64,000 nt of DNA from Schoenoplectus triqueter (Eukaryota; Streptophyta; Magnoliopsida; Poales; Cyperaceae): assembly GCA_964058805.1 (NCBI GenBank), contig CAXKVV010000152.1, positions 62,001 through 126,000 on the forward strand, given 5' to 3'. Both the position numbers and the translations under genes were made by a program. Shown here one piece after another: positions 1 to 64,000 of the stretch. The number at the start of each line of letters is the position of its first letter. The first letter of the stretch is position 1. The notes under the pieces were generated by a model. That model was not told where the DNA came from. It saw nothing but the letters and a program-made list of their open reading frames with translations, and ran no database searches.

Positions 1-291
1 ATTGCTCTTATGTTTAATTTTTGCTCTTTACTTTTGGGTTAAATACAGTTCTTCATTTTATATGAGGGGACATGATGCAAGAGAGTAAACCCCCATTTTC
101 TTTCATTGTCATTGAGCTGCCATATGAATGTGGTTTGTTTCGCAAATTAAGGAATAGTTTTGAAAGAATGATAGAATAGTGGTTTTTTAGAAGAGTGGTA
201 TTCTTGACTATTTGGAGGAGCAAAAATATCATTTGACAATTGTTAATCAAAATAGTTAACATATGAATAATTATGATACTAACGATGATGA

Positions 292-1056
292 TGATCATCA
301 TAATAATAATAGTAAAGCAATAAAAATAATAGTAGTAATAATAATAATAATCATAATAATATAATTATTATTATTATCGATAATCATAATAAATAATAAT
401 ATTCATAGTTGTAATTATAATGATATAACAAAAATATAAACATAATCATTATATAATATAATAATAATAATATAATTATAATCATAATAATAATATAATA
501 ATAAATAATAATAATTTTAATAATATAATCATAATATAATCATAATATAATAATATAATACAACATAATCAAACAATAAGAATCATGATCATGATAATAA
601 TAATCATAGTCATAATCATACTAATATAATAATATAACCATAATTATAATATAATAATATAATAAAAAATTATAATCATAATCATAATATAATAATAAAT
701 AATTATAATCATAATAATAATAATAATATAATAATAATCTTAATCATAATCATAATCATAATAATATAATAATATATAACCGTAATCACAATATAATAAT
801 ATAATAATAATAATAATAAAAACAATATAATCATATTTATAATTATAATATAATAATATAATAATAATAATAATAATAATTATAATATAATAATAATATA
901 ATCATTGGCATAATAATAATATAATCATATCATAATAATAATAATAATAAATAGAATAATAATAACAACAAATAATAATCATAATATTAATATAATAATA
1001 TATAATAATAATAAATCATAATCATAATATAATAATATAATATAACATAATCAAAT
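292..1056. repeat. AAT/ATA-type microsatellite tract
   Basis: About 760 bases made almost only of AAT/ATA trinucleotides mixed with ATC/TCATA units. The tract is repeated at about 60475-61290 with several length differences, which is where most of the divergence between the two long direct repeats lies. Confidence 0.95.
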
Positions 1057-2682
1057 AATAATTATTATTCCGACGAGAGCCAATCTTATATACCACCTGT
1101 AAGTTGGTATATCAAATTAGCATTTTTTTACTTAGTCTAAAATTCATTTGACAAATTCATTGTGTGAATAATAATTCTATTTTTAATTTTTTTTTATTCT
1201 ATGGAGTGTCAAACACACTTGTAGGATAAATGTTGTAGTTGGCAAAACCGAGAAAGGCTTTTCTTAGGGCTTGAGAGGCCTTTTTGGGCCGATGCCTCGG
1301 AGGCCTATCATCAACCCCCGAATTAGGCCTAAAGGGATTTGGGTAACGCTTTTGAGTACAAGTCTCTCAACAAACAGGGAAGAGAGAAGAGGGTTCTGAC
1401 TTCTGAATTGGCAGTTTCTTTCGTAAAGAAAGAAACAGATTGGAGGAATAAATTTTCTGAGGACAATTATATTTTCCAAAGACTTTGCACATCATCAGAT
1501 CGATACATTAAAAGTGAAATAATTTCCTACCATCTTTTGATAAGATAAAGCGAACAAATTGTCCTTTCTGAATATTAAAACTAGAGAATATCTGAGCCAT
1601 AGGATGTATATTAAAACTAGATAATATCTTTTTGGTGTATATTAGATGTATATTAGAAATATATATTTGATCATCTTTCTGAAACAGTTAATTCTGGTAA
1701 TGTCTTTCTATCATGCCTGGATTAAACAAATCAAGAAAAAGGTAGCACCTTTCCTATCCATCCTGGATTAAAAAAAAAAATCAAGTGAAGTGAGTTTGGA
1801 ATGTAGCTTTTAACAGCTCACCAACTAAACTTGCAAGGTTTTGGTTAAAATTAACAAAGCTAAGGATTCGCTCCCGAGTTTGAGGGAGGAAAATGGAAGA
1901 GAATTAAAGGGAGGTTAAAATTATTACAACCCAGACAGATAGATTACATTTCTTGAGAAAATGAATAGAGATATGCACTTCCCAATACCCCTCTATTTAC
2001 CTAAATAAAACTTGAGACCAACATAAAAAGTGGTCCCCCCTCCCCATTCACCTCCAATAGAGCAGATCTGGGAAATATCATAACAGTTTGCTGTACTCGA
2101 GAGTTGTAACTTGGAACTGTCCAAAGCAAGTTATTGCATCCATGAGATGGTAGATGCTATTTGCATTTAGGCCAAACTTTATTAGTGAATTATAAAAAAA
2201 TGTTGTTCTTATGCATACAAGTATGTTGCCTTTTCTGTAACCAGAAACACCCCTAGTTTGTGGAAGAAGTAAAACAGATAGAATATGCCCAGATGTTGTT
2301 AGCAATTTTAAAGAAAATGAGGTTAACCATTTCTTCAAGAGCTCTCAAAATTGCCTCATACCAGAAACTAGCCGCTACTAACCTTTATGGCCCTTGGCAT
2401 GTGTGATACAAGAAGTGGGCCTAGCTTATGCAGTCGCTGTTTTGGGTGGAGTTAATTTTACACTGATGCTTCAAGATTCAAATAATCATCAGTCCCAACG
2501 GAGAGAAGAAAAAGTGCTGATGGTTCAGTGAACCAGTCTTTGTAGTTCGGGCGGGAGTCAGTACTTTGTTTTTGTGGGCTCCACAAGGTATGAGATTTAC
2601 TGTTGACCATCTAACTGCAGTACATCCAGTAGCAAATATAAACACAGACACATAGACGTAGTGCCATGGAAAATTGATTTGC

Positions 2683-2705
2683 GCCGTTCGATCAAATCGA
2701 ACGGC
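2683..2705. repeat. Perfect 10-bp inverted repeat, 3-nt loop
   Basis: GCCGTTCGAT and ATCGAACGGC are separated by CAA. The same hairpin is kept in the right-hand copy at about 62910-62932. It lies in slightly GC-richer sequence with no gene that I recognise. Confidence 0.8.
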
Positions 2706-3097
2706 CATGATTCTAAGTGTAGTGCTTTCTATTACAGGGGAACTGAAGACGGGTAAAAGAAAAGCCCAAACTCAAGCAGTCGATCCGTTCAGAGCCTTTT
2801 GAAGTTTGTATAGTCGAAACAATATTAGGAGAAATCAGCCCAATTAACATCTGGCCCAAAATCCAAACCAACAGTTTCCATTCCATGGAAATTTATCTAT
2901 CAATATTTTCCGTTCAGGCGGGTCCCAGACCAAAAATCAGCTGGGACGCACAAAATTCCTCCCGTGCTTGCAAAATTTTCCTCAAGCACTAAAACATGTT
3001 TCATTTACTTAATCTAATACCAGATAATAAATAAATAGTAAATACAATTATGCTCGTTTATCATGGGCTAATTTCCACCAAGCAACTCATATAAGGC

Positions 3098-3893
3098 TGG
3101 GGCTCTAAACGGAATGGATTTGGAACGAATAGTGTTGAAATCATATTTGTATCTGCTTCTTATTGATGGATACGGATACAATTATAGATATTAAACTGAT
3201 ATTAAAAATCAATACCAAATCCGTTTTAAACGAATACGGATATGAAACGGATATAAAGGATACATACTTTATGATGGATATGAAATAAAAATTAATATAT
3301 ATTACTAATAGTTATGTATATATAACAAAAATAAGTAATTATATTATTAGTAAGTATTTATAATGTATATATTTGTTAGTATTTATAATAATAATATTAT
3401 ATATAAATAAAAATACTGATAAATAATATTATTTTATAAATAAAATTTTATAATATATACTCTATTTTGAATACGGATAAAGTCTGAAATCAAATTCGTA
3501 TCTGTATCAATATTATTTCTTACGAATATTATCCGCTCTGTTTACACCCCTATATAAAAGGTCCTTTCATGATTGGCTATAAAAATACACGCTGAGACAT
3601 TTTCTCGGAACAATACATAAACAAACACCTAGGCATGATTAACATTCTCCATATACATCTTTTAATGTATATTTCAACAAATTTTATAAAACTTAAGCAA
3701 ATTTTACATTGATCTTTTGAGTAGATATGTATATTATTCGTATTCGTAACAATATGTATCCATATTCATATATGGAACTACCTATTTTTGTATTCATATT
3801 AGGAAATCGAAACTTTCATATTAGGAAATCAAAACTGATACGGATATGATTTTTTGATCAATTTCCGACCAAATCCAATCTGTTTGCACCCTG
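3098..3893. mobile_element. Foldback/TIR element with 'GTAAACGG' ends
   Basis: The left end (GGGGCTCTAAACGGAATGG, 3099 on) is matched in inverted orientation twice: by a right end at about 3530-3551 (ending TTTACACCCC) and by a second at about 3866-3893 (ending TTTGCACCCTG). The interior is AT-rich and repeats words such as ATACGGATA. There is no coding capacity. This looks like a nested or internally duplicated MITE. The superfamily is not certain because no clear target duplication is visible. Confidence 0.55.
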
Positions 3894-4571
3894 ATGCTAT
3901 TTACTCTTCTCTAGAAACTGATTAACAATGTAACAATTCCATAAGCACAACATAAGAAGAAACGTTGAAGAGAAAATGTTAATGCTTATAACAATTTCAT
4001 TTTTCAACAAGCACTACCGGAATCTTCGTTCAAATATTTAGAAAATGCAACGGGCAAAATTAAAATTCTGAACGACTGAAAAACAGAGATTGACCAGGTT
4101 CTTAAATAATTTGTTCACAAAAGAAGCAATTGAGATTCTCAAGACTTTTTATATAAAACTGGGAAATATTTGTTGGAATATGTCACACTTTTGTATGATA
4201 CAAATTGTCTGCAAATATAATCTTTGCAGCATACCAGAACCACAGACAAATTTCAACTCTAAGCCTTTTTTGAACCAAGCAGAAAGAAAAAAGTTAGCGT
4301 GCGCTCATTTTTCGAGCTTGAGATAAACTTGTCAACTATGCATTAAGCCGAGACACAATTGTCCCAAAAAACTTCCTCAAAAAAGATTCAACAGGAAGAG
4401 GAAAAAAATCTGAATACACAACAAACCATCCACCTACCAGCACAAACAAGCATGCGCATTCAAACACACGCAAACCATCGGTGCATTGGATGAAATATTC
4501 TTCATTTCCTCTCTTTTTGCCACCTCGACCTGTTTTACATCCAGACCACCAACACGCCCGCTCACATTGAA
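3894..4571. other. Intergenic, no feature recognised
   Basis: Sequence downstream of the WRINKLED1-like remnant. Short open frames on both strands show no family signature and I see no repeat structure. Confidence 0.5.
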
Positions 4572-6806
4572 CTAAGGCCCGTTTAGGACGCACTCGATAT
4601 CATCCTCGAACTGCACATCATGCAACAAGTAATCGATATTTGTATCGAGATCAAATGCAAACTTCTCTTCTGTCAGAGCATTCCATGGGTCTTCTACTGT
4701 GCTTCCTTCGCTCAGTAAGTAGTCATCTACATTCACAACTGATGGCACTATGTCTGGAACCTCTGCCGGGCATGACTCAGGCTGGCGCTCACATGATTGG
4801 GCCGGTTGGTCTTGCTCTTGTTGAAACTTTTCAGGCCGGTCCTTGATGTAGCACCTGATATCAAAGTTTGTCACAGCATTTATGCCGCGGTATTCTATCG
4901 CAGCGAGGTCGTATGCCTACGCTGCTTCCTCTTGTGTACCTACAAAAATTTCAAATAAAAAAATGAATTATGAGAGATGACTTTTTAAACTGATTAGTTT
5001 TCTAGTAAAAACTGACTGGAAATTTTTGGCACAGACCAAACCAACACAGTGCAATTATGGTAAAGGAATAAAAATATATGCATTGTGATTATGGTTAATT
5101 TGAACATCAGATCTGAACTCATATTTGTAATACTTTTAATATAGATACATGGTCGTCATTGAACCGATTTCTCAACCGGGCGATGATCAAAATTTCCATT
5201 GGTCATGCAGACTGAGTGGATGAAATAAACGTCCAGGTTTCACAGGCAATTACATGTGTGGCCTATCTTGAAAATTATAAGGAAGAAATGGTTACTGAGG
5301 TAGTAGAACATTGTCGGAATATGATATCAGTGATTCTCCCATACAGATGAGAGTTAGAGAATTGAACAGAGCTAGTTCAAAAGCTCCCCACGTGACAAAG
5401 CAACACTCATTGCGGAGTCAAGGGGGTGGATCTAATTAGTTATTCCAATCCACCTGGAACCCCTTTTTTTCACGAGCGTCATTAGGCAAGTTGGTCCAGA
5501 TCTCCTATGAAAATTATCTCTGTGGCCGTTTTGTGTGCTATTACAGCTGAACTGATAGACCAACTTTTTTTATTATAGAAACCTTTGCATGCCCATAGGT
5601 AATTAATTTTACTAAAAGTTATGTTCGCCTGATGTGATGATCAATTTAGTAATGTAGTATACTTAATTTATATTTATGAAAGTTGAAACGTTGAGAAAAA
5701 TAAACATACTGAATGTTCCCAGATAGAGATACTTGTTGCCAAATACTCTTCCAATCCTTGCTTCCCATCTTCCATTGTGATGGTGCCTGCATTATTTCAA
5801 AATATTTTTTCAATATCCATACTTGGTAAAAGCTGAGTATAGAAAAGAGATTTCAATTAACGTATCTTAGTTTGCCTTATATTAAGCATGAAACAAAAAT
5901 AACTAAAAAAATACCCAAAAAATAAATTATTTATATTCATATAAGAATATTAGTGCTGAGCAATTTTTATCATCAAAGTACCAAACTTAGACTATGATTG
6001 CAACAAAAATAACGCCAATAGAACAAGCAAATAGCTACAGGAGCACTTCAATCAGAAACTCCACATTACTATCATGTTATATGCTCAATCTGTATTTTTT
6101 TTACTCGCCTAAAGGGCACCCAATAATAAAACTATTTAATTCTGAACTTGAAAAGAAATAAATAAATAAACCCACAAATCAGCACAATCGTGACCGTCTA
6201 TTGCATGATCAACAGTTGAGATGTTACCCCTTTTCAAGTCAAGTGGTCAACATACACCTTCAAATTTTCAGAACCTTGATCCCCACCATTTAATGATCTA
6301 TGAGTCCATGACAGAATGGAATTTCTGAATTACAGCTCTTCCTCCTTACTTTTTGTTACATTGCCAATTTAATTAAATGCCATTTAATATTTCATAACTA
6401 CCTTGCCACTCCCCTGTACTTGGAAACCCCTCTAGAGAAGCCACTGCTCCTGCGCCTCAGTGAGGCCAAGTACTCGTCTCTTGACACTGCCTTCATAGCC
6501 TCCATCTCTTTCTCATACCTCTCCAACTGCAATTTAATTTTGTACCCTCACATTAAATTACAAATTTTCACTTTATTCAAATAATAGGCCATTCATATAC
6601 GATCTCAGAGTTTTAACACTACTTCAAAGTGGATCTCAGAAAGCAGTTTTTATTTTCTTTTCTTTAAAAGAGCAATGCAAGGATTAATTAATTTATTAAA
6701 TAACTATAAAAACTTACAGGAAAATTTAGCAAAGTCTCTGGACCCCAGTATTTTAGTGCGGCGAGGTCATATGTGCATGCCGCGGCTTCTTCAGTATCAT
6801 AAGCAC
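4572..6806 (-). pseudogene. WRINKLED1-like AP2/ERF transcription factor, 5'-truncated, stop in AP2 repeat 2
   Basis: Four exons join in frame with GT-AG introns: 6806-6718, 6526-6402, 5786-5710 and 4939-4572. The first gives the end of AP2 repeat 1 ([20 protein letters not shown]). The second gives the linker and start of repeat 2 ([20 protein letters not shown]). The third gives [19 protein letters not shown]. The fourth gives TQEEAA, AAIEYRG and AVTNFDI, then an acidic tail ending ECVLNGP. These are hallmarks of the WRI1 branch of the AINTEGUMENTA-type AP2 family, nuclear activators of glycolysis and fatty-acid synthesis genes. Two defects are visible. A TAG at 4917-4919 replaces an expected sense codon right after TQEEAA. 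I also find no upstream exons for the N terminus and first half of AP2 repeat 1, where PKS-flank-like repeat begins at about 7440. Family identity is firm; loss of function is inferred. Confidence 0.88.
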
Positions 6807-7437
6807 CTGATACATGACAATTTAACTAATTTATTCACAGTACAGATGCAGTATTCATGTTTTTGTCAAAAATTCTAATAGTCAAATATACAAAAATTAA
6901 ACTATATGTATTCCCTTAAAAAAAATATACATGCATGACTCTGTCATTTGTGCTAGCTAGCTAGATTGCAGTAAAGATAGTGCTATATAGATTGTCTAAT
7001 AGTGTTGGAGGTTGATCTAGTAAACATTTATGGAGTCAATGCGGCCTAGATTGCAATAATATGCTGGATTGTTGAATTTTATTTAGTAACCAAGTATTGT
7101 TGCCAACCAATTATTGGTTATTACATTAAATATTGTCTATAGGCTTTGTTTATGGTTCAGCTACCAGTTTTGTCTCTACTAATGGTTATACAAATTATAT
7201 GTTGCTAGAGACTTATTAAATTTGCGTTGTTGATTTGCATCCAATATTTGGTCCCCTCTCCCCAACCCCTCCTTCCAAAAGAAAAGAAAGGAATAGTTCT
7301 AACTTGGTTGGCATAGATACTGTTACTGAACTCTTTTTCAGTAAAATCATGTGCATAGATCTTTTTCCAAAAGTTCAAATTTTCATGTTGAATTATAATT
7401 TACTATTTTTTCTGCGCCAAAGGTTCACTGATTCTGC
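6807..7437. other. AT-rich spacer where 5' exons of the AP2 gene would be expected
   Basis: I looked on the minus strand for the first-repeat WRI1 sequence (the RHRWTGRFE-type motif and the VYL mini-exon) and did not find it. No other gene or repeat is recognised. Confidence 0.5.
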
Positions 7438-8760
7438 ACTATATATATATACTGAATAAAGCCCAGTAATATTGCGCTTATGTATGCTATACTATGACCG
7501 TCCCAGGTTTATTCTTTTCTACGTTGATGTTGGTATGCACACGATGTTACAAAGAAACTTCGGTGGTAGCAATTTGTGTGGCAGCTTTAAGATTAATTAG
7601 ATTGTTGAAGTAGCTACTAGCTAGAAAAGTTAACTACGCAAATATATATGCCGCCAGGAAACTAATTGAGGAAAAACTACCTGTCACACGTATCTGTCAA
7701 AACTATATGGCACACGTACCTGTCAAAACAACATTTTTTCTGAAAAATGAAGAAAATCTTGGTTCTTGACAAACCAGTTTTCAACAGAAATGAATTAGGT
7801 AGTTTATTCTCTTATTACATGTGACGAAGAACTAGAATTCCATGTGGAATTAAGGGATCTGCACAAGGGACAGATTGCTTACTAACAAGTTCTAAACAAC
7901 CAACGACAAAATCCATGTCCGTAATTACTTTTTGCTTTTCTTTTAAAGCGTTGCCTATAATCATTTCACAAAAAATGTATCAATTTGTGTCTATAAGATT
8001 AAAGATATACGTGCCTTTTATAATCAATATTAACCGACTATAATACTTCACTTGTTTTATAATTAAGTCGGTCAACTTTTTATAACGTATAAGAATTAAT
8101 CGCATGGCATTAGATGCCGTGGTTAGAAACTATGGTCAATTAAGCCATTGACTTGATTCAATTCAATACCGTAGAAAATCAAATGTATAGCAATTCAACT
8201 TTGAGTTTTCAAGTACATAATATCTTCTCCTGTTTAAGTCAAAAATGGACTCCTCCAATTTATCAAAGTTTCTGTAAAACAAACTTTGTAATCATTCATA
8301 TGTCATGTTTTATGACAACTATATAAATCTTTAGTTTTCTTGTGAACCAATAATTTCATAACATTAATATGTAATTCTGTAAAATTCAAATCATCGCTGA
8401 ATCATAAAATTATAAATGTGCATTCTAAGGATTAAAAATTACACCCTATATGACACATTAATGTCCAAAATATTTTAATCTAAATTTGATCACTATAATT
8501 TGAACATATAATTAACATTATCCAACAGTGCAAACTACTAAACATGATAATTAACTCAGTTCAACCATACTCCCTTGTGAAAGGACAGCAGAACCTATTG
8601 GCTAAGTAGAAAGGTGTGAGGAGATGAGTGGAAAATAGTAAAATACAGTAGATAAAAGATGTAATAATCCTAATCTCTATTTGTAAATCGCCTACTGGGC
8701 CTATACAGATCCAAAAAAAAAAAAGTTTAGAGCTATCCATTCTGTCAAGAAAGGGTTCTC
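7438..8760. repeat. PKS-upstream-like segment, uninterrupted copy
   Basis: Near-identical to the sequence at 42361-42968, 46371-46384 and 47681-48350, which lies upstream of the minus-strand PKS gene, but without the transposons that split that copy. A short part (about 7530-7645) recurs at 58285-58380. Parts are inverted at 18070-18262, 25400-25470 and 33650-33830. No PKS coding sequence is attached here. This segment keeps the empty sites of two CACTA elements near 8038-8053. Confidence 0.85.
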
Positions 8761-9010
8761 AATTGGGTGCTGACGTTCAATCTCATTTTTGTTGATCCGG
8801 TATTAATGTCTCTAACTAGTAGCTTTAACCTCATTTTACATCTTTTTCTAGTCACCATCGATCTCATTCAATTTATAATGATAATATTTGACGCTTAGTA
8901 CAAAAATGCTAATCAATATCAGCAGCTTTATGCCAGATAAGAAAAAAATAACATTAAAAATATCAGTACGAGAGTTATAAGAAAACTGACACTGATCGTC
9001 CATTTTTAGT
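8761..9010. repeat. Inverted copy of PKS-downstream sequence
   Basis: Reads as the diverged reverse complement of about 28060-28345 and 36600-36895 (shared words include ATAATTATAAA-type, GACACTGATCG and TCATTTTTGTTGA). It has no coding content. Confidence 0.65.
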
Positions 9011-9317
9011 ATTAAATTTCTTAGAAAACCAAAACAAATATTAATGTCGATTTGTTTTTATATATAAAAAAAAACTACGTTATTCATATCAGTGGTTGAT
9101 AAGAAAACAAGAAACGCTAAAATTGTTTTGCTAAAATCCTACTAACTGATATCTTGTATGGATCAAACAAAAATTTGAATATGAAACTATAACGTTTGGA
9201 GAAATGATAAAAATTCTCCTCATTATTAATAAAGAAACTATAACTTCTATGAAAATGAAGAAATTCTTGATTCTTGACAAACCAGTTTTCAAGAGAAATG
9301 ATTATCTTTTCCATGCG

Positions 9318-9830
9318 CACTACGGCAAAAAAAAAATCAGTAATGGTTATTTTTACCATTTAATAATGATTTATGGACCGTTATTGAATGGAGGGTTACT
9401 AAAACTATATAAAAACCGTTAAAAAATTGTGTGGCGTTCAAATCCTATCGGGGATCTTCAGTAACAGTTTTTATTTAAAAACCATTACTGAAATTTGGAG
9501 AATCAGTAACGATTTTTAAATAAAAAGCGCTACTAAACTGATTTTTTTTTTAAAAAAATTTCTAACGGTTTATTCAAAATAATCGTTACTAAAACTGATT
9601 TTTTTTATTTTTTTAAACACTTTTGGTAACTGTTATTATTAAATAACTATTACTATTTTTTTAAATAAAACTAAATTTAAATGAACTCTTAATTTTTTGA
9701 TAGTTTGAAATATTCATAATTTTTTACAATCCCCACAAACGAATTGTCTGATCATCTCTTCGGCTCATATCATCAATTGCGCAATCCATAAATTCCTCAA
9801 CACTTCTCATATATTCAAATTAGAATAAGC
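9318..9830. mobile_element. Truncated CACTA element with TNP2 N-terminal fragment
   Basis: Begins CACTACGGC and continues as the diverged reverse complement of the right end of the CACTA at 46385-47677, with subterminal AACGGTT/AACCGTT words. At about 9825-9735 the minus strand reads FEYMRSVEEFMDCA and DDMSRRDDQTIR. This matches the start of the TNP2 protein in the large CACTA (YLRGIDEFLECASEDM). No second terminus was found, so it is a fragment. Confidence 0.7.
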
Positions 9831-9935
9831 TAGGAATAAAACCCAATATTTAGATATCATATATCTCAAATATAAAAAATAATTAGAATAATAACAATGA
9901 TACTGATAACATTGAGAATTATAACAATATTGATG

Positions 9936-10001
9936 ATATGAATAATAATAATAATAATAATAATAATACACATATACATAATAATAATAATACACATATA
10001 C

Positions 10002-10034
<33 letters not shown>

Positions 10035-10035
10035 G
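9936..10035. repeat. AAT microsatellite
   Basis: Tandem AAT/ATA units interrupted twice by ACACATATACAT. The short poly-Asn and poly-Tyr frames here are products of the repeat. Confidence 0.95.
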
Positions 10036-10369
10036 CAATAAGAACTATGTGTGCGACCCTTTTTCGCGCGCTCCGCACCGTTGCGGGTGTTGGGATGCGA
10101 AAGAAGGACACATAACTCTCTCCCGAGCGTGCATTTATTTAGTGCCAGTTGAACTCACCGCTAAGACCCATTGGGATGCACATTCAGGGGGGTTTGTTGA
10201 TTGGGGGTCCTTTTAGATTCCGGTGGGTGCAAGCCCCACCGTTAATTACCATGGGCTACTAACCTCGAGTCACCTCTGGATCTCGAAAGGGGGAAGTAAA
10301 TATTATAGCTAAATGATAATCAAGTGGTCGAGTGGTCAAGTGCTTCGATGATGGGATCACTAAAGCACT
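10036..10369. other. GC-richer block, no gene recognised
   Basis: A sharp change to higher GC after the microsatellite, with words such as GGTGGGTGCAAGCCCCACC, which can itself pair. One strand resembles a tRNA D-arm near 10325, but there is no T-arm or acceptor. Function unknown. Confidence 0.4.
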
Positions 10370-12230
10370 CTAGACTTACTAACAAATCAGTTCAGTGAGG
10401 CAGGAATGACAGAGAAGATGAACTTATTAACAGATCAGTTCTATCTTCAGGGTACAGTATAAATTGAATCTACAAACAGATCGATTCAACTTATATAAAG
10501 TATTGGCAGACGAACTTACTATAGATCAGTACGGAGTTTTTAGAAACATATGAAAATGAACTTACAAACAGATCAGTTGAAATTCAAAATAGATAACAGA
10601 TGCAGATACAGATACATATGAACTTACTACAGATCAGTTCATTGAAATATATGATAAAGGTATAGATGAACATACTACAGATCAGTTCATGAATGCGGAT
10701 AAAAAGGATACAAGTGAACTTACTACAGATCAGTTCACAGATACAGATACAGTGTAAATTGAATCTACTAAAAGATCGACTCAACATACGTGGAATGCGG
10801 GCAGACAAACTTACTACAGATCAGTTCACTGATTGATGGCAGATACAGATGAACTTACTAATAGATCAGTTCATTCTTTAATAGAGAAAGATGAACCTAC
10901 TACATATTGGTTCAATCTTTATAGCTCCGAAAAACGATCTTACAAACAGATCAGATCAATCATTATGGAGGGATAGAAGATGAGTCTACTAACAGATCGA
11001 CTCAATCTTAATTGATCTAGAAGATGAACTTACTAACGTATCAGTTCAATCTTAACTAGTCAATGACCAATCACACAAAATACAACTCAAAACCCTGAGC
11101 TGGTTGATCTTGAGGTTGGTGAATCCGAAAATGGGTGGATATGGCACACTTGTTCATCATTTGATCTTCTAGGTCATGAATTTCAGACACTGAGCGGATT
11201 CATAAACCTAGAAAACACTCTTGCACACAAAGTCAAACATGAAGCGCTAAGTCAGTTCAACTTTGAGGCATGTGTGTTAGTGAATGAACCTACAAACAGA
11301 TCAGTTCGATTTCACTATTTAGAAGATGAACCTACTACAGATCAATTCAATCTTATGGCTTGAGAGATAAACTTACAAACAAATCAGTTCGATCTCATAG
11401 ACTAGAAGATAAACTTACAAATAAATCAGTTTAGTCTTGCTAGAATATCAAGTCATGAACAGTTGTTCAAGACATAGAGTCAATAGACAGTGGATATAGT
11501 CCCTACAGTTGTCTTACTTGACCTCATAAATCATGAATTCTAAGCACTTGGTCGATTCATGGATTCAGGGTTACCTTGTACACAAAATTAGACTCGGAGC
11601 TCCTGGCTGGTCTAATATTGAGATAGGTTTGTTAGAGAGTGAGCTTCTAGACAAACTAATTCAGTAGTCTAATATTGTGATGACTCATCAGTAGTCAACA
11701 AAGTGTATCACCACTTTATTAATCATTCATCATTTTAGGAATCATATAACGATTCAACGAATTGTTATAACGCTTTTGGAAGATAGTAGACCTGTTAGAG
11801 AGTTATTCAAATGATCAAAACGTTACCGACGTTCTGTAAAGTGTTCAACGTTTTAATGAATCATTGTAATGATTCAAAGAACCGTGATAACGATTCCTTA
11901 GAACACATAGACTTGTCAGAGAACAGTAAAAACGTCGCTAACATTTTGTAAAGCGTTCAATGCTTTGATGAATCGATATAACGATTCCTTATGCAAGGAC
12001 ACTAGTCCTTTTGTAAGGGATACTCACCATCCCTCATTTATATACTATCGACCTTGGGAGGCAACTTGTGCATTGATAAGTTCAGGGTTAGTTTGTACAC
12101 AAAACTAGACTCAGAGCTCATGGCTGGTCTAATATTGAGACATGATTATTAGAGAGTGAGTTTTAAGACAGTTCAGCTCAACTCTTCTAATCTAGTCAAT
12201 TATGTGGCTTACTAACAGATCAGTCCAATA
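10370..12230. repeat. Array of ~20 short inverted repeats with covarying arms
   Basis: Units about 40-50 bp apart contain a 6-7-base left arm, a spacer like TACTACAGATC or TACAAACAGATC, and a complementary right arm. Arm pairs include TTGAATC/GATTCAA (10464-10489), ATGAACT/AGTTCAT (10618-10642), GTGAACT/AGTTCAC (10714-10738), TGAACC/GGTTCA (10892-10914), TGAGTC/GACTCA (10981-11004) and TAAACT/AGTTTA (11410-11433). After 11450 the units thin out. The later part holds other palindromes (TGAATCATT-GT-AATGATTCA at 11857-11876) and a degenerate duplication (about 11560-11680 against 12090-12175). No coding potential. Its role is unknown; it may be the non-coding interior or subterminal region of an unrecognised mobile element. 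Confidence 0.8.
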
Positions 12231-15069
12231 TTTGTGCACCACTAGCTTTGGGAGGTAGCCAGTGCATTGATGATCGATGAATCATCAATCTCAGCATCAT
12301 GATGTCACTTCTTCAAACAACATAATGTTTTTCTCTGAAGTCATCACACTCACCGTGTTGATGTTACAGCCTCAGTTGTCTGCTTGACAAGCGTCAGAAT
12401 GTTCTTGTCATAACTGTTATTAATAAATTATTCTGAATGTTGCATTACTTGTGCAAAAATACTATATTACTCTACACCCCTTGTGTGAATTTGTTTAATC
12501 ACCTTTAAAATGTAAAAAAATATTGCATTTATTATTGACTTTTATTAATAAGATAATACATCTTATTATTGACTTTCTAAATCTCTTTATTTTTATAGAA
12601 ACTTACTTACAAAAATAATAGAAAATAGTTGGTTATTATTCAGAATTTTAGTTGGATTTTTAGGATTTTTATAATAGCCAAAAGAGCAAGTCAAATCTTG
12701 GTCAAACAGAAAAAGCAAACAAAGTCCTTTTACTTTTAAATTGTTTCAATACAATAAAATTACTAAAACTAAAATATTTTTACATAGAAAAATACTATGA
12801 AAAATAAAGAATTTTTAGAAATAAATTTAAGTCAATTTGGAGTTTAGGAAGGCATCCAAATGATTTATTTACTATTTTTTATTTTTTATTATTAATTGAG
12901 AGTTGGGATTTAACAGTTGTGCCAAGTTTAATTCTTTTTATTTCCTACAGATTGGGCCCTATCCTTGGAACTACGTATTAATTTTCTTTTCTCTTTTCAC
13001 TATTGGGCTCGAGTTTTATCCTTCTCTTAATTTCATGAATTGGGCCTAGATAATTTTCTCTTTCCACTATTAGGCATGGATTGATTGTTGTTATTTTGGG
13101 CCACCTCCATTTTACTTGAACCAACTTCGATCGTCGGATCAAAATAGAAGGTTGCGATGCCTCCGATTGAATTCTACTCGTGCGCACCCAGAGTCGTGTT
13201 GTCAGATCATTTCCTCTCTCTTGATCTTGGTTTTCTGAGATCTGCGTAGATAGGCTTCGCTGACAGTGTGAGTCACCGATTGGAGATCAGGCAATGGAGT
13301 CAGAATCGATTGAGTACGGTGAGTTTAGTGTCGGTCCTGTCAGACACCTAGCTTAGGATGTGTGGCAAGGAGTGATGCTTGTGATGCTCTAATTTGATCT
13401 AATTGAGAGATTCCAATGAATCTACTATCTATTGGTCAAATTATCTTCTTATCTTCTTCAGGGCCTTGATTGATCTTCTATTTTCCTTCTTTATTGCTAA
13501 AATTGGATCACCTGGCAGAGTTCTTTACTAATCTCACTGAATTCTCGGATCCAGGGAAAACAAGTGTATAGAGGTTGTGGAATGGATGTAATGAAATGGG
13601 GGGGCACTCAATTGCTGCCTAGGGTTTATATAGGGAGCTAGCAGTGGACAATCGTGTTTTTATTTCCCCCAATCTGTGTTTCCTGAATGCCATGAATTGT
13701 TGAAGTGACAATATCTCATCCCTCCATCCATCAAATGAATGGTGTAGATTGAGTCAATTTGTGTTTGTTGTGAGTGAATTCTGAGATTTGGATTGCCAGC
13801 GTGGCATTGTAATCACAGCTCAACCCTTCCCTACTCCCTCTTATTGAAACACCAAACGAATTAGCCTCTCTTACTGACTTTCAATCATGTACACCAACTC
13901 CACTATGAAGATCATGCAAAAGAGGCTTAACTTATGCCAGTAACCGCCTTAAAAGAATCATGGGACCCACACGATGTCCTCTGAACCATCAATTCGTCTC
14001 ATCACTCTTCAAAGCATCTGATTGAACTCTATACCCGATTTCTTTTCCCTTGAATGTGAGTGACTTATAGTGCAACCAAAAATAAATTGTTATAGAGTGT
14101 TCTCCTCACCGAGAGCTTTCGAACGGTATATTATTTGTCAAGTTTCGTTACTGATTGACCCTTTTGCCATTTTTTTCATTGGCTTTTGTTCAAAACCGGG
14201 TCAGCAAAGGGATAATTCACAGCAGCAGGGAAGGAGAGGGTTCTTCTGTCTATGTGGGGCCCGGTGGCAGCGACAAAAATGAAGAGGGAAGGGTAGTGCA
14301 TGTCGGTGGACTCGGTGTTCATGGATGACCCCACATATAATGATTAATGAGAGACAAATGAAATGGACCAAGTCCATTTAGTATTTCCTCTTTTCTTAAA
14401 CTCCTCTCCAACGCCATTTAGGTGTCTCTCTTATTTTTACCTCCGGTTTGCACCCAATGAAGTGTTGTCCCCAAGTTGCACCCACAAAGGTCTTTGATCA
14501 AATCCTAGCCTTCCAATTAGTCTGATTTTCTTCTTCGAATTGATTCTAATAGATATGTTCATTCAAAAATTATGAAATTTTCATCAAAGTTATCTAAATT
14601 CATGATGAACATCTCTGTATTTTTTAAATCCCAGATAAAACTCTGTTTTTCTCTTGAATAAATCCCAGATAAAACTTTGTTTTTCAATTGTAGCTCAGTG
14701 TCTCTACCAAATAAAATTCCTCCTTGCAGAAATCATCATAATTAAACACCAATTAGACTTGTATTGATATTTATTAAGGTTTGATTTGATCAACAGTTGA
14801 TTACTTATCAATAATTAATACAAATCCAGACTTGATCAGATGTTTGTAACATTGACACCTGATCAGTCTTATGAAATTGACTTTTAATTCACTTGTATGA
14901 AAGCAAAATCACAATCAAATTTTTTTGTGATTGGTTGTATCAAAATACTGGTTTGGCATTGACACAGTTCTTGTACAGGGATTGGATTGCTTCGGTTCTT
15001 AGGGTTTGCTTTGATGGTTTGATCTTGACTTTTCTCTTGAGTTTCTTCCTCCTGTCAGGGGTAGACACT
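12231..15069. other. Long non-coding stretch, no gene recognised
   Basis: AT-rich to about 12950, then moderate GC to about 14350, with several polypyrimidine tracts and GGGCC words (12954, 13000, 13043, 13100). It could be the body of an old non-autonomous retroelement, but I find no direct terminal repeats, primer site or domain. Short open frames carry no signature. Confidence 0.4.
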
Positions 15070-15475
15070 ATGTGATGATATTTTGTGAAACACCATGGAT
15101 TTGGCGCTTCAACAAAAATATCTAATTTCAAATTAGCTTTGACCAATTAGAACCATTTAATCTAATCTCCATATGAAAAGATATTAGCAATCCAAATATT
15201 TTTTTAATAGATTAGCTATTTTTTTGGATGTGAAAAAAATCATTGTTTCGGACGAACCAAATTCTCAAATCAAGATATTTCTCCCCCATCTGAAAAATAG
15301 CAAATTAATTCTAGAAAAATATAAAATTTGGTTTGCTAATATATTTTCATATAGAGATTAGATTGAACAGTCTTGATTGGTTATACCTAGTTTGAAATTA
15401 GATATTTAAGTACGAATAGAGATTAGATTGAACACTAGATCCATGATAATTCGTGAAGCATCATAACATAGTTCA
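15070..15475. mobile_element. Foldback MITE with long imperfect arms
   Basis: About 15115-15192 (ATATCTAATTTCAAATTAG on) pairs with 15325-15406 (ending GAAATTAGATATTT). Outer parts (TATGTGATGAT... at 15070, ATCCATGAT...CATCATAACATA ending about 15470) also pair. There is no coding sequence. The element is mostly hairpin, typical of MITEs; superfamily not assigned. Confidence 0.7.
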
Positions 15476-15763
15476 TAGTAATAATAATACAATAATATAA
15501 ATACTAATAAGAATACATAATATTTTTTTAACTCTTGATAAAACATTAAATAATTTTTAACAATACAGTATTTCTTATTTATGTATAAATAAAGCGATAT
15601 TGGTCCTAAATAAAGTGTTACCAAGAGAATTTTGAACGTACTTCCACTTGCTTCTTGTTCTGTACCGAACCGAATAAACTAATAATTGTACCCGTCTTGT
15701 GTACCTATTTAATTATACATACATGTCACGGTCATATTATTTGCTATTTTGGCAATTGATTGA

Positions 15764-16160
15764 AAACCAAGATAAAATTGAACTTTATAGTACTCGCAAA
15801 TTTGAAACAAAGTAAAATATTAATTATACTTTCGCTTTTTCTTCAAAATAAACAGGCGGAAACAAAAATATATTTTTATTTCTTACAGATGAACATGATA
15901 TTTTTTTTATTCACATTCCGAAGGAAATTTATTTTCCACGAACGTGCTTTACTCTCCAAACAGTTTTGACTTGGAATTCTAGTTCTTCGTCTCATCTAAT
16001 AAAAGAGAATAGACTACCTAATTCATTTCTATCGAAAACTGGTTTGTCAAGACTCAAGAGTCAAGATTTTCATCATTATATCCGGTATGTTTGCATATAT
16101 CCGGTACATGTGAAAAATAATGATGTATTGTACAATGTTAATTATATGTCCAAATAAAAG
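15764..16160. repeat. PKS-upstream module, copy A
   Basis: Strongly similar, in the same orientation, to 17424-17810, and more weakly to 25118-25400, which lies about 1 kb upstream of the first PKS gene. Its latter half is the reverse complement of 7745-7850 and 42665-42780. Shared landmarks are AACAGGCGGAAAC, TTTATTTTCCACGAACGTG and ACTGGTTTGTCAAGA. No coding content is evident. Confidence 0.8.
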
Positions 16161-16184
16161 TTATCAAATTATATTAAATTAAAT

Positions 16185-17423
16185 AAGCTGCCAAAAATCA
16201 AACTGAGGCTTATACCCAGCTGCAAGCGGATGTGGAATCACAACGTGCTGAAATATTAGAAATCCAACGCAAAGCAATTGAAGCACAGAATGAAGAAATG
16301 AGACTAAAAATTCAAGATGAAGTGCAGCGACAAGTATCAACGATTTTTACAAGCATCGCTTCTGAAAACTCTTTTATTAACTTCGAATCAAGTGCGCCAA
16401 TTGATGCTTCGATAGAAAAAGTAAGTAGTATCAATTTACAAAAACTAAAGTAGAATTTGTATGGCTGGTATCCTAGAGTAGCTGCTTAGTCTTGAATAAC
16501 CTATGTTACTGTAGCATGAATAAATTTATCTTGACAGTTGTCCATCTACCTTACTTTGCCTAAGAGCTTATCAGTGTTGCCATATTATTTTTAGCAAAGA
16601 GTAAGTAAAAAAGTATAATTAACTTATTTCTTTGTATGCTCATAGGTTCATGAGAAATGACTTCATTAGAATACGCTTGAAGAAAAGTTGAAGTATCCAG
16701 AGAATAAAATTATCTTTTATCTTCTTAAAGTAGTTATAGGATTCAAATAGTTAAGTAATGATTAATGTTTTTTTTTCCTTTTTACATAGGTCCATAGGCT
16801 TTATTGATATTTTATCCATGTGATCATCATAATGAATAATTAATGAAAATTTGTATTTTTCAATCATTATAATTGTTATTTTATTTCGTTTTTAGCATAA
16901 AATTTTAATGTGTTTAAAAAATAGTATTTATAAAAATATCCATATCATTTTCAAATATTTTATATAAAATAATATAAAATAATAATATGAATTAGTGATA
17001 AAAAGAATTGGAAAAAATTATATTTGTTGCATATGAAATTTTGTCATTGTCATAGTGACAATATAATTCTCAACACAATTAAAAATATGTCAATCAATCT
17101 CATTATTATTAGCTATATAAGAGCATCATATTTTTTTGACATAGTTACTAGATAACTGTGTCATGAAAACTTCACTAATTAAAAATATTCATGACAAAGT
17201 ATAATGTCACAAATTCGAAATATTTTTATTGTGAATTTTTTATGTCACAATTATTATGATTATTAGTGAAGAACCTCAAAATCATCACAAATATAATAGT
17301 GAGGCTCGTATTAATGACGGCCAGTGACAGACAAAAAAATCATCACAAAAATATTTTTGTATTGGAATTTGATACTTTAAGTGATGAATTTGTTGTTCAC
17401 AAAAACCTTTAATTTTTGTAGCG
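16185..17423 (+). mobile_element. 3' part of a CACTA element with a coiled-coil exon remnant
   Basis: It sits between the two PKS-upstream modules. At about 16205-16420 the plus strand reads QLQADVESQRAEILEIQ and further Glu/Gln-rich heptads, like the C-terminal coiled coil of plant En/Spm second-gene proteins. The right edge, TTTTTGTAGCG at 17413-17423, is one change away from a CACTA terminus (TTTTTGTAGTG). Subterminal words (ATCATCACAAA) recur. The left terminus is not seen, so this is a decayed fragment. Confidence 0.5.
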
Positions 17424-17810
17424 AACCAAGATAAGATTGAACTTTATAGAACTTGCAAATTTGAAACAAAGTAAAATATTAATTATACTTTCGCTTTGTC
17501 TTCAAAATAAACAGGCGGAAACAGAAAAATATTTTTATTTCTTACAAATGAACATGATATATTTTTTTATTTTCACTTTCCACAGGAAATTTATTTTCCA
17601 CGAACGTGCTTTACTCTCCAAATAGTTTTGACTTGGAATTCTAGTTCTTCGTCTCATCTAATAAGAGAATAGACTACCTAATTCATTTCTATCGAAAACT
17701 GGTTTGTCAAGACTCAAGAGTCAAGATTTTCATCATTTTATCCGGTACGTGTGAAAAATAATGACGTATTGTATAATGTTAATTATATGTCGAAATAAAA
17801 ATGATCAAAT
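17424..17810. repeat. PKS-upstream module, copy B
   Basis: Second direct copy of the 15764-16160 module, about 1.66 kb downstream. It starts exactly where the CACTA-like right edge ends (AACCAAGATAAGATTG). Confidence 0.8.
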
Positions 17811-18069
17811 TAGATTAAAATATTTTGCATATTAATGTCTTGTATAGGATCTCATTTTTATTGTATAGAATGTACAGTTATAATTTTATGATCTCAGTGA
17901 TTATCTGAATTTTATAGAATTATATATTAACTCTATTGATTTCCGGATAACACAAGATTTCTATGTTGTCATAAATATGAGATATGAATGATTATAAAGC
18001 TTGTTTCATAAAAAAATTAATAAACTGGAGGTGTCCGTTTTTTACTTAAACGGAGAAGATATCATATAC

Positions 18070-18262
18070 TTGAAAAGGAAATTGAATTGCTATACATGCG
18101 ATTTCTACGGTATTGAATTGAATTAATTCACAAGTTTAATTGACCCTAGTTTTCTAACCACTACCAAATGCCGTATGATTCCTATCTGTTAAAAGAAATT
18201 AACCGACTTTTATAAAACAACTGAAGTATAGTCGGTTAATAATGATTATAAAAGGCACGTAT
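18070..18262. repeat. Inverted copy of 8025-8210
   Basis: GAATTGCTATACATG, CTACGGTATTGAATTG and AACCGAC...AAAGGCACGTATATG are the reverse complement of the PKS-upstream-like segment at about 8010-8205. Outside the fragment the flanking order differs, so the region is rearranged. Confidence 0.75.
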
Positions 18263-18636
18263 ATGTTTATTTTTTTAGTCACAATCCGATTCAAAGTTTG
18301 TGAAATGATGTAAGATAAAAAAAAAAGACTATTGAGCTATCAATTTATATCCATTTCTCTTGATCTTTTCACTGGATTTTGAGAAAAGCCACCGTAATAA
18401 TTAAGAAATTCGGTGATTAATTAATAGAGTTGTATTTCTCTAAAAGAATCATACCATGAAACTCAGTTCTATCAAAAAAAAGGAGATCGACTAACATTCC
18501 TTCGGAACAAATCTCTTAAAAAAATCTCCTTACCTAACTTTCTATTTTGGATAAAAATGGTACATCCTCTGTAATTATGTTTTCATTTTTGGCAAAAATA
18601 TATGTTCATCTACATAATTGAATCAGATAAACAAGT

Positions 18637-19060
18637 CAAGTATTTATATAAATGAGACAAATATTCATATAAGTGAGTCAAGTATTTAGATATGTAACTC
18701 AATTATTTAGATATGTGATTTAGGCATTTAGATATGAGACTCAAAGATTTTAAAATGAGGTTAAGGTATTTAGATATATAACTTATGTATTTAAATATAT
18801 GACTTAGGTAAGTAGATATGTAATTTAGTTATTTAGTAAAAAACAATGAGAGAAAAAAAGAGTCTCGGAAAACAAAGTCACATGAAAAAAAACTGACAAA
18901 CATCACATGAGTTGTATGAGAAAACACGTGTGGCAGATGAGAGAAAAAAAATAACAAACATCACAAGCGAATTAGGTATTTAGATAGATGAATCAGGTAT
19001 TTAAATGAACTAGTTATTTAGATAGATGAGCTACGTATTTAGATAGGTGAATTAAATATT
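18637..19060. repeat. Degenerate ~20-bp minisatellite (TATTTAGATATGTGACTTA-like)
   Basis: Repeats of a unit like GTATTTAGATATGTGACTTA fill 18637-18835 and resume at about 18965-19060 after an unrelated spacer. Related words extend into 19150-19250 and 20095-20180. Confidence 0.75.
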
Positions 19061-19149
19061 TAAATAGAAAAAGACAAACATCACATAGATTGTACGGGAC
19101 AACACTTGTGACAGTTAAGAGAGAAGAAAAACCTCAAAAAATAAAAAAT

Positions 19150-19485
19150 AACTTGAGTATTTATATATATGTCTCACGTATTTAGATAAATGAACTAAAT
19201 ATTCGGATAAGTGAATTAGATATTCAGATAAGTGAACTGAGTATTTAAATAAAAAAACGATAATATAACATGGATTATATAGAGAGTCGTGTTGTACGGA
19301 AAAATGCATGGAGGATATTTTTGAGGATGAAGGCTTGGGAAATAAATAAAAAATTTCTCTTTTGAAAATTGAGAACTTGATCCATAACAAATTTTGATAG
19401 CAAATTTCATCATACGGAACATCTGCATTCAGACGTCTTAATCGAAGTCTATACTTATAGTTTGCATGCATATACAACTTTTTGT
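19150..19485. repeat. Direct repeat, copy 1 (partner 20093-20405)
   Basis: Shared landmarks in the same order are AGATAAGTGAATTAGATATT, AGAGAGTCGTG, TTTTGAGGATGAA, TTTCATCATAC, GAACATCTGCATT and AGTTAGCATGCAT. The longest frame across it has no known domain. Confidence 0.75.
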
Positions 19486-19487
19486 TT

Positions 19488-19660
19488 AAGCTCACGAAAT
19501 ACCTCTGTGAGGTTAGCTCAAAAAATATATCAAATGATCTCCAAATTTTGATTTTTCAATCTCATTAAATTCTTCATATTAAAATCTTACGGGATACAAA
19601 AATTTGAGATGTTTTGAGATTTCTAAGTCATTCTTTTCATTTTTTTAAAATAATGTACAA
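19488..19660. mobile_element. Partial copy of the 'CTACGGTGAGCTTA' MITE
   Basis: Similar to the left half of the complete copies at 19677-20062 and 20896-21300. It lacks the paired right half. Confidence 0.6.
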
Positions 19661-19676
19661 ACATTGAATATATATA

Positions 19677-20058
19677 GAGTAAATCTACGGTGAGCTTAGC
19701 TCAAAAAATATATCAAATGATCTCCAAATTTTGTTTTTTTACTCCCATTAAATTCTTCATATTGAAATCTTATGGGGTATAAAAATTTGAGATATTTCGA
19801 GTTTCCTAAATCACTCTTTTCAATTTTTAAAAATCAGCTCCAAAAATAATAATAAAATATTCAATATTTGTACATTATTTTCAAAAACTGAAAAGAATGA
19901 CTTAAAAAACTTGAAACATCCCAAATTTTTGTACCCCATAAGATTTCAATATGAAGAATTTAATGAGATTGAAAAATCAAATTTTAGAGATCATTTGATA
20001 TACTTTTTGAGCTAAACTCACAGAGGTCTTTCGTGAGCTTAAGCCCGCCGTAGATTTA

Positions 20059-20062
<4 letters not shown>
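19677..20062. mobile_element. Foldback MITE, complete copy 1
   Basis: The left end AGTAAATCTACGGTGAGCTT pairs with the right end ending CGTAGATTTACT, and the interior continues as an inverted repeat around a centre near 19850. It is flanked by TA-rich and CT-rich simple repeats. No coding sequence. Confidence 0.75.
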
Positions 20063-20092
<30 letters not shown>

Positions 20093-20094
<2 letters not shown>

Positions 20095-20405
20095 GTATGT
20101 CTCATATATTTAAATAAATGAACTACATATTTAGATAAGTGAATTAGATATTTAGATAAGTGAATTGGATATTTAAATAAAAAAAATGACAACTTCTGAT
20201 GAATTATTTAGAGAGTCGTGCTATATAGAGAAACGCATGAAAAAAATTTTGAGGATGAAACCTTAGGGATAAAAAAATTTCTCTTGAGAACTTAGATGCA
20301 TAATAAATTTTGATAGTAAATTTCATCATACAGAACATCTGCATTTGTACGTCTTAATCGGAAATCTATAATTATAGTTAGCATGCATCTACCACTTTTT
20401 GTTAG
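20093..20405. repeat. Direct repeat, copy 2 (partner 19150-19485)
   Basis: Second copy of the unit described at 19150. Its extension, about 20380-20620, recurs a third time at about 33850-34150. Confidence 0.75.
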
Positions 20406-20729
20406 AAAAAAAGGTTGAAATGTTCTTTTATGCTTTGAAAAGTCAGTGATGGTGATCAATTCATCATTTTTTTAAATGACAGCATGATGCTTTTATTAAG
20501 AATTATTTTATAAATAGTAAGAAATTAATTACCTGCTATTACTATATTAGTTATATTTTCTAAGAAAAGATAAAAAATAATTAAAGACAAGGATTTCTGT
20601 CGTCAGTACGTTTAGAACTTATCAATAAGGAATCTGCTCATTGTGCGAGCCTTCAATTTTTTCATGAATTTTCTAATATTAAAATTGTAAAATAATAAAT
20701 TGTATTTAATGAATGTAACGTCAGCAGTC

Positions 20730-21476
20730 AACTACAAATATGAACCACTAATTTAACGTAATGTATCGGTGGTTGACATGCAAACTTAATTAAGAAACAT
20801 CTCACACGTAATTAATCAATCATTTTCTTTTTGGATGTGTAAGCAGCTAATTTCATATCAAATAATTTTCGTTCGCTGTATATATATATATATATGAGTA
20901 AATTTACGGTGAGATTAAGTTCATGAAAAACTTCCGTATCAAAAAATATATTAAATGATCTTCAAATTTTAATTTTTCACTCTCATTAAATTTTTCATAT
21001 TGAAATCTTATGTGGTACAAAAATTTGAGATATTTTGAGTTTTCTATGTCACTCTTTTCAATTTTTGAAAATCAGCTCCAATAATAATAATAAAATATTC
21101 AATATTTGTACATTATTTTCAAAAATTAAAAAGAGTGACATAGAAAACTCGAAACATCTCAAATTTTTGCACCCCATAATATTTCAATATGAAGAATTTA
21201 ATGAGAGTGAAAAATCAAAATTTTGAGATCATTTGATATATTTTTTGAGCTAAACTCACAGAGGTCTTTCGTGAGCTTAAGCTCACCGTAGATTTACTCT
21301 ATATATATATATGACAGCGAACGAAAATTATTTGATATGAAATTAGCTGCTTACACATCTGAAAGGTCCAAAAAGAAAATGATTGATTAATTACGTGTCA
21401 GATGTTTCTTAATTAAGTTTGCAAGTCAACCACCGATACATTACGTTAAATTAGTGGTTCATATTTCTAGTTGCAG
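20730..21476. repeat. Large imperfect palindrome with a MITE at its centre
   Basis: Left arm about 20730-20888 and right arm about 21313-21476 are reverse complements over roughly 160 bases (for example GTAAGCAGCTAATTTCATAT, which is inverted on the right). Between them sits the second complete foldback MITE. The whole block can fold into one nested hairpin about 750 bases long. Confidence 0.8.
20896..21300. mobile_element. Foldback MITE, complete copy 2
   Basis: Same family as 19677-20062: AGTAAATTTACGGTGAG at the left and CTCACCGTAGATTTACT at the right, with an interior inverted repeat around 21095. It is bounded on both sides by TA dinucleotide runs, which suggests TA-rich target choice. 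Confidence 0.8.
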
Positions 21477-21509
21477 AGTATTTCTAACTAAAATAGTGTA
21501 TGTAGGGCC

Positions 21510-24500
21510 CACTACTAGAATTGTTGTTATTACCGTGGAATGAAAAACACTTGTTCCGTGGAGTCAAGCACGGAAAAGTCGTCATTTCCGTGAATTACCC
21601 ACAGAAAGGCTTCCACGGTACTTTCATCGTCAGAACAAATACTATTTCCAAAGAATACCACGGAGATAATCCTTTTTTGAGGAATTAAGCACGAAAATGA
21701 TTCTACAAAAATAGGTTCCCATCTGAGTGCTCCGGTTCTTAATTCCGTAGTAAATATTTGGCAGTTCCGAGGAATTGAGCAACGAAATAACTCATATTAT
21801 TTTCATGGTTTTTACTTCCATGAAAATAACTTTAACAAGTCACAGAATAACTCTACTCATCCATATTAATATTTTTCTATTATTAATTAATTTATGCAGA
21901 TTTTAAGAAAAATTACAATATGTGAACCCATTATTTCTGTCAGTAAAAGCATATTTCCGACAGTAGTATGTTTGTCAAGAGATCTATTATTTATGGGAGT
22001 AACACCACTTATTCTGGCAGTAAAACTCATTCCTGAACAAAATAGCATCCCTAATTTTTATTTTATTTTCCAATTGTCAACTGATGACAAATTAAAACAA
22101 TCAAGCATTAAAAATAACTTCAGAAAAATAATATAGCATATAAAAACACCAATTGGAAGTACATCAAATCAAAAAATATAGGTATTGAACTGCCAAAATA
22201 TAAATCCGTATATCAACTTCTATATTGCTATAATTGAAAAACTATTTGTCTGCTATATTTCTATAATTGGACATTTTATTACCAAAAAATTAAAAACCGT
22301 TAACCATACCAAACCTAACTACTGTATTTGTTGATTGTCCGAGTTCGATCCCCCGTACCATCGGTTCATGGCTGCCTCGCCTGTTGCAGCTTGCATTACA
22401 AGTGCTTGTATCCCTCCCATCACATTTGATTGCGACATTGAAGATAATCTCTAGTATAGAACAAAAAAAATATTTAGGATCTTTTACTTTGAAGCATCAG
22501 TACAATTAAACAACCTACATTTATAAAATTGGGTCATTTATATCTCTCTATTTTGAAGCATGTACAATACAGTTTTTTCTTCTTGCCCTTAAGCATGACT
22601 AATATAAATTTATAATATTTACCAATAAACGCATGTTTAAACCCAATATTGAAAATTGATCAAACCTTAGACATAACAATAAAGTTGAATCTATATGTTT
22701 TGTTCTTACTTGGTGCAGAGACATTTGCATTCCAATAAGTGCACTGTAAGGAAAGGTCATGTGACCCTAAGTAAATAATATGAAAATATTAATATTACGA
22801 TGATATTCTTTTATGACTGCATAAGAGCCCTGAAATTTGTCATAATTCATTTTTAGAAAATATATATAATTTTTAGTGAAACATGATAATTATCAACATT
22901 CATACCTATCTATTATATCAATTTCAGCAAAGTCTTAAAACACAAACTAAATCTACAGACTTTGACTTGCATGAATCTCACAATAATAGTCCACTCCAAT
23001 ATTAAAAACTATGAAAACCTTACACAACTCCCGTCAAACACCATCACTCATTCAAAATATTATCCTTGAGTTGGCTGAGAAATGAGACCATGAGCCTACA
23101 AGCACAACATACAGTGAACAACAAAAATTAGTATTGTGAAACATCAAAACCTGACTTGTTTGCACTCAATTCCCACTATAGAAAGCTAAAAATTCATCTG
23201 AGATAAAACTTTGCTGTGATATTTCCTGCTCGATATTTAAACTGTTCATTCATTAATAAAACAACACAATAGCAATTTGATGAATACATTAATTAATCAA
23301 TTACTGAGTTAATAAAATCTACTGATCTCCATTTGTATATAAATTATAAATTAATAATAATTTTTATTTATCAAAAATTGGATCTCCAAAGTATCTCTCG
23401 TGGTCTGATCAAATATGCGAAAACTTCTAAATGGTCCTGACATGAGGTTCTAAATGGTCCTATGATTCGTTTTATCTATTTTTTCAGTGCTGAACTCTTC
23501 TGGGACCACCGGCCACACCTCTGACTGCTGATTTGGCGGTCTTGATTGAACTACCTTTCCAAGACCTCTTCCCTTGCGCTTACGCACTTCATTGCCTGCC
23601 CCAAGTACTTCTGTGTGTGTGGAATCGTGCTCCAATGCAATAGAGCTATGGACGAGGCCATGTTGGGTGTATTTAACCCTTTTTCCCCTTAGTAGAGAAG
23701 ACTTTGTACCAGCCATATGAAGAAATATGTGTCATAAACAGCACGAAAGAGTGTTTGATTAAGGCAGAAAATAATATATATGTGTTGTTTGAATAGAAAT
23801 TAAAGTATCAAAAGTTATTTTGGGGCAAGCTAGCATATATATTACCAGTACAAAGAAATAACTATTTATATAGTAATGCTAATATTTCTATGCGGCAGAG
23901 ATTTTTTAGTTTTCACTTGAGTCCACACTAATATTTGTTCTTCTGTTAGAAGAGCAAATATGACACCAACTGTAAAAATAAAATTAGAGTCATTATTTAT
24001 GTGAGTAATGTCAATATTCCTGTGAATAATGTCAATATTTATGTGAGTAATAATAAAAATGAAGTCAAACTGCTCAAATTCCAGAAAATAAGGTTTTCTA
24101 ACAGAAGAAAAGGGGCACGGGGCTAAGTCCTTGGCACCGCGAGATGGCACACTAGGCTAGGAAAAGAAAAAAAAGGGAGTACCAGAATGTCAAGGCGATG
24201 ACAGGGAGCAAGGTACAAGAAGGGGGGCTTGGCCAAGATTAGCCCGAGATTGTGTCGACCGTGTCGAGGCGACTACAACTGGGGAGGCGAATGGTGGTCA
24301 GCAAAGTGGGTAAGCCGAGGAAAAAAGGTGCTGGGATGAGTGCTCGACGACCACTAATGGCTGAGTGGTGAGGGTTTCACAGCGGAATCCTAACTTGGAG
24401 ATGAGAATGATGGGGAAATGAAGGCGGAGAGCTAGCTTGAAGTATATATGTGTACTCTTTTTCAAAAGATGTCTCTTTTTTTCTAATTTTAGTCCCCTGA

Positions 24501-24870
24501 AATTGCTTATGGACCATTAGATTTATGATGTGATACATTTTTGGGCGTTACGATTATCATTTTATGGTTTCTCTCTAATGCAATTAATTTATGGGTGAAA
24601 TGATTAGGGGGAGGGGGGATTTCCAACGGAGGGAAGTGAGAGTTTTGGCCTTCCTCCCAAAAATTTCACTCTCGTTGTGTTTTTCAAACATATAGAAAGT
24701 TCTGGAGTATTTCCGTGAAAAGATAGATTATATTCCGTACAAATTTCTTTCGTGGACTTGTCTACAGAAATGATAAGCGTCACGCGTCAATCTCCTTATT
24801 TCCGTAGAACTCAGATTTACCACGGAAAAAATATCAACTAACCACGGTAATAACTCAAATTCTAGTAGTG
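21510..24870. mobile_element. CACTA (En/Spm) element, both ends, TSD GCC
   Basis: The element starts CACTACTAGAATT and ends AATTCTAGTAGTG, a 13-bp perfect terminal inverted repeat. It is flanked by GCC at 21507-21509 and 24871-24873, the 3-bp target duplication expected for the superfamily. Subterminal sequence is rich in TCCGTGGAA/CCACGGAAA words in both orientations. No TNP2 transposase is present, so it is non-autonomous. Remnants of a second-gene-like reading frame occur on the minus strand. Confidence 0.92.
22330..23716 (-). pseudogene. Remnant of the CACTA accessory (second-gene) protein
   Basis: Separate minus-strand pieces look like exons. One at 23716-23450 gives RKRKGRGLGKVV and VWPVVPEEFSTEK, a basic 'RGxGLGK' N-terminal type seen in plant transposon second-gene proteins. 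One at about 22766-22710 gives HMTFPYSALIGMQMSLHQ before a GT. One at about 22445-22325 gives MSQSNVMGGIQALVMQAA and GEAAMNRWYGGSN. I cannot confirm the splicing between them, and the family link rests on composition and context only. Confidence 0.4.
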
Positions 24871-25117
24871 GCCATGATATATGCTATTACAATTTTATGA
24901 ATAAAGATTACTTGCTATAAGAAAGTTTTCCCGAATTTAATGTAATGTCAACAGTCAAAATTATTTGCAGGTATTTCCATCCTTCAAATGGATAAGATCA
25001 TTTTCTCCATCAATTGCAATTAGTCATGTTGCAGAGATGAAGATATCCAGCACGTGCGTCTGTATTTTTATTTTGAGTTCACATATTCATTTATTCCCGT
25101 TTTTCTTTTTTGACAAT

Positions 25118-25400
25118 TTAAAACCAAGATACAATAAAACTGTATAGAAGTTGAAATTTGAACTAAAGTTAAATATTTTACTTTTGCTTTTTCGTCAAAA
25201 TGAACAGGCGGAAACGAAAATATGTTTTCACTTCTTTACAAATGAACATTAGATTATTTTTTTCCTTTACACTTTCCACTCGAAATTTATTTTCGAGTTA
25301 CGTGGTTTACTCTCTAATATTTTCCACATATAATAAGAGAATAAACGACTAATTACTGTTGAAAACAGGTTTGTCAAGAATGAAGGTTTATTTTTTTCAT
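25118..25400. repeat. PKS-upstream module, copy C
   Basis: Diverged copy of 15764-16160 and 17424-17810 lying about 1 kb upstream of the first PKS gene. Landmarks are AACAGGCGGAAACGAAAATA, AAATTTATTTTC and AACAGGTTTGTCAAGAAT. Confidence 0.75.
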
Positions 25401-25914
25401 TTTTCATAGGAATTGTCGTAATCACAGGTACGTGTACCACTTCCCGGCGGCATATGATTTTTTCTTTTCTACTTAAACTACCTAATCTTAAAGCCGTTAA
25501 CAAGTAAAACAAATCGGTATATACGTATACCATGCAACGAAGTTTCTTGTGACATCGTGTGCATACAACTTTGTGTGTGTAAAACAATCCGTACCACGAT
25601 CAATTTCCAAAATTCAAAGGCATGATCACGCTGCTTAATTTTGACTGCTGACATTACATTATATCACTAATTAGCTACAGTTGTTCAACCGAAGCAAAGA
25701 TAAGTACAATATTATTGGGATTTATTCAGTATATCCTGTATTTGTTTTGAATTTTAACATATGGGTAGAGGCAGTGCCAGAAATTTAAGCCAACAGATAG
25801 TGAATTAATTAATTTTTTTGATCAAATCGCGAACTAATTAATAGTGTTGCGTTGAGTGCGACATTCATTGAATTTACATCATTTGAGTTTGTACAGTGTA
25901 TTCTTCATTTCTTC

Positions 25915-25922
25915 TATTTAAA
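25915..25922 (+). promoter_or_regulatory. Probable TATA box of the first PKS gene
   Basis: TATTTAAA lies in a stretch conserved with the inverted PKS copy (TTCTATTTAAACCCTTCGTAT on the gene strand in both). Transcription would start near 25945-25955, about 70 bases before a conserved splice donor. Confidence 0.5.
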
Positions 25923-26017
25923 CCCTTCGTATACCACTAGCTACTCCAACACATACTGGAAGCAATCCAATAATATACACACACCCAACAATATTTACTA
26001 TACTTGTCACTCCAAAG

Positions 26018-26247
26018 GTATTATTTTAGAGTTGTTGTGTTACCATGCATATATGTAGCAAACTAGCAATCTTACCCTGTTTGTCGTTGTGTCACTACTC
26101 ACCATATATAAACGCATTTAACAAATTTGTTGTTATGTTACAGTAATGCACTTACCGTTTTTTGTGTTTGTGCCACAACAACTGCCTCTTTGTGCCACAA
26201 CAACTGCCACAAAAACAAGTGCATCTCAATATATCGGTCACTGTATG

Positions 26248-26292
<45 letters not shown>

Positions 26293-26418
26293 GAGTTGCA
26301 AGCGATATTCTTATTATATATACACGTATATATCATGGGTTTCCAAAATTAATTCCTATTGTTTTTCCATTTAATATATATCAGAAATATTACTAACTAT
26401 ATATAATCTGTATAATAG
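26018..26418 (+). other. Probable 5'UTR intron of the first PKS gene
   Basis: CCAAAG|GTATTATTTT at the left and ATAATAG|GCCGGGGAAGCAA before the ATG at the right. The donor context is kept in the second PKS copy (41841, minus strand), and the second copy has its own AG before GAGAAGCAAATGG. The intron holds a TA microsatellite (about 26256-26290) and a duplicated GCCACAACAACTGCC word. There is no RNA evidence; inferred from signals and conservation. Confidence 0.5.
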
Positions 26419-26431
26419 GCCGGGGAAGCAA

Positions 26432-27771
26432 ATGGAAATTTTGAACGAGATACGTGAGGCACAGAGGTCTCAAGGAACAGCGGCAGTGCTCGCAATTGGC
26501 TCGGCGACTCCCTCTAATTTCATATACCAATCCCAATATGCCGATTATTTCTTTCGTGTTACGAAGAGCGAGCACCTTAAAGAACTCAAGCAGGAGTTTC
26601 AAAAAATATGTAAGCTAGAAATCCAACAAATTAACACACACATTCATAATAGAATTTTTACATCACGTACATGCATACATTAACACATTCACACATGCAC
26701 ATAACTAACATTAATTCATCATCCCAATTTATAGGTGATGACACAAAAATCAACAAACGTCACTTTCACCTCACGGAGGAAATGCTCAAAAAACATCCAA
26801 AAATAACTTCAAATAAGGATCAAGAATCACTTGATGCTCGACAAGACATAGTATTAGGTGCGGTGCCCAGGCTCGGCCTCATGGCGGCAGAGAAGGCTAT
26901 TAAAGAGTGGGGCCAGCCAAAGTCGAAGATCACCCACCTACTTTTTCACACCACAACAGGTAGTATTGACATGCCTGGTGCTGATCGTCAGATGGTGAGG
27001 CTCCTTGGTCTCTCTCCCTCTACCAAGAGGTCAATGATGTACCACCAGGGCTGCTCAGGTGGTGGCACGGTGCTCCGTCTTGCCAAGGATATAGCCGAAA
27101 ATACTCGAGGCACTCGTGTCCTTGTAATCTGCTCAGAGATTTCTCTGACAACCTTTCGTGGGCCATCTGAGGCGAACAAAGATACTCTTCTACCTCAAGC
27201 AATTTTCGGAGATGGGGCGGCTGCTGTGATTGTGGGAGCCCAGCCGGACCTATCAGTTGAGCGTCCTATTTTTGAAATCATTTCAGCATGTCAAACAATC
27301 CTTCCTGGCACAGAGGATGCAATGGTGGGACACATCAGACAAGACGGTCTCACATTACACATGTCACCTCTTGCACAAAAACATATCTCAAATAATATCA
27401 TAAGTATTCTTTCAGAGATCGTCGAACCACTCAGGATTATTACTGACTGGAATTCAGCCTTTTGGGCCATGAACCCAGGGTGGCCCACTATCCTAGAACA
27501 ATTGCAGTCAGATTTGGTACTTGACGAGGAAAAGCTTAAGGTGACGAGGCATGTGCTTGCCAATTATGGCAACATGATGAGTGCAACCATATTTTTCATG
27601 CTTGATGAAATGAGGAAGCAGTCGGCCGAAGAGGGAAAGGCATATGATGGACAATACGGTGTCCTTTTAGGATTTGGTGCAGGAATCACCATGGAGACTA
27701 CCATCTTGCGCGCCAATAAGTACAATGCGCGCAATTTCACTGAATCAGAGGATGACGTATGGACAATTTAA
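26432..27771 (+). CDS. Type III polyketide synthase (chalcone synthase-like), Cys-Asn-Asn variant
   Basis: Two exons, 26432-26609 and 26735-27771, encode 404 residues. The 125-base GT-AG intron splits the Cys60 codon, the position conserved in plant chalcone synthases. Such enzymes extend an acyl-CoA starter with malonyl-CoA in the cytosol. The catalytic Cys is present (YHQGCSGGG, Cys166), as are the gate Phe (QAIFGDG, Phe217) and Asn (NYGNMMSA, Asn339). The residue matching catalytic His303 of alfalfa enzyme is Asn306 (FWAMNPGW). The scaffold GFGPG reads GFGAG (372-376), and the gatekeeper Phe265 position is Leu267 (GLTLHM). The C terminus extends past the usual end ([12 protein letters not shown]). 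An AATAAA follows at 27792. It is probably not a chalcone synthase; whether it condenses at all is open. The frame is intact and about 94-95% identical to the inverted copy. Confidence 0.95.
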
Positions 27772-28706
27772 TTGACTACATGTATTCTCGTAATAAATTA
27801 ATTAAGCTCATATGGTATAATGAGCAAAATTAATACTAGCTATTTGAACGGATGGAATACCCGCAAAAATATTTGTATTTTGTTTTGGTGCAGTCGTTTT
27901 CATTTCAAACGATGTAGTTTATATTCAAATTTTTGCAATGGTGTGCACAAGATCTGTTAGTAAGATTTTATCATGATGAATTTAGAGTTTCTTTCTGATC
28001 AACCTTATATCAAGAACGTAGTGCCAGTATAAAAAAAATGGCGGTGAAATTTACTTATCAGTATTGACATTTTTTTTTATAAAATCAACACTAAAAATAA
28101 ACAATCGGTGTCAGTTTTGTTATAACACCGATACTAATATCTTAAGCGTAATTTTTGTTTTGTTATCCCACACAAAACTGACGATAGTAATTAGCATTTT
28201 GTACTTAATTATGTAAATATTTTTCATCATAATTATAAAGAGATCGATTGCAACCATATAAAGGAAAAAATAACAAAATGAGATTTAGCCCACTAGTTAT
28301 CTAGGGACTAATATACCGAGTCAACAAAAATGAGGTTGAACTCACTCTACCCAAAACCCTTTCTTAACAAATTGGATAGTTCTAAACTGATTTAACTGAA
28401 TAGTTCCGTATGGAGTTGGCAAAAATTGATCATAATCCGTCCGACTCATTCGGATGTGAATTTAAATTCTGACTTTTCAAAAATCAAACTGATCCGACAC
28501 AATTATATCCGATTTGAAATCAAATAACTTACAATACAATTAAAATCAATTTAAAATTGAAAAAATCAATACATGAATTAACTTGACTCGATCAAATTTC
28601 TTCCGGTATCGATGGCATGAAGTCAAACCCGAAACCGATCCGGTCCATCCAAAGCTGAACTTGACATGACACATTTGTTTGCCGCATCTAGTCCAGTAGG
28701 TCTTTT
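27772..28706. other. PKS 3' flank, including repeat shared with 36.6-36.9 kb
   Basis: About 27790-27930 matches, inverted, the 3' flank of the second PKS (about 39890-40010). About 28060-28345 is a direct repeat of 36600-36895 and inverted relative to 8761-9010, with TTATAACACCGATACTAA as a landmark. From about 28395 to 28690 lies AT-rich sequence absent from the 8.6-8.8 kb counterpart. No gene. Confidence 0.6.
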
Positions 28707-29115
28707 TGTTGAAAATATAAACTTAATTAATATTTTCTTGAATTTTGTTGTCTAGTCAATATAATTTAAGGCTCATTCATTAGGATTTAAAGCTCTTAAA
28801 GTCTAGTTTTTAATGGTGTAAGTTTCATGTCGATTGGAGTTTTCTAGAGAAAGTTATGACAGTTTTAATAGAGATAGGTCAGATTTGACTGGGCTGCTTA
28901 GTTTTCTGTTTTTATATTTATTACGAATTCTAGAGTTTTCTTTTGATGTTTTGGCTCTATAAATAGAGTTGTAATCTGTTGCTTTGCAAGACAATGCAAG
29001 AGAGATAATATAATAGAGAATTACAAAGAGTCTTTCAGATAAGAACTTGTTTATTTCCTCCATCTCTTCTCTCTACCACTATATGAATTGTATCCACTAT
29101 TAAATATACTCAACA
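28707..29115 (+). repeat. 5' LTR of the Copia element
   Basis: 409 bases. Differs from the 3' LTR by roughly 20 substitutions by eye and lacks a ~46-base segment that the 3' LTR has at about 33259-33305. Contains TATAAATAG (about 28960), a plausible promoter. Confidence 0.92.
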
Positions 29116-29118
29116 AAT

Positions 29119-29130
29119 TGGTATCAGAGC
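29119..29130 (+). other. Primer binding site (initiator tRNA-Met type)
   Basis: TGGTATCAGAGC, three bases after the 5' LTR, is the standard plant Copia complement of the initiator methionine tRNA 3' end. Confidence 0.9.
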
Positions 29131-29131
29131 C

Positions 29132-32100
29132 ATGGCCAATAACGGTGCAACCATTGGAGGTGTCGGGCATGTATCATGCTTGCGACTTTCAAAGACCAAC
29201 TACGAAAATTGGTGCTTACACATGAAGGCGCTACTCGGCTCGCAAGATGTGTGGGAAGTCGTTGAGATTGGCTATACCGAACATGTGACCTTGCAAGGCT
29301 TGACGAATAATCAAGTGAAAGAGTTGAAGGAGTCACACAAGAAAGATAAAACCGCGCTCTACTTGATGTACCAGGCGGTTGATGAGTCAGACTTTGAGAA
29401 GATAGCCGGTGCGAAGACTTCAAAAGAAGCATGGGAGACTCTTGAAAAGGCATACAAAGGAGCGGACCGAGTGAAGCAAGTTCGCTTACAAACACTTAGA
29501 GGTGAGTTTGAAACTTTAAGAATGAAAGGGTCGGAAGGTGTATCGAATTATATCACACGGGTAGAAATGGTGGTGAACCAACTCAAAAGAAATGGTGAAG
29601 AGATAAGTGAAAATATAGTAGTAGAAAAAATATTAAGGTCATTAACTAATGATTTTGAGAATGTTGTGTGTGTCATAGAAGAGTCTAAGAATTTAGCAGA
29701 AATGACGGTGGATGAGCTCTCAAGTTCCTTAGAGGCACATGAACAAAGAAAGAAAAATAAGAAGCAAGAGGTGTTAGATGAAGCACTTCAAACTAAGGTA
29801 ACACTAAAAGAAGATAAGCTGAGAAACGGTGAAGGTGGTCGTGGAAGAGGCCGTGGTGGCTTTAGAGGTCGAGGTAGAGGCCGCGGTAGAGGCCGTGGTA
29901 AATGACAAGAAGAGAACAAGGAAGAGAAGAACCAATCGATCTCATACGGCGGAGGCCGAGGTCGAGGAAGAGGAAGATCAAGTAAGTACAATGTTCAATG
30001 TTACTCTTGTAAAAAATATGGTCATTATGCAGCGGAGTGTTATTACAATGAAAAGAAAGATGATGAGAAAAAAGAAGAGAAAGGATGTGATGGTGTGGTA
30101 TTACTAGCAAGCAAGGAGGCTGACTCCAACAACGAGTCAGTGTGGTATTTGGATACCGGTGCAAGCAATCATATGTGTGGCTACAAGCACATGTTTACCA
30201 AGATAGAGGATATTGTAGAAGGCCATGTATCATTTGGAGATGCCTCAAAAGTGAAAGTTAAAGGCCAAGGTGAAATTCTTATTCAGTGTAAAGAAGGAAA
30301 TGAGAGGTTTCTCTCTAATGTTTATTATGTGCCGGATATGAAGAGTAATATTTTGAGTTTGGGACAATTGTTAGAACGTGGTTACACGGTTTTTATGAAA
30401 GAAAGAACACTTTATTTGAGAGACCAAGATAATCGGTTGCTAGCCCAAGTAGAAATGACCAAAAACCGCATGTTTAAGTTGAATTTGGTGAATGTTCAAG
30501 CAAGGTGTTTAAAGGCATGTGTAGAAGATATGACTTGGTTGTGGCATTTACGGTTTGGACATCTTAATTTTGGTGCTTTGAGGCAATTATCAAATAAAAG
30601 AATGGTGAAAAATATACCACACATAGACCATAGTGATAAATTGTGTGAAGGCTGCGTGTTAGGAAAGCACCCAAGGAATTCTTTTCCAAAAGAAGCAAGT
30701 TATCGTGCAAAGAAGGTGTTTGAATTGGTTCATACCGATATTTGTGGTCCAATAACCCCTAATTCACTTGGTAAACACCGGTACTTTATTACCTTTATTG
30801 ATGATTTTTCTCGAAGAACTTGGATATATTTTTTAAAGGAGAAATCTGAAGCTTTTTTTTATTTTTAAGAAGTTTAAGGTGCTTGTTGAAAACTTAAATG
30901 GTGAATGCATAAAAACTTTGAGATCCGATAGAGGCGGTGAATTTACATCAAAGGAGTTTGTGAATTTTTGTGAACAAAAATGTATTAGAAGGTTCTTAAC
31001 AGCCCCTTATTCACCTCAACAAAATGGAGTGGCGGAATGAAAAAATCAGACCATACTCGACATGGTTCGAAGCATGTTAAAGAGCAAAAATATGCCGAAG
31101 GAATTTTGGGCTGAAGCGGTGAGGTGTGCAGTTTACTTGCAAAATCGATGTCCTACGGCGAGTTTAGAGAATATTACCCCACAAGAAGCATGGTGCGGTG
31201 TGAAGCCATCAGTAGCTCATTTGAAGGTGTTCGGAAGTGTGGCTTATGCTCACGTTCCAGATCAAAAGCGCACAAAACTTGATGACAAGAGCAAGAAGCT
31301 AATTTTTATAGACTATGATGAGAAATCTAAGGCGTACAATCTTTATGATCCGCTTACTAAAAAGGTACATGTGAGTTGTGATGTGCAGGTCAATAAAGAA
31401 AGCATGTGGAATTTGAGTTTCATAGAAGAGATGTCTCATGAAGAAGGAAAAGAAGCGACATCAACAATTATCTCTACACCGACAAGCACAACTACATCGA
31501 CAATATCACAAGCCGAACCATCTTCACCTTTATCCGATGATGAAGATAAGCCAAGGACACCAAAGACAAGGAATTTGCGAGAAATATACGAGGTGACAAG
31601 TGAATTACATTTGGTGTGTCTTTTGGCGGATGCGGAGGACATCACATTTGAGCAAGCCGTAAAAGATGAAAAGTGGCAAGCCGCTATGCAAGAGGAGATG
31701 AAAGCAATTGAGAAAAATGACACTTGGGAACTTGCGACGTTGCCCAAGGGTCACAAGCCGATTGGTGTTAAATGGGTTTATAAGAAAAAGATGAATGTGC
31801 AAGGCGAGGTTGAAAGATACAAAGCAAGATTAGTGGCGAAAGGGTACAAGCAAAAGACGGGGATTGATTATGAAGAGGTATTTGCCCCGATAGCAAGAAT
31901 GGAGACAATCCGACTACTAATCTCGTTGGTAGCTCAAAATAAATGGAGCATTTTTCAAATGGACGTGAAATCGGCGTTTCTAAATGGAGTGCTTGAAGAA
32001 GAAGTCTATATCGAGCAACCTTCCGGTTATGTGAAAGTTGACAAAGAGCACATGATGTTGAAGTTAAAAAAGGCGTTGTATGGGTTGAAGCAAGCGCCAA

Positions 32101-33167
32101 GGGCATGGAACACTCGAATTGATGCATACTTCAAGGAGCATGGGTTTGTGCAATGCTCATATGAGCACGCGCTATATTTGAAGGTACAAAAAGATGATAT
32201 TTTATTTGTGGCCTTGTATGTAGATGATTTGATTTTTACGGGAAATAATAGAGATATGATTGAGAAGTTTAAGTTGGAAATGACAAAAGAGTTTGAGATG
32301 ACCGATTTTGGTCTCATGTCTTATTTTTTGGGGTTAGAAGTGAGACAAGAAAATTCTGAAATTTTTGTTTCACAAAAAGCATATGCAAAGGAGATTTTAA
32401 AGAAGTTTAAGATGGATGAATGTAATCCCGTAAATACTCCGGTTGAGAGTGGGACGAAATTGTCTCGATATGATGAAGGAAAGACGATTGACGCAACACT
32501 ATATAGAAGCTTGGTTGGAAGCTTGCGTTATTTGACGTGCACAAGGCCGGATATTGCTTATGGAGTTGGCTTGGTGAGCCGATATATTGAGGAGCCGAAA
32601 ATGACGCATTGGAAAGCCATAAAGCGAATTATTCGCTATGTCAAAGGTACATTATCTCATGGCTTATTTTATTCTCATACTAATGAGTTTGATCTTATTG
32701 GATATTCTGATAGTGATTGGAGTGGAGATTTAGATGATCGGAAGAGCACTTCGGGTTTTGTGTTTTTCATGGGAAGCACGGCATTTACATGGCTCTCTAA
32801 GAAGCAATCTATTGTTACTTTGTCCACATGTGAAGCGGAGTATGTTGCTGCATCTTCTTGCGTATGTCACTCTCTTTGGCTACGCAAGTTACTAAAGGAG
32901 ATTAACTTTTCTCAAGAGAAGGCGATGAATATTCGAGTGGATAACAAGTCGGCAATTGAGTTGGCGAAAAATACGGTGCATCATGAAAGGAGCAAGCACA
33001 TAGATGTGTGTTTTCAATTCATACGAGAACATGTGAAGAATGGCGATGTAGAGATGACTCATGTGGCAAGTCGTGATCAAGTGGCGAACATATTCACCAA
33101 ACCACTATCGGCAGAACTGTTCAACAAGTTCAAGAAGTTGCTCGGGATGCAAGCCAGAAATAATTAA
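29132..33167 (+). pseudogene. Copia gag-pol polyprotein, interrupted three times
   Basis: The start ATG is at 29132. The gag part has a UBN2-type core (TNYENWCLHMKALLG) and an RG-rich tail. A TGA stop lies at 29903-29905. The same frame then continues with a CCHC knuckle (CYSCKKYGHYAAEC) and the protease motif DTGASNHM. The integrase HHCC region (HLRFGHL ... CEGCVLGK) and core (HTDICGP) follow. An extra T in the T8 run at 30853-30860 shifts the frame. A second TGA is at 31038-31040, inside the integrase. From 31062 the frame is open through reverse transcriptase (YVDD in [11 protein letters not shown]) to RNase H (SDSDWSGD), stopping at 33165-33167. Inactive as a whole; the RT-RNase H part is intact. 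Confidence 0.93.
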
Positions 33168-33170
33168 GTT

Positions 33171-33180
33171 TAAGAAGGGA
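33171..33180 (+). other. Polypurine tract
   Basis: TAAGAAGGGA immediately before the 3' LTR, the expected plus-strand primer position. Confidence 0.75.
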
Positions 33181-33636
33181 TGTTGAAAATATAAACTTAA
33201 TTAATATTTTCTTGAAGTTTGTTGTCCAGTCAATATAATTTAAGGCTGATTCATTAGGAATTTGGACAGACCATCCGAACTTTGTTTTAGGTATATGAGC
33301 TATGGATTTAAAGCTCTTCAAGTCTAGTTTTTAATGGTGTAAGTTTCAAGTCGATTGGAGTTTTTTAGAAAAAATTATGACAGTTTTAATAGAGATAGGT
33401 CAGATTTGACTGAGCTGCTTAGTTTTCTGTTTTTATATTTATTACGAATTCTAGAATTCTCTTTTGATGTTTTGGCTCTATAAATAGAGTTGTAATCTGT
33501 TGTTTTACAAGACAATGCAAGAAAAATAATATAATAGAGAATTATAAATAATCTTTCAGATAAGAACTTGTTTATTTACTCCATCTCTTCTCTCTACCAC
33601 TATACGAATTGTATCCACTATTAAATATACTCAACA
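33181..33636 (+). repeat. 3' LTR of the Copia element
   Basis: 456 bases, TGTTGAAAAT to CTCAACA, followed by the target duplication CTTTT. The ~46 extra bases at about 33259-33305 against the 5' LTR begin and end at short microhomology, so a deletion in the 5' LTR is the simplest reading. Confidence 0.92.
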
Positions 33637-33641
33637 CTTTT

Positions 33642-34459
33642 ATCAATAGACATAAGGATGATATCTCTTATCTATGACATTTTACTATTTTCCACTCATC
33701 TCCTCACAAGTTGCTACTATTTTCTACTTAGCATATAAGTTCTGTTGTCCTTTCACAAGGAAGGAATGAGGCTGAACTGACTTGATTACCATGTTTTAAT
33801 GTTTAGCAGTGCGCACAACATTTCCATATATCCGTCTTACTTTGACAAAAAGTCTACACTTATAGTTAGCATATACAATTTTTTGTTCGACAGAAGGTTA
33901 GGAATATTCTTTTATGCCTTTGAAAAGTCGGTGATGGTGATCAATTCATCATTTTTTTATAAAAAAAATGATGATTAACATATACAACTTATCCAATGTG
34001 TGCTGATAGCATGTTAACCAGTGCTTTATTAAGAATCATTTTATAAATAGCAAGCAATTACCTACTATTAGTATATTAATTTTCTTTAAGAAAAGATAGA
34101 AAATAATTACGTACAAGTATTGGATGTCTTCCGTTGTTTGTTTAGAACTTATATTGATGATTCTGAAAGCAACTCGAACTCTAATTATACGTACTATCTC
34201 CCAATCCCATGTATTAGTTTCTCCGATGCCAATCTTTCACACATTTTTATTATGAAAACACTTATAGTTAGATAATGCTCAATAAGCATGTCATATTCTT
34301 GGAATAATCGCATGGGGAGATAAAATTACGTAATAGTGTGAGTAGTTTGGTATAATTTGGTAATTAATTCTAATTGGGATGAATGTCTACATGAACACAC
34401 CCCCATCTTTGTAATATATATGCAATGAGCCATGAGAAATGAAAAAAATTATGTTAAGA
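33642..34459. repeat. Rearranged repeat flank
   Basis: 33645-33830 is the reverse complement of about 8540-8695 (CCACTCATCTCCTCAC as a landmark). 33850-34150 is a direct repeat of 20380-20620 (GTCGGTGATGGTGATCAATT-type). The remainder holds nothing that I recognise. Confidence 0.65.
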
Positions 34460-35690
34460 CACTACAATAGGAAGTATCTTAGATAATATATTTTAACAAT
34501 TCTTATAAGTCAAACTCAATGTAAAAAGAGTCAATGACATTACCCAAATATTGAGAACTTTTTATATAATAATTTTTAATAAAAAAATATTATTAAAATA
34601 AAGTCCTGACATACCAATAAGTTAAATATTTCTTTAACAATGATTTCTCAAAAAAATCATAGTTAAATACCACTTTAACAATGGTTTCTTATAAAGAACT
34701 ATTATTAAAGATAGTATTTAGCTGCAATTTTGATAAAAATTTATTGCTAAATGTTGATATTTGAATTTTGGTTCTGATAGAAAAGAATCCATCAATGGTA
34801 TTCTACCATTTTGCTCCCCAAATTGCTAGATTTATTAATTTCACCATTTGTTCATCCCGATTCAACGATCCACAAATCAAAATTAAAAAAATCAAATCTC
34901 ATGGAATACCAATTTTGTTCCTCAGTTTCATATATAAAAGTGAGGTGAGGGATAGAGAAAGAGAAAGAAATAGAAAAAGGAAAGAACCAAAAAAATAATA
35001 AAATTGAAATTCGGCAATTTCTATTTCAGAAGACAATATTTTTTATAAGAAATTTCAATTGAAGCATTTTATGTGGTCATGAAAATCTTGCAACGAACTC
35101 CGGCGATCTTCGTGGCAAAAAAAAAACTCGCTTGACCCTGAAAAATATATTTGAAGTTTCAATATTTTTTTTCATTTTTTTTCTTATAAATTGTGTTAAT
35201 ATTGATATCATTAAATGATTAAGATGTATTGTTGAGTAAATATATTTTTTATCGAATTGAGTAATTTTATTTACAACCAAGGCGTGAGGCAGTGGAAGCC
35301 AAACCCTTCTTTCAAGAACACCACATTTTAGCAAAGAAAAACATAATATATAAATATGTATGTTCTTATATAATTAATTTACCTTCATCTTTCATTGTGT
35401 ACTAATTGTTCTTGGTTAAAGTTATATTTTTTTAAAATGACATTTAACGATAATTTTTAACTAAAAATAATTGCTAAAGCATACTTTAATAATGATTCTT
35501 AGCTAGAAATATTATTAAGGATTCATTTAATAATATTTTTTTAACTAAGAGCTATTGCTAAAGACTCTTTTAGCAATGATTCTGAGGTAAAAATAGTTGT
35601 TAAAGGTACTCTTCCAAGAATATTTTAATAACACAATTTAGCAATAGTTGTTTATACTTTTTATAATATTCCGCTTCAAAATCGTTGTTG
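34460..35690. mobile_element. Decayed CACTA-like element, one end visible
   Basis: Begins CACTACAATAGG with subterminal repeats pairing words like AACAATGGTTTC with GAACTATTATTAAAG. Its middle (about 34770-35250) is homologous to the middle of the CACTA at 46385-47677: a TATATAAAA box, a GA-rich leader and a conserved ATGTGGTCATGAAAA-type stretch. Far-end subterminal repeats reach about 35690, but no terminal TAGTG was found. Confidence 0.5.
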
Positions 35691-36595
35691 AATTCAGGGG
35701 CAATTATCGGATTGTAATGCTTATCGGGTTCAAACTCATTAACTAATCAGACACTAAATAAAAAATTAATAATTTAATATATATATTCTTACCTAATAAA
35801 AACTATTAAAATAAAAATATTTTATATATTAAAAATAACAACAAAATAAAACTCAAAGTAATAGATAATCAAGTTGATGAAGAAAGTTTTCCTCTACGGA
35901 ACTTTATATTTTGACATCTTTGCATAATTATTTCATTATGCATGATATTAAATATTTTTCTCAATAAAAACTCTCAGACAATTTAGGGAGGACAAAATAA
36001 ATTTCAAAAAGAACAAATTACAGAAAGTATGATCTAAAAGTATTATTTTTCAAAATCCAAGGGCAACCCTGCCACACATATAGCAGCCCCTGGTTGAATC
36101 TCTTTTTCTAACACAATTTAAATTAGGGATTGTAATTAATTAATTAATATCCAAACAAAGAAAGAGACTTTCTTTTTTAGAAAAATAATTGACTCCATCC
36201 CCACTCGTGATAGGCGGGGGCCTGGGAATCTAGGCTGCCGGATGGCAACTTCACCAATCCCACAAAATGATTAATTTAACTGGACCGAAGAATTCGATCA
36301 CTGATAACAATTAGCTCAGTCCGTGTAGATACGCACACTGTAATCCACATGAACTGTAAAACTGTAAATTTTGAGTGCTTTTATAAGATATAGTGTGTTC
36401 TCACTTCGGAGTTCTAATGACATGGGACTAATGAGACGCATTAGTCCGGTTCCGGAAATCCTACTATCCCATTCATTGATTGGTTTAATAAATGATCAAA
36501 TGATTTTTAGATTTTTGACATATATTTGCGTCTTGAGAATTTTATCATTTCTTGAATTGGATATCTGATGCTTGCTCAATCAATCAATAGTTTTT
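35691..36595. other. Intergenic, no feature recognised
   Basis: AT-rich sequence with one GC-richer patch near 36190-36240. No reading frame, tRNA or repeat could be supported. Confidence 0.5.
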
Positions 36596-36599
36596 TTTA

Positions 36600-36895
36600 T
36601 AATCAGTGTCTGTTTTGTTATAACACCGATACTAAAAATAAATAATCAGTGTCTGTTTTGTTATAACACCGATACTAAAAATATCTTAAGCGTAATTTTT
36701 GTTTTGCTATCTGACACAAAACATTATTATCCGACACAACTGACGATAGTAAGTAGCATTTCTGTACTTAATTATGTAAATATTTGTCATCATAATTATA
36801 AAGAGATCGATGGCAACCATATAAAGGGAAAAAATAACAAAATGAGGTTTAGCCCACTAGTTATCTAGGGACTAATATACCGGGTCAACAAAAAT
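36600..36895. repeat. Direct repeat of the PKS 3'-flank sequence (28060-28345)
   Basis: CAGTGTCTGTTTTGTTATAA with CACCGATACTAAAAAT occurs twice in tandem at the start. The rest follows 28130-28345 closely and stops abruptly at AACAAAAATGG, where the LINE fragment begins. Confidence 0.8.
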
Positions 36896-36896
36896 G

Positions 36897-37772
36897 GATA
36901 TTAAACAAGCTTTCCTTCAATTGGCCAGTATGCTCACAGCTGATGATAAAATTAGGGCCGCAAATCTATTATGGTGTATATGGAAGGCTCGTAATGCAGA
37001 GGTCTTGGAGGGGAGAAGGATGAATCCACTCGCAGTAGTCCAACAGGCACAGGCTATGGTAGATAGCTCCCAGAACCTGTCAACCGTTGAAAAATGATTG
37101 GGCACTCCTCATGTTCTCCCGAAAGGAAAAAAAAGTAATATTAGTTGATGGCTCTTGGGACCAAACCAGGAGGGCAGAGGCAGCCATTGTCGGGTATGAC
37201 ATAAAGGATAAAATTGAAGCAATGAGGTGTTGGGCTTTCTTTGCAGTAGACGCCTTCTGTGTAGAAGCCAATGGGGCCTGGAAAGCTATAAACGGGCTCC
37301 AAACAGATGGAGTAGCGCATGGGGGTGGGACTATTATGGCGTCAGATTGTCTAATGTTGGTGCAGGCGGTCCAGAACAAGAATATGGTATTGCTGGGGCG
37401 ATCCTAAGAATTATTGAGGGGCTTACAAAGCTAGGGGACCAAGTCCAACTGATTCAAATAAGGAGAGAAGCGATTAAGCCAGCACACCTTCTGGCTAATT
37501 GGATTCGTCGAAGAGGTGGTGCCCAGCACGGCGCAGAAGCGATGGACCGGGTGGCTGGCAAAGAAGAGTATAAACTGGGAATAGGAAGCCATTTTTTTAG
37601 GGAACCAGATTAGAACCTGTAAAACTAATGTATGTATGTGTTTGTTAAATCAATAGTGTGGATGGCAGAAATGTGTTAGAGTCCTCCGCTGGGCTAGTAA
37701 CCAAATTTGTATTATGAACAAGTTAAATAAGAAATTCAGCCTACAGGCATTTACCCCTCAAAAAAAAAGGAA
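36897..37772 (+). mobile_element. 5'-truncated LINE with RNase H domain, poly(A) tail
   Basis: The plus strand reads WCIWKARNAEVLEGRR, the zinc-binding/linker region of plant LINE reverse transcriptases. It then reads VILVDGSWD, FCVEANGAW and MASDCLMLV, the D-E-D motifs of a plant-type RNase H (RVT_3), and finally IRREAIKPAHLLANWIRR. Frame changes near 37090 and 37350 break the reading frame. The 3' end is A-rich (37758-37775). The left end cuts the PKS-flank repeat, which is typical of 5' truncation at insertion. Confidence 0.85.
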
Positions 37773-37869
37773 AAAAACCTAGAAACTAACGGCAGATCAT
37801 AATTGATTTCAAAGGATAGTATGAGGCGCCAATAGGAGAAACATGATTATTTTAATGAAATTATGACAA

Positions 37870-38530
37870 GATCTTGAAGTGTCTAAACTTTTAGGGCAAG
37901 GCATTGAAAGAAGGAAAAATCCTTAAAAGTTTAGGCATGATATTATTAAGCCACAAGTATACTATATATATAGAGAGAGAGAGAGTTTGGCTACAGTGCT
38001 ATGCGTAGCACGGATGATCTGTGTGCTACAGACCGTTTCTACATTTTCAAAATTTAAATGTTTGATCCGATTGGTCAAAATTTTTTATATGAAAATATAG
38101 TTGGAGACTAAATTTTATATTTTTTATTATTTTTTAAGATAGCTAAAAAATAACTTCTTTTGAATGGCTCATAATAATTAAATCAAGTGATTTTCAAGAT
38201 CTTGATGTGTCTAAACTTTTAGGGCAAGGCATTGAAGGAAGGAAAAATCCTTAAAAGTTTAGGCATGATATTATTAAACCACAAGTGTACTATATATAGA
38301 GAGAGAGAAAGAGAGTTTGGCTACGGTGCTACGCGTAGCACAGATGATCTGTGTGCTACGGACAGCTTTTATGTCTTCAAAGTTTAAATGTTCGATTCGA
38401 CTGGTCAATATTTTTTATATGAAAATCTAGTTGGAGACTAAATTTTATATTTTTAAGATTTTTTATTATTTTTTAAGATAGCTAGAAAATGACTTCTATT
38501 GAATGGTTCATAATAATTAAATCAAGTGAT
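37870..38530. repeat. Tandem duplication of a ~328-bp unit
   Basis: GATCTTGAAGTGTCTAAAC at 37870 and GATCTTGATGTGTCTAAAC at 38198 begin two units that stay aligned through GGCATGATATTATTAA, the GA microsatellite and the TTTGGCTAC MITE end. Confidence 0.85.
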
Positions 38531-38709
38531 TTTTTAGTTATCTTAAAAAATAGTAAAAAATTTTAAAAAATATAAAATTTAGTCCCCAACCAGATTTTCA
38601 TATGAAAAATATTTTGACCGGTCGGATTGACTATTTGAACTTTAAAGACGGAGAAACGGTCCGTAGCACACGGGTCATCCGTGCTATGCGTAGCACCGTA
38701 GCCAAACTC
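38313..38709. mobile_element. MITE with GAGTTTGGCTACGGTGCTA ends
   Basis: GAGTTTGGCTACGGTGCTAC at the left is matched by GTAGCACCGTAGCCAAACTC-type sequence at the right, and inner parts (AAAATTTAGTCCCCAACC against GGAGACTAAATTTTATA) pair as well. It is flanked by TATATA. A left half of the same family is at 37985-38185. Confidence 0.85.
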
Positions 38710-38719
38710 ATATATATAT

Positions 38720-39087
38720 AGTCCGACTACGGTGTTTTATAAAGTACAAGAGCATTGTGTGATTTGCGTTCTATTCTTAATTTTAAGTCAGAAATGATCG
38801 ATCTGAACCATTCAATCTAATATTCATATCAAAATTTATTAGGAAATCAAATTTTATATTTTTTAGAAATTTTTTCTATTTTTTATGGTGAGGAGAAAAT
38901 GACTTGATCTGAAATTTCTGGTTCATACAAAAATGACGGTTTTCTCCCTATCCAAAAAAATAACAAATAAATTCCAAAAGATATAAAATTAGATTGAGCG
39001 GTTTGGATCGATCATTTCTGACTTAAAATTAATAATAGAGCGCAAAGCACACAACGCCCTTATACTTTGCAAAGCACCGTAGCATAA

Positions 39088-39090
<3 letters not shown>
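38720..39090. mobile_element. Second MITE, related TIR (TACGGTG / CACCGTA)
   Basis: GTCCGACTACGGTGTTTTAT pairs with TTTGCAAAGCACCGTAGCAT. AAGTCAGAAATGATCGATC at the left pairs with GATCGATCATTTCTGACTT at the right. It is followed directly by CT and TA microsatellites. No coding content. Confidence 0.85.
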
Positions 39091-39133
<43 letters not shown>

Positions 39134-40036
39134 CCTATGGTGCTACACGTAGTTAATGATCAAATTTACTATGGACTCAAAAATATAGTTAAATCATTTT
39201 CAAATATTGATTTATGGGTCTCAATAAATCCTTTATATCAAAATATAATTGGATATAAAAAATTTCTATTTTTCAAATTTTTTAAGTATTAATTTTGGAT
39301 TTTAAAAAATGACCTATATATTATATATTATATATTATTTTATTACTATTATTAAATCATCTTAAAAAACTCTGAGCGGCGTGTGTCATGCGATCATGAA
39401 ATGCTTTTATTATGTATTTGTTGAATTAATTACTTTTATTTTTTGTATTTGTGTACCTAATTCTGCTATAATTTTAACATACATGATATATAAATGTATA
39501 TATATTTGATAATTATTTTCTCATTATTTTCTAGCAAAATAGTATTATTGAATATACAATATCGACTTATATTGTAAAAAAAAATATTATTGATTTTTCA
39601 TAAATGACAATTTCATTCTTTCAAAAAATTTATGTATTTAACTAATAGTGTCGGATTTTGATGAAATATCCGATAATAATTATCATATTAACATTAATTT
39701 TCACAACTTTTGTCATTTTTTTCCATAATTTCAGTTACATCAGTTTCAGATAATTTGTCCAACACAAAGGGCTCAACAATCCAGCACTAATTCAAATTCT
39801 GGACTATGGAATCATACAAAAATTTGAATTTCAAATTATAACATTTGAAAAATGACAAACATCCTCCTCTTTAATTTATTAGTTACTTGGAGTACAAAAC
39901 ATGATGAGAACTACACCCAAACAAAATACAAATATTTAACGGGTATTCCATATGCTCAAATACCTAATATAAATTTTGCTCATTACACCACAAGTGCTTA
40001 ATTAATTTATTACGAAAATATATGTATATATTTCAA
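39091..40036. other. Simple repeats and 3' flank of the second PKS gene
   Basis: A CT run (39090-39114) and a TA run (to about 39132), then AT-rich sequence with a truncated relative of the TATGGTGCTAC MITE end at 39135. From about 39890 the sequence is the inverted counterpart of the 3' flank of the first PKS gene. Confidence 0.6.
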
Positions 40037-41375
40037 TTAAATTGTCCAGACATCATCCTCTGATTCAGTGAAATTGTGCGCATTATATTTATTGGCACGT
40101 AAGATGGTAGTCTCCATGGTGATTCCAGCTCCAAATCCTAAAATGACACCATACTCTTCATCCAATGCATTTCCTTCTCCAGCCAACTGCTTCCTCATTT
40201 CATCAAGCATGAAAAATATGGTTGCACTCATCATGTTGCCATAATCGGCAAGCACATGCCTCGTCACCTTCAGCTTTTCCTCATCAAGTGCCAGATCTGA
40301 CCGCACTTGTTCGAGGATAGTGGGCCACCCTGGGTTCACGACCCAAAAGGCTGAATTCCAGTCAGTAATAATCTTGAGTGGTTCGACAATCTCTGAAAGA
40401 GTACTAATGATGTTATTCGAGATATGTTTTGGTGCAGGAGGTGACATGTGCAATGTGAGACCGTCTTGTCTGATATGTCCCACCATTGCATCGTCTGTGC
40501 CAGGAAGGATGGTTTGATATGCTGAAATGATTTCAAAAATAGGACGCTCAACTGACAAGTCCGGCTGGGCTCCCACAATCACAGCAGCCGCCCCATCTCC
40601 GAAAATTGCTTGAGGTAGGAGAGTATCTTTATTCGCCTCAGATGGCCCACGGAAGGTTGTCAGAGAAATCTCTGAGCATATTACAAGGACACGAGTACCT
40701 TGAGTATTCTCAGCTATATCCTTGGCAAGACGCAGCACCATGCCACCACCCGAGCAACCCTGGTGGTACATCATTGACCTTTTGGTAGAGGGAGAGAGAC
40801 CAAGGAGCCTCACCATCTGACGATCCGCGCCAGGCATGTCAATACTACCTGTTGTGGTGTGAAAAAGTAGGTGGGTGATCTTCGACTTTGGCTGGCCCCA
40901 TTCTTTAATGGCCTTCTCTGCTGCCATGAGGCCGAGTCTCGGCACTGCACCTAACACTATGTCTTGTCGAGCATCAAGTGATTCTTGATCTTTATTTGAA
41001 GTTATTTTTGGGTGTTTTTTGAGCATTTCCTCTGTGAGGTGAAAATGACGTTTGTGGATTTTTGTGTCATCACCTACAAATAAGGATGAAGAATTAATGT
41101 TACTTATGTGCATGTGCGAATGTGTGAATGTGTGATGTACGTGATGTAAGAAATCTACTGTGAATGTGTCTGTTAATTTGTTGGACTTCTGGCTTACAGA
41201 TTTTCTGAAACTCCTGCTTGAGTTCTTTAAGGTGCTCATTCTTCGTAACACGAAAGAAGTAATCGGCATATTGGGATTGGTATATGAAATTAGAGGGAGT
41301 AGCCGAGCCGATTGCGAGCACTGTCGCCGTTCCTTGAGACCTCTGTGCCTCACGTATCTCATTCAAAATTTCCAT
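40037..41375 (-). CDS. Type III polyketide synthase, inverted second copy, Cys-Asn-Asn variant
   Basis: Exon 1 is 41375-41198 and exon 2 is 41073-40037, with a 124-base GT-AG intron in the Cys60 codon; the protein is 404 residues. It is about 94-95% identical to the plus-strand copy. Changes include M for T after CSGGG, V-V for A-M just before the key Asn, and several in the loop before GFGAG. It shares the unusual residues: Cys166 (QGCSGGG), Asn306 in place of the catalytic His (FWVVNPGW; codon at 40334-40336), Asn339 (DYGNMMSA), GFGAG, Leu at the gatekeeper position and the C-terminal extension to VWTI. A 441-residue open frame that starts out of frame in exon 1 and reads through the intron is not the real product. 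No defect is visible. Confidence 0.95.
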
Positions 41376-41384
41376 TTGCTTCTC

Positions 41385-41518
41385 CTGTTTGACAAATTAC
41401 ATATAGTTAGTAACATATTTCTGATATATAGTAAATGAAAAAACACAAGCTGGAAATAATTTTGGAAACCACTGATATATATACATGTATATATAATAAG
41501 AATTGCTTGGCAACTCCG

Positions 41519-41565
<47 letters not shown>

Positions 41566-41841
41566 AAAAGAAATGTCATGAACTACACATACAGTGACTG
41601 ATGTAAAACAACAATAAATATGAGAAGGCAGTTTTTTTTTCTTGAATTGTGAACGGAACCCTAGAAAAAGGCAGTTATTTTGACACAAGCACAAAGATGG
41701 TAATTAAGAGCATTACGGTAACACAACAACAAATTTGCTAAGTTCGTTTATATATGGTGAGTAGTGACACAACGACAAACATGATAAGATTGCTAGGTTA
41801 CTAAATATATTCATGGTAACACAACAACGCCAAAATAATAC
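41385..41841 (-). other. Probable 5'UTR intron of the second PKS gene
   Basis: On the gene strand the donor is CCAAAG|GTATTATTTT and the acceptor TCAAACAG|GAGAAGCAA, ten bases before the ATG. It contains a TA microsatellite at about 41526-41561. It matches the candidate intron of the first copy at the donor and in overall position. Confidence 0.5.
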
Positions 41842-41968
41842 CTTTGGAACGACAGGTATAGTAAATATTGTTGGATCAGATGTTTGTTTCAAACGAAACA
41901 CACGGATGAAAAATGTGTGTTATTGGTTTGCTTTCAGTATGTGTGAGTAGCGAGAGGTATACGAAGGG

Positions 41969-41976
41969 TTTAAATA
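41969..41976 (-). promoter_or_regulatory. Probable TATA box of the second PKS gene
   Basis: TATTTAAA on the gene strand within the stretch conserved with 25900-25935 of the first copy. It lies about 128 bases upstream of the splice donor. Confidence 0.5.
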
Positions 41977-42335
41977 GAAGAAGTGAAGAATACACTGCAA
42001 TTCAAATGATGCAAATTCAATGAATGTCGCATGCATTCAACGGGTGCCACGTTGCTGTTTTCAATTCTATTAACGGTACATCGATATTTCCATGGCCAGT
42101 CAAACACAAGTTCAACACTTGATTAATTTATTCAGGATCTGTTGGCTTAAATATCTTGCACGGCCTCCATCCGTAAGTTACAATTCAAAATGCTGTTTGA
42201 TGACTCTATGCATATAATTGAGCTGCTCGATCAATTTTAATGTAACTCAGTAATCCACATGCCAATAAAAAAAAATACTAACGAAGCATTTTTGGTAGTT
42301 CTCACGTATACCTTGTAGTGCTGGTCATTTTTCTG

Positions 42336-42337
<2 letters not shown>

Positions 42338-42371
<34 letters not shown>

Positions 42372-42968
42372 TGAATAAAGCCCAATAATATTGCGCTTAT
42401 GTTTGCTATACTAAGACCGTCCCAGGTTTATTCTTTTCTACGTTGATGTTGGTACGCACACGATGTTACTAAGAAACTTCGGTGGTAGCAATTTGTGTGG
42501 CAGCTTTAAGATTAATTAGATTGTTGAAGTAGCTACTAGCAAGAAAAGTTAAGTACGCAAATATATATGCCGCCAGGAAACTATTTGGGGAAAATCTACC
42601 TGTCATGTCACACGTATCTGTCAAAACTATATGGCACACGTACCTGTCAAAAACAACAATTTTTATGAAAAATGAAGAAAATCTTGGTTCTTGACAAACC
42701 AGTTTTCAACAGAAATGAATTAGGTAGTTTATTCTATTATTACATGTGACGAAGAACTAGAATTCCATGTGGAATTAAAGGATCTGCACAAGGGACAGAT
42801 TGCTTACTAACAAGTTCTAAACAACCAACGACAGAAATCCATGTCCGTAATTACTTTTTATCTTTTCTTATAAAGCGTTGCCTATAATCATTTCACAAAA
42901 ATTGTATCGATTTGTGTCTATACGATTAAAGATATGCGTGCCTTTTATAATCATTATTAACCGGCTAT
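42338..42968. repeat. PKS-upstream segment, part 1 of the interrupted copy
   Basis: A TA microsatellite, then a close match to 7440-8040. It continues after the first CACTA at 46371-46384 and after the second at 47681-48390. Confidence 0.88.
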
Positions 42969-45900
42969 CACTACAACATAAATCAGTATTTAACAGTGAT
43001 TTTTTGGGGTCATTAACAACGATTCTACAACCGCTGTTATTGATCATGCTGCTAATTTATATAAATAACCGCTGTAGAAAAGGGTGCTTTGAGTTAAATT
43101 TGTGTATAAATCAATAGCGGTTATTAGCAGAAAACCGCTGCTAACATTACGTCTCAACAGCGGTTATATATAAAAAACCGCTGCTAACATTTATTTAGCA
43201 GCGGTTATTTACAAACAACCGTTGTTGTTCTCGACTCAACAACGTTTTTTTATAAATAATATATGTTAGCAGTAGTTTTTTTGTAAATAACTGCTATTGA
43301 GGCGTAATGTTAGTAGCGGTTTTCTGCTAATAATCGTTGTTGATCTTAAAAAAATTTGGGTTTATTTTATTTTCTGTGACTAGCTCACATGCTAGCCATA
43401 TAGAATTTCATTCATCGAATTCACACACATACAATCGATACAATAATCAATTCTATTCAATAAATAATTCACACAGATATAAGACACACATACATAAATA
43501 TAAATTAAAACATAACATAAATAATCACAACAAATGTATACATCACACCACAAAAAGTATTGCATATATCCAACAAACATTAAAGTATCTCGTACAATCT
43601 CAGAATATAGACTTCAAAAATTCTACCAGTTTACCTGCTGGAGATCCTCAGGCGGCAAAGACACAAATGATCTGAGAGACTGCAAAAAGTAAAAACATAC
43701 ATGGTTAGTAATTTTATAATCCTAGGGTAAATGAACGAAACTAATTAAGTAATTATTATCTTACAAATTATACCTTTGGAAGATCTGTCACCGGGTCCAT
43801 ATGCTTTAGGATTATGTCAATCATGTTTCGCATGACATAATACCCACACTCACCAGTGCCCTTACTTGGACTCTAATACAGGAAAAAATTAATTTGAATA
43901 ACCCTATAAGTAGTGATTAATTAATAAGTTTAGCAAATCCTTAAAGAAATTTGTTTATCATTCCGTAATATGTCGAAACTGTAATATACGCAATTGTCAT
44001 GCATATCTATTATTGCCCTTGAGTTGCCAATAATGTCGTGTTGCACTGAAATCAAATTAAATCAAGTGATTAGTAAATTAATAAATAAGTATGCATATAA
44101 TTTATAATCAATTACAAAAAAATATATGTTTCCAAATGATATCTGAGAACTAAATCAGATGGATTCAACAGATAGTTCAAAGAGTCAACATAATGAACAA
44201 TCTTTTTCTCAAATGACACAATCAGAAGAATTAAATGTGATCTACAATTAAAGTTATCATCAGCAATATATAAAGAAAGCTTGGACAAATAAAAACATGA
44301 TTGTATAAGTAGATTACTAATTATGGATACTTAAGTTCATTATTACCCGGTACAATAAGGCGCTAAGATGTAATAGTGAGGCTTTACTATCCCGGCAATT
44401 AAGATGAGATACTTGGTCGCCCCCTCCGAGTACAAATCGAGACTCATTGTGCAGATAACTTTTGGATCCATAAATAAAAACTTATCGCTTACCAAGAATT
44501 TATCCAACTTGTCCTTGCAATACCTGCATACATTTGTATAACACAGCTATGATATCACTAACTATATTTGACTAAGTTATTAGATTTGGAAGTACGTACA
44601 TGCACCATATCTGCATGATCTGAATGCCGAGCCACTCATTCTTGTCGACCTCCATGATGTCCGTCAACCTAAGAGCAATGAGCTTCTGATAGTCCTCATG
44701 GTTGAAAAGCCCCTTTTTGTAATTTATCTCCCAAGAAGTGCAGGGTTGCCCCATAAGCATCCGGTAAAGGTTGTGGTATGGCTTAGGTAATCCGGACATT
44801 ACTTTATCTAGAATTATCGGTGGCATCTCAACATTTGACCCTACACTTGGTGCCTTTGTCGCATCCTTCCTCTTCGCCGCACGTACCGGCTTCTCAAAGG
44901 TATTCTCCTACGCATAATAATGTATTGGTTAGCTAGTGCGGGTTTGAAGTAAAAAATAAGTTAGTATAAATATTATATGATACCTGGCCGGGAATTTTCT
45001 CTGCTTTCATACTCAAAGGACACAACATTCTTCTCGCCCTATACGTCGACTCGGGTAACTCATTTTTTTCTGAGAGCATTTCTCATAAAAGATCGAGCAA
45101 GGAGTCAAAACTCTTGTCACTTCATCCATTTTTTTCTTCAAATTATACAATTTAAAAGTAGCAGTCATTTTTGAAAATTTTATACAACCGAGAAATAAGG
45201 GTATGTTTTTTTCCATAATCAAAGTTCCAAACAATCCAGGAGTATCAGCAAAATTAGGCTCAACATGATCAGTCATCATTTCATCTAGTTTATCATTAAT
45301 ACACTGATCATCAAAATTTTGTACATTAATTTTAGTATTTTCAACCACTTCTTCCCGCACATCAGAACTTGAATCTACATCTACTGCATTATCATCACTA
45401 TTAGTGTTTGGTACTGTCCTGATAGGCCATACAATATTGCACGTGTCTTCCTTGGACTCTCCGTGCTTCACCCATTGAGTGTAACCCAACACAAACCCAC
45501 GAGCAATCAAGTGACCTAAGAATATTCTGGCAATCAATGCAAGGGCACAGGATAGAACGAGCAGCATGATAAGCATCATTTATATATTATATTCAATTAG
45601 GGTTTTATCTCATCCCTATCGGATTAATCTCGAACGGGTACCGACCTAAAATAGTTTAAGTAACAGTATAATATTTGGTTTCTACAAGACTATTTCTAAT
45701 CATGAAATGCACTAATTAACACATAATATAATACAAATTAAAAATACTAAATTAATTTTTCCTTTTTATTAGTTAAAGTTCAAGTGTCGACCTTAAATCA
45801 GATTGCCACTCCGAACCGCTGTCGCTGCCGCTCTGAACCGTTGTCGCTGCTTTTTCGTACCGCTGTCCTTATCGCTCTGACCCACTACCTCTCTCGCTAC

Positions 45901-46367
45901 ATCTTGTTTTTGATCCCGCTCTCGGAGATGGATGTAAATAGATGGAACAAGTTAAATAAGAAAGAGAGACCATTTTTTTGAGTTTGGGAAGTTGTTGGAC
46001 GAGCTGAATAAATTGAGCTCGTTAATGGTGTTGGTGCTGGCGGTTGTAGGGTTCTAGAACGAGTGAGAGAGAGAGGCTTATATATATATATATAGGTTTA
46101 ACAGCGGTTATTACAAATAAACCGCTGCAAAATAATATTTTACAACGGTTGTACAGGAAAGCCGCTGTAGAATGCAAAGATTTAATGGTGGTTATTACTA
46201 AATAACCGCTGCTAATTTTTTAACACAGTTATTTAGTAATAACCGCTATTAAATCTTTACATTCTACGGTGGTTTTAATTTTAAAACCGCTGTAAAGTTA
46301 ATTTAGCAACAGCTCTTTCAAAAAACCGCTGTAAACGTGCGTTGTTAAATCCCTTATTCTTGTAGTG
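42969..46367. mobile_element. CACTA element 1, TSD TAT
   Basis: Starts CACTACAAC, ends TTGTAGTG, and is flanked by TAT (42966-42968 and 46368-46370). The uninterrupted counterpart at about 8036-8042 has a single TAT. Subterminal regions consist of AGCGGTTAT and ATAACCGCTG words, often in palindromic pairs. A minus-strand coding remnant of transposase and Ulp1-like protein is inside. At 3.4 kb it is an internally deleted derivative. Confidence 0.95.
43770..45579 (-). pseudogene. Deletion-fused TNP2 N terminus and Ulp1-like C terminus
   Basis: From 45579 the frame reads HLIARGFVLGYTQWVKHGE, matching the TNP2 N-terminal domain of the big CACTA (HLIRRGFMDRYTRWVRHGE). It continues through PLFLGCIKFSKMTATFKLYN. 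A frame change follows near 45050 (ESTYRARRMLCPLSM in another frame). After a GTATC donor-like site at about 44985 the next pieces belong to the other CACTA gene: GLPKPYHNLYRML and DKNEWLGIQIMQIWCM (44826-44572). At about 43865-43800 comes the protease cysteine motif GECGYYVMRNM. The TNP2 catalytic core is missing. This looks like an internal deletion that joined the two transposon genes. Confidence 0.7.
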
Positions 46368-46370
46368 TAT

Positions 46371-46384
46371 AGTACTTCACTTGT
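46371..46384. repeat. 14-base host remnant between two CACTA insertions
   Basis: AGTACTTCACTTGT corresponds to AATACTTCACTTGT at about 8041-8054. It links the two insertions and ends with the TGT target duplication of the second. Confidence 0.9.
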
Positions 46385-47677
46385 CACTACAACGAAAGGG
46401 ATCTTTGCTAACACTCAATTACTAATGGTTTATTAAGAAAAACCTTTAGCAGAGAAGGTAAGGTCAATGGTATTTTGGTAATATTTGATAATATTTTGAT
46501 AACGGTTATAAATAAATGTGTTACTGAAAAGTGTGTTTTTCGGATATTTTTTCGGCGGAACTTTTAATAACGATTTTTTTTTTAAAAAACCGTTATTAAA
46601 TATAAAAGATCAATAACGGTTATTGTTTAACAACTGTTATTGATTGTTTCAGTTATAATTTCTGAGTATAAACCGTTATTAAAAGTTTCTAACCCTAGCA
46701 CTGCATATTTCTAGGGCGTCTATGCTCAGTCTTTGTTGTTTGTTCTATTCTCCACCAATGATATTTGCTCCCACGGATTGTGAGATATTTTCATCTCACC
46801 GTTCGTTCATTCTAATCCAGCGATCCAAAAAATAATTTTTAAAAACTAAAATTCCACAGATTACTAACCCCTTTCATCTATTTTCATATATAAAATGAGA
46901 TGGGAGAGAGAGATAGAGAGAAGAGATCAAATAGAAGAAATAAAAATCGAAATTTGATCATCTCAAGTTCAAATAGCCATAAATTTTGATAGGAAACTCC
47001 GATTGATGCATGTTACATGGCCACGAAAAGCTCATAACGAGGTCTACAGCCATTACTACCATTTCGGGGCCAAAAAATCTCATCCTGACCTTCAAAAACG
47101 CATTTGAATTTTTTTTCTCTTCTTTTGTGTTTTGTTTCTGTTTTTTTCTTATAAATTGTATAATTTTTCATATTATTGCATGAGCAAGATATACGTATTG
47201 TTGAGTAAATATTTTTTTCATTTGATGAATAATTATATTTCTTTCATATTAATTATTGAATGAATAAATAATATATTATATTATTGTTCTTAGTTATTTA
47301 ATCTCTTTTCTTTCAATATTTTAGTTCAAGAACGTTAAAAAAAATAATATTTTGTTTTATTTAAAAAAATAGTAACAGTTACCAAAAGTGTTTAAAAAAT
47401 AAAAAAAAATAGTTTCAATAACGGTTATTCTGAATAAACCGTTAGAAAAGTGTTTAAAAAATAAAATAAAAAATCTGTCTCAGTAACGATTTTTATTAAC
47501 AACCATTATTGATTATAATAGTTTCAGTAACGGTTTTTAATAAAAAATCGTTACTGAATGTTAACAAAGCGCAACGCAATTTAATAACGGTTCTTATAAG
47601 TTTTAGTAACCTCTCATTCAATAACGACTCATGAACCGTTATTAAATGGTAAAGAATGTTTTTTTTTTGCTGTAGTG
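46385..47677. mobile_element. CACTA element 2, non-autonomous, TSD TGT
   Basis: Starts CACTACAACG, ends GCTGTAGTG, and is flanked by TGT (46382-46384 and 47678-47680). The related segment at 8.05 kb has one TGT and no insert. Subterminal repeats are AACGGTTATT/AATAACCGTT in both orientations. The centre (46730-47330) has a TATATAAAA box and GA-rich leader but no transposase, so it looks like the promoter and 5' end of a transposon gene left after deletion. Confidence 0.95.
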
Positions 47678-47680
47678 TGT

Positions 47681-48390
47681 TTTATAATTAAGTCGGTCAA
47701 CTTTTTATAACGTATAAGAATGAATCGCATGGCATTAGATGCCGTGGTTAGAAACTATGGTCAATTAAGCCATTGACTTGATTCAATTCAATACCGTAGA
47801 AAAAAATATGTATAGCAATTCAACTTGGAGTTTTCAAGTACTTAATATCTTTTCCATTTAAGTCAAAAATGGACTCCTCCAATTTATCAAAGTTTCTGTG
47901 AAACAAACTTTGTAATCATTCATATGTCATGTTTTATGACAACTATATAAGTCTTTAGTTTTCTTGAGAACCAATAATTTCATAACACATTAAAATCATC
48001 GCTGAATCAATGTACATTCTATGGATTAAAAATTGCACCCTATATGACACATTAATGTCCAAAATATTTTAATCTAAATGTGATCACTATAATTTGAACA
48101 TATAATTAATATTATCCAACAGTGCAAACTACTAAACATGATAATTAAATCAGTTCAACCATACTCCCTTGTGAAAGGACAGCAGAACCTATTAGCTAAG
48201 TAGAAAGGTGTGAGGAGATGAGTGGAAAATAGTAAAATATATAGTAGATTAGAGATGCAATCCTAATCTCTATTAGTAAATCGCCTACTGGGTCTATACA
48301 GATAAAAAAAAAGTTTAGAGCTATCCATTCTGTCAAGAAAGGGTTCTCAATTGGGTAAAACAATTTGGAACGATCCATTCTGGTCACCAT
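47681..48390. repeat. PKS-upstream segment, part 3 of the interrupted copy
   Basis: Matches 8055-8760 with small indels. It ends in TCACCAT, where the third CACTA begins. Confidence 0.88.
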
Positions 48391-48410
48391 CACTACCAGA
48401 GAAAAAAGAA

Positions 48411-48960
48411 TTAAAACCGGTTTTATGAACAATTTAGCACCGGTTATAAACCGGTTATAAAAGTAAGCGGTGCTAAATGTTTATAACCGGTGTTAAAATA
48501 AAATATTTAAAACCGGTTTAACAAAACCGGTGCTAAATTATTTTGAACAATTAAAACCGGTTATTCAATAACCGGTTCTATTTTACTTCACAATTAAAAC
48601 CGGTTACAAGATAACCGGTTCTAATTTACTCCTTCCATTAAAACCGGTTATTAAATAACCGGTTCTATTTTACTTCATTTAAAACCGGTTATCCTGTAAC
48701 CGGTGCTAATTGATTTCATTTAAAACCGGTTATGGGATAACCGGTTCTAATTTACTCCTTCCATTAAAACCGGTTATTGAATAACCGGTTCTATTGTACT
48801 TCATTTAAAACCGGTTATCCTGTAACCGGTGCTAATTGATTTCATTTAAAACCGGTTATCCCATAACCGGTTCTAATTTACTTCTTCCATTAAAACCGGT
48901 TATTCAATAACCGGTTCTAAATACCACATTAAAACCGGTTTCTTTGAATAACCGGCTCTA
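48411..48960. repeat. Left AACCGGTT palindrome array of CACTA 3
   Basis: Roughly a dozen units of the form AAAACCGGTTAT...ATAACCGGTTCT, about 45 bases apart, each able to pair with itself. These are candidate transposase-binding subterminal repeats. Confidence 0.92.
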
Positions 48961-49159
48961 AACATATATTTTTTTTTTAATAAATTTTTTATTTTCTGTG
49001 ACTGGTCCATATACCAGCCATATATATAAACAAACACATACAAATATAACACAAAAATATAACACAAAAATATAACACAATATAACTCACTAAATAACTG
49101 ATCAATATCATATAAGTAACTAAACATTACAAATAACAGAAAAAAATATAAAAAAATTA

Positions 49160-52100
49160 TCAAATATTAGATGCAATATAATTTACAACCATCTCCTTAA
49201 TTTCTTCGATATCTTCCAGTGGATAAGATTGAGGAGCTGGTTTGATAGCCTATTAAAAAATTAAAATTTCATTGGTTTGATTAAGCAAACAAATATGTAA
49301 GAGAATTAAAGATTAATATGAAGTTTATTTTTTATACCTGTGGTAAATTTTTGTTGCTAGAATATGTAGTTATTATATTATGCATCGATTTCATAACATA
49401 ATAGCCGCACTCTTTACCGCTTGGTTGGTTTGGACTCTACAATTTTACAAGGAAAAAAATGAAATAATATCGTTTTCCAAGTGAACTTGAAAAAAATTAA
49501 ATCATTTAAATTTTGGAATTACAAACCTGAATCGTTTTCCAAGTGAACTTGATTTTTTTTTCTTGAGCGAATTTTTTTTCAATCCAATAATAGCGTAAGG
49601 CCCTTATAAAACAATGATATGAGTTATCAATTACAGTACATAATAAATTATCGAAGATAATAGAAAAAACTTACGTATTTAATACTGGTTGGATAATATA
49701 TGTTTCATCTTTACGATTCAATGAGTCCACGACATAAACAACAGAGGGTTTGAGCCGCACAATCAAAAGAATCCAATGCCCCCTACAATTTATATGTATT
49801 AATATGGAGAGATTAAGCAATTAAGCAATAGATAAATAAGCAAATGAATTAAGTTTTGAAGTTCTAATCTTTCAATGTACGGAAGAAACATGTAGGAGTT
49901 TGGATTCTCGCATTTAACAAAGCATTGCCCCAAATAATTGACTGTGCGCTCAATATCACTTTGAATTTGTGTTTCCGTGCAAAAATATGGATCGATAAAT
50001 TTACAATTGTCAATTAAGAAACTCTTGCACGTATCGTGGGAAACCCTACAATATATACAATAATTAGTCTTAAAATAATTATTACAATGCTAAAAGAAAT
50101 ATTATGATTCTATTCTTACATGCAGAAAATCTGTAGAATCGAGATATTGAGCCATTCATCCTTAAAAAGCTCGATGATATCCGTCACATATACATAAGCA
50201 TCACCATCGTAGAAGAATAGCTCCGAGAATGCGATAGGAAAATAAGTCGTACTAACGGACTGCATCATGATCACCTTATATAGAAATAATGAACGTCTAG
50301 AAAGACGTTGTAAGGTGTCATCATCAAGAAGCGCCTCTCTACGAGATTTTAAAATTGGTTCTGGCTCGAATATTTTTTTCTTGTTGGACATAGATTTCTT
50401 TGGTGTATTATCCTGCATTTAAACATATTAGTGAACAAATAATTTATGAATTTTAAAATTATAGAGATAAATAAAAAAATACCTCACAAAGCTCGATAAG
50501 GTGTATAGGCCATTTGATAAAGAATCTAACAAGCTCACCGAGCCACTCCGGTCCATTTGGCGGCGGAAACGGAACACAAATGTGCTGAAATCCATCTTTA
50601 ACCTCATCGGGAGTAACACGGACCTCATCGAGTAAGACTGGAGAGCCGTGCATATACTCGGCGAGTCCAGTCGGAATAATCCTCCCGATTGCCGCCTCAT
50701 ATCGTTTATTATCTATCTCAACAAGGAATTTGCAGGGTGTAGATTCCTGAAATAAAAAAATAATTAATCGTTATAAACATGAATTATACTTCAGTAATCA
50801 TTCAAAACTTAGATTAATTGAGAATAAATATATAAATAAATTGACCTTGATATTCCGAAGCGGATGTATGGTATTGGAGCTACCTTGAGTCGGGAGGATA
50901 ACTTCATCCGTGGAAGGTGGTATACATACCGAATCAGCCGGTATTTGTCTCACCATTCTCTGAAATAAATCATTAAACTGCGCTGTCATCTCCGCCCTTT
51001 GTTGTCCCAATAACTCATTGAACTCAGCTTTGCTGATGCATTCAGCGTGAGAAGCATTCCCTTTCGACCCCTTTCCGTACACAGTTTTCACACCGGCGCC
51101 ACCAAATCCTCTCAATCTCCCCGGATGCTCAGCCGTCCCAATAGAACTGGTCAAGACGTCATTATAGCGGTCCGGCTGAAATGATCCTTCTTGAATTATC
51201 GATTCCTGTCATTATAGCGTATATAACATTTCATTCAAGTATTTCAATCGATATGATATCTAACATTTCATAACAAGTAACATGTACATATTTTGAATGA
51301 TTTTTTATACATACTGCTCGTTGAAGTACTTCTTTAGTCGCCGGATTCACAATTTCATAATTTCCCTCGGCTGTCGGCTTTGACCTAGCCATGCACCATC
51401 TAAAAGTTCTAAGGTCGGCTTTTGAAGTGATGCCCGAGGAGGATGAGGACGATGAAACAACGTCGCTCTCCTTCCATTTTTTCTCGGCGGTGTTATAACC
51501 CCCCGAACCTAGTCTGTGAGGATGTAAATTCTTTTCAGCATTTATTCGTGCTTGCGCACTTATCGCCTGTCAATACAAATTGAAAAATATTATTACATTA
51601 GAAAATTTTTTTGGTTATTACTAATCGCACTTATCGCATGTCAATACTAATGGACAAATATTACATTAGAAAGATTTTTTGGTTACCTTAAACTCATCGC
51701 TGGCTTTTTGATTCACAAACTCTTCCCACTGCTCCAATGTGATATTGAAGTCATCACACGGAGTCTTCAGTTTTTTCGGATCTGCATTGGTGATGTATTC
51801 TCTCACCAATCTAGTTTTCCAAGCTTTCCAACGCGCACCCATACACACTAGGACTTTTCTTTTATTTGTATCGTCCTTTATGTTCCACCATTCCTGAAAT
51901 AAACAAATAAATTAGTGCATAAATATAATAATAACTAATGTATGATTTAGGGTTTAGGGTTTAGGGTGTATGATTTAGGAGATACCTTAATTTCATTCCA
52001 AAGCTCATTTTTAAGCTCTACATTGACATGCTTCCAACTTTGAATTGTGCATGGCACCCGATCTCTTACCAAGATAGCATAATAATTCACAAATTTTGAT

Positions 52101-52219
52101 GCATTATCACCAATCGGTACGCCGTCACTTCTAAACTCAATATGTCTCTCATCAACTCTTTTACTCCCGCGAAAACCCGACAAAGATGTTCTTGATCTTT
52201 TTCCCGTTCCTTCTTCCAT
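49160..52219 (-). CDS. CACTA second gene: Transposase_24-like region plus Ulp1 (C48) protease domain
   Basis: The start ATG is at 52217-52219 (MEEGTGKRSRTSLSGFRG) and the stop TGA at 49160-49162. Supported exons with GT-AG borders are 52219-51986, 51893-51687, 51566-51315, 51205-50846, 50746-50483 and 50412-50120. Further exons cover 50046 to 49160. The N-terminal part has an En/Spm-type core (WWNIKDDTNKRK, MGARWKAWKTRLVREY, LEQWEEFVNQKASDEF). A Ser/Gly and coiled-coil stretch follows (EFNELLGQQRAEMTAQF). The C-terminal part has the Ulp1 cysteine protease signature: GHWILLIVRL (His), VVDSLNR (Asp) and QPSGKECGYYVM (Gln, Cys). No stop or frameshift is seen in the exons that I traced. Ulp1 domains cleave SUMO-like modifiers; this one's substrate is unknown. 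Confidence 0.8.
51946..51966 (+). repeat. Three telomere-type TTTAGGG units
   Basis: (TTTAGGG)3 within the first intron of the CACTA second gene, with looser relatives nearby and at 57117-57135. Such telobox-like words are common near plant promoters, and this is too short to mean an old chromosome end. Confidence 0.8.
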
Positions 52220-52848
52220 TATTGTCAAAGTACTATATAAAATTATAAAAAATTTAATTAGTATATTTATAATAAATTTTTAGATATATTATGATATCCA
52301 ATTAGGGTTTTGAAATTTTGAACTATGGTTGATAAGAGTAAACAAATAACAATTACAAATAAATTTAATTTATATTTTATTTACCGATAACAGTAATTAA
52401 TTTTTACACATACATTTTATTTTATATTTTTATTCTACATAGAGATAAAAACCTAATTGTAAAATTTAAGCTATAATTATGAAGTATTGACTATACAAAT
52501 GGCTTAATTACTATTAACTGACCATTAATCTACTGATTTCGCAATATAAGGTTTACAACAAACAAATTATGAAATAAAAGAATATTTGTTACCTTACACA
52601 CAAGAGGCAGTGGAGAGGAAATAGGAGAAAATAGGAGAGGGAATAGGAGGAAATAGGAGAGGAAAAGGGTTTATGAAATAAAAGAGATTCTCTGGCTAGG
52701 GTTTAATGGAGGAAATAGGAGAGCAAAAATGAGGTTTAGGGTTTAATGGAGGAGAGGAAATATGAGGTTTCGGGTTCTCTGGCTTGGAAGAATGAGAAGA
52801 AAGGAAGAATGAGAAGAAAGGGTTTAATTTGTTTTCGAATGAACAATT

Positions 52849-53175
52849 AGAACCGGTTATTTGAATAACCGGTTCTAATTGAATTCCAATTAGAACCGGT
52901 TTTGTAAAAACCGGTGCTAAAACACACTATTAGAACCGGTTTTGTGCAAAACCGGTTCTAAATGGAATTCAATTAGAACCGGTTATTCTAATAACCGGTT
53001 CTAAATTGAATTCCAATTAGAACCGGTTATTTTAATAACCGGTTCTAATTGAATTCCATTTAGAACCGGTTATTTGCAAAACCGGTTCTAATTCCAATTA
53101 GAACCGGTTATTAGAATAACCGGTTCTAATTGAATTTCAATTAGAACCGGTTATTTGCAAAACCGGTTCTAAATG
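52849..53175. repeat. Internal AACCGGTT palindrome array of CACTA 3
   Basis: About eight units like TTAGAACCGGTTAT...ATAACCGGTTCTAA lie between the two genes of the element, upstream of the second gene and downstream of the transposase. Unit type and spacing match the terminal arrays. Confidence 0.92.
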
Positions 53176-53214
53176 GCGGTTCCACTAGATCGGTTTCGGT
53201 TTATATATTTTATA

Positions 53215-53540
53215 TATATTTAGTTAAATATATTATATATATATTTAAAATATAGATTATACAAAGTAAATAGTTATATACATATTTAAAATATAAATTA
53301 TACAAAGTAAATAGTTATATATATATTTAAAATATAATTAGTTAAATATATATATTTAAAATATAAATTATACAAAGTAAATAGTTATATACATATTTAA
53401 AATATAAATTATACAAAGTAAATAGTTATATATATATTTAAAATATAAATTATATAAAATAAATAGTTATATATATATTTAAAATATAAATTATACAACA
53501 TAAATAGTTATATAAATTATACAAAATAAATAGTTATACA
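53215..53540. repeat. ~46-bp AT-rich minisatellite
   Basis: Units of the form ATATTTAAAATATAAATTAT followed by ACAAAGTAAATAGTTATAT repeat about six or seven times next to the internal palindrome array. Confidence 0.85.
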
Positions 53541-53809
53541 TCCATTATAATTTAGCATTCATATATAATAAATAATACAACACAATTAAGAATTAGAGCC
53601 GATTACATTCATATATAATAAATAGTACAACATAATTAATAATAAAATACTCAATAAAACTATAAATAAATTATACATAAACAACATAGTAAGATTCATC
53701 GCGCGTCATTTTCTCATTTTTCATCTGCATTATTTAAAAAAATAATTCAGTAATATAATCATATAAAATGATAAATGATGAATTTACAAGTGAAATATAT
53801 TAACTCACA

Positions 53810-56800
53810 TTAAGATTTCTTTTTGTTCGATTTTCCTTTGACCCACACACCTTCTTCGTGATCTGAACGCAAATAATTTGTCTCATCATTATCAGTAACG
53901 GGTACAGATTTGAAACCTGTAGAAAATGGTGGTATTTCATCAAAATGATCATATTCATCTTCGTCAACAACATCTCCAACACCTACAATACGTCTTTTGC
54001 CCGGAAGAACAACATGCCATTTTTTATCGGCTGGATCAGTGATATAAAACACTTGTTTTGCTTCTCTATTTGCTAGTATAAAAGGATCATGCTGATAACC
54101 TAATCGGTTGAAATCAACAGAGATAAAACCTTCTTTATCTTTCTTTACGCCACGTCGATTTTCAATCCATTTACACAAAAATAAAGGAATCCTAAATTTC
54201 ATAAAATCTAACTCCCATATTTCCTCAATCCACCCGTAATATGACATTGACATGTCTTCATCACCGGATATAGCAACTACTGTGACTCCGCTATTTTGAA
54301 CGGTACTTTTTTCATCTTGTTTCTTAGTATACCAGTTAAAACCATTCATGTCGTACCCTTGATAAGTATGCACCATCGCACCTGGGCCATATGCTAACCA
54401 TTTAACTGTTTCATCGATTGTGTCGGATATCTGAGAATTTACTCTGTCGGTAAACCATTTTATAAATTTTAAATTATGTTCGTTGATGACCCAGATTTCA
54501 TCTTTCAAAGGATTATTTTCTCTTATAACTGCTAAATGCTCATTCACGTAAGGAGCCACAACAGCGAGTTGTTGTAGGACCTTAAGATATGCTTTTTGTC
54601 GCAATTCAAGACCAACCGTTACCAATTTATATCCGATTGTGCCAACACCTTGGAGTCTACCCTCATGTCGAGACTTAGGGAGACCAATCGGTTCAACTCC
54701 TTCTAGATAACTGGTATAAAACTCAATAACCTCTTCTGCAATATATCCTTCAACTATGCTTCCTTCGGGTCTAGATCGGCTTCGGACTAATCCTTTTAAT
54801 TGACCCATAGCTCTCTCAAATGGATACATATACCGTAAAAACATAGGACCGCATAATCGTATTTCTCTCACGAGATGAACAGTTAAATGAATCATTATGT
54901 CAAAAAATGACACCGGAAAATACATTTCTAACTCGCATAAGGTAACTACGATATCTGACTGTAGTTCGCCAAGCGTGACGGGATCAAGCACTTTCGAGCA
55001 GATCGAGTTATAGAAAAAACATAATTTATTGATAGAATGTCTGACATTTTGGGGGAGAATTCCTCGGATTGCAACCGGAAGTAGATGTGTCAACAAAACG
55101 TGACAATCATGTGACTTCATACCAATCAACTTTAGATCATTCATCGAAACTTTTTTGGAGATATTCGAGGAATAACCGGATGGAACCTTAATCGACTTTA
55201 GACACTCCAACAAACTAATTTTCTCCTTCTTCGATAATGTATAACACGCTGGGGGTAAGTAGTTTCGTTTTTCATGTTCTTGTGGTGCTAGCTCTGGCCG
55301 AATTCCCATAGCAACCATGTCTTTTCTTGCATTTACCCCGTCTTTCGTTTTCCCTTGAATATTCAATAGAGTCCCAACCAAACTTTCACAAATATTCTTA
55401 ATAATATGCATTCCATCCAAACAATGTCTAACATCCAAATACGGCCAATAAGGAAGCTCCCAAAATACAGATTTCTTTTTCCAAACACCGTTAGGGATAT
55501 TCTTTTGAAACTTCTTACCTAATTGGACATTTATATCTTTCACAATAGAATATATTTGTTTTCCGGATAATGATATTGGTGCTTTCTCCAGCTCAACCGT
55601 ACCATCAAAAGCTTTCTTCTTCCGTCGGTAGGGGTGATTATGATTAAGAAATCTACGGTGTCCCAAATAAACATTTTTTCCACAGTTTTTCAATCGTATC
55701 GTACGAGTCTCTTCTCCACAAATTGGACACGCTTTTGCTCCTTTTGTTCTATGACCCGATAAGTTACCATAGGCGGGAAAATCATTAATCGTGCAAAAAA
55801 TAACTGCACGAAGGATGAAATATTCTTTTAAATAGGCATCAAATATTCTCACACCATCTTTCCATAATTTATTCAGATCCTCCAATAATGGAGCCAAGTA
55901 TATATCTATATCATTACCAGGTTGTTTTGGACCTGAAATCAACAACGACAACATTATGTATTTTCTTTTCATGCATAACCAGGGGGGAGATTATAAATAC
56001 ACAATAAAACAGGCCATGTTGTGTTACCACTACTCATAAGGCCATAAGGGTTCATCCCGTCTGTACATAACCCTAATCGTAAATTTCTTGGTTCATCGCC
56101 AAAATCCTTAAATATTCTGTTAATGTTTCTCCATTCGGGAGAGTCCCCAGGGTGACGGAGCATTCCATCATCTTTTCTGCCATCCACATGCCATCGTAAT
56201 AATTGAGCGTCTTTTGAGTTTGCAAATAGACGCTGAAATCTTGGAATAACTGGTAAATACCATAACACTTTTGCTGCTGGTCGTTTTCGAACTTCTATTT
56301 CATTATCTCTCGGTTTGTACCGTGAAGCGTTACATTTCGGACACTTATCCAAATCATTGTACTCATTTCGATATAATATGCAATCATTCGGACATGCATG
56401 AATTCTCTCAACTTCCATACTCAAGGGACATAATAATTTCTTCGCTCTATATGTGGAGTCTGGTATTAAATTATTTTCTGGAAGCATTTCTCTTAGAAGT
56501 TCTAATAAAGAGGTAAAACTTTTATCGCTCCATCCGTTTTTAGCTTTCAGGTTATACAATTTAAAAACTGCAGATATTTTCGTAAATTTTGTACAACCGG
56601 GAAATAATGGCACATTGGAATCATTACCCAAATTTTTAAAAATTTCAGGAATATCGACAAAATCCGCTGCAATATCATTCATAATTTCATCCAATTGTTC
56701 ACTTTCTACATTGTCTATATTTTCTGTATTTCTCACATTTTCATTCTCCAATACATCTCATTCATCATTGTCTAAATTTAAGTCAACACCTTCGGATTCA

Positions 56801-57087
56801 TCTCGAACAATATTCTCATAATTTCTACTATTTTCAGTTTCAATATTTTCTCCATGCCGTACCCATCGGGTGTATCGATCCATAAACCCACGACGAATTA
56901 AATGATCTCTCACTTGTTTGATATTTCCAAATCTTCGTAAATTTTGACAATCTTCACAAGGACAAACAAGTGTTCGTGCACCCCTATTTCCCATATCTTC
57001 TGAGGCACATTCCAAAAATTCATCAATTCCCCTCAAATATTCAATTGTATTCCTTTTGATTTTATACATCCAAGTATTGCGATCCAT
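53810..57087 (-). pseudogene. TNP2-type CACTA transposase, one stop and one frameshift
   Basis: Starts MDRNTWMYKIKRN (57087). The N-terminal transposase-associated domain has CPCEDCQN and HLIRRGFMDRYTRWVRHGE. The TNP2 core (Transposase_21) shows CPNDCILYRNEY, LCTDGMNPYGLMSSGNTTWP and GPKQPGNDIDIYLAPL. It is followed by ACPICGEET, a DUF4218-type region (YFPVSFFDIMIHLTVHLVRE, MYPFERAMGQLKG) and a DUF4216-type C terminus (YYGWIEEIWELDF, DPFILANREAKQVFY), stopping at 53810. Two lesions are seen: a TGA at 56758-56760 in an otherwise continuous frame, and a one-base loss near 55975-55985, just after NLPP, that shifts the frame. The 720-residue rest is open. The protein would cut and join the CACTA ends. 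This copy is probably inactive, though recent given so few defects. Confidence 0.9.
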
Positions 57088-57821
57088 CTGTAAAAAAAAC
57101 ATCAATCTCACAATTAGGGTTTAGAATTTAGGGTTTCAGATTTAAAGTCTAATTCTAGGCCGGTCAACCACCTTAACTCACTTTTTAAATACTTTGTCTC
57201 ATTAGTAAACATATACAAGCTAATTTGATGTTTGAAAAAAATTCGGCAGCATTTCCCCTATGCTCCCCGAGTACGTCAACGTAAATTTTCATATACGTAC
57301 GTACACGTAGGAACATTAGGGAAAATACTAACCAAATTTTTTTCAAACACCAAATTATAGCTAGTATATGTTCACTATCCTAAATGAGACAAAGTATTCA
57401 AAAAGCAGTCCCAAATCGGGGACTATTCGGGATTAATCCCTATTGGATTAATCCCGAACGAGTATGGACCTAAATTAATAAAAATTCCGGTAGTTTGGTC
57501 TTATATGACAATACTATCAATTACACATATATAATTTTATTTATATATATGTAATCAATTTATGCATTAATTATGCAAATTAATGGGTGTTAAAATTTAA
57601 CAAGGATGATCTTAAATAAGAAAATAAAAAGATGAACTTAAATCTAAATTATATATAGAAAAATTACCTCTAAAAGATCTCAAAATATTAACCAGTAAGT
57701 GGATGTTGTTGCAGCTCGGAACAGATGGAACAGAGAGCTTCTAATGGTGGATAGTGAAAATGAAGATGAAAGAGCGGCGCTGTGAGACGAGGGTGTGATA
57801 AATAACCCTAATATTAATTTA

Positions 57822-58215
57822 GAACCGGTTTTTTAAAATGGGAATAATTTGTTTTTCAATTAAAATCGGTTTTTAACAAAACCGGTTTTAAACTAACAAT
57901 TTTAGAACCGGTTTTATGAAAACCGGTTTTAAAATAAAAATTTTAGAACCGGTTTTATGAAAACCGGTTCTAAAATTATAGTTTTTAAAACCGGTTTTAA
58001 TAAAACCGGTTCTAAAACCATTCTAATTAGGACCGGTTTTCTTACAACCGGTTGTAATAAAATGCAATAGAACCGGTTATTATAAAACCGGTTTTAATTA
58101 AAAAAAGTTAACACCGGTTGTTAAACAAAACCGGTTCTAATAATTATAATAAAATATATAAATACGCCACACTTATCATTTAACACCTGTTTTTTAAAAA
58201 CCGGTTCTAAATAAC
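57822..58215. repeat. Right AACCGGTT palindrome array of CACTA 3
   Basis: About nine units such as TTAGAACCGGTTTTATGAAA followed by ACCGGTTTTAAA. These are subterminal repeats matching the left array in kind but with longer T/A runs. Confidence 0.92.
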
Positions 58216-58284
58216 CGTTTCTAAATCCAATTTTTCTGGTAGTGCATCAATCTTAAGATTGTTTTACACCCACAAAGTCGTAGG

Positions 58285-58380
58285 CACACTATGTTACTAA
58301 GAAACTTCGGTGGTAGCAATTTGCGTGGCAGCTTTAAGATTAATTAGATTGTTGAAGTAGCTACTAGCTAGAAAAGTTAA
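58285..58380. repeat. Third partial copy of the PKS-upstream segment
   Basis: GGCACACTATGTTACTAAG through GAAGTAGCTACTAGCTAG matches 7530-7640 and 42455-42550. It lies right after CACTA 3, so that element sits close to the edge of a rearranged copy. Confidence 0.85.
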
Positions 58381-58892
58381 GTTTTGCTCAACAAACTCTT
58401 TATATTAAAATCCTCTGGAGTACAATATTTCCCATTTTTAGAGCTTTTTTTAAGTATTTATTTTGGATTTTTTTTCAAAATTAAAATCGACTCAGATCCG
58501 ATTCTATTATAGATACTGTTATACAATTAATATTTTAATATCCGAGCCGAACTAGAACAAAATCTCGTATTATAATTGGTAGGATATGGGTATGGTTCAA
58601 ATTACTCAATCCAAAATCGGACCCAACCCAATACCAATATCAATACCCTATATTATACTAATAAAAAACATATATAATTTAATGAATACAAATGAAAGCG
58701 GTAAAATGGGGAGTAAATCAAGAAAGGGAATATTGTGATTTGTGAGTTTATTTAGATGATTACACTTTTCTTTAATTGGCATTTCAAAATCTCCATCATT
58801 GTTCATGTTCCTCTCCCTTCTGATTTGAAATGAAAAATTAAGAAACAAACTTTAATTTCTAATTACTGTTGTATTATTTTAACAGTAGACTT

Positions 58893-59592
58893 TTTATTGG
58901 ATATATACCCCTCAACACATTCCAATTTGGATATTTACCTCTTCAAATTTAAAAATTTAAAAATTAGATATTTATCCTTGAAAATGTTAAAACCTTATAT
59001 ATTTACCCATAATTAGTATTATCCTCATAAAAATTAAATTAGCAATAAATTAACATTATAATATAATAAAAATACCGCTCTATATTTTTTTGTCATCCAT
59101 ACAACTTATACCGCAACAAAATCAATGACAATGCATTGAATTATTTTATTTTGCTATGCACATTGTATGCTGCTATATTGCCATTTATCATTACTCTTTC
59201 TCCTTGAGCTATAACTATGTCTCAAATAAAGTAATAAATTTCTACGAATTGGAACTGACACAATACAAAACTAGTACAAATTAGACCTGACCGTAACTAG
59301 TGTCTACCCAATAAAAATAGTTCCATAGTTATGATAATTTTGTGCATCGCTGAAGTAATAAAATTAGTAAGAAGATTTATATATAAATAAAAAATACCTT
59401 GAATCATCAGAAGGGGTAATTTTATCTTATTATAATTTTAATTAATTGTTAGTTTGATTTTTATGAAGATAATATTAATTATGGATAAATATCCAAGATT
59501 TTGACATTTTTAGGGAGAAATACCCAATTTTTAAATTTAAGGGGGTAAATATCCAAATTAGGATGTATTGAGGGGTATATATCTAATTTTGC
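58893..59592. mobile_element. ~700-bp element with long terminal inverted repeats
   Basis: GATATATACCCCTCAACACA and the following ~140 bases at the left (ATTTGGATATTTACC, AAAATGTTAAAACC, CCATAATTAGTATTATC) are inverted at about 59455-59590 (ending TTGAGGGGTATATATC). The interior is unrelated AT-rich sequence. Long TIRs around a non-repetitive middle suggest a non-autonomous Mutator-like element. The flanks CTTTTTAT and CTTTTATAT could be an imperfect 9-bp target duplication. Confidence 0.7.
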
Positions 59593-60183
59593 TTTTATAT
59601 TATATCTCCCAATATTGTTTTATGTAGACTTAATTGAAGACTGAGAATGTCAAATCAGAAATTCTTTTACATTCTGACAACTAAGAAAATGAGGCTCTCT
59701 CCACCGCCTCCATTTTATACTCTAAAAAGATCCTCCAACTTTACAGGCTTAGTATGGAACTTTGGTACTCCACAAGGCACTATATTGTGTCTTCTACCAA
59801 CTCATTCTCTTCACAGACACTCAGTCGACAGGTAAGACAGGTGGAGGAGGCACTTCAACAGTTCAACTCTTACAACCTGAGTATGGCTCTATGTGCACTT
59901 TTAATGATCATGTTTTATAATAGAAAACAAGAAATAACAGGATCTTATCTCATTTCTAATTGATATATATTTTGGTATCTTTCTTGTTTTCCATTTTTTT
60001 TGACATGTTCCAGGTAAACACCCAGCATATATATCTGCGATTAAAACCCTTCGCCTCCGAGGATGGTAACGCCTTGAACCGCTGCACTAAACAGTTGTGT
60101 TTTTCATATTCAAAATGTTTTCATGTGATCCAAGCAATATCCTTTCATAGATATACAAAATAAAATAATTCATGGTCTGTATA
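59593..60183. other. Intergenic before the right copy of the long repeat
   Basis: Two overlapping short plus-strand frames (59647-59835 and 59754-59963) with a GACAG|GTAAGA donor-like site at about 59831. I recognise no domain and cannot support a gene. Confidence 0.4.
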
Positions 60184-63100
60184 ATTGCTCTTATGTTTAA
60201 TTTTTGTTCTTTACTTTTGGGTTAAATACAGTTCTTCATTTTATATGAGGGGACATGATGCAAGAGAGTAAACCCCCATTTTCTTTCATTGTCATTGAGC
60301 TGCCATATGAATGTGGTTTGTTTCGCAAATTAAGGAATAGTTTTGAAAGAATGATAGAATAGTGGTTTTTTAGAAGAGTGGTATTCTTGACTATTTGGAG
60401 GAGCAAAAATATCATTTGACAATTGTTAATCAAAATAGTTAACATATGAATAATTATGATACTAACGATGATGATGATCATCATAATAATAATAGTAAAG
60501 CAAGAACAATAATAGTAGTAGTAATAATAATAATAATAATATAATAATAATCATAATAATAATTATTATTATTATTATTATCGATAATCATAATAAATAA
60601 TAATATTCATAGTTGTAATTATAATGATATAACAAAAATATAAACATAATCATTATATAATATAATAATAATAATATAATTATAATCATAATAATAATAT
60701 AATAATAAATAATAATAATTTTAATAATATAATCATAATATAATCATAATATAATAATATAATACAACATAATCAAACAATAAGAATCATGATCATGATA
60801 ATAATAATCATAGTCATAATCATACTAATATAATAATATAACCATAATTATAATATAATAATATAATAAAAAAATTATAATCATAATCATAATATAATAA
60901 TAAATAATTATAATCATAATAATAATAATAATATAATAATAATCTTAATCATAATCATAATCATAATAATATAATAATATATAACCGTAATCACAATATA
61001 ATAATATAATAATAAAACTACAATCATCATCATCATCATAATAATAATAATAATAAAAACAATATAATCATTTTTATAATTATAATATAATAATATAATA
61101 ATAATTATAATATAATAATAATATAATCATTGGCATAATAATAATATAATCATATCATAATAATAATAATAATAAATAGAATAATAATAACAACAAATAA
61201 TAATCATAATATTAATATAATAATATATAATAATAATAAATCATAATCATAATATAATAATATAATATAACATAATCAAATAATAATTATTATTCCGACG
61301 AGAGCCAATCTTATATACCACCTGTAAGTTGGTATATAAAATTAGTATTTTTTTACTTAGTCTAAAATTCATTTGACAAATTCATTGTGTGAATAATAAT
61401 TCTATTTTTAATTTTTTTTTTATTCCATGGAGTGTCAAACACACTTGTAGGATAAATGTTGTAGTTGGCAAAACCGAGAAAGGCTTTTCTTAGGGCTTGA
61501 GAGGCCTTTTTGGGCCGATGCCTCGGAGGCCTATCATCAACCCCCGAATTAGGCCTAAAGGGATTTGGGTAACGCTTTTGAGTACAAGTCTCTCAACAAA
61601 CAGGGAAGAGAGAAGAGGGTTCTGACTTCTGAATTGGCAGTTTCTTTCGTAAAGAAAGAAACAGATTGGAGGAATAAATTTTCTGAGGACAATTATATTT
61701 TCCAAAGACTTTGCACATCATCAGATCGATACATTAAAAGTGAAATAATTTCCTACCATCTTTTGATAAGATAAAGCGAACAAATTGTCCTTTCTGAATA
61801 TTAAAACTAGAGAATATCTGAGCCATAGGATGTATATTAAAACTAGATAATATCTTTTTGGTGTATATTAGATGTATATTAGAAATATATATTTGATCAT
61901 CTTTCTGAAACAGTTAATTCTGGTAATGTCTTTCTATCATGCCTGGATTAAACAAATCAAGAAAAAGGTAGCACCTTTCCTATCAATCCTGGATTAAAAA
62001 AAAAATCAAGTGAAGTGACTTTGGAATGTAGCTTTTAACAGCTCACCAACTAAACTTGCAAGGTTTTGGTTAAAATTAACAAAGCTAAGGATTCGCTCCC
62101 GAGTTTGAGGGAGGAAAATGGAAGAGAATTAAAGGGAGGTTAAAATTATTACAACCCAGAAAGATAGATTACATTTCTTGAGAAAATGAATAGAGATATT
62201 CACTTCCCAATACCCCTCTATTTACCTAAATAAAACTTGAGACCAACATAAAAAGTGGTCCCCCCTCCCCATTCACCTCCAATAGAGCAGATCTGGGAAA
62301 TATCATAACAGTTTGCTGTACTCGAGAGTTGTAACTTGGAACTGTCCAAAGCAAGTTATTGCATCCATGAGATGGTAGATGCTATTTGCATTTAGGCCAA
62401 ACTTTATTAGTGAATTATAAAAAAATGTTGTTCTTATGCATACAAGTATGTTGCCTTTTCTGTAACCAGAAACACCCCTAGTTTGTGGAAGAAGTAAAAC
62501 AGATAGAATATGCCCAGATGTTGTTAGCAATTTTAAAGAAAATGAGGTTAACCGTTTCTTCAAGAGCTCTCAAAATTGCCTCATACCAGAAACTAGCCGC
62601 TACTAACCTTTATGGCCCTTGGCATGTGTGATACAAGAAGTGGGCCTAGCTTATGCAGTCGCTGTTTTGGGTGGAGTTAATTTTACACTGATGCTTCAAG
62701 ATTCAAATAATCATCAGTCCCAACGGAGAGAAGAAAAAGTGCTGATGGTTCAGTGAACCAGTCTTTGTAGTTCGGGCGGGAGTCAGTACTTTGTTTTTGT
62801 GGGCTCCACAAGGTATGAGATTTACTGTTGACCATCTAACTGCAGTACATCCAGTAGCAAATATAAACACAGACACATAGACGTAGTGCCATGGAAAATT
62901 GATTTGCGCCGTTCGATCAAATCGAACGGCCATGATTCTAAGTGTAGTGCTTTCTGTTACAGGGGAACTGAAGACGGGTAAAAGAAAAGCCCAAACTCAA
63001 GCAGTCGATCCGTTCAGAGCCTTTTGAAGTTTGTATAGTCGAAACAATATTAGGAGAAATCAGCCCAATTAACATCTGGCCCAAAATCCAAACCAACAGT

Positions 63101-64000
63101 TTCCATTCCATGGAAATTTATCTATCAATATTTTCCGTTCAGGCGGGTCCCAGACCAAAAATCAGCTGGGACGCACAAAATTCCTCCCGTGCTTGCAAAA
63201 TTTTCCTCAAGCACTAAAACATGTTTCATTTACTTAATCTAATACCAGATAATAAATAAATAGTAAATACAATTATGCTTGTTTATCATGGGCTAATTTC
63301 CACCAAGCAACTCATATAAGGCTGGGGCTGTAAACGGAATGGATTTGGAACGAATAATGTTGAAATCATATTTGTATCTGCTTCTTATTGATGGATACGG
63401 ATACAATTATAGATATTAAACTGATATTAAAAATCAATACCAAATCCGTTTTAAACGAATACGGATATGAAATGGATATAAAGGATACATACTTTGTGAT
63501 GGATATGAAATAAAAATTAATATATATTACTAATAGTTATGTATATATAACAAAAATAAGTAATTATATTATTAGTAAGTATTTATAATGTATATATTTG
63601 TTAGTATTTATAATAATAATATTATATATAAATAAAAATACTGATAAATAATATTATTTTATAAATAAAATTTTATAATATATGTTCTATTTTGAATACG
63701 GATAAAGTCTGAAATCAAATTCGTATCTGTATCAATATTATTTCTTACGAATATTATCCGCTCTGTTTACACCCCTAGTCCTTTCATGATTGGCTATAAA
63801 AATACACGCTGGGACATTTTCTCGGAACAATACATAAACAAACACCTAGGCATGATTAACATTCTCCATATACATCTTTTAATGTATATTTCAACAAATT
63901 TTATAAAACTTAAGCAAATTTTACATTGATCTTTTGAGTAGATATGTATATTATTCGTATTCGTAACAATATGTATCCATATTCATATATGGAACTACCT
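60184..64000. repeat. Right copy of the 60.18-kb-spaced direct repeat
   Basis: Collinear with 1-3783 to the end of the window. It differs by scattered substitutions and by microsatellite indels, including extra AAT units and a CATCATCATCAT stretch near 61024. It contains copies of the 2683 hairpin and the 3098 foldback element. Confidence 0.95.

Follow-up and report, generated by a model that had tools for sequence, protein, structure and literature searches.

Two genes in the analysed window (64,000 nucleotides of a Schoenoplectus triqueter contig) belong, by sequence and predicted fold, to the chalcone synthase (CHS) superfamily and to a clade in which the catalytic histidine, His303 in alfalfa CHS2 numbering, is replaced by Asn. 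This substitution accompanies many other changes to the protein, concentrated in the CoA tunnel and the pocket, and the genes of the clade in this genome still code for protein under selective constraint.

Structure of the Two Genes in the Window

Gene 1, on the plus strand, consists of exon 1 at 26432..26609 (Met1 through the first nucleotide of codon 60), a GT-AG intron of 125 nt at 26610..26734 (GTAAGC...TTATAG) and exon 2 up to the stop at 26735..27771, which holds most of both CHS domains. Gene 2, on the minus strand, has exon 1 at 41198..41375, a GT-AG intron of 124 nt at 41074..41197 and exon 2 to the stop at 40037..41073. Both spliced models are open products of 404 aa from two exons, free of internal stops, and they differ at 25 of the 404 residues and at 83 nucleotides of coding DNA, 58 of them at third positions; the introns are identical at 109 of 125 alignment columns. 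The spliced gene 1 protein matched the Pfam families PF00195 (E 4.2e-97, 324.4 bits) and PF02797 (E 3.5e-43, 147.6 bits), both above the cut-off of 27 bits, and thus carries the CHS/STS domains.

The AAC codon of Asn306, equivalent to His303 of CHS2, is located at 27472..27474 (+) in gene 1, within the motif FWAMNPGW, and at 40334..40336 (-) in gene 2, within FWVVNPGW. The other two triad residues are kept: in gene 1 the nucleophile Cys166 (CHS2 Cys164) is encoded at 27052..27054 (+) and Asn339 (CHS2 Asn336) at 27571..27573 (+). The original prediction of two 404-residue frames, with AAC at these codons and with Cys166 and Asn339 intact, was therefore confirmed in the spliced models.

Copies in the Genome

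The prediction spoke of two copies, a number that the genome search raised to nine full ones. When exon 2 of gene 1 was searched as DNA against the whole 82-Mb assembly, there were at least 12 matches, at least nine of which were full length, with 92–100% identity. Six of the nine full copies are located on the contig of the window (C149), two on C271 and one on C199. The C149 copies alternate in orientation, three in each, a layout consistent with three units of approximately 50 kb with one convergent pair each. AAC stands at the codon in question in every one of the nine. Eight copies have an open frame with intact start, splice sites and stop, whereas the ninth (C271:149 kb) is a pseudogene whose exon 1 is shifted by one base and whose exon 2 is interrupted by a stop. 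The three weaker DNA matches were the CHS pair of this plant on C1201 and a piece of 143 bases on C614.

The Pfam search of the genome also recovered the C1201 CHS pair and a further PKS on C1950, all three with His303; the C1950 protein we take to be LAP5/6-like. The genome had 23 PF02797 matches, 14 of which are accounted for by the nine copies, the CHS pair and the C1950 gene; the nine others, which were left uncounted, comprised two pieces too short to include position 303 and seven matches in longer frames. Two of these seven (L023 and L030) were read and are presumably ketoacyl-CoA synthases.

Clade with Asn at Position 303

A protein search covered 5.77 billion sequences; among the matches listed (best 120 of 1608), the closest ones of normal length came from five clusters with 77–90% identity, namely P0003, P0004, P0005 and P0008 (JGI, unnamed) and P0006 from Rhynchospora pubera, and the remaining matches listed had at most 60% identity. 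All five have Asn at position 303. A search with a profile of the clade found no further members among its best 120 of 1761 matches, and a protein search restricted to the motif region returned five matches, the same five clusters, with no new member. In a tree of 41 rows, whose bootstrap was not fully settled and in which many other forks were unresolved, the 10 sampled rows with Asn formed one clade with a support of 100/100 on a stem whose length was 1.27 changes per site, and the CHS pair of this plant grouped with the R. pubera CHS (support 87/94), which fits a sedge as the probable host. Searching for Asn at the His303 position and building a tree, as had been proposed, thus resulted in a single clade with five public clusters.

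P0004 (407 aa, contig of 1412 bases) and P0005 (409 aa, contig of 1600 bases) continue without a break across the intron site, which suggests either spliced transcripts or intronless genes, and P0003 begins within the intron, as unspliced DNA would. The JGI clusters and P0006 have Asn303, His130, His161, Met338 and the C-terminal tail motif in common with the genes described here; the literature searched contained no report on the function of any of them. P0006, named "chalcone synthase-like protein", was the only named clade member outside this genome among the matches listed. Public databases label it "chalcone synthase" or "chalcone synthase-like", though it lacks His303; as a description of function the label is probably mistaken, the protein probably making no chalcone, which is a caution for annotators.

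The alignment used for the counts below comprised 153 rows: 14 clade rows, CHS2 as the ruler and 138 others. The latter were the nearest relatives among the matches listed (best 120 of 1608 and of 1761), nearly all CHS/STS, together with the two CHS and the LAP5/6-like PKS of the same plant, so that distant type III PKSs are outside the count; P0001, P0002 and P0007 (679–698 aa) were excluded for length out of 143 proteins. Position 303 was Asn in 14/14 clade rows and His in 138/138 other rows. A slip of the alignment at the motif was considered and rejected, as the motif is ungapped and the closest clade insertion lies upstream, after CHS2 position 291. A scan of the genome_contigs collection for a bacterial control for His303 turned up no relative. 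The invariance of Asn303 by itself is weak evidence because the clade shows no variation at 203 of 323 positions.

Rebuild of the CoA Site and the Pocket

Counted with the pseudogene omitted, and with P0003 omitted before position 63 where it reads intron, 54 of the 252 positions conserved in at least 95% of 137 others were lost clade-wide, 35 of them to one new residue. Among 13 positions that we take to shape the active site, 11 were conserved and seven of these were lost (P 0.002). A second list, the ligand-site positions predicted by software for two CHSs and given in the available part of PMC5491003, overlaps with the first and is thus not an independent test; here 13 of the 27 conserved positions were lost in the clade (P 0.001).

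The available text on the switchgrass CHS structure (PMC11172311) gives three basic and four hydrophobic contacts, which were mapped by an offset of three, on our own reading, to positions 55, 58, 62, 210, 214, 267 and 271. At five of the seven, no readable clade row kept the conserved residue (P 0.006 compared with 54/252 overall), and positions 58 and 62 were each lost in 10/11 readable rows. Lys55 was kept in none of 11 readable rows and replaced by Glu or Asn in all 11; position 58 was Arg in one and Lys in eight of 11, while position 62 was Lys in one and mostly Asp in the others. The basic CoA-phosphate site Lys55/Arg58/Lys62 of a functional type III PKS is, therefore, not present in the clade. 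The hydrophobic contacts have become Leu (210), Ile (214), Met (267) and Ala or Met (271), and Lys55, Leu267, Val271 and Gly306 are absent from every readable member, with position 306 changed from Gly to Trp, Phe or Met in 13/13 rows. In the GFGPG loop the GFG is kept, and Pro375, present in 138/138 others, is Ala in 13/14 clade rows and Thr in the pseudogene. In the pocket, positions 338, 265, 375, 165, 194 and 196 are all altered, with Ser338 replaced by Met and Phe265 by Leu.

Two new histidines appear at positions 130 and 161 in 14/14 clade rows: His131 of gene 1 (26947..26949, +; CHS2 position 130), a clade-specific residue at a position that is Cys in 137/138 others, and His163 (27043..27045, +; CHS2 position 161), where the others have Gln in 134/138 and His in one. 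Gene 1 also has one-residue insertions after CHS2 positions 87, 134 and 291. At the very C-terminus, after a variable linker, a tail of the form DD[VA]W[TI][IL] was present in 14/14 clade rows and 0/139 others; it reads DDVWTI in both gene 1 (27751..27768, +) and gene 2 (40040..40057, -). A conserved tail behind a variable linker may be a docking peptide. The original prediction had seen the Asn, but neither the coordinated changes nor the clade-wide tail.

A number of residues typical of the superfamily persist. Cys164, Asn336 and Glu192 were found in 14/14 clade rows, Thr132 in 13/14 and the gatekeeper Phe215 in 13/14, with Leu in P0004. Met137, which reaches into the active site of the partner monomer, was kept in 14/14.

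An AlphaFold2 model of P0004, built from a 59-row alignment, had a mean pLDDT of 77.7, with low confidence at 208–216 and in the tail. Its best PDB matches in Foldseek were plant type III PKSs, with TM-scores over the 50 rows listed of 0.84–0.86 by query length and 0.86–0.92 by target length; the rice, switchgrass and barley chains scored near 0.85 (query) and 0.88–0.90 (target). The thiolase fold of the solved CHSs is thus predicted to be kept in the clade.

Comparison with Known Systems

The clade genes share with alfalfa CHS2 and the CHS pair of this plant the two Pfam CHS domains, the predicted thiolase fold, Cys164, Asn336 and, mostly, Phe215, and, as judged by eye, their first intron interrupts a Cys codon close to position 60, like that of the CHS genes of the plant. 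They differ from CHS in having only approximately 60% identity, Asn for His303, replaced residues in the CoA tunnel, the pocket and the loop, and a new tail; the CHS genes of the plant (L033 and L032 on C1201) also seem, by eye, to have a second intron before GISDWNS, in contrast to the genes with Asn. Since His303, the CoA-phosphate site and Pro375 are all lacking, the clade was not filed as a functional type III PKS.

KS-beta, or chain-length factor, of bacterial type II PKS is a partner subunit with a ketosynthase fold that has lost catalysis. It belongs to a different PKS type and lost the Cys rather than the His; it could serve as a model for a putative partner role in the present case. 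CHIL, a non-catalytic relative of chalcone isomerase which binds CHS and corrects its products, as described in the available part of PMC11172311, provides an analogy only, as it descends from chalcone isomerase and not from CHS.

The closest precedent for the residue itself is engineered. According to the accessible portion of a review (PMC6274091), substitution of His303 in alfalfa CHS by Ala, Asp, Asn or Thr abolishes malonyl-CoA decarboxylation, and substitution by Gln does not. The H303N mutant has the same residue at the same position, albeit as a single laboratory change in a normal CHS, whereas here the change is natural, clade-wide and joined by dozens of further ones. There is precedent for CHS relatives that have lost triad residues: rice OsCHS19, 26, 27 and 31 are described, in the part of PMC7312121 available, as CHS family members without more than one triad residue, in contrast to the loss of the His only, and in copies under purifying selection, found here. 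The passages available from other sources describe the triad as highly conserved in all maize CHSs (PMC4783895), conserved in the 30 type III PKSs compared in a study of Senna tora (PMC10003783), kept in the divergent barley diketone synthase CER-C (PMC4861019) and shared by type III PKSs in general (PMC8133574). No recognisable report of a natural His-less type III PKS appeared in the literature searched, which included work on sedge and Rhynchospora PKSs; this agrees with the earlier statement that no characterised plant member has Asn at this position, albeit such searches cannot prove absence.

Proposed Function

The lineage-specific clade would have arisen from a gene of the chalcone synthase type and changed much along its stem; its copies in this genome are now under purifying selection. 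Its protein has lost the His needed for malonyl-CoA decarboxylation together with much of the site that holds CoA, and we infer that it would be unable to carry out the iterative condensation with malonyl-CoA that CHS performs. The H303N precedent, together with the altered CoA site, makes normal polyketide synthesis unlikely. The protein would instead act mainly without catalysis, through the rebuilt pocket, with His130, His161, Met338 and Leu265, and the conserved tail, which may be a docking peptide; it would either bind a phenolic or acyl ligand or pair with a working PKS or another enzyme of a pathway. Such a non-catalytic role, in ligand binding or as a partner, is our first choice, held at a little short of an even chance; judged from the sequences, a Cys-based enzyme independent of CoA would come second and a residual PKS third.

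Several observations weigh against a non-catalytic role. Cys164 and Asn336 are kept in 14/14 rows, which a pure scaffold would not need. This weighs little between enzyme and scaffold because much of the conserved sequence is kept anyway: of the 219 conserved positions between 63 and 385, at least one of 13 clade rows keeps 168 and all 13 rows keep 124. A base could instead come from the two new histidines found throughout the clade. V210L, L214I, L267M and the change of Arg58 to Lys are conservative, and the Thr that replaces Cys341 in the clade is also found in the LAP5/6-like PKS of this plant, which has His303.

A repurposed enzyme is the strongest rival, although we regard it as rather unlikely. 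It would use Cys164 as the nucleophile with His130 or His161 as the base, or with none, on a substrate that bypasses the CoA tunnel, as a thioesterase, an acyltransferase or a lactone hydrolase might. The full retention of Cys164, Asn336 and Glu192, with Thr132 lacking in a single row, the two new histidines and the six altered pocket positions all fit this explanation; the retention of the Cys, however, is no higher than expected for a conserved site.

Distinctly less probable is a protein that still works as a PKS, either slowly or on an atypical extender or starter, perhaps by condensing without decarboxylation or with Asn303 serving only as an oxyanion-hole donor. The overall predicted fold, the intact Cys and Asn of the triad and a basic residue (Arg or Lys) at position 58 in 9/11 readable rows are compatible with it. 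Against it stand the loss of malonyl-CoA decarboxylation in the alfalfa H303N mutant, as given in the accessible portion of PMC6274091, the replacement of Lys55 by Glu or Asn in all 11 readable rows and that of Gly306 by Trp, Phe or Met in all 13. Of the three roles originally put forward, the single-step condensation has consequently become the least likely in view of H303N and the altered CoA tunnel, while the hydrolase and the partner role remain candidates.

Common to the non-catalytic and the Cys-based alternatives would be a CHS fold that became independent of CoA, the His and the CoA site being dismantled together and a new pair of histidines and a docking tail being acquired before the expansion to nine copies; this course of events is plausible, and we propose it tentatively. 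If it is true, and as far as searched, this would be the first natural His303-less lineage of type III PKS selected for a non-polyketide job, either as a partner of a working PKS resembling a chain-length factor or as a new Cys-based enzyme. Such a lineage, natural, selected and present in several copies despite lacking the His, would demonstrate that plants can put the fold to other uses, and the clade would serve as a natural experiment on the functions of His303 and the CoA site.

Selection versus Decay

The pairwise NG86 dN/dS among the eight open copies was 0.11–0.23 for pairs with dS > 0.05, and four methods gave approximately 0.11–0.17 for gene 1 against gene 2; these estimates are pairwise and within the genome, with the stem branch outside them. 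In neutral simulations of five pairs, amino-acid changes as few as observed or fewer occurred in 0 of 2000 runs in four pairs and in 1 of 2000 in the fifth. Together with the eight open copies out of nine, this bears out the view that the genes are kept by selection and not in simple decay, and for none of the pairs with dS > 0.05 did the ratio come near 1.

A decaying family, in which the frames would be recent leftovers from tandem or segmental duplication of a dead gene among transposons, could draw on the location of the genes in duplicated, transposon-bearing DNA, on the one pseudogene among the nine and on the near identity of several recent duplicates, but it is at odds with the low dN/dS, the neutral simulations, the open full-length relatives P0004, P0005 and P0006 at 77–78% identity and the common C-terminal motif, and being very improbable it can be regarded as already largely refuted. 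An assembly or sequencing error at the Asn codon has a negligible probability, with AAC in 9/9 genomic copies, including the pseudogene, and Asn in 5/5 database clusters from other sources.

Surrounding DNA

A Pfam scan of 10 of the 46 ORFs (≥95 aa) of the window for a partner gene revealed nothing biosynthetic, the domains above cut-off in these 10 being exclusively of the transposon type (tnp2, Pol_BBD, gag_pre-integrase); the unscanned ORFs and short exons could still conceal such a gene. Between the two genes, at 28707-33636 (+), lies a Copia-type retrotransposon with three reading frames, whose ends of 0.4 kb (28707-29115 and 33181-33636) are 85% alike; its middle frame carries the Pol_BBD and gag_pre-integrase domains (Pfam), and the reverse-transcriptase frame was recognised by eye. 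A tnp2-type transposon occupies 53810-57120 (-), with Pfam Transposase_21 (E 1.2e-24) in the scanned piece 55972-56757. The segment 44992-45285 is 72% like it, and a sub-threshold transposase-associated match was present in 45016-45579. At 4572-6825 (-) there are exon-like pieces, two of four with a sub-threshold Pfam AP2 match (E 0.022 and 0.079), which presumably resemble a transcription factor of the WRINKLED1/ANT type and may represent a gene or a relic.

The two ends of the window, 1-3783 and 60184-64000, form a direct repeat of 3.8 kb, 97.4% identical and approximately 60 kb apart, which may mark the edges of a tandem unit with the gene pair. A second convergent pair is present at C271:147-167 kb (L058-L060), with its genes only approximately 4 kb apart and the plus-strand copy being the pseudogene. 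The DNA downstream of this locus matches 41802-48356 (86–92%) and 8053-13276 (96.5%) of the window, and the locus may show the arrangement that existed before insertions separated the gene pair of the window.
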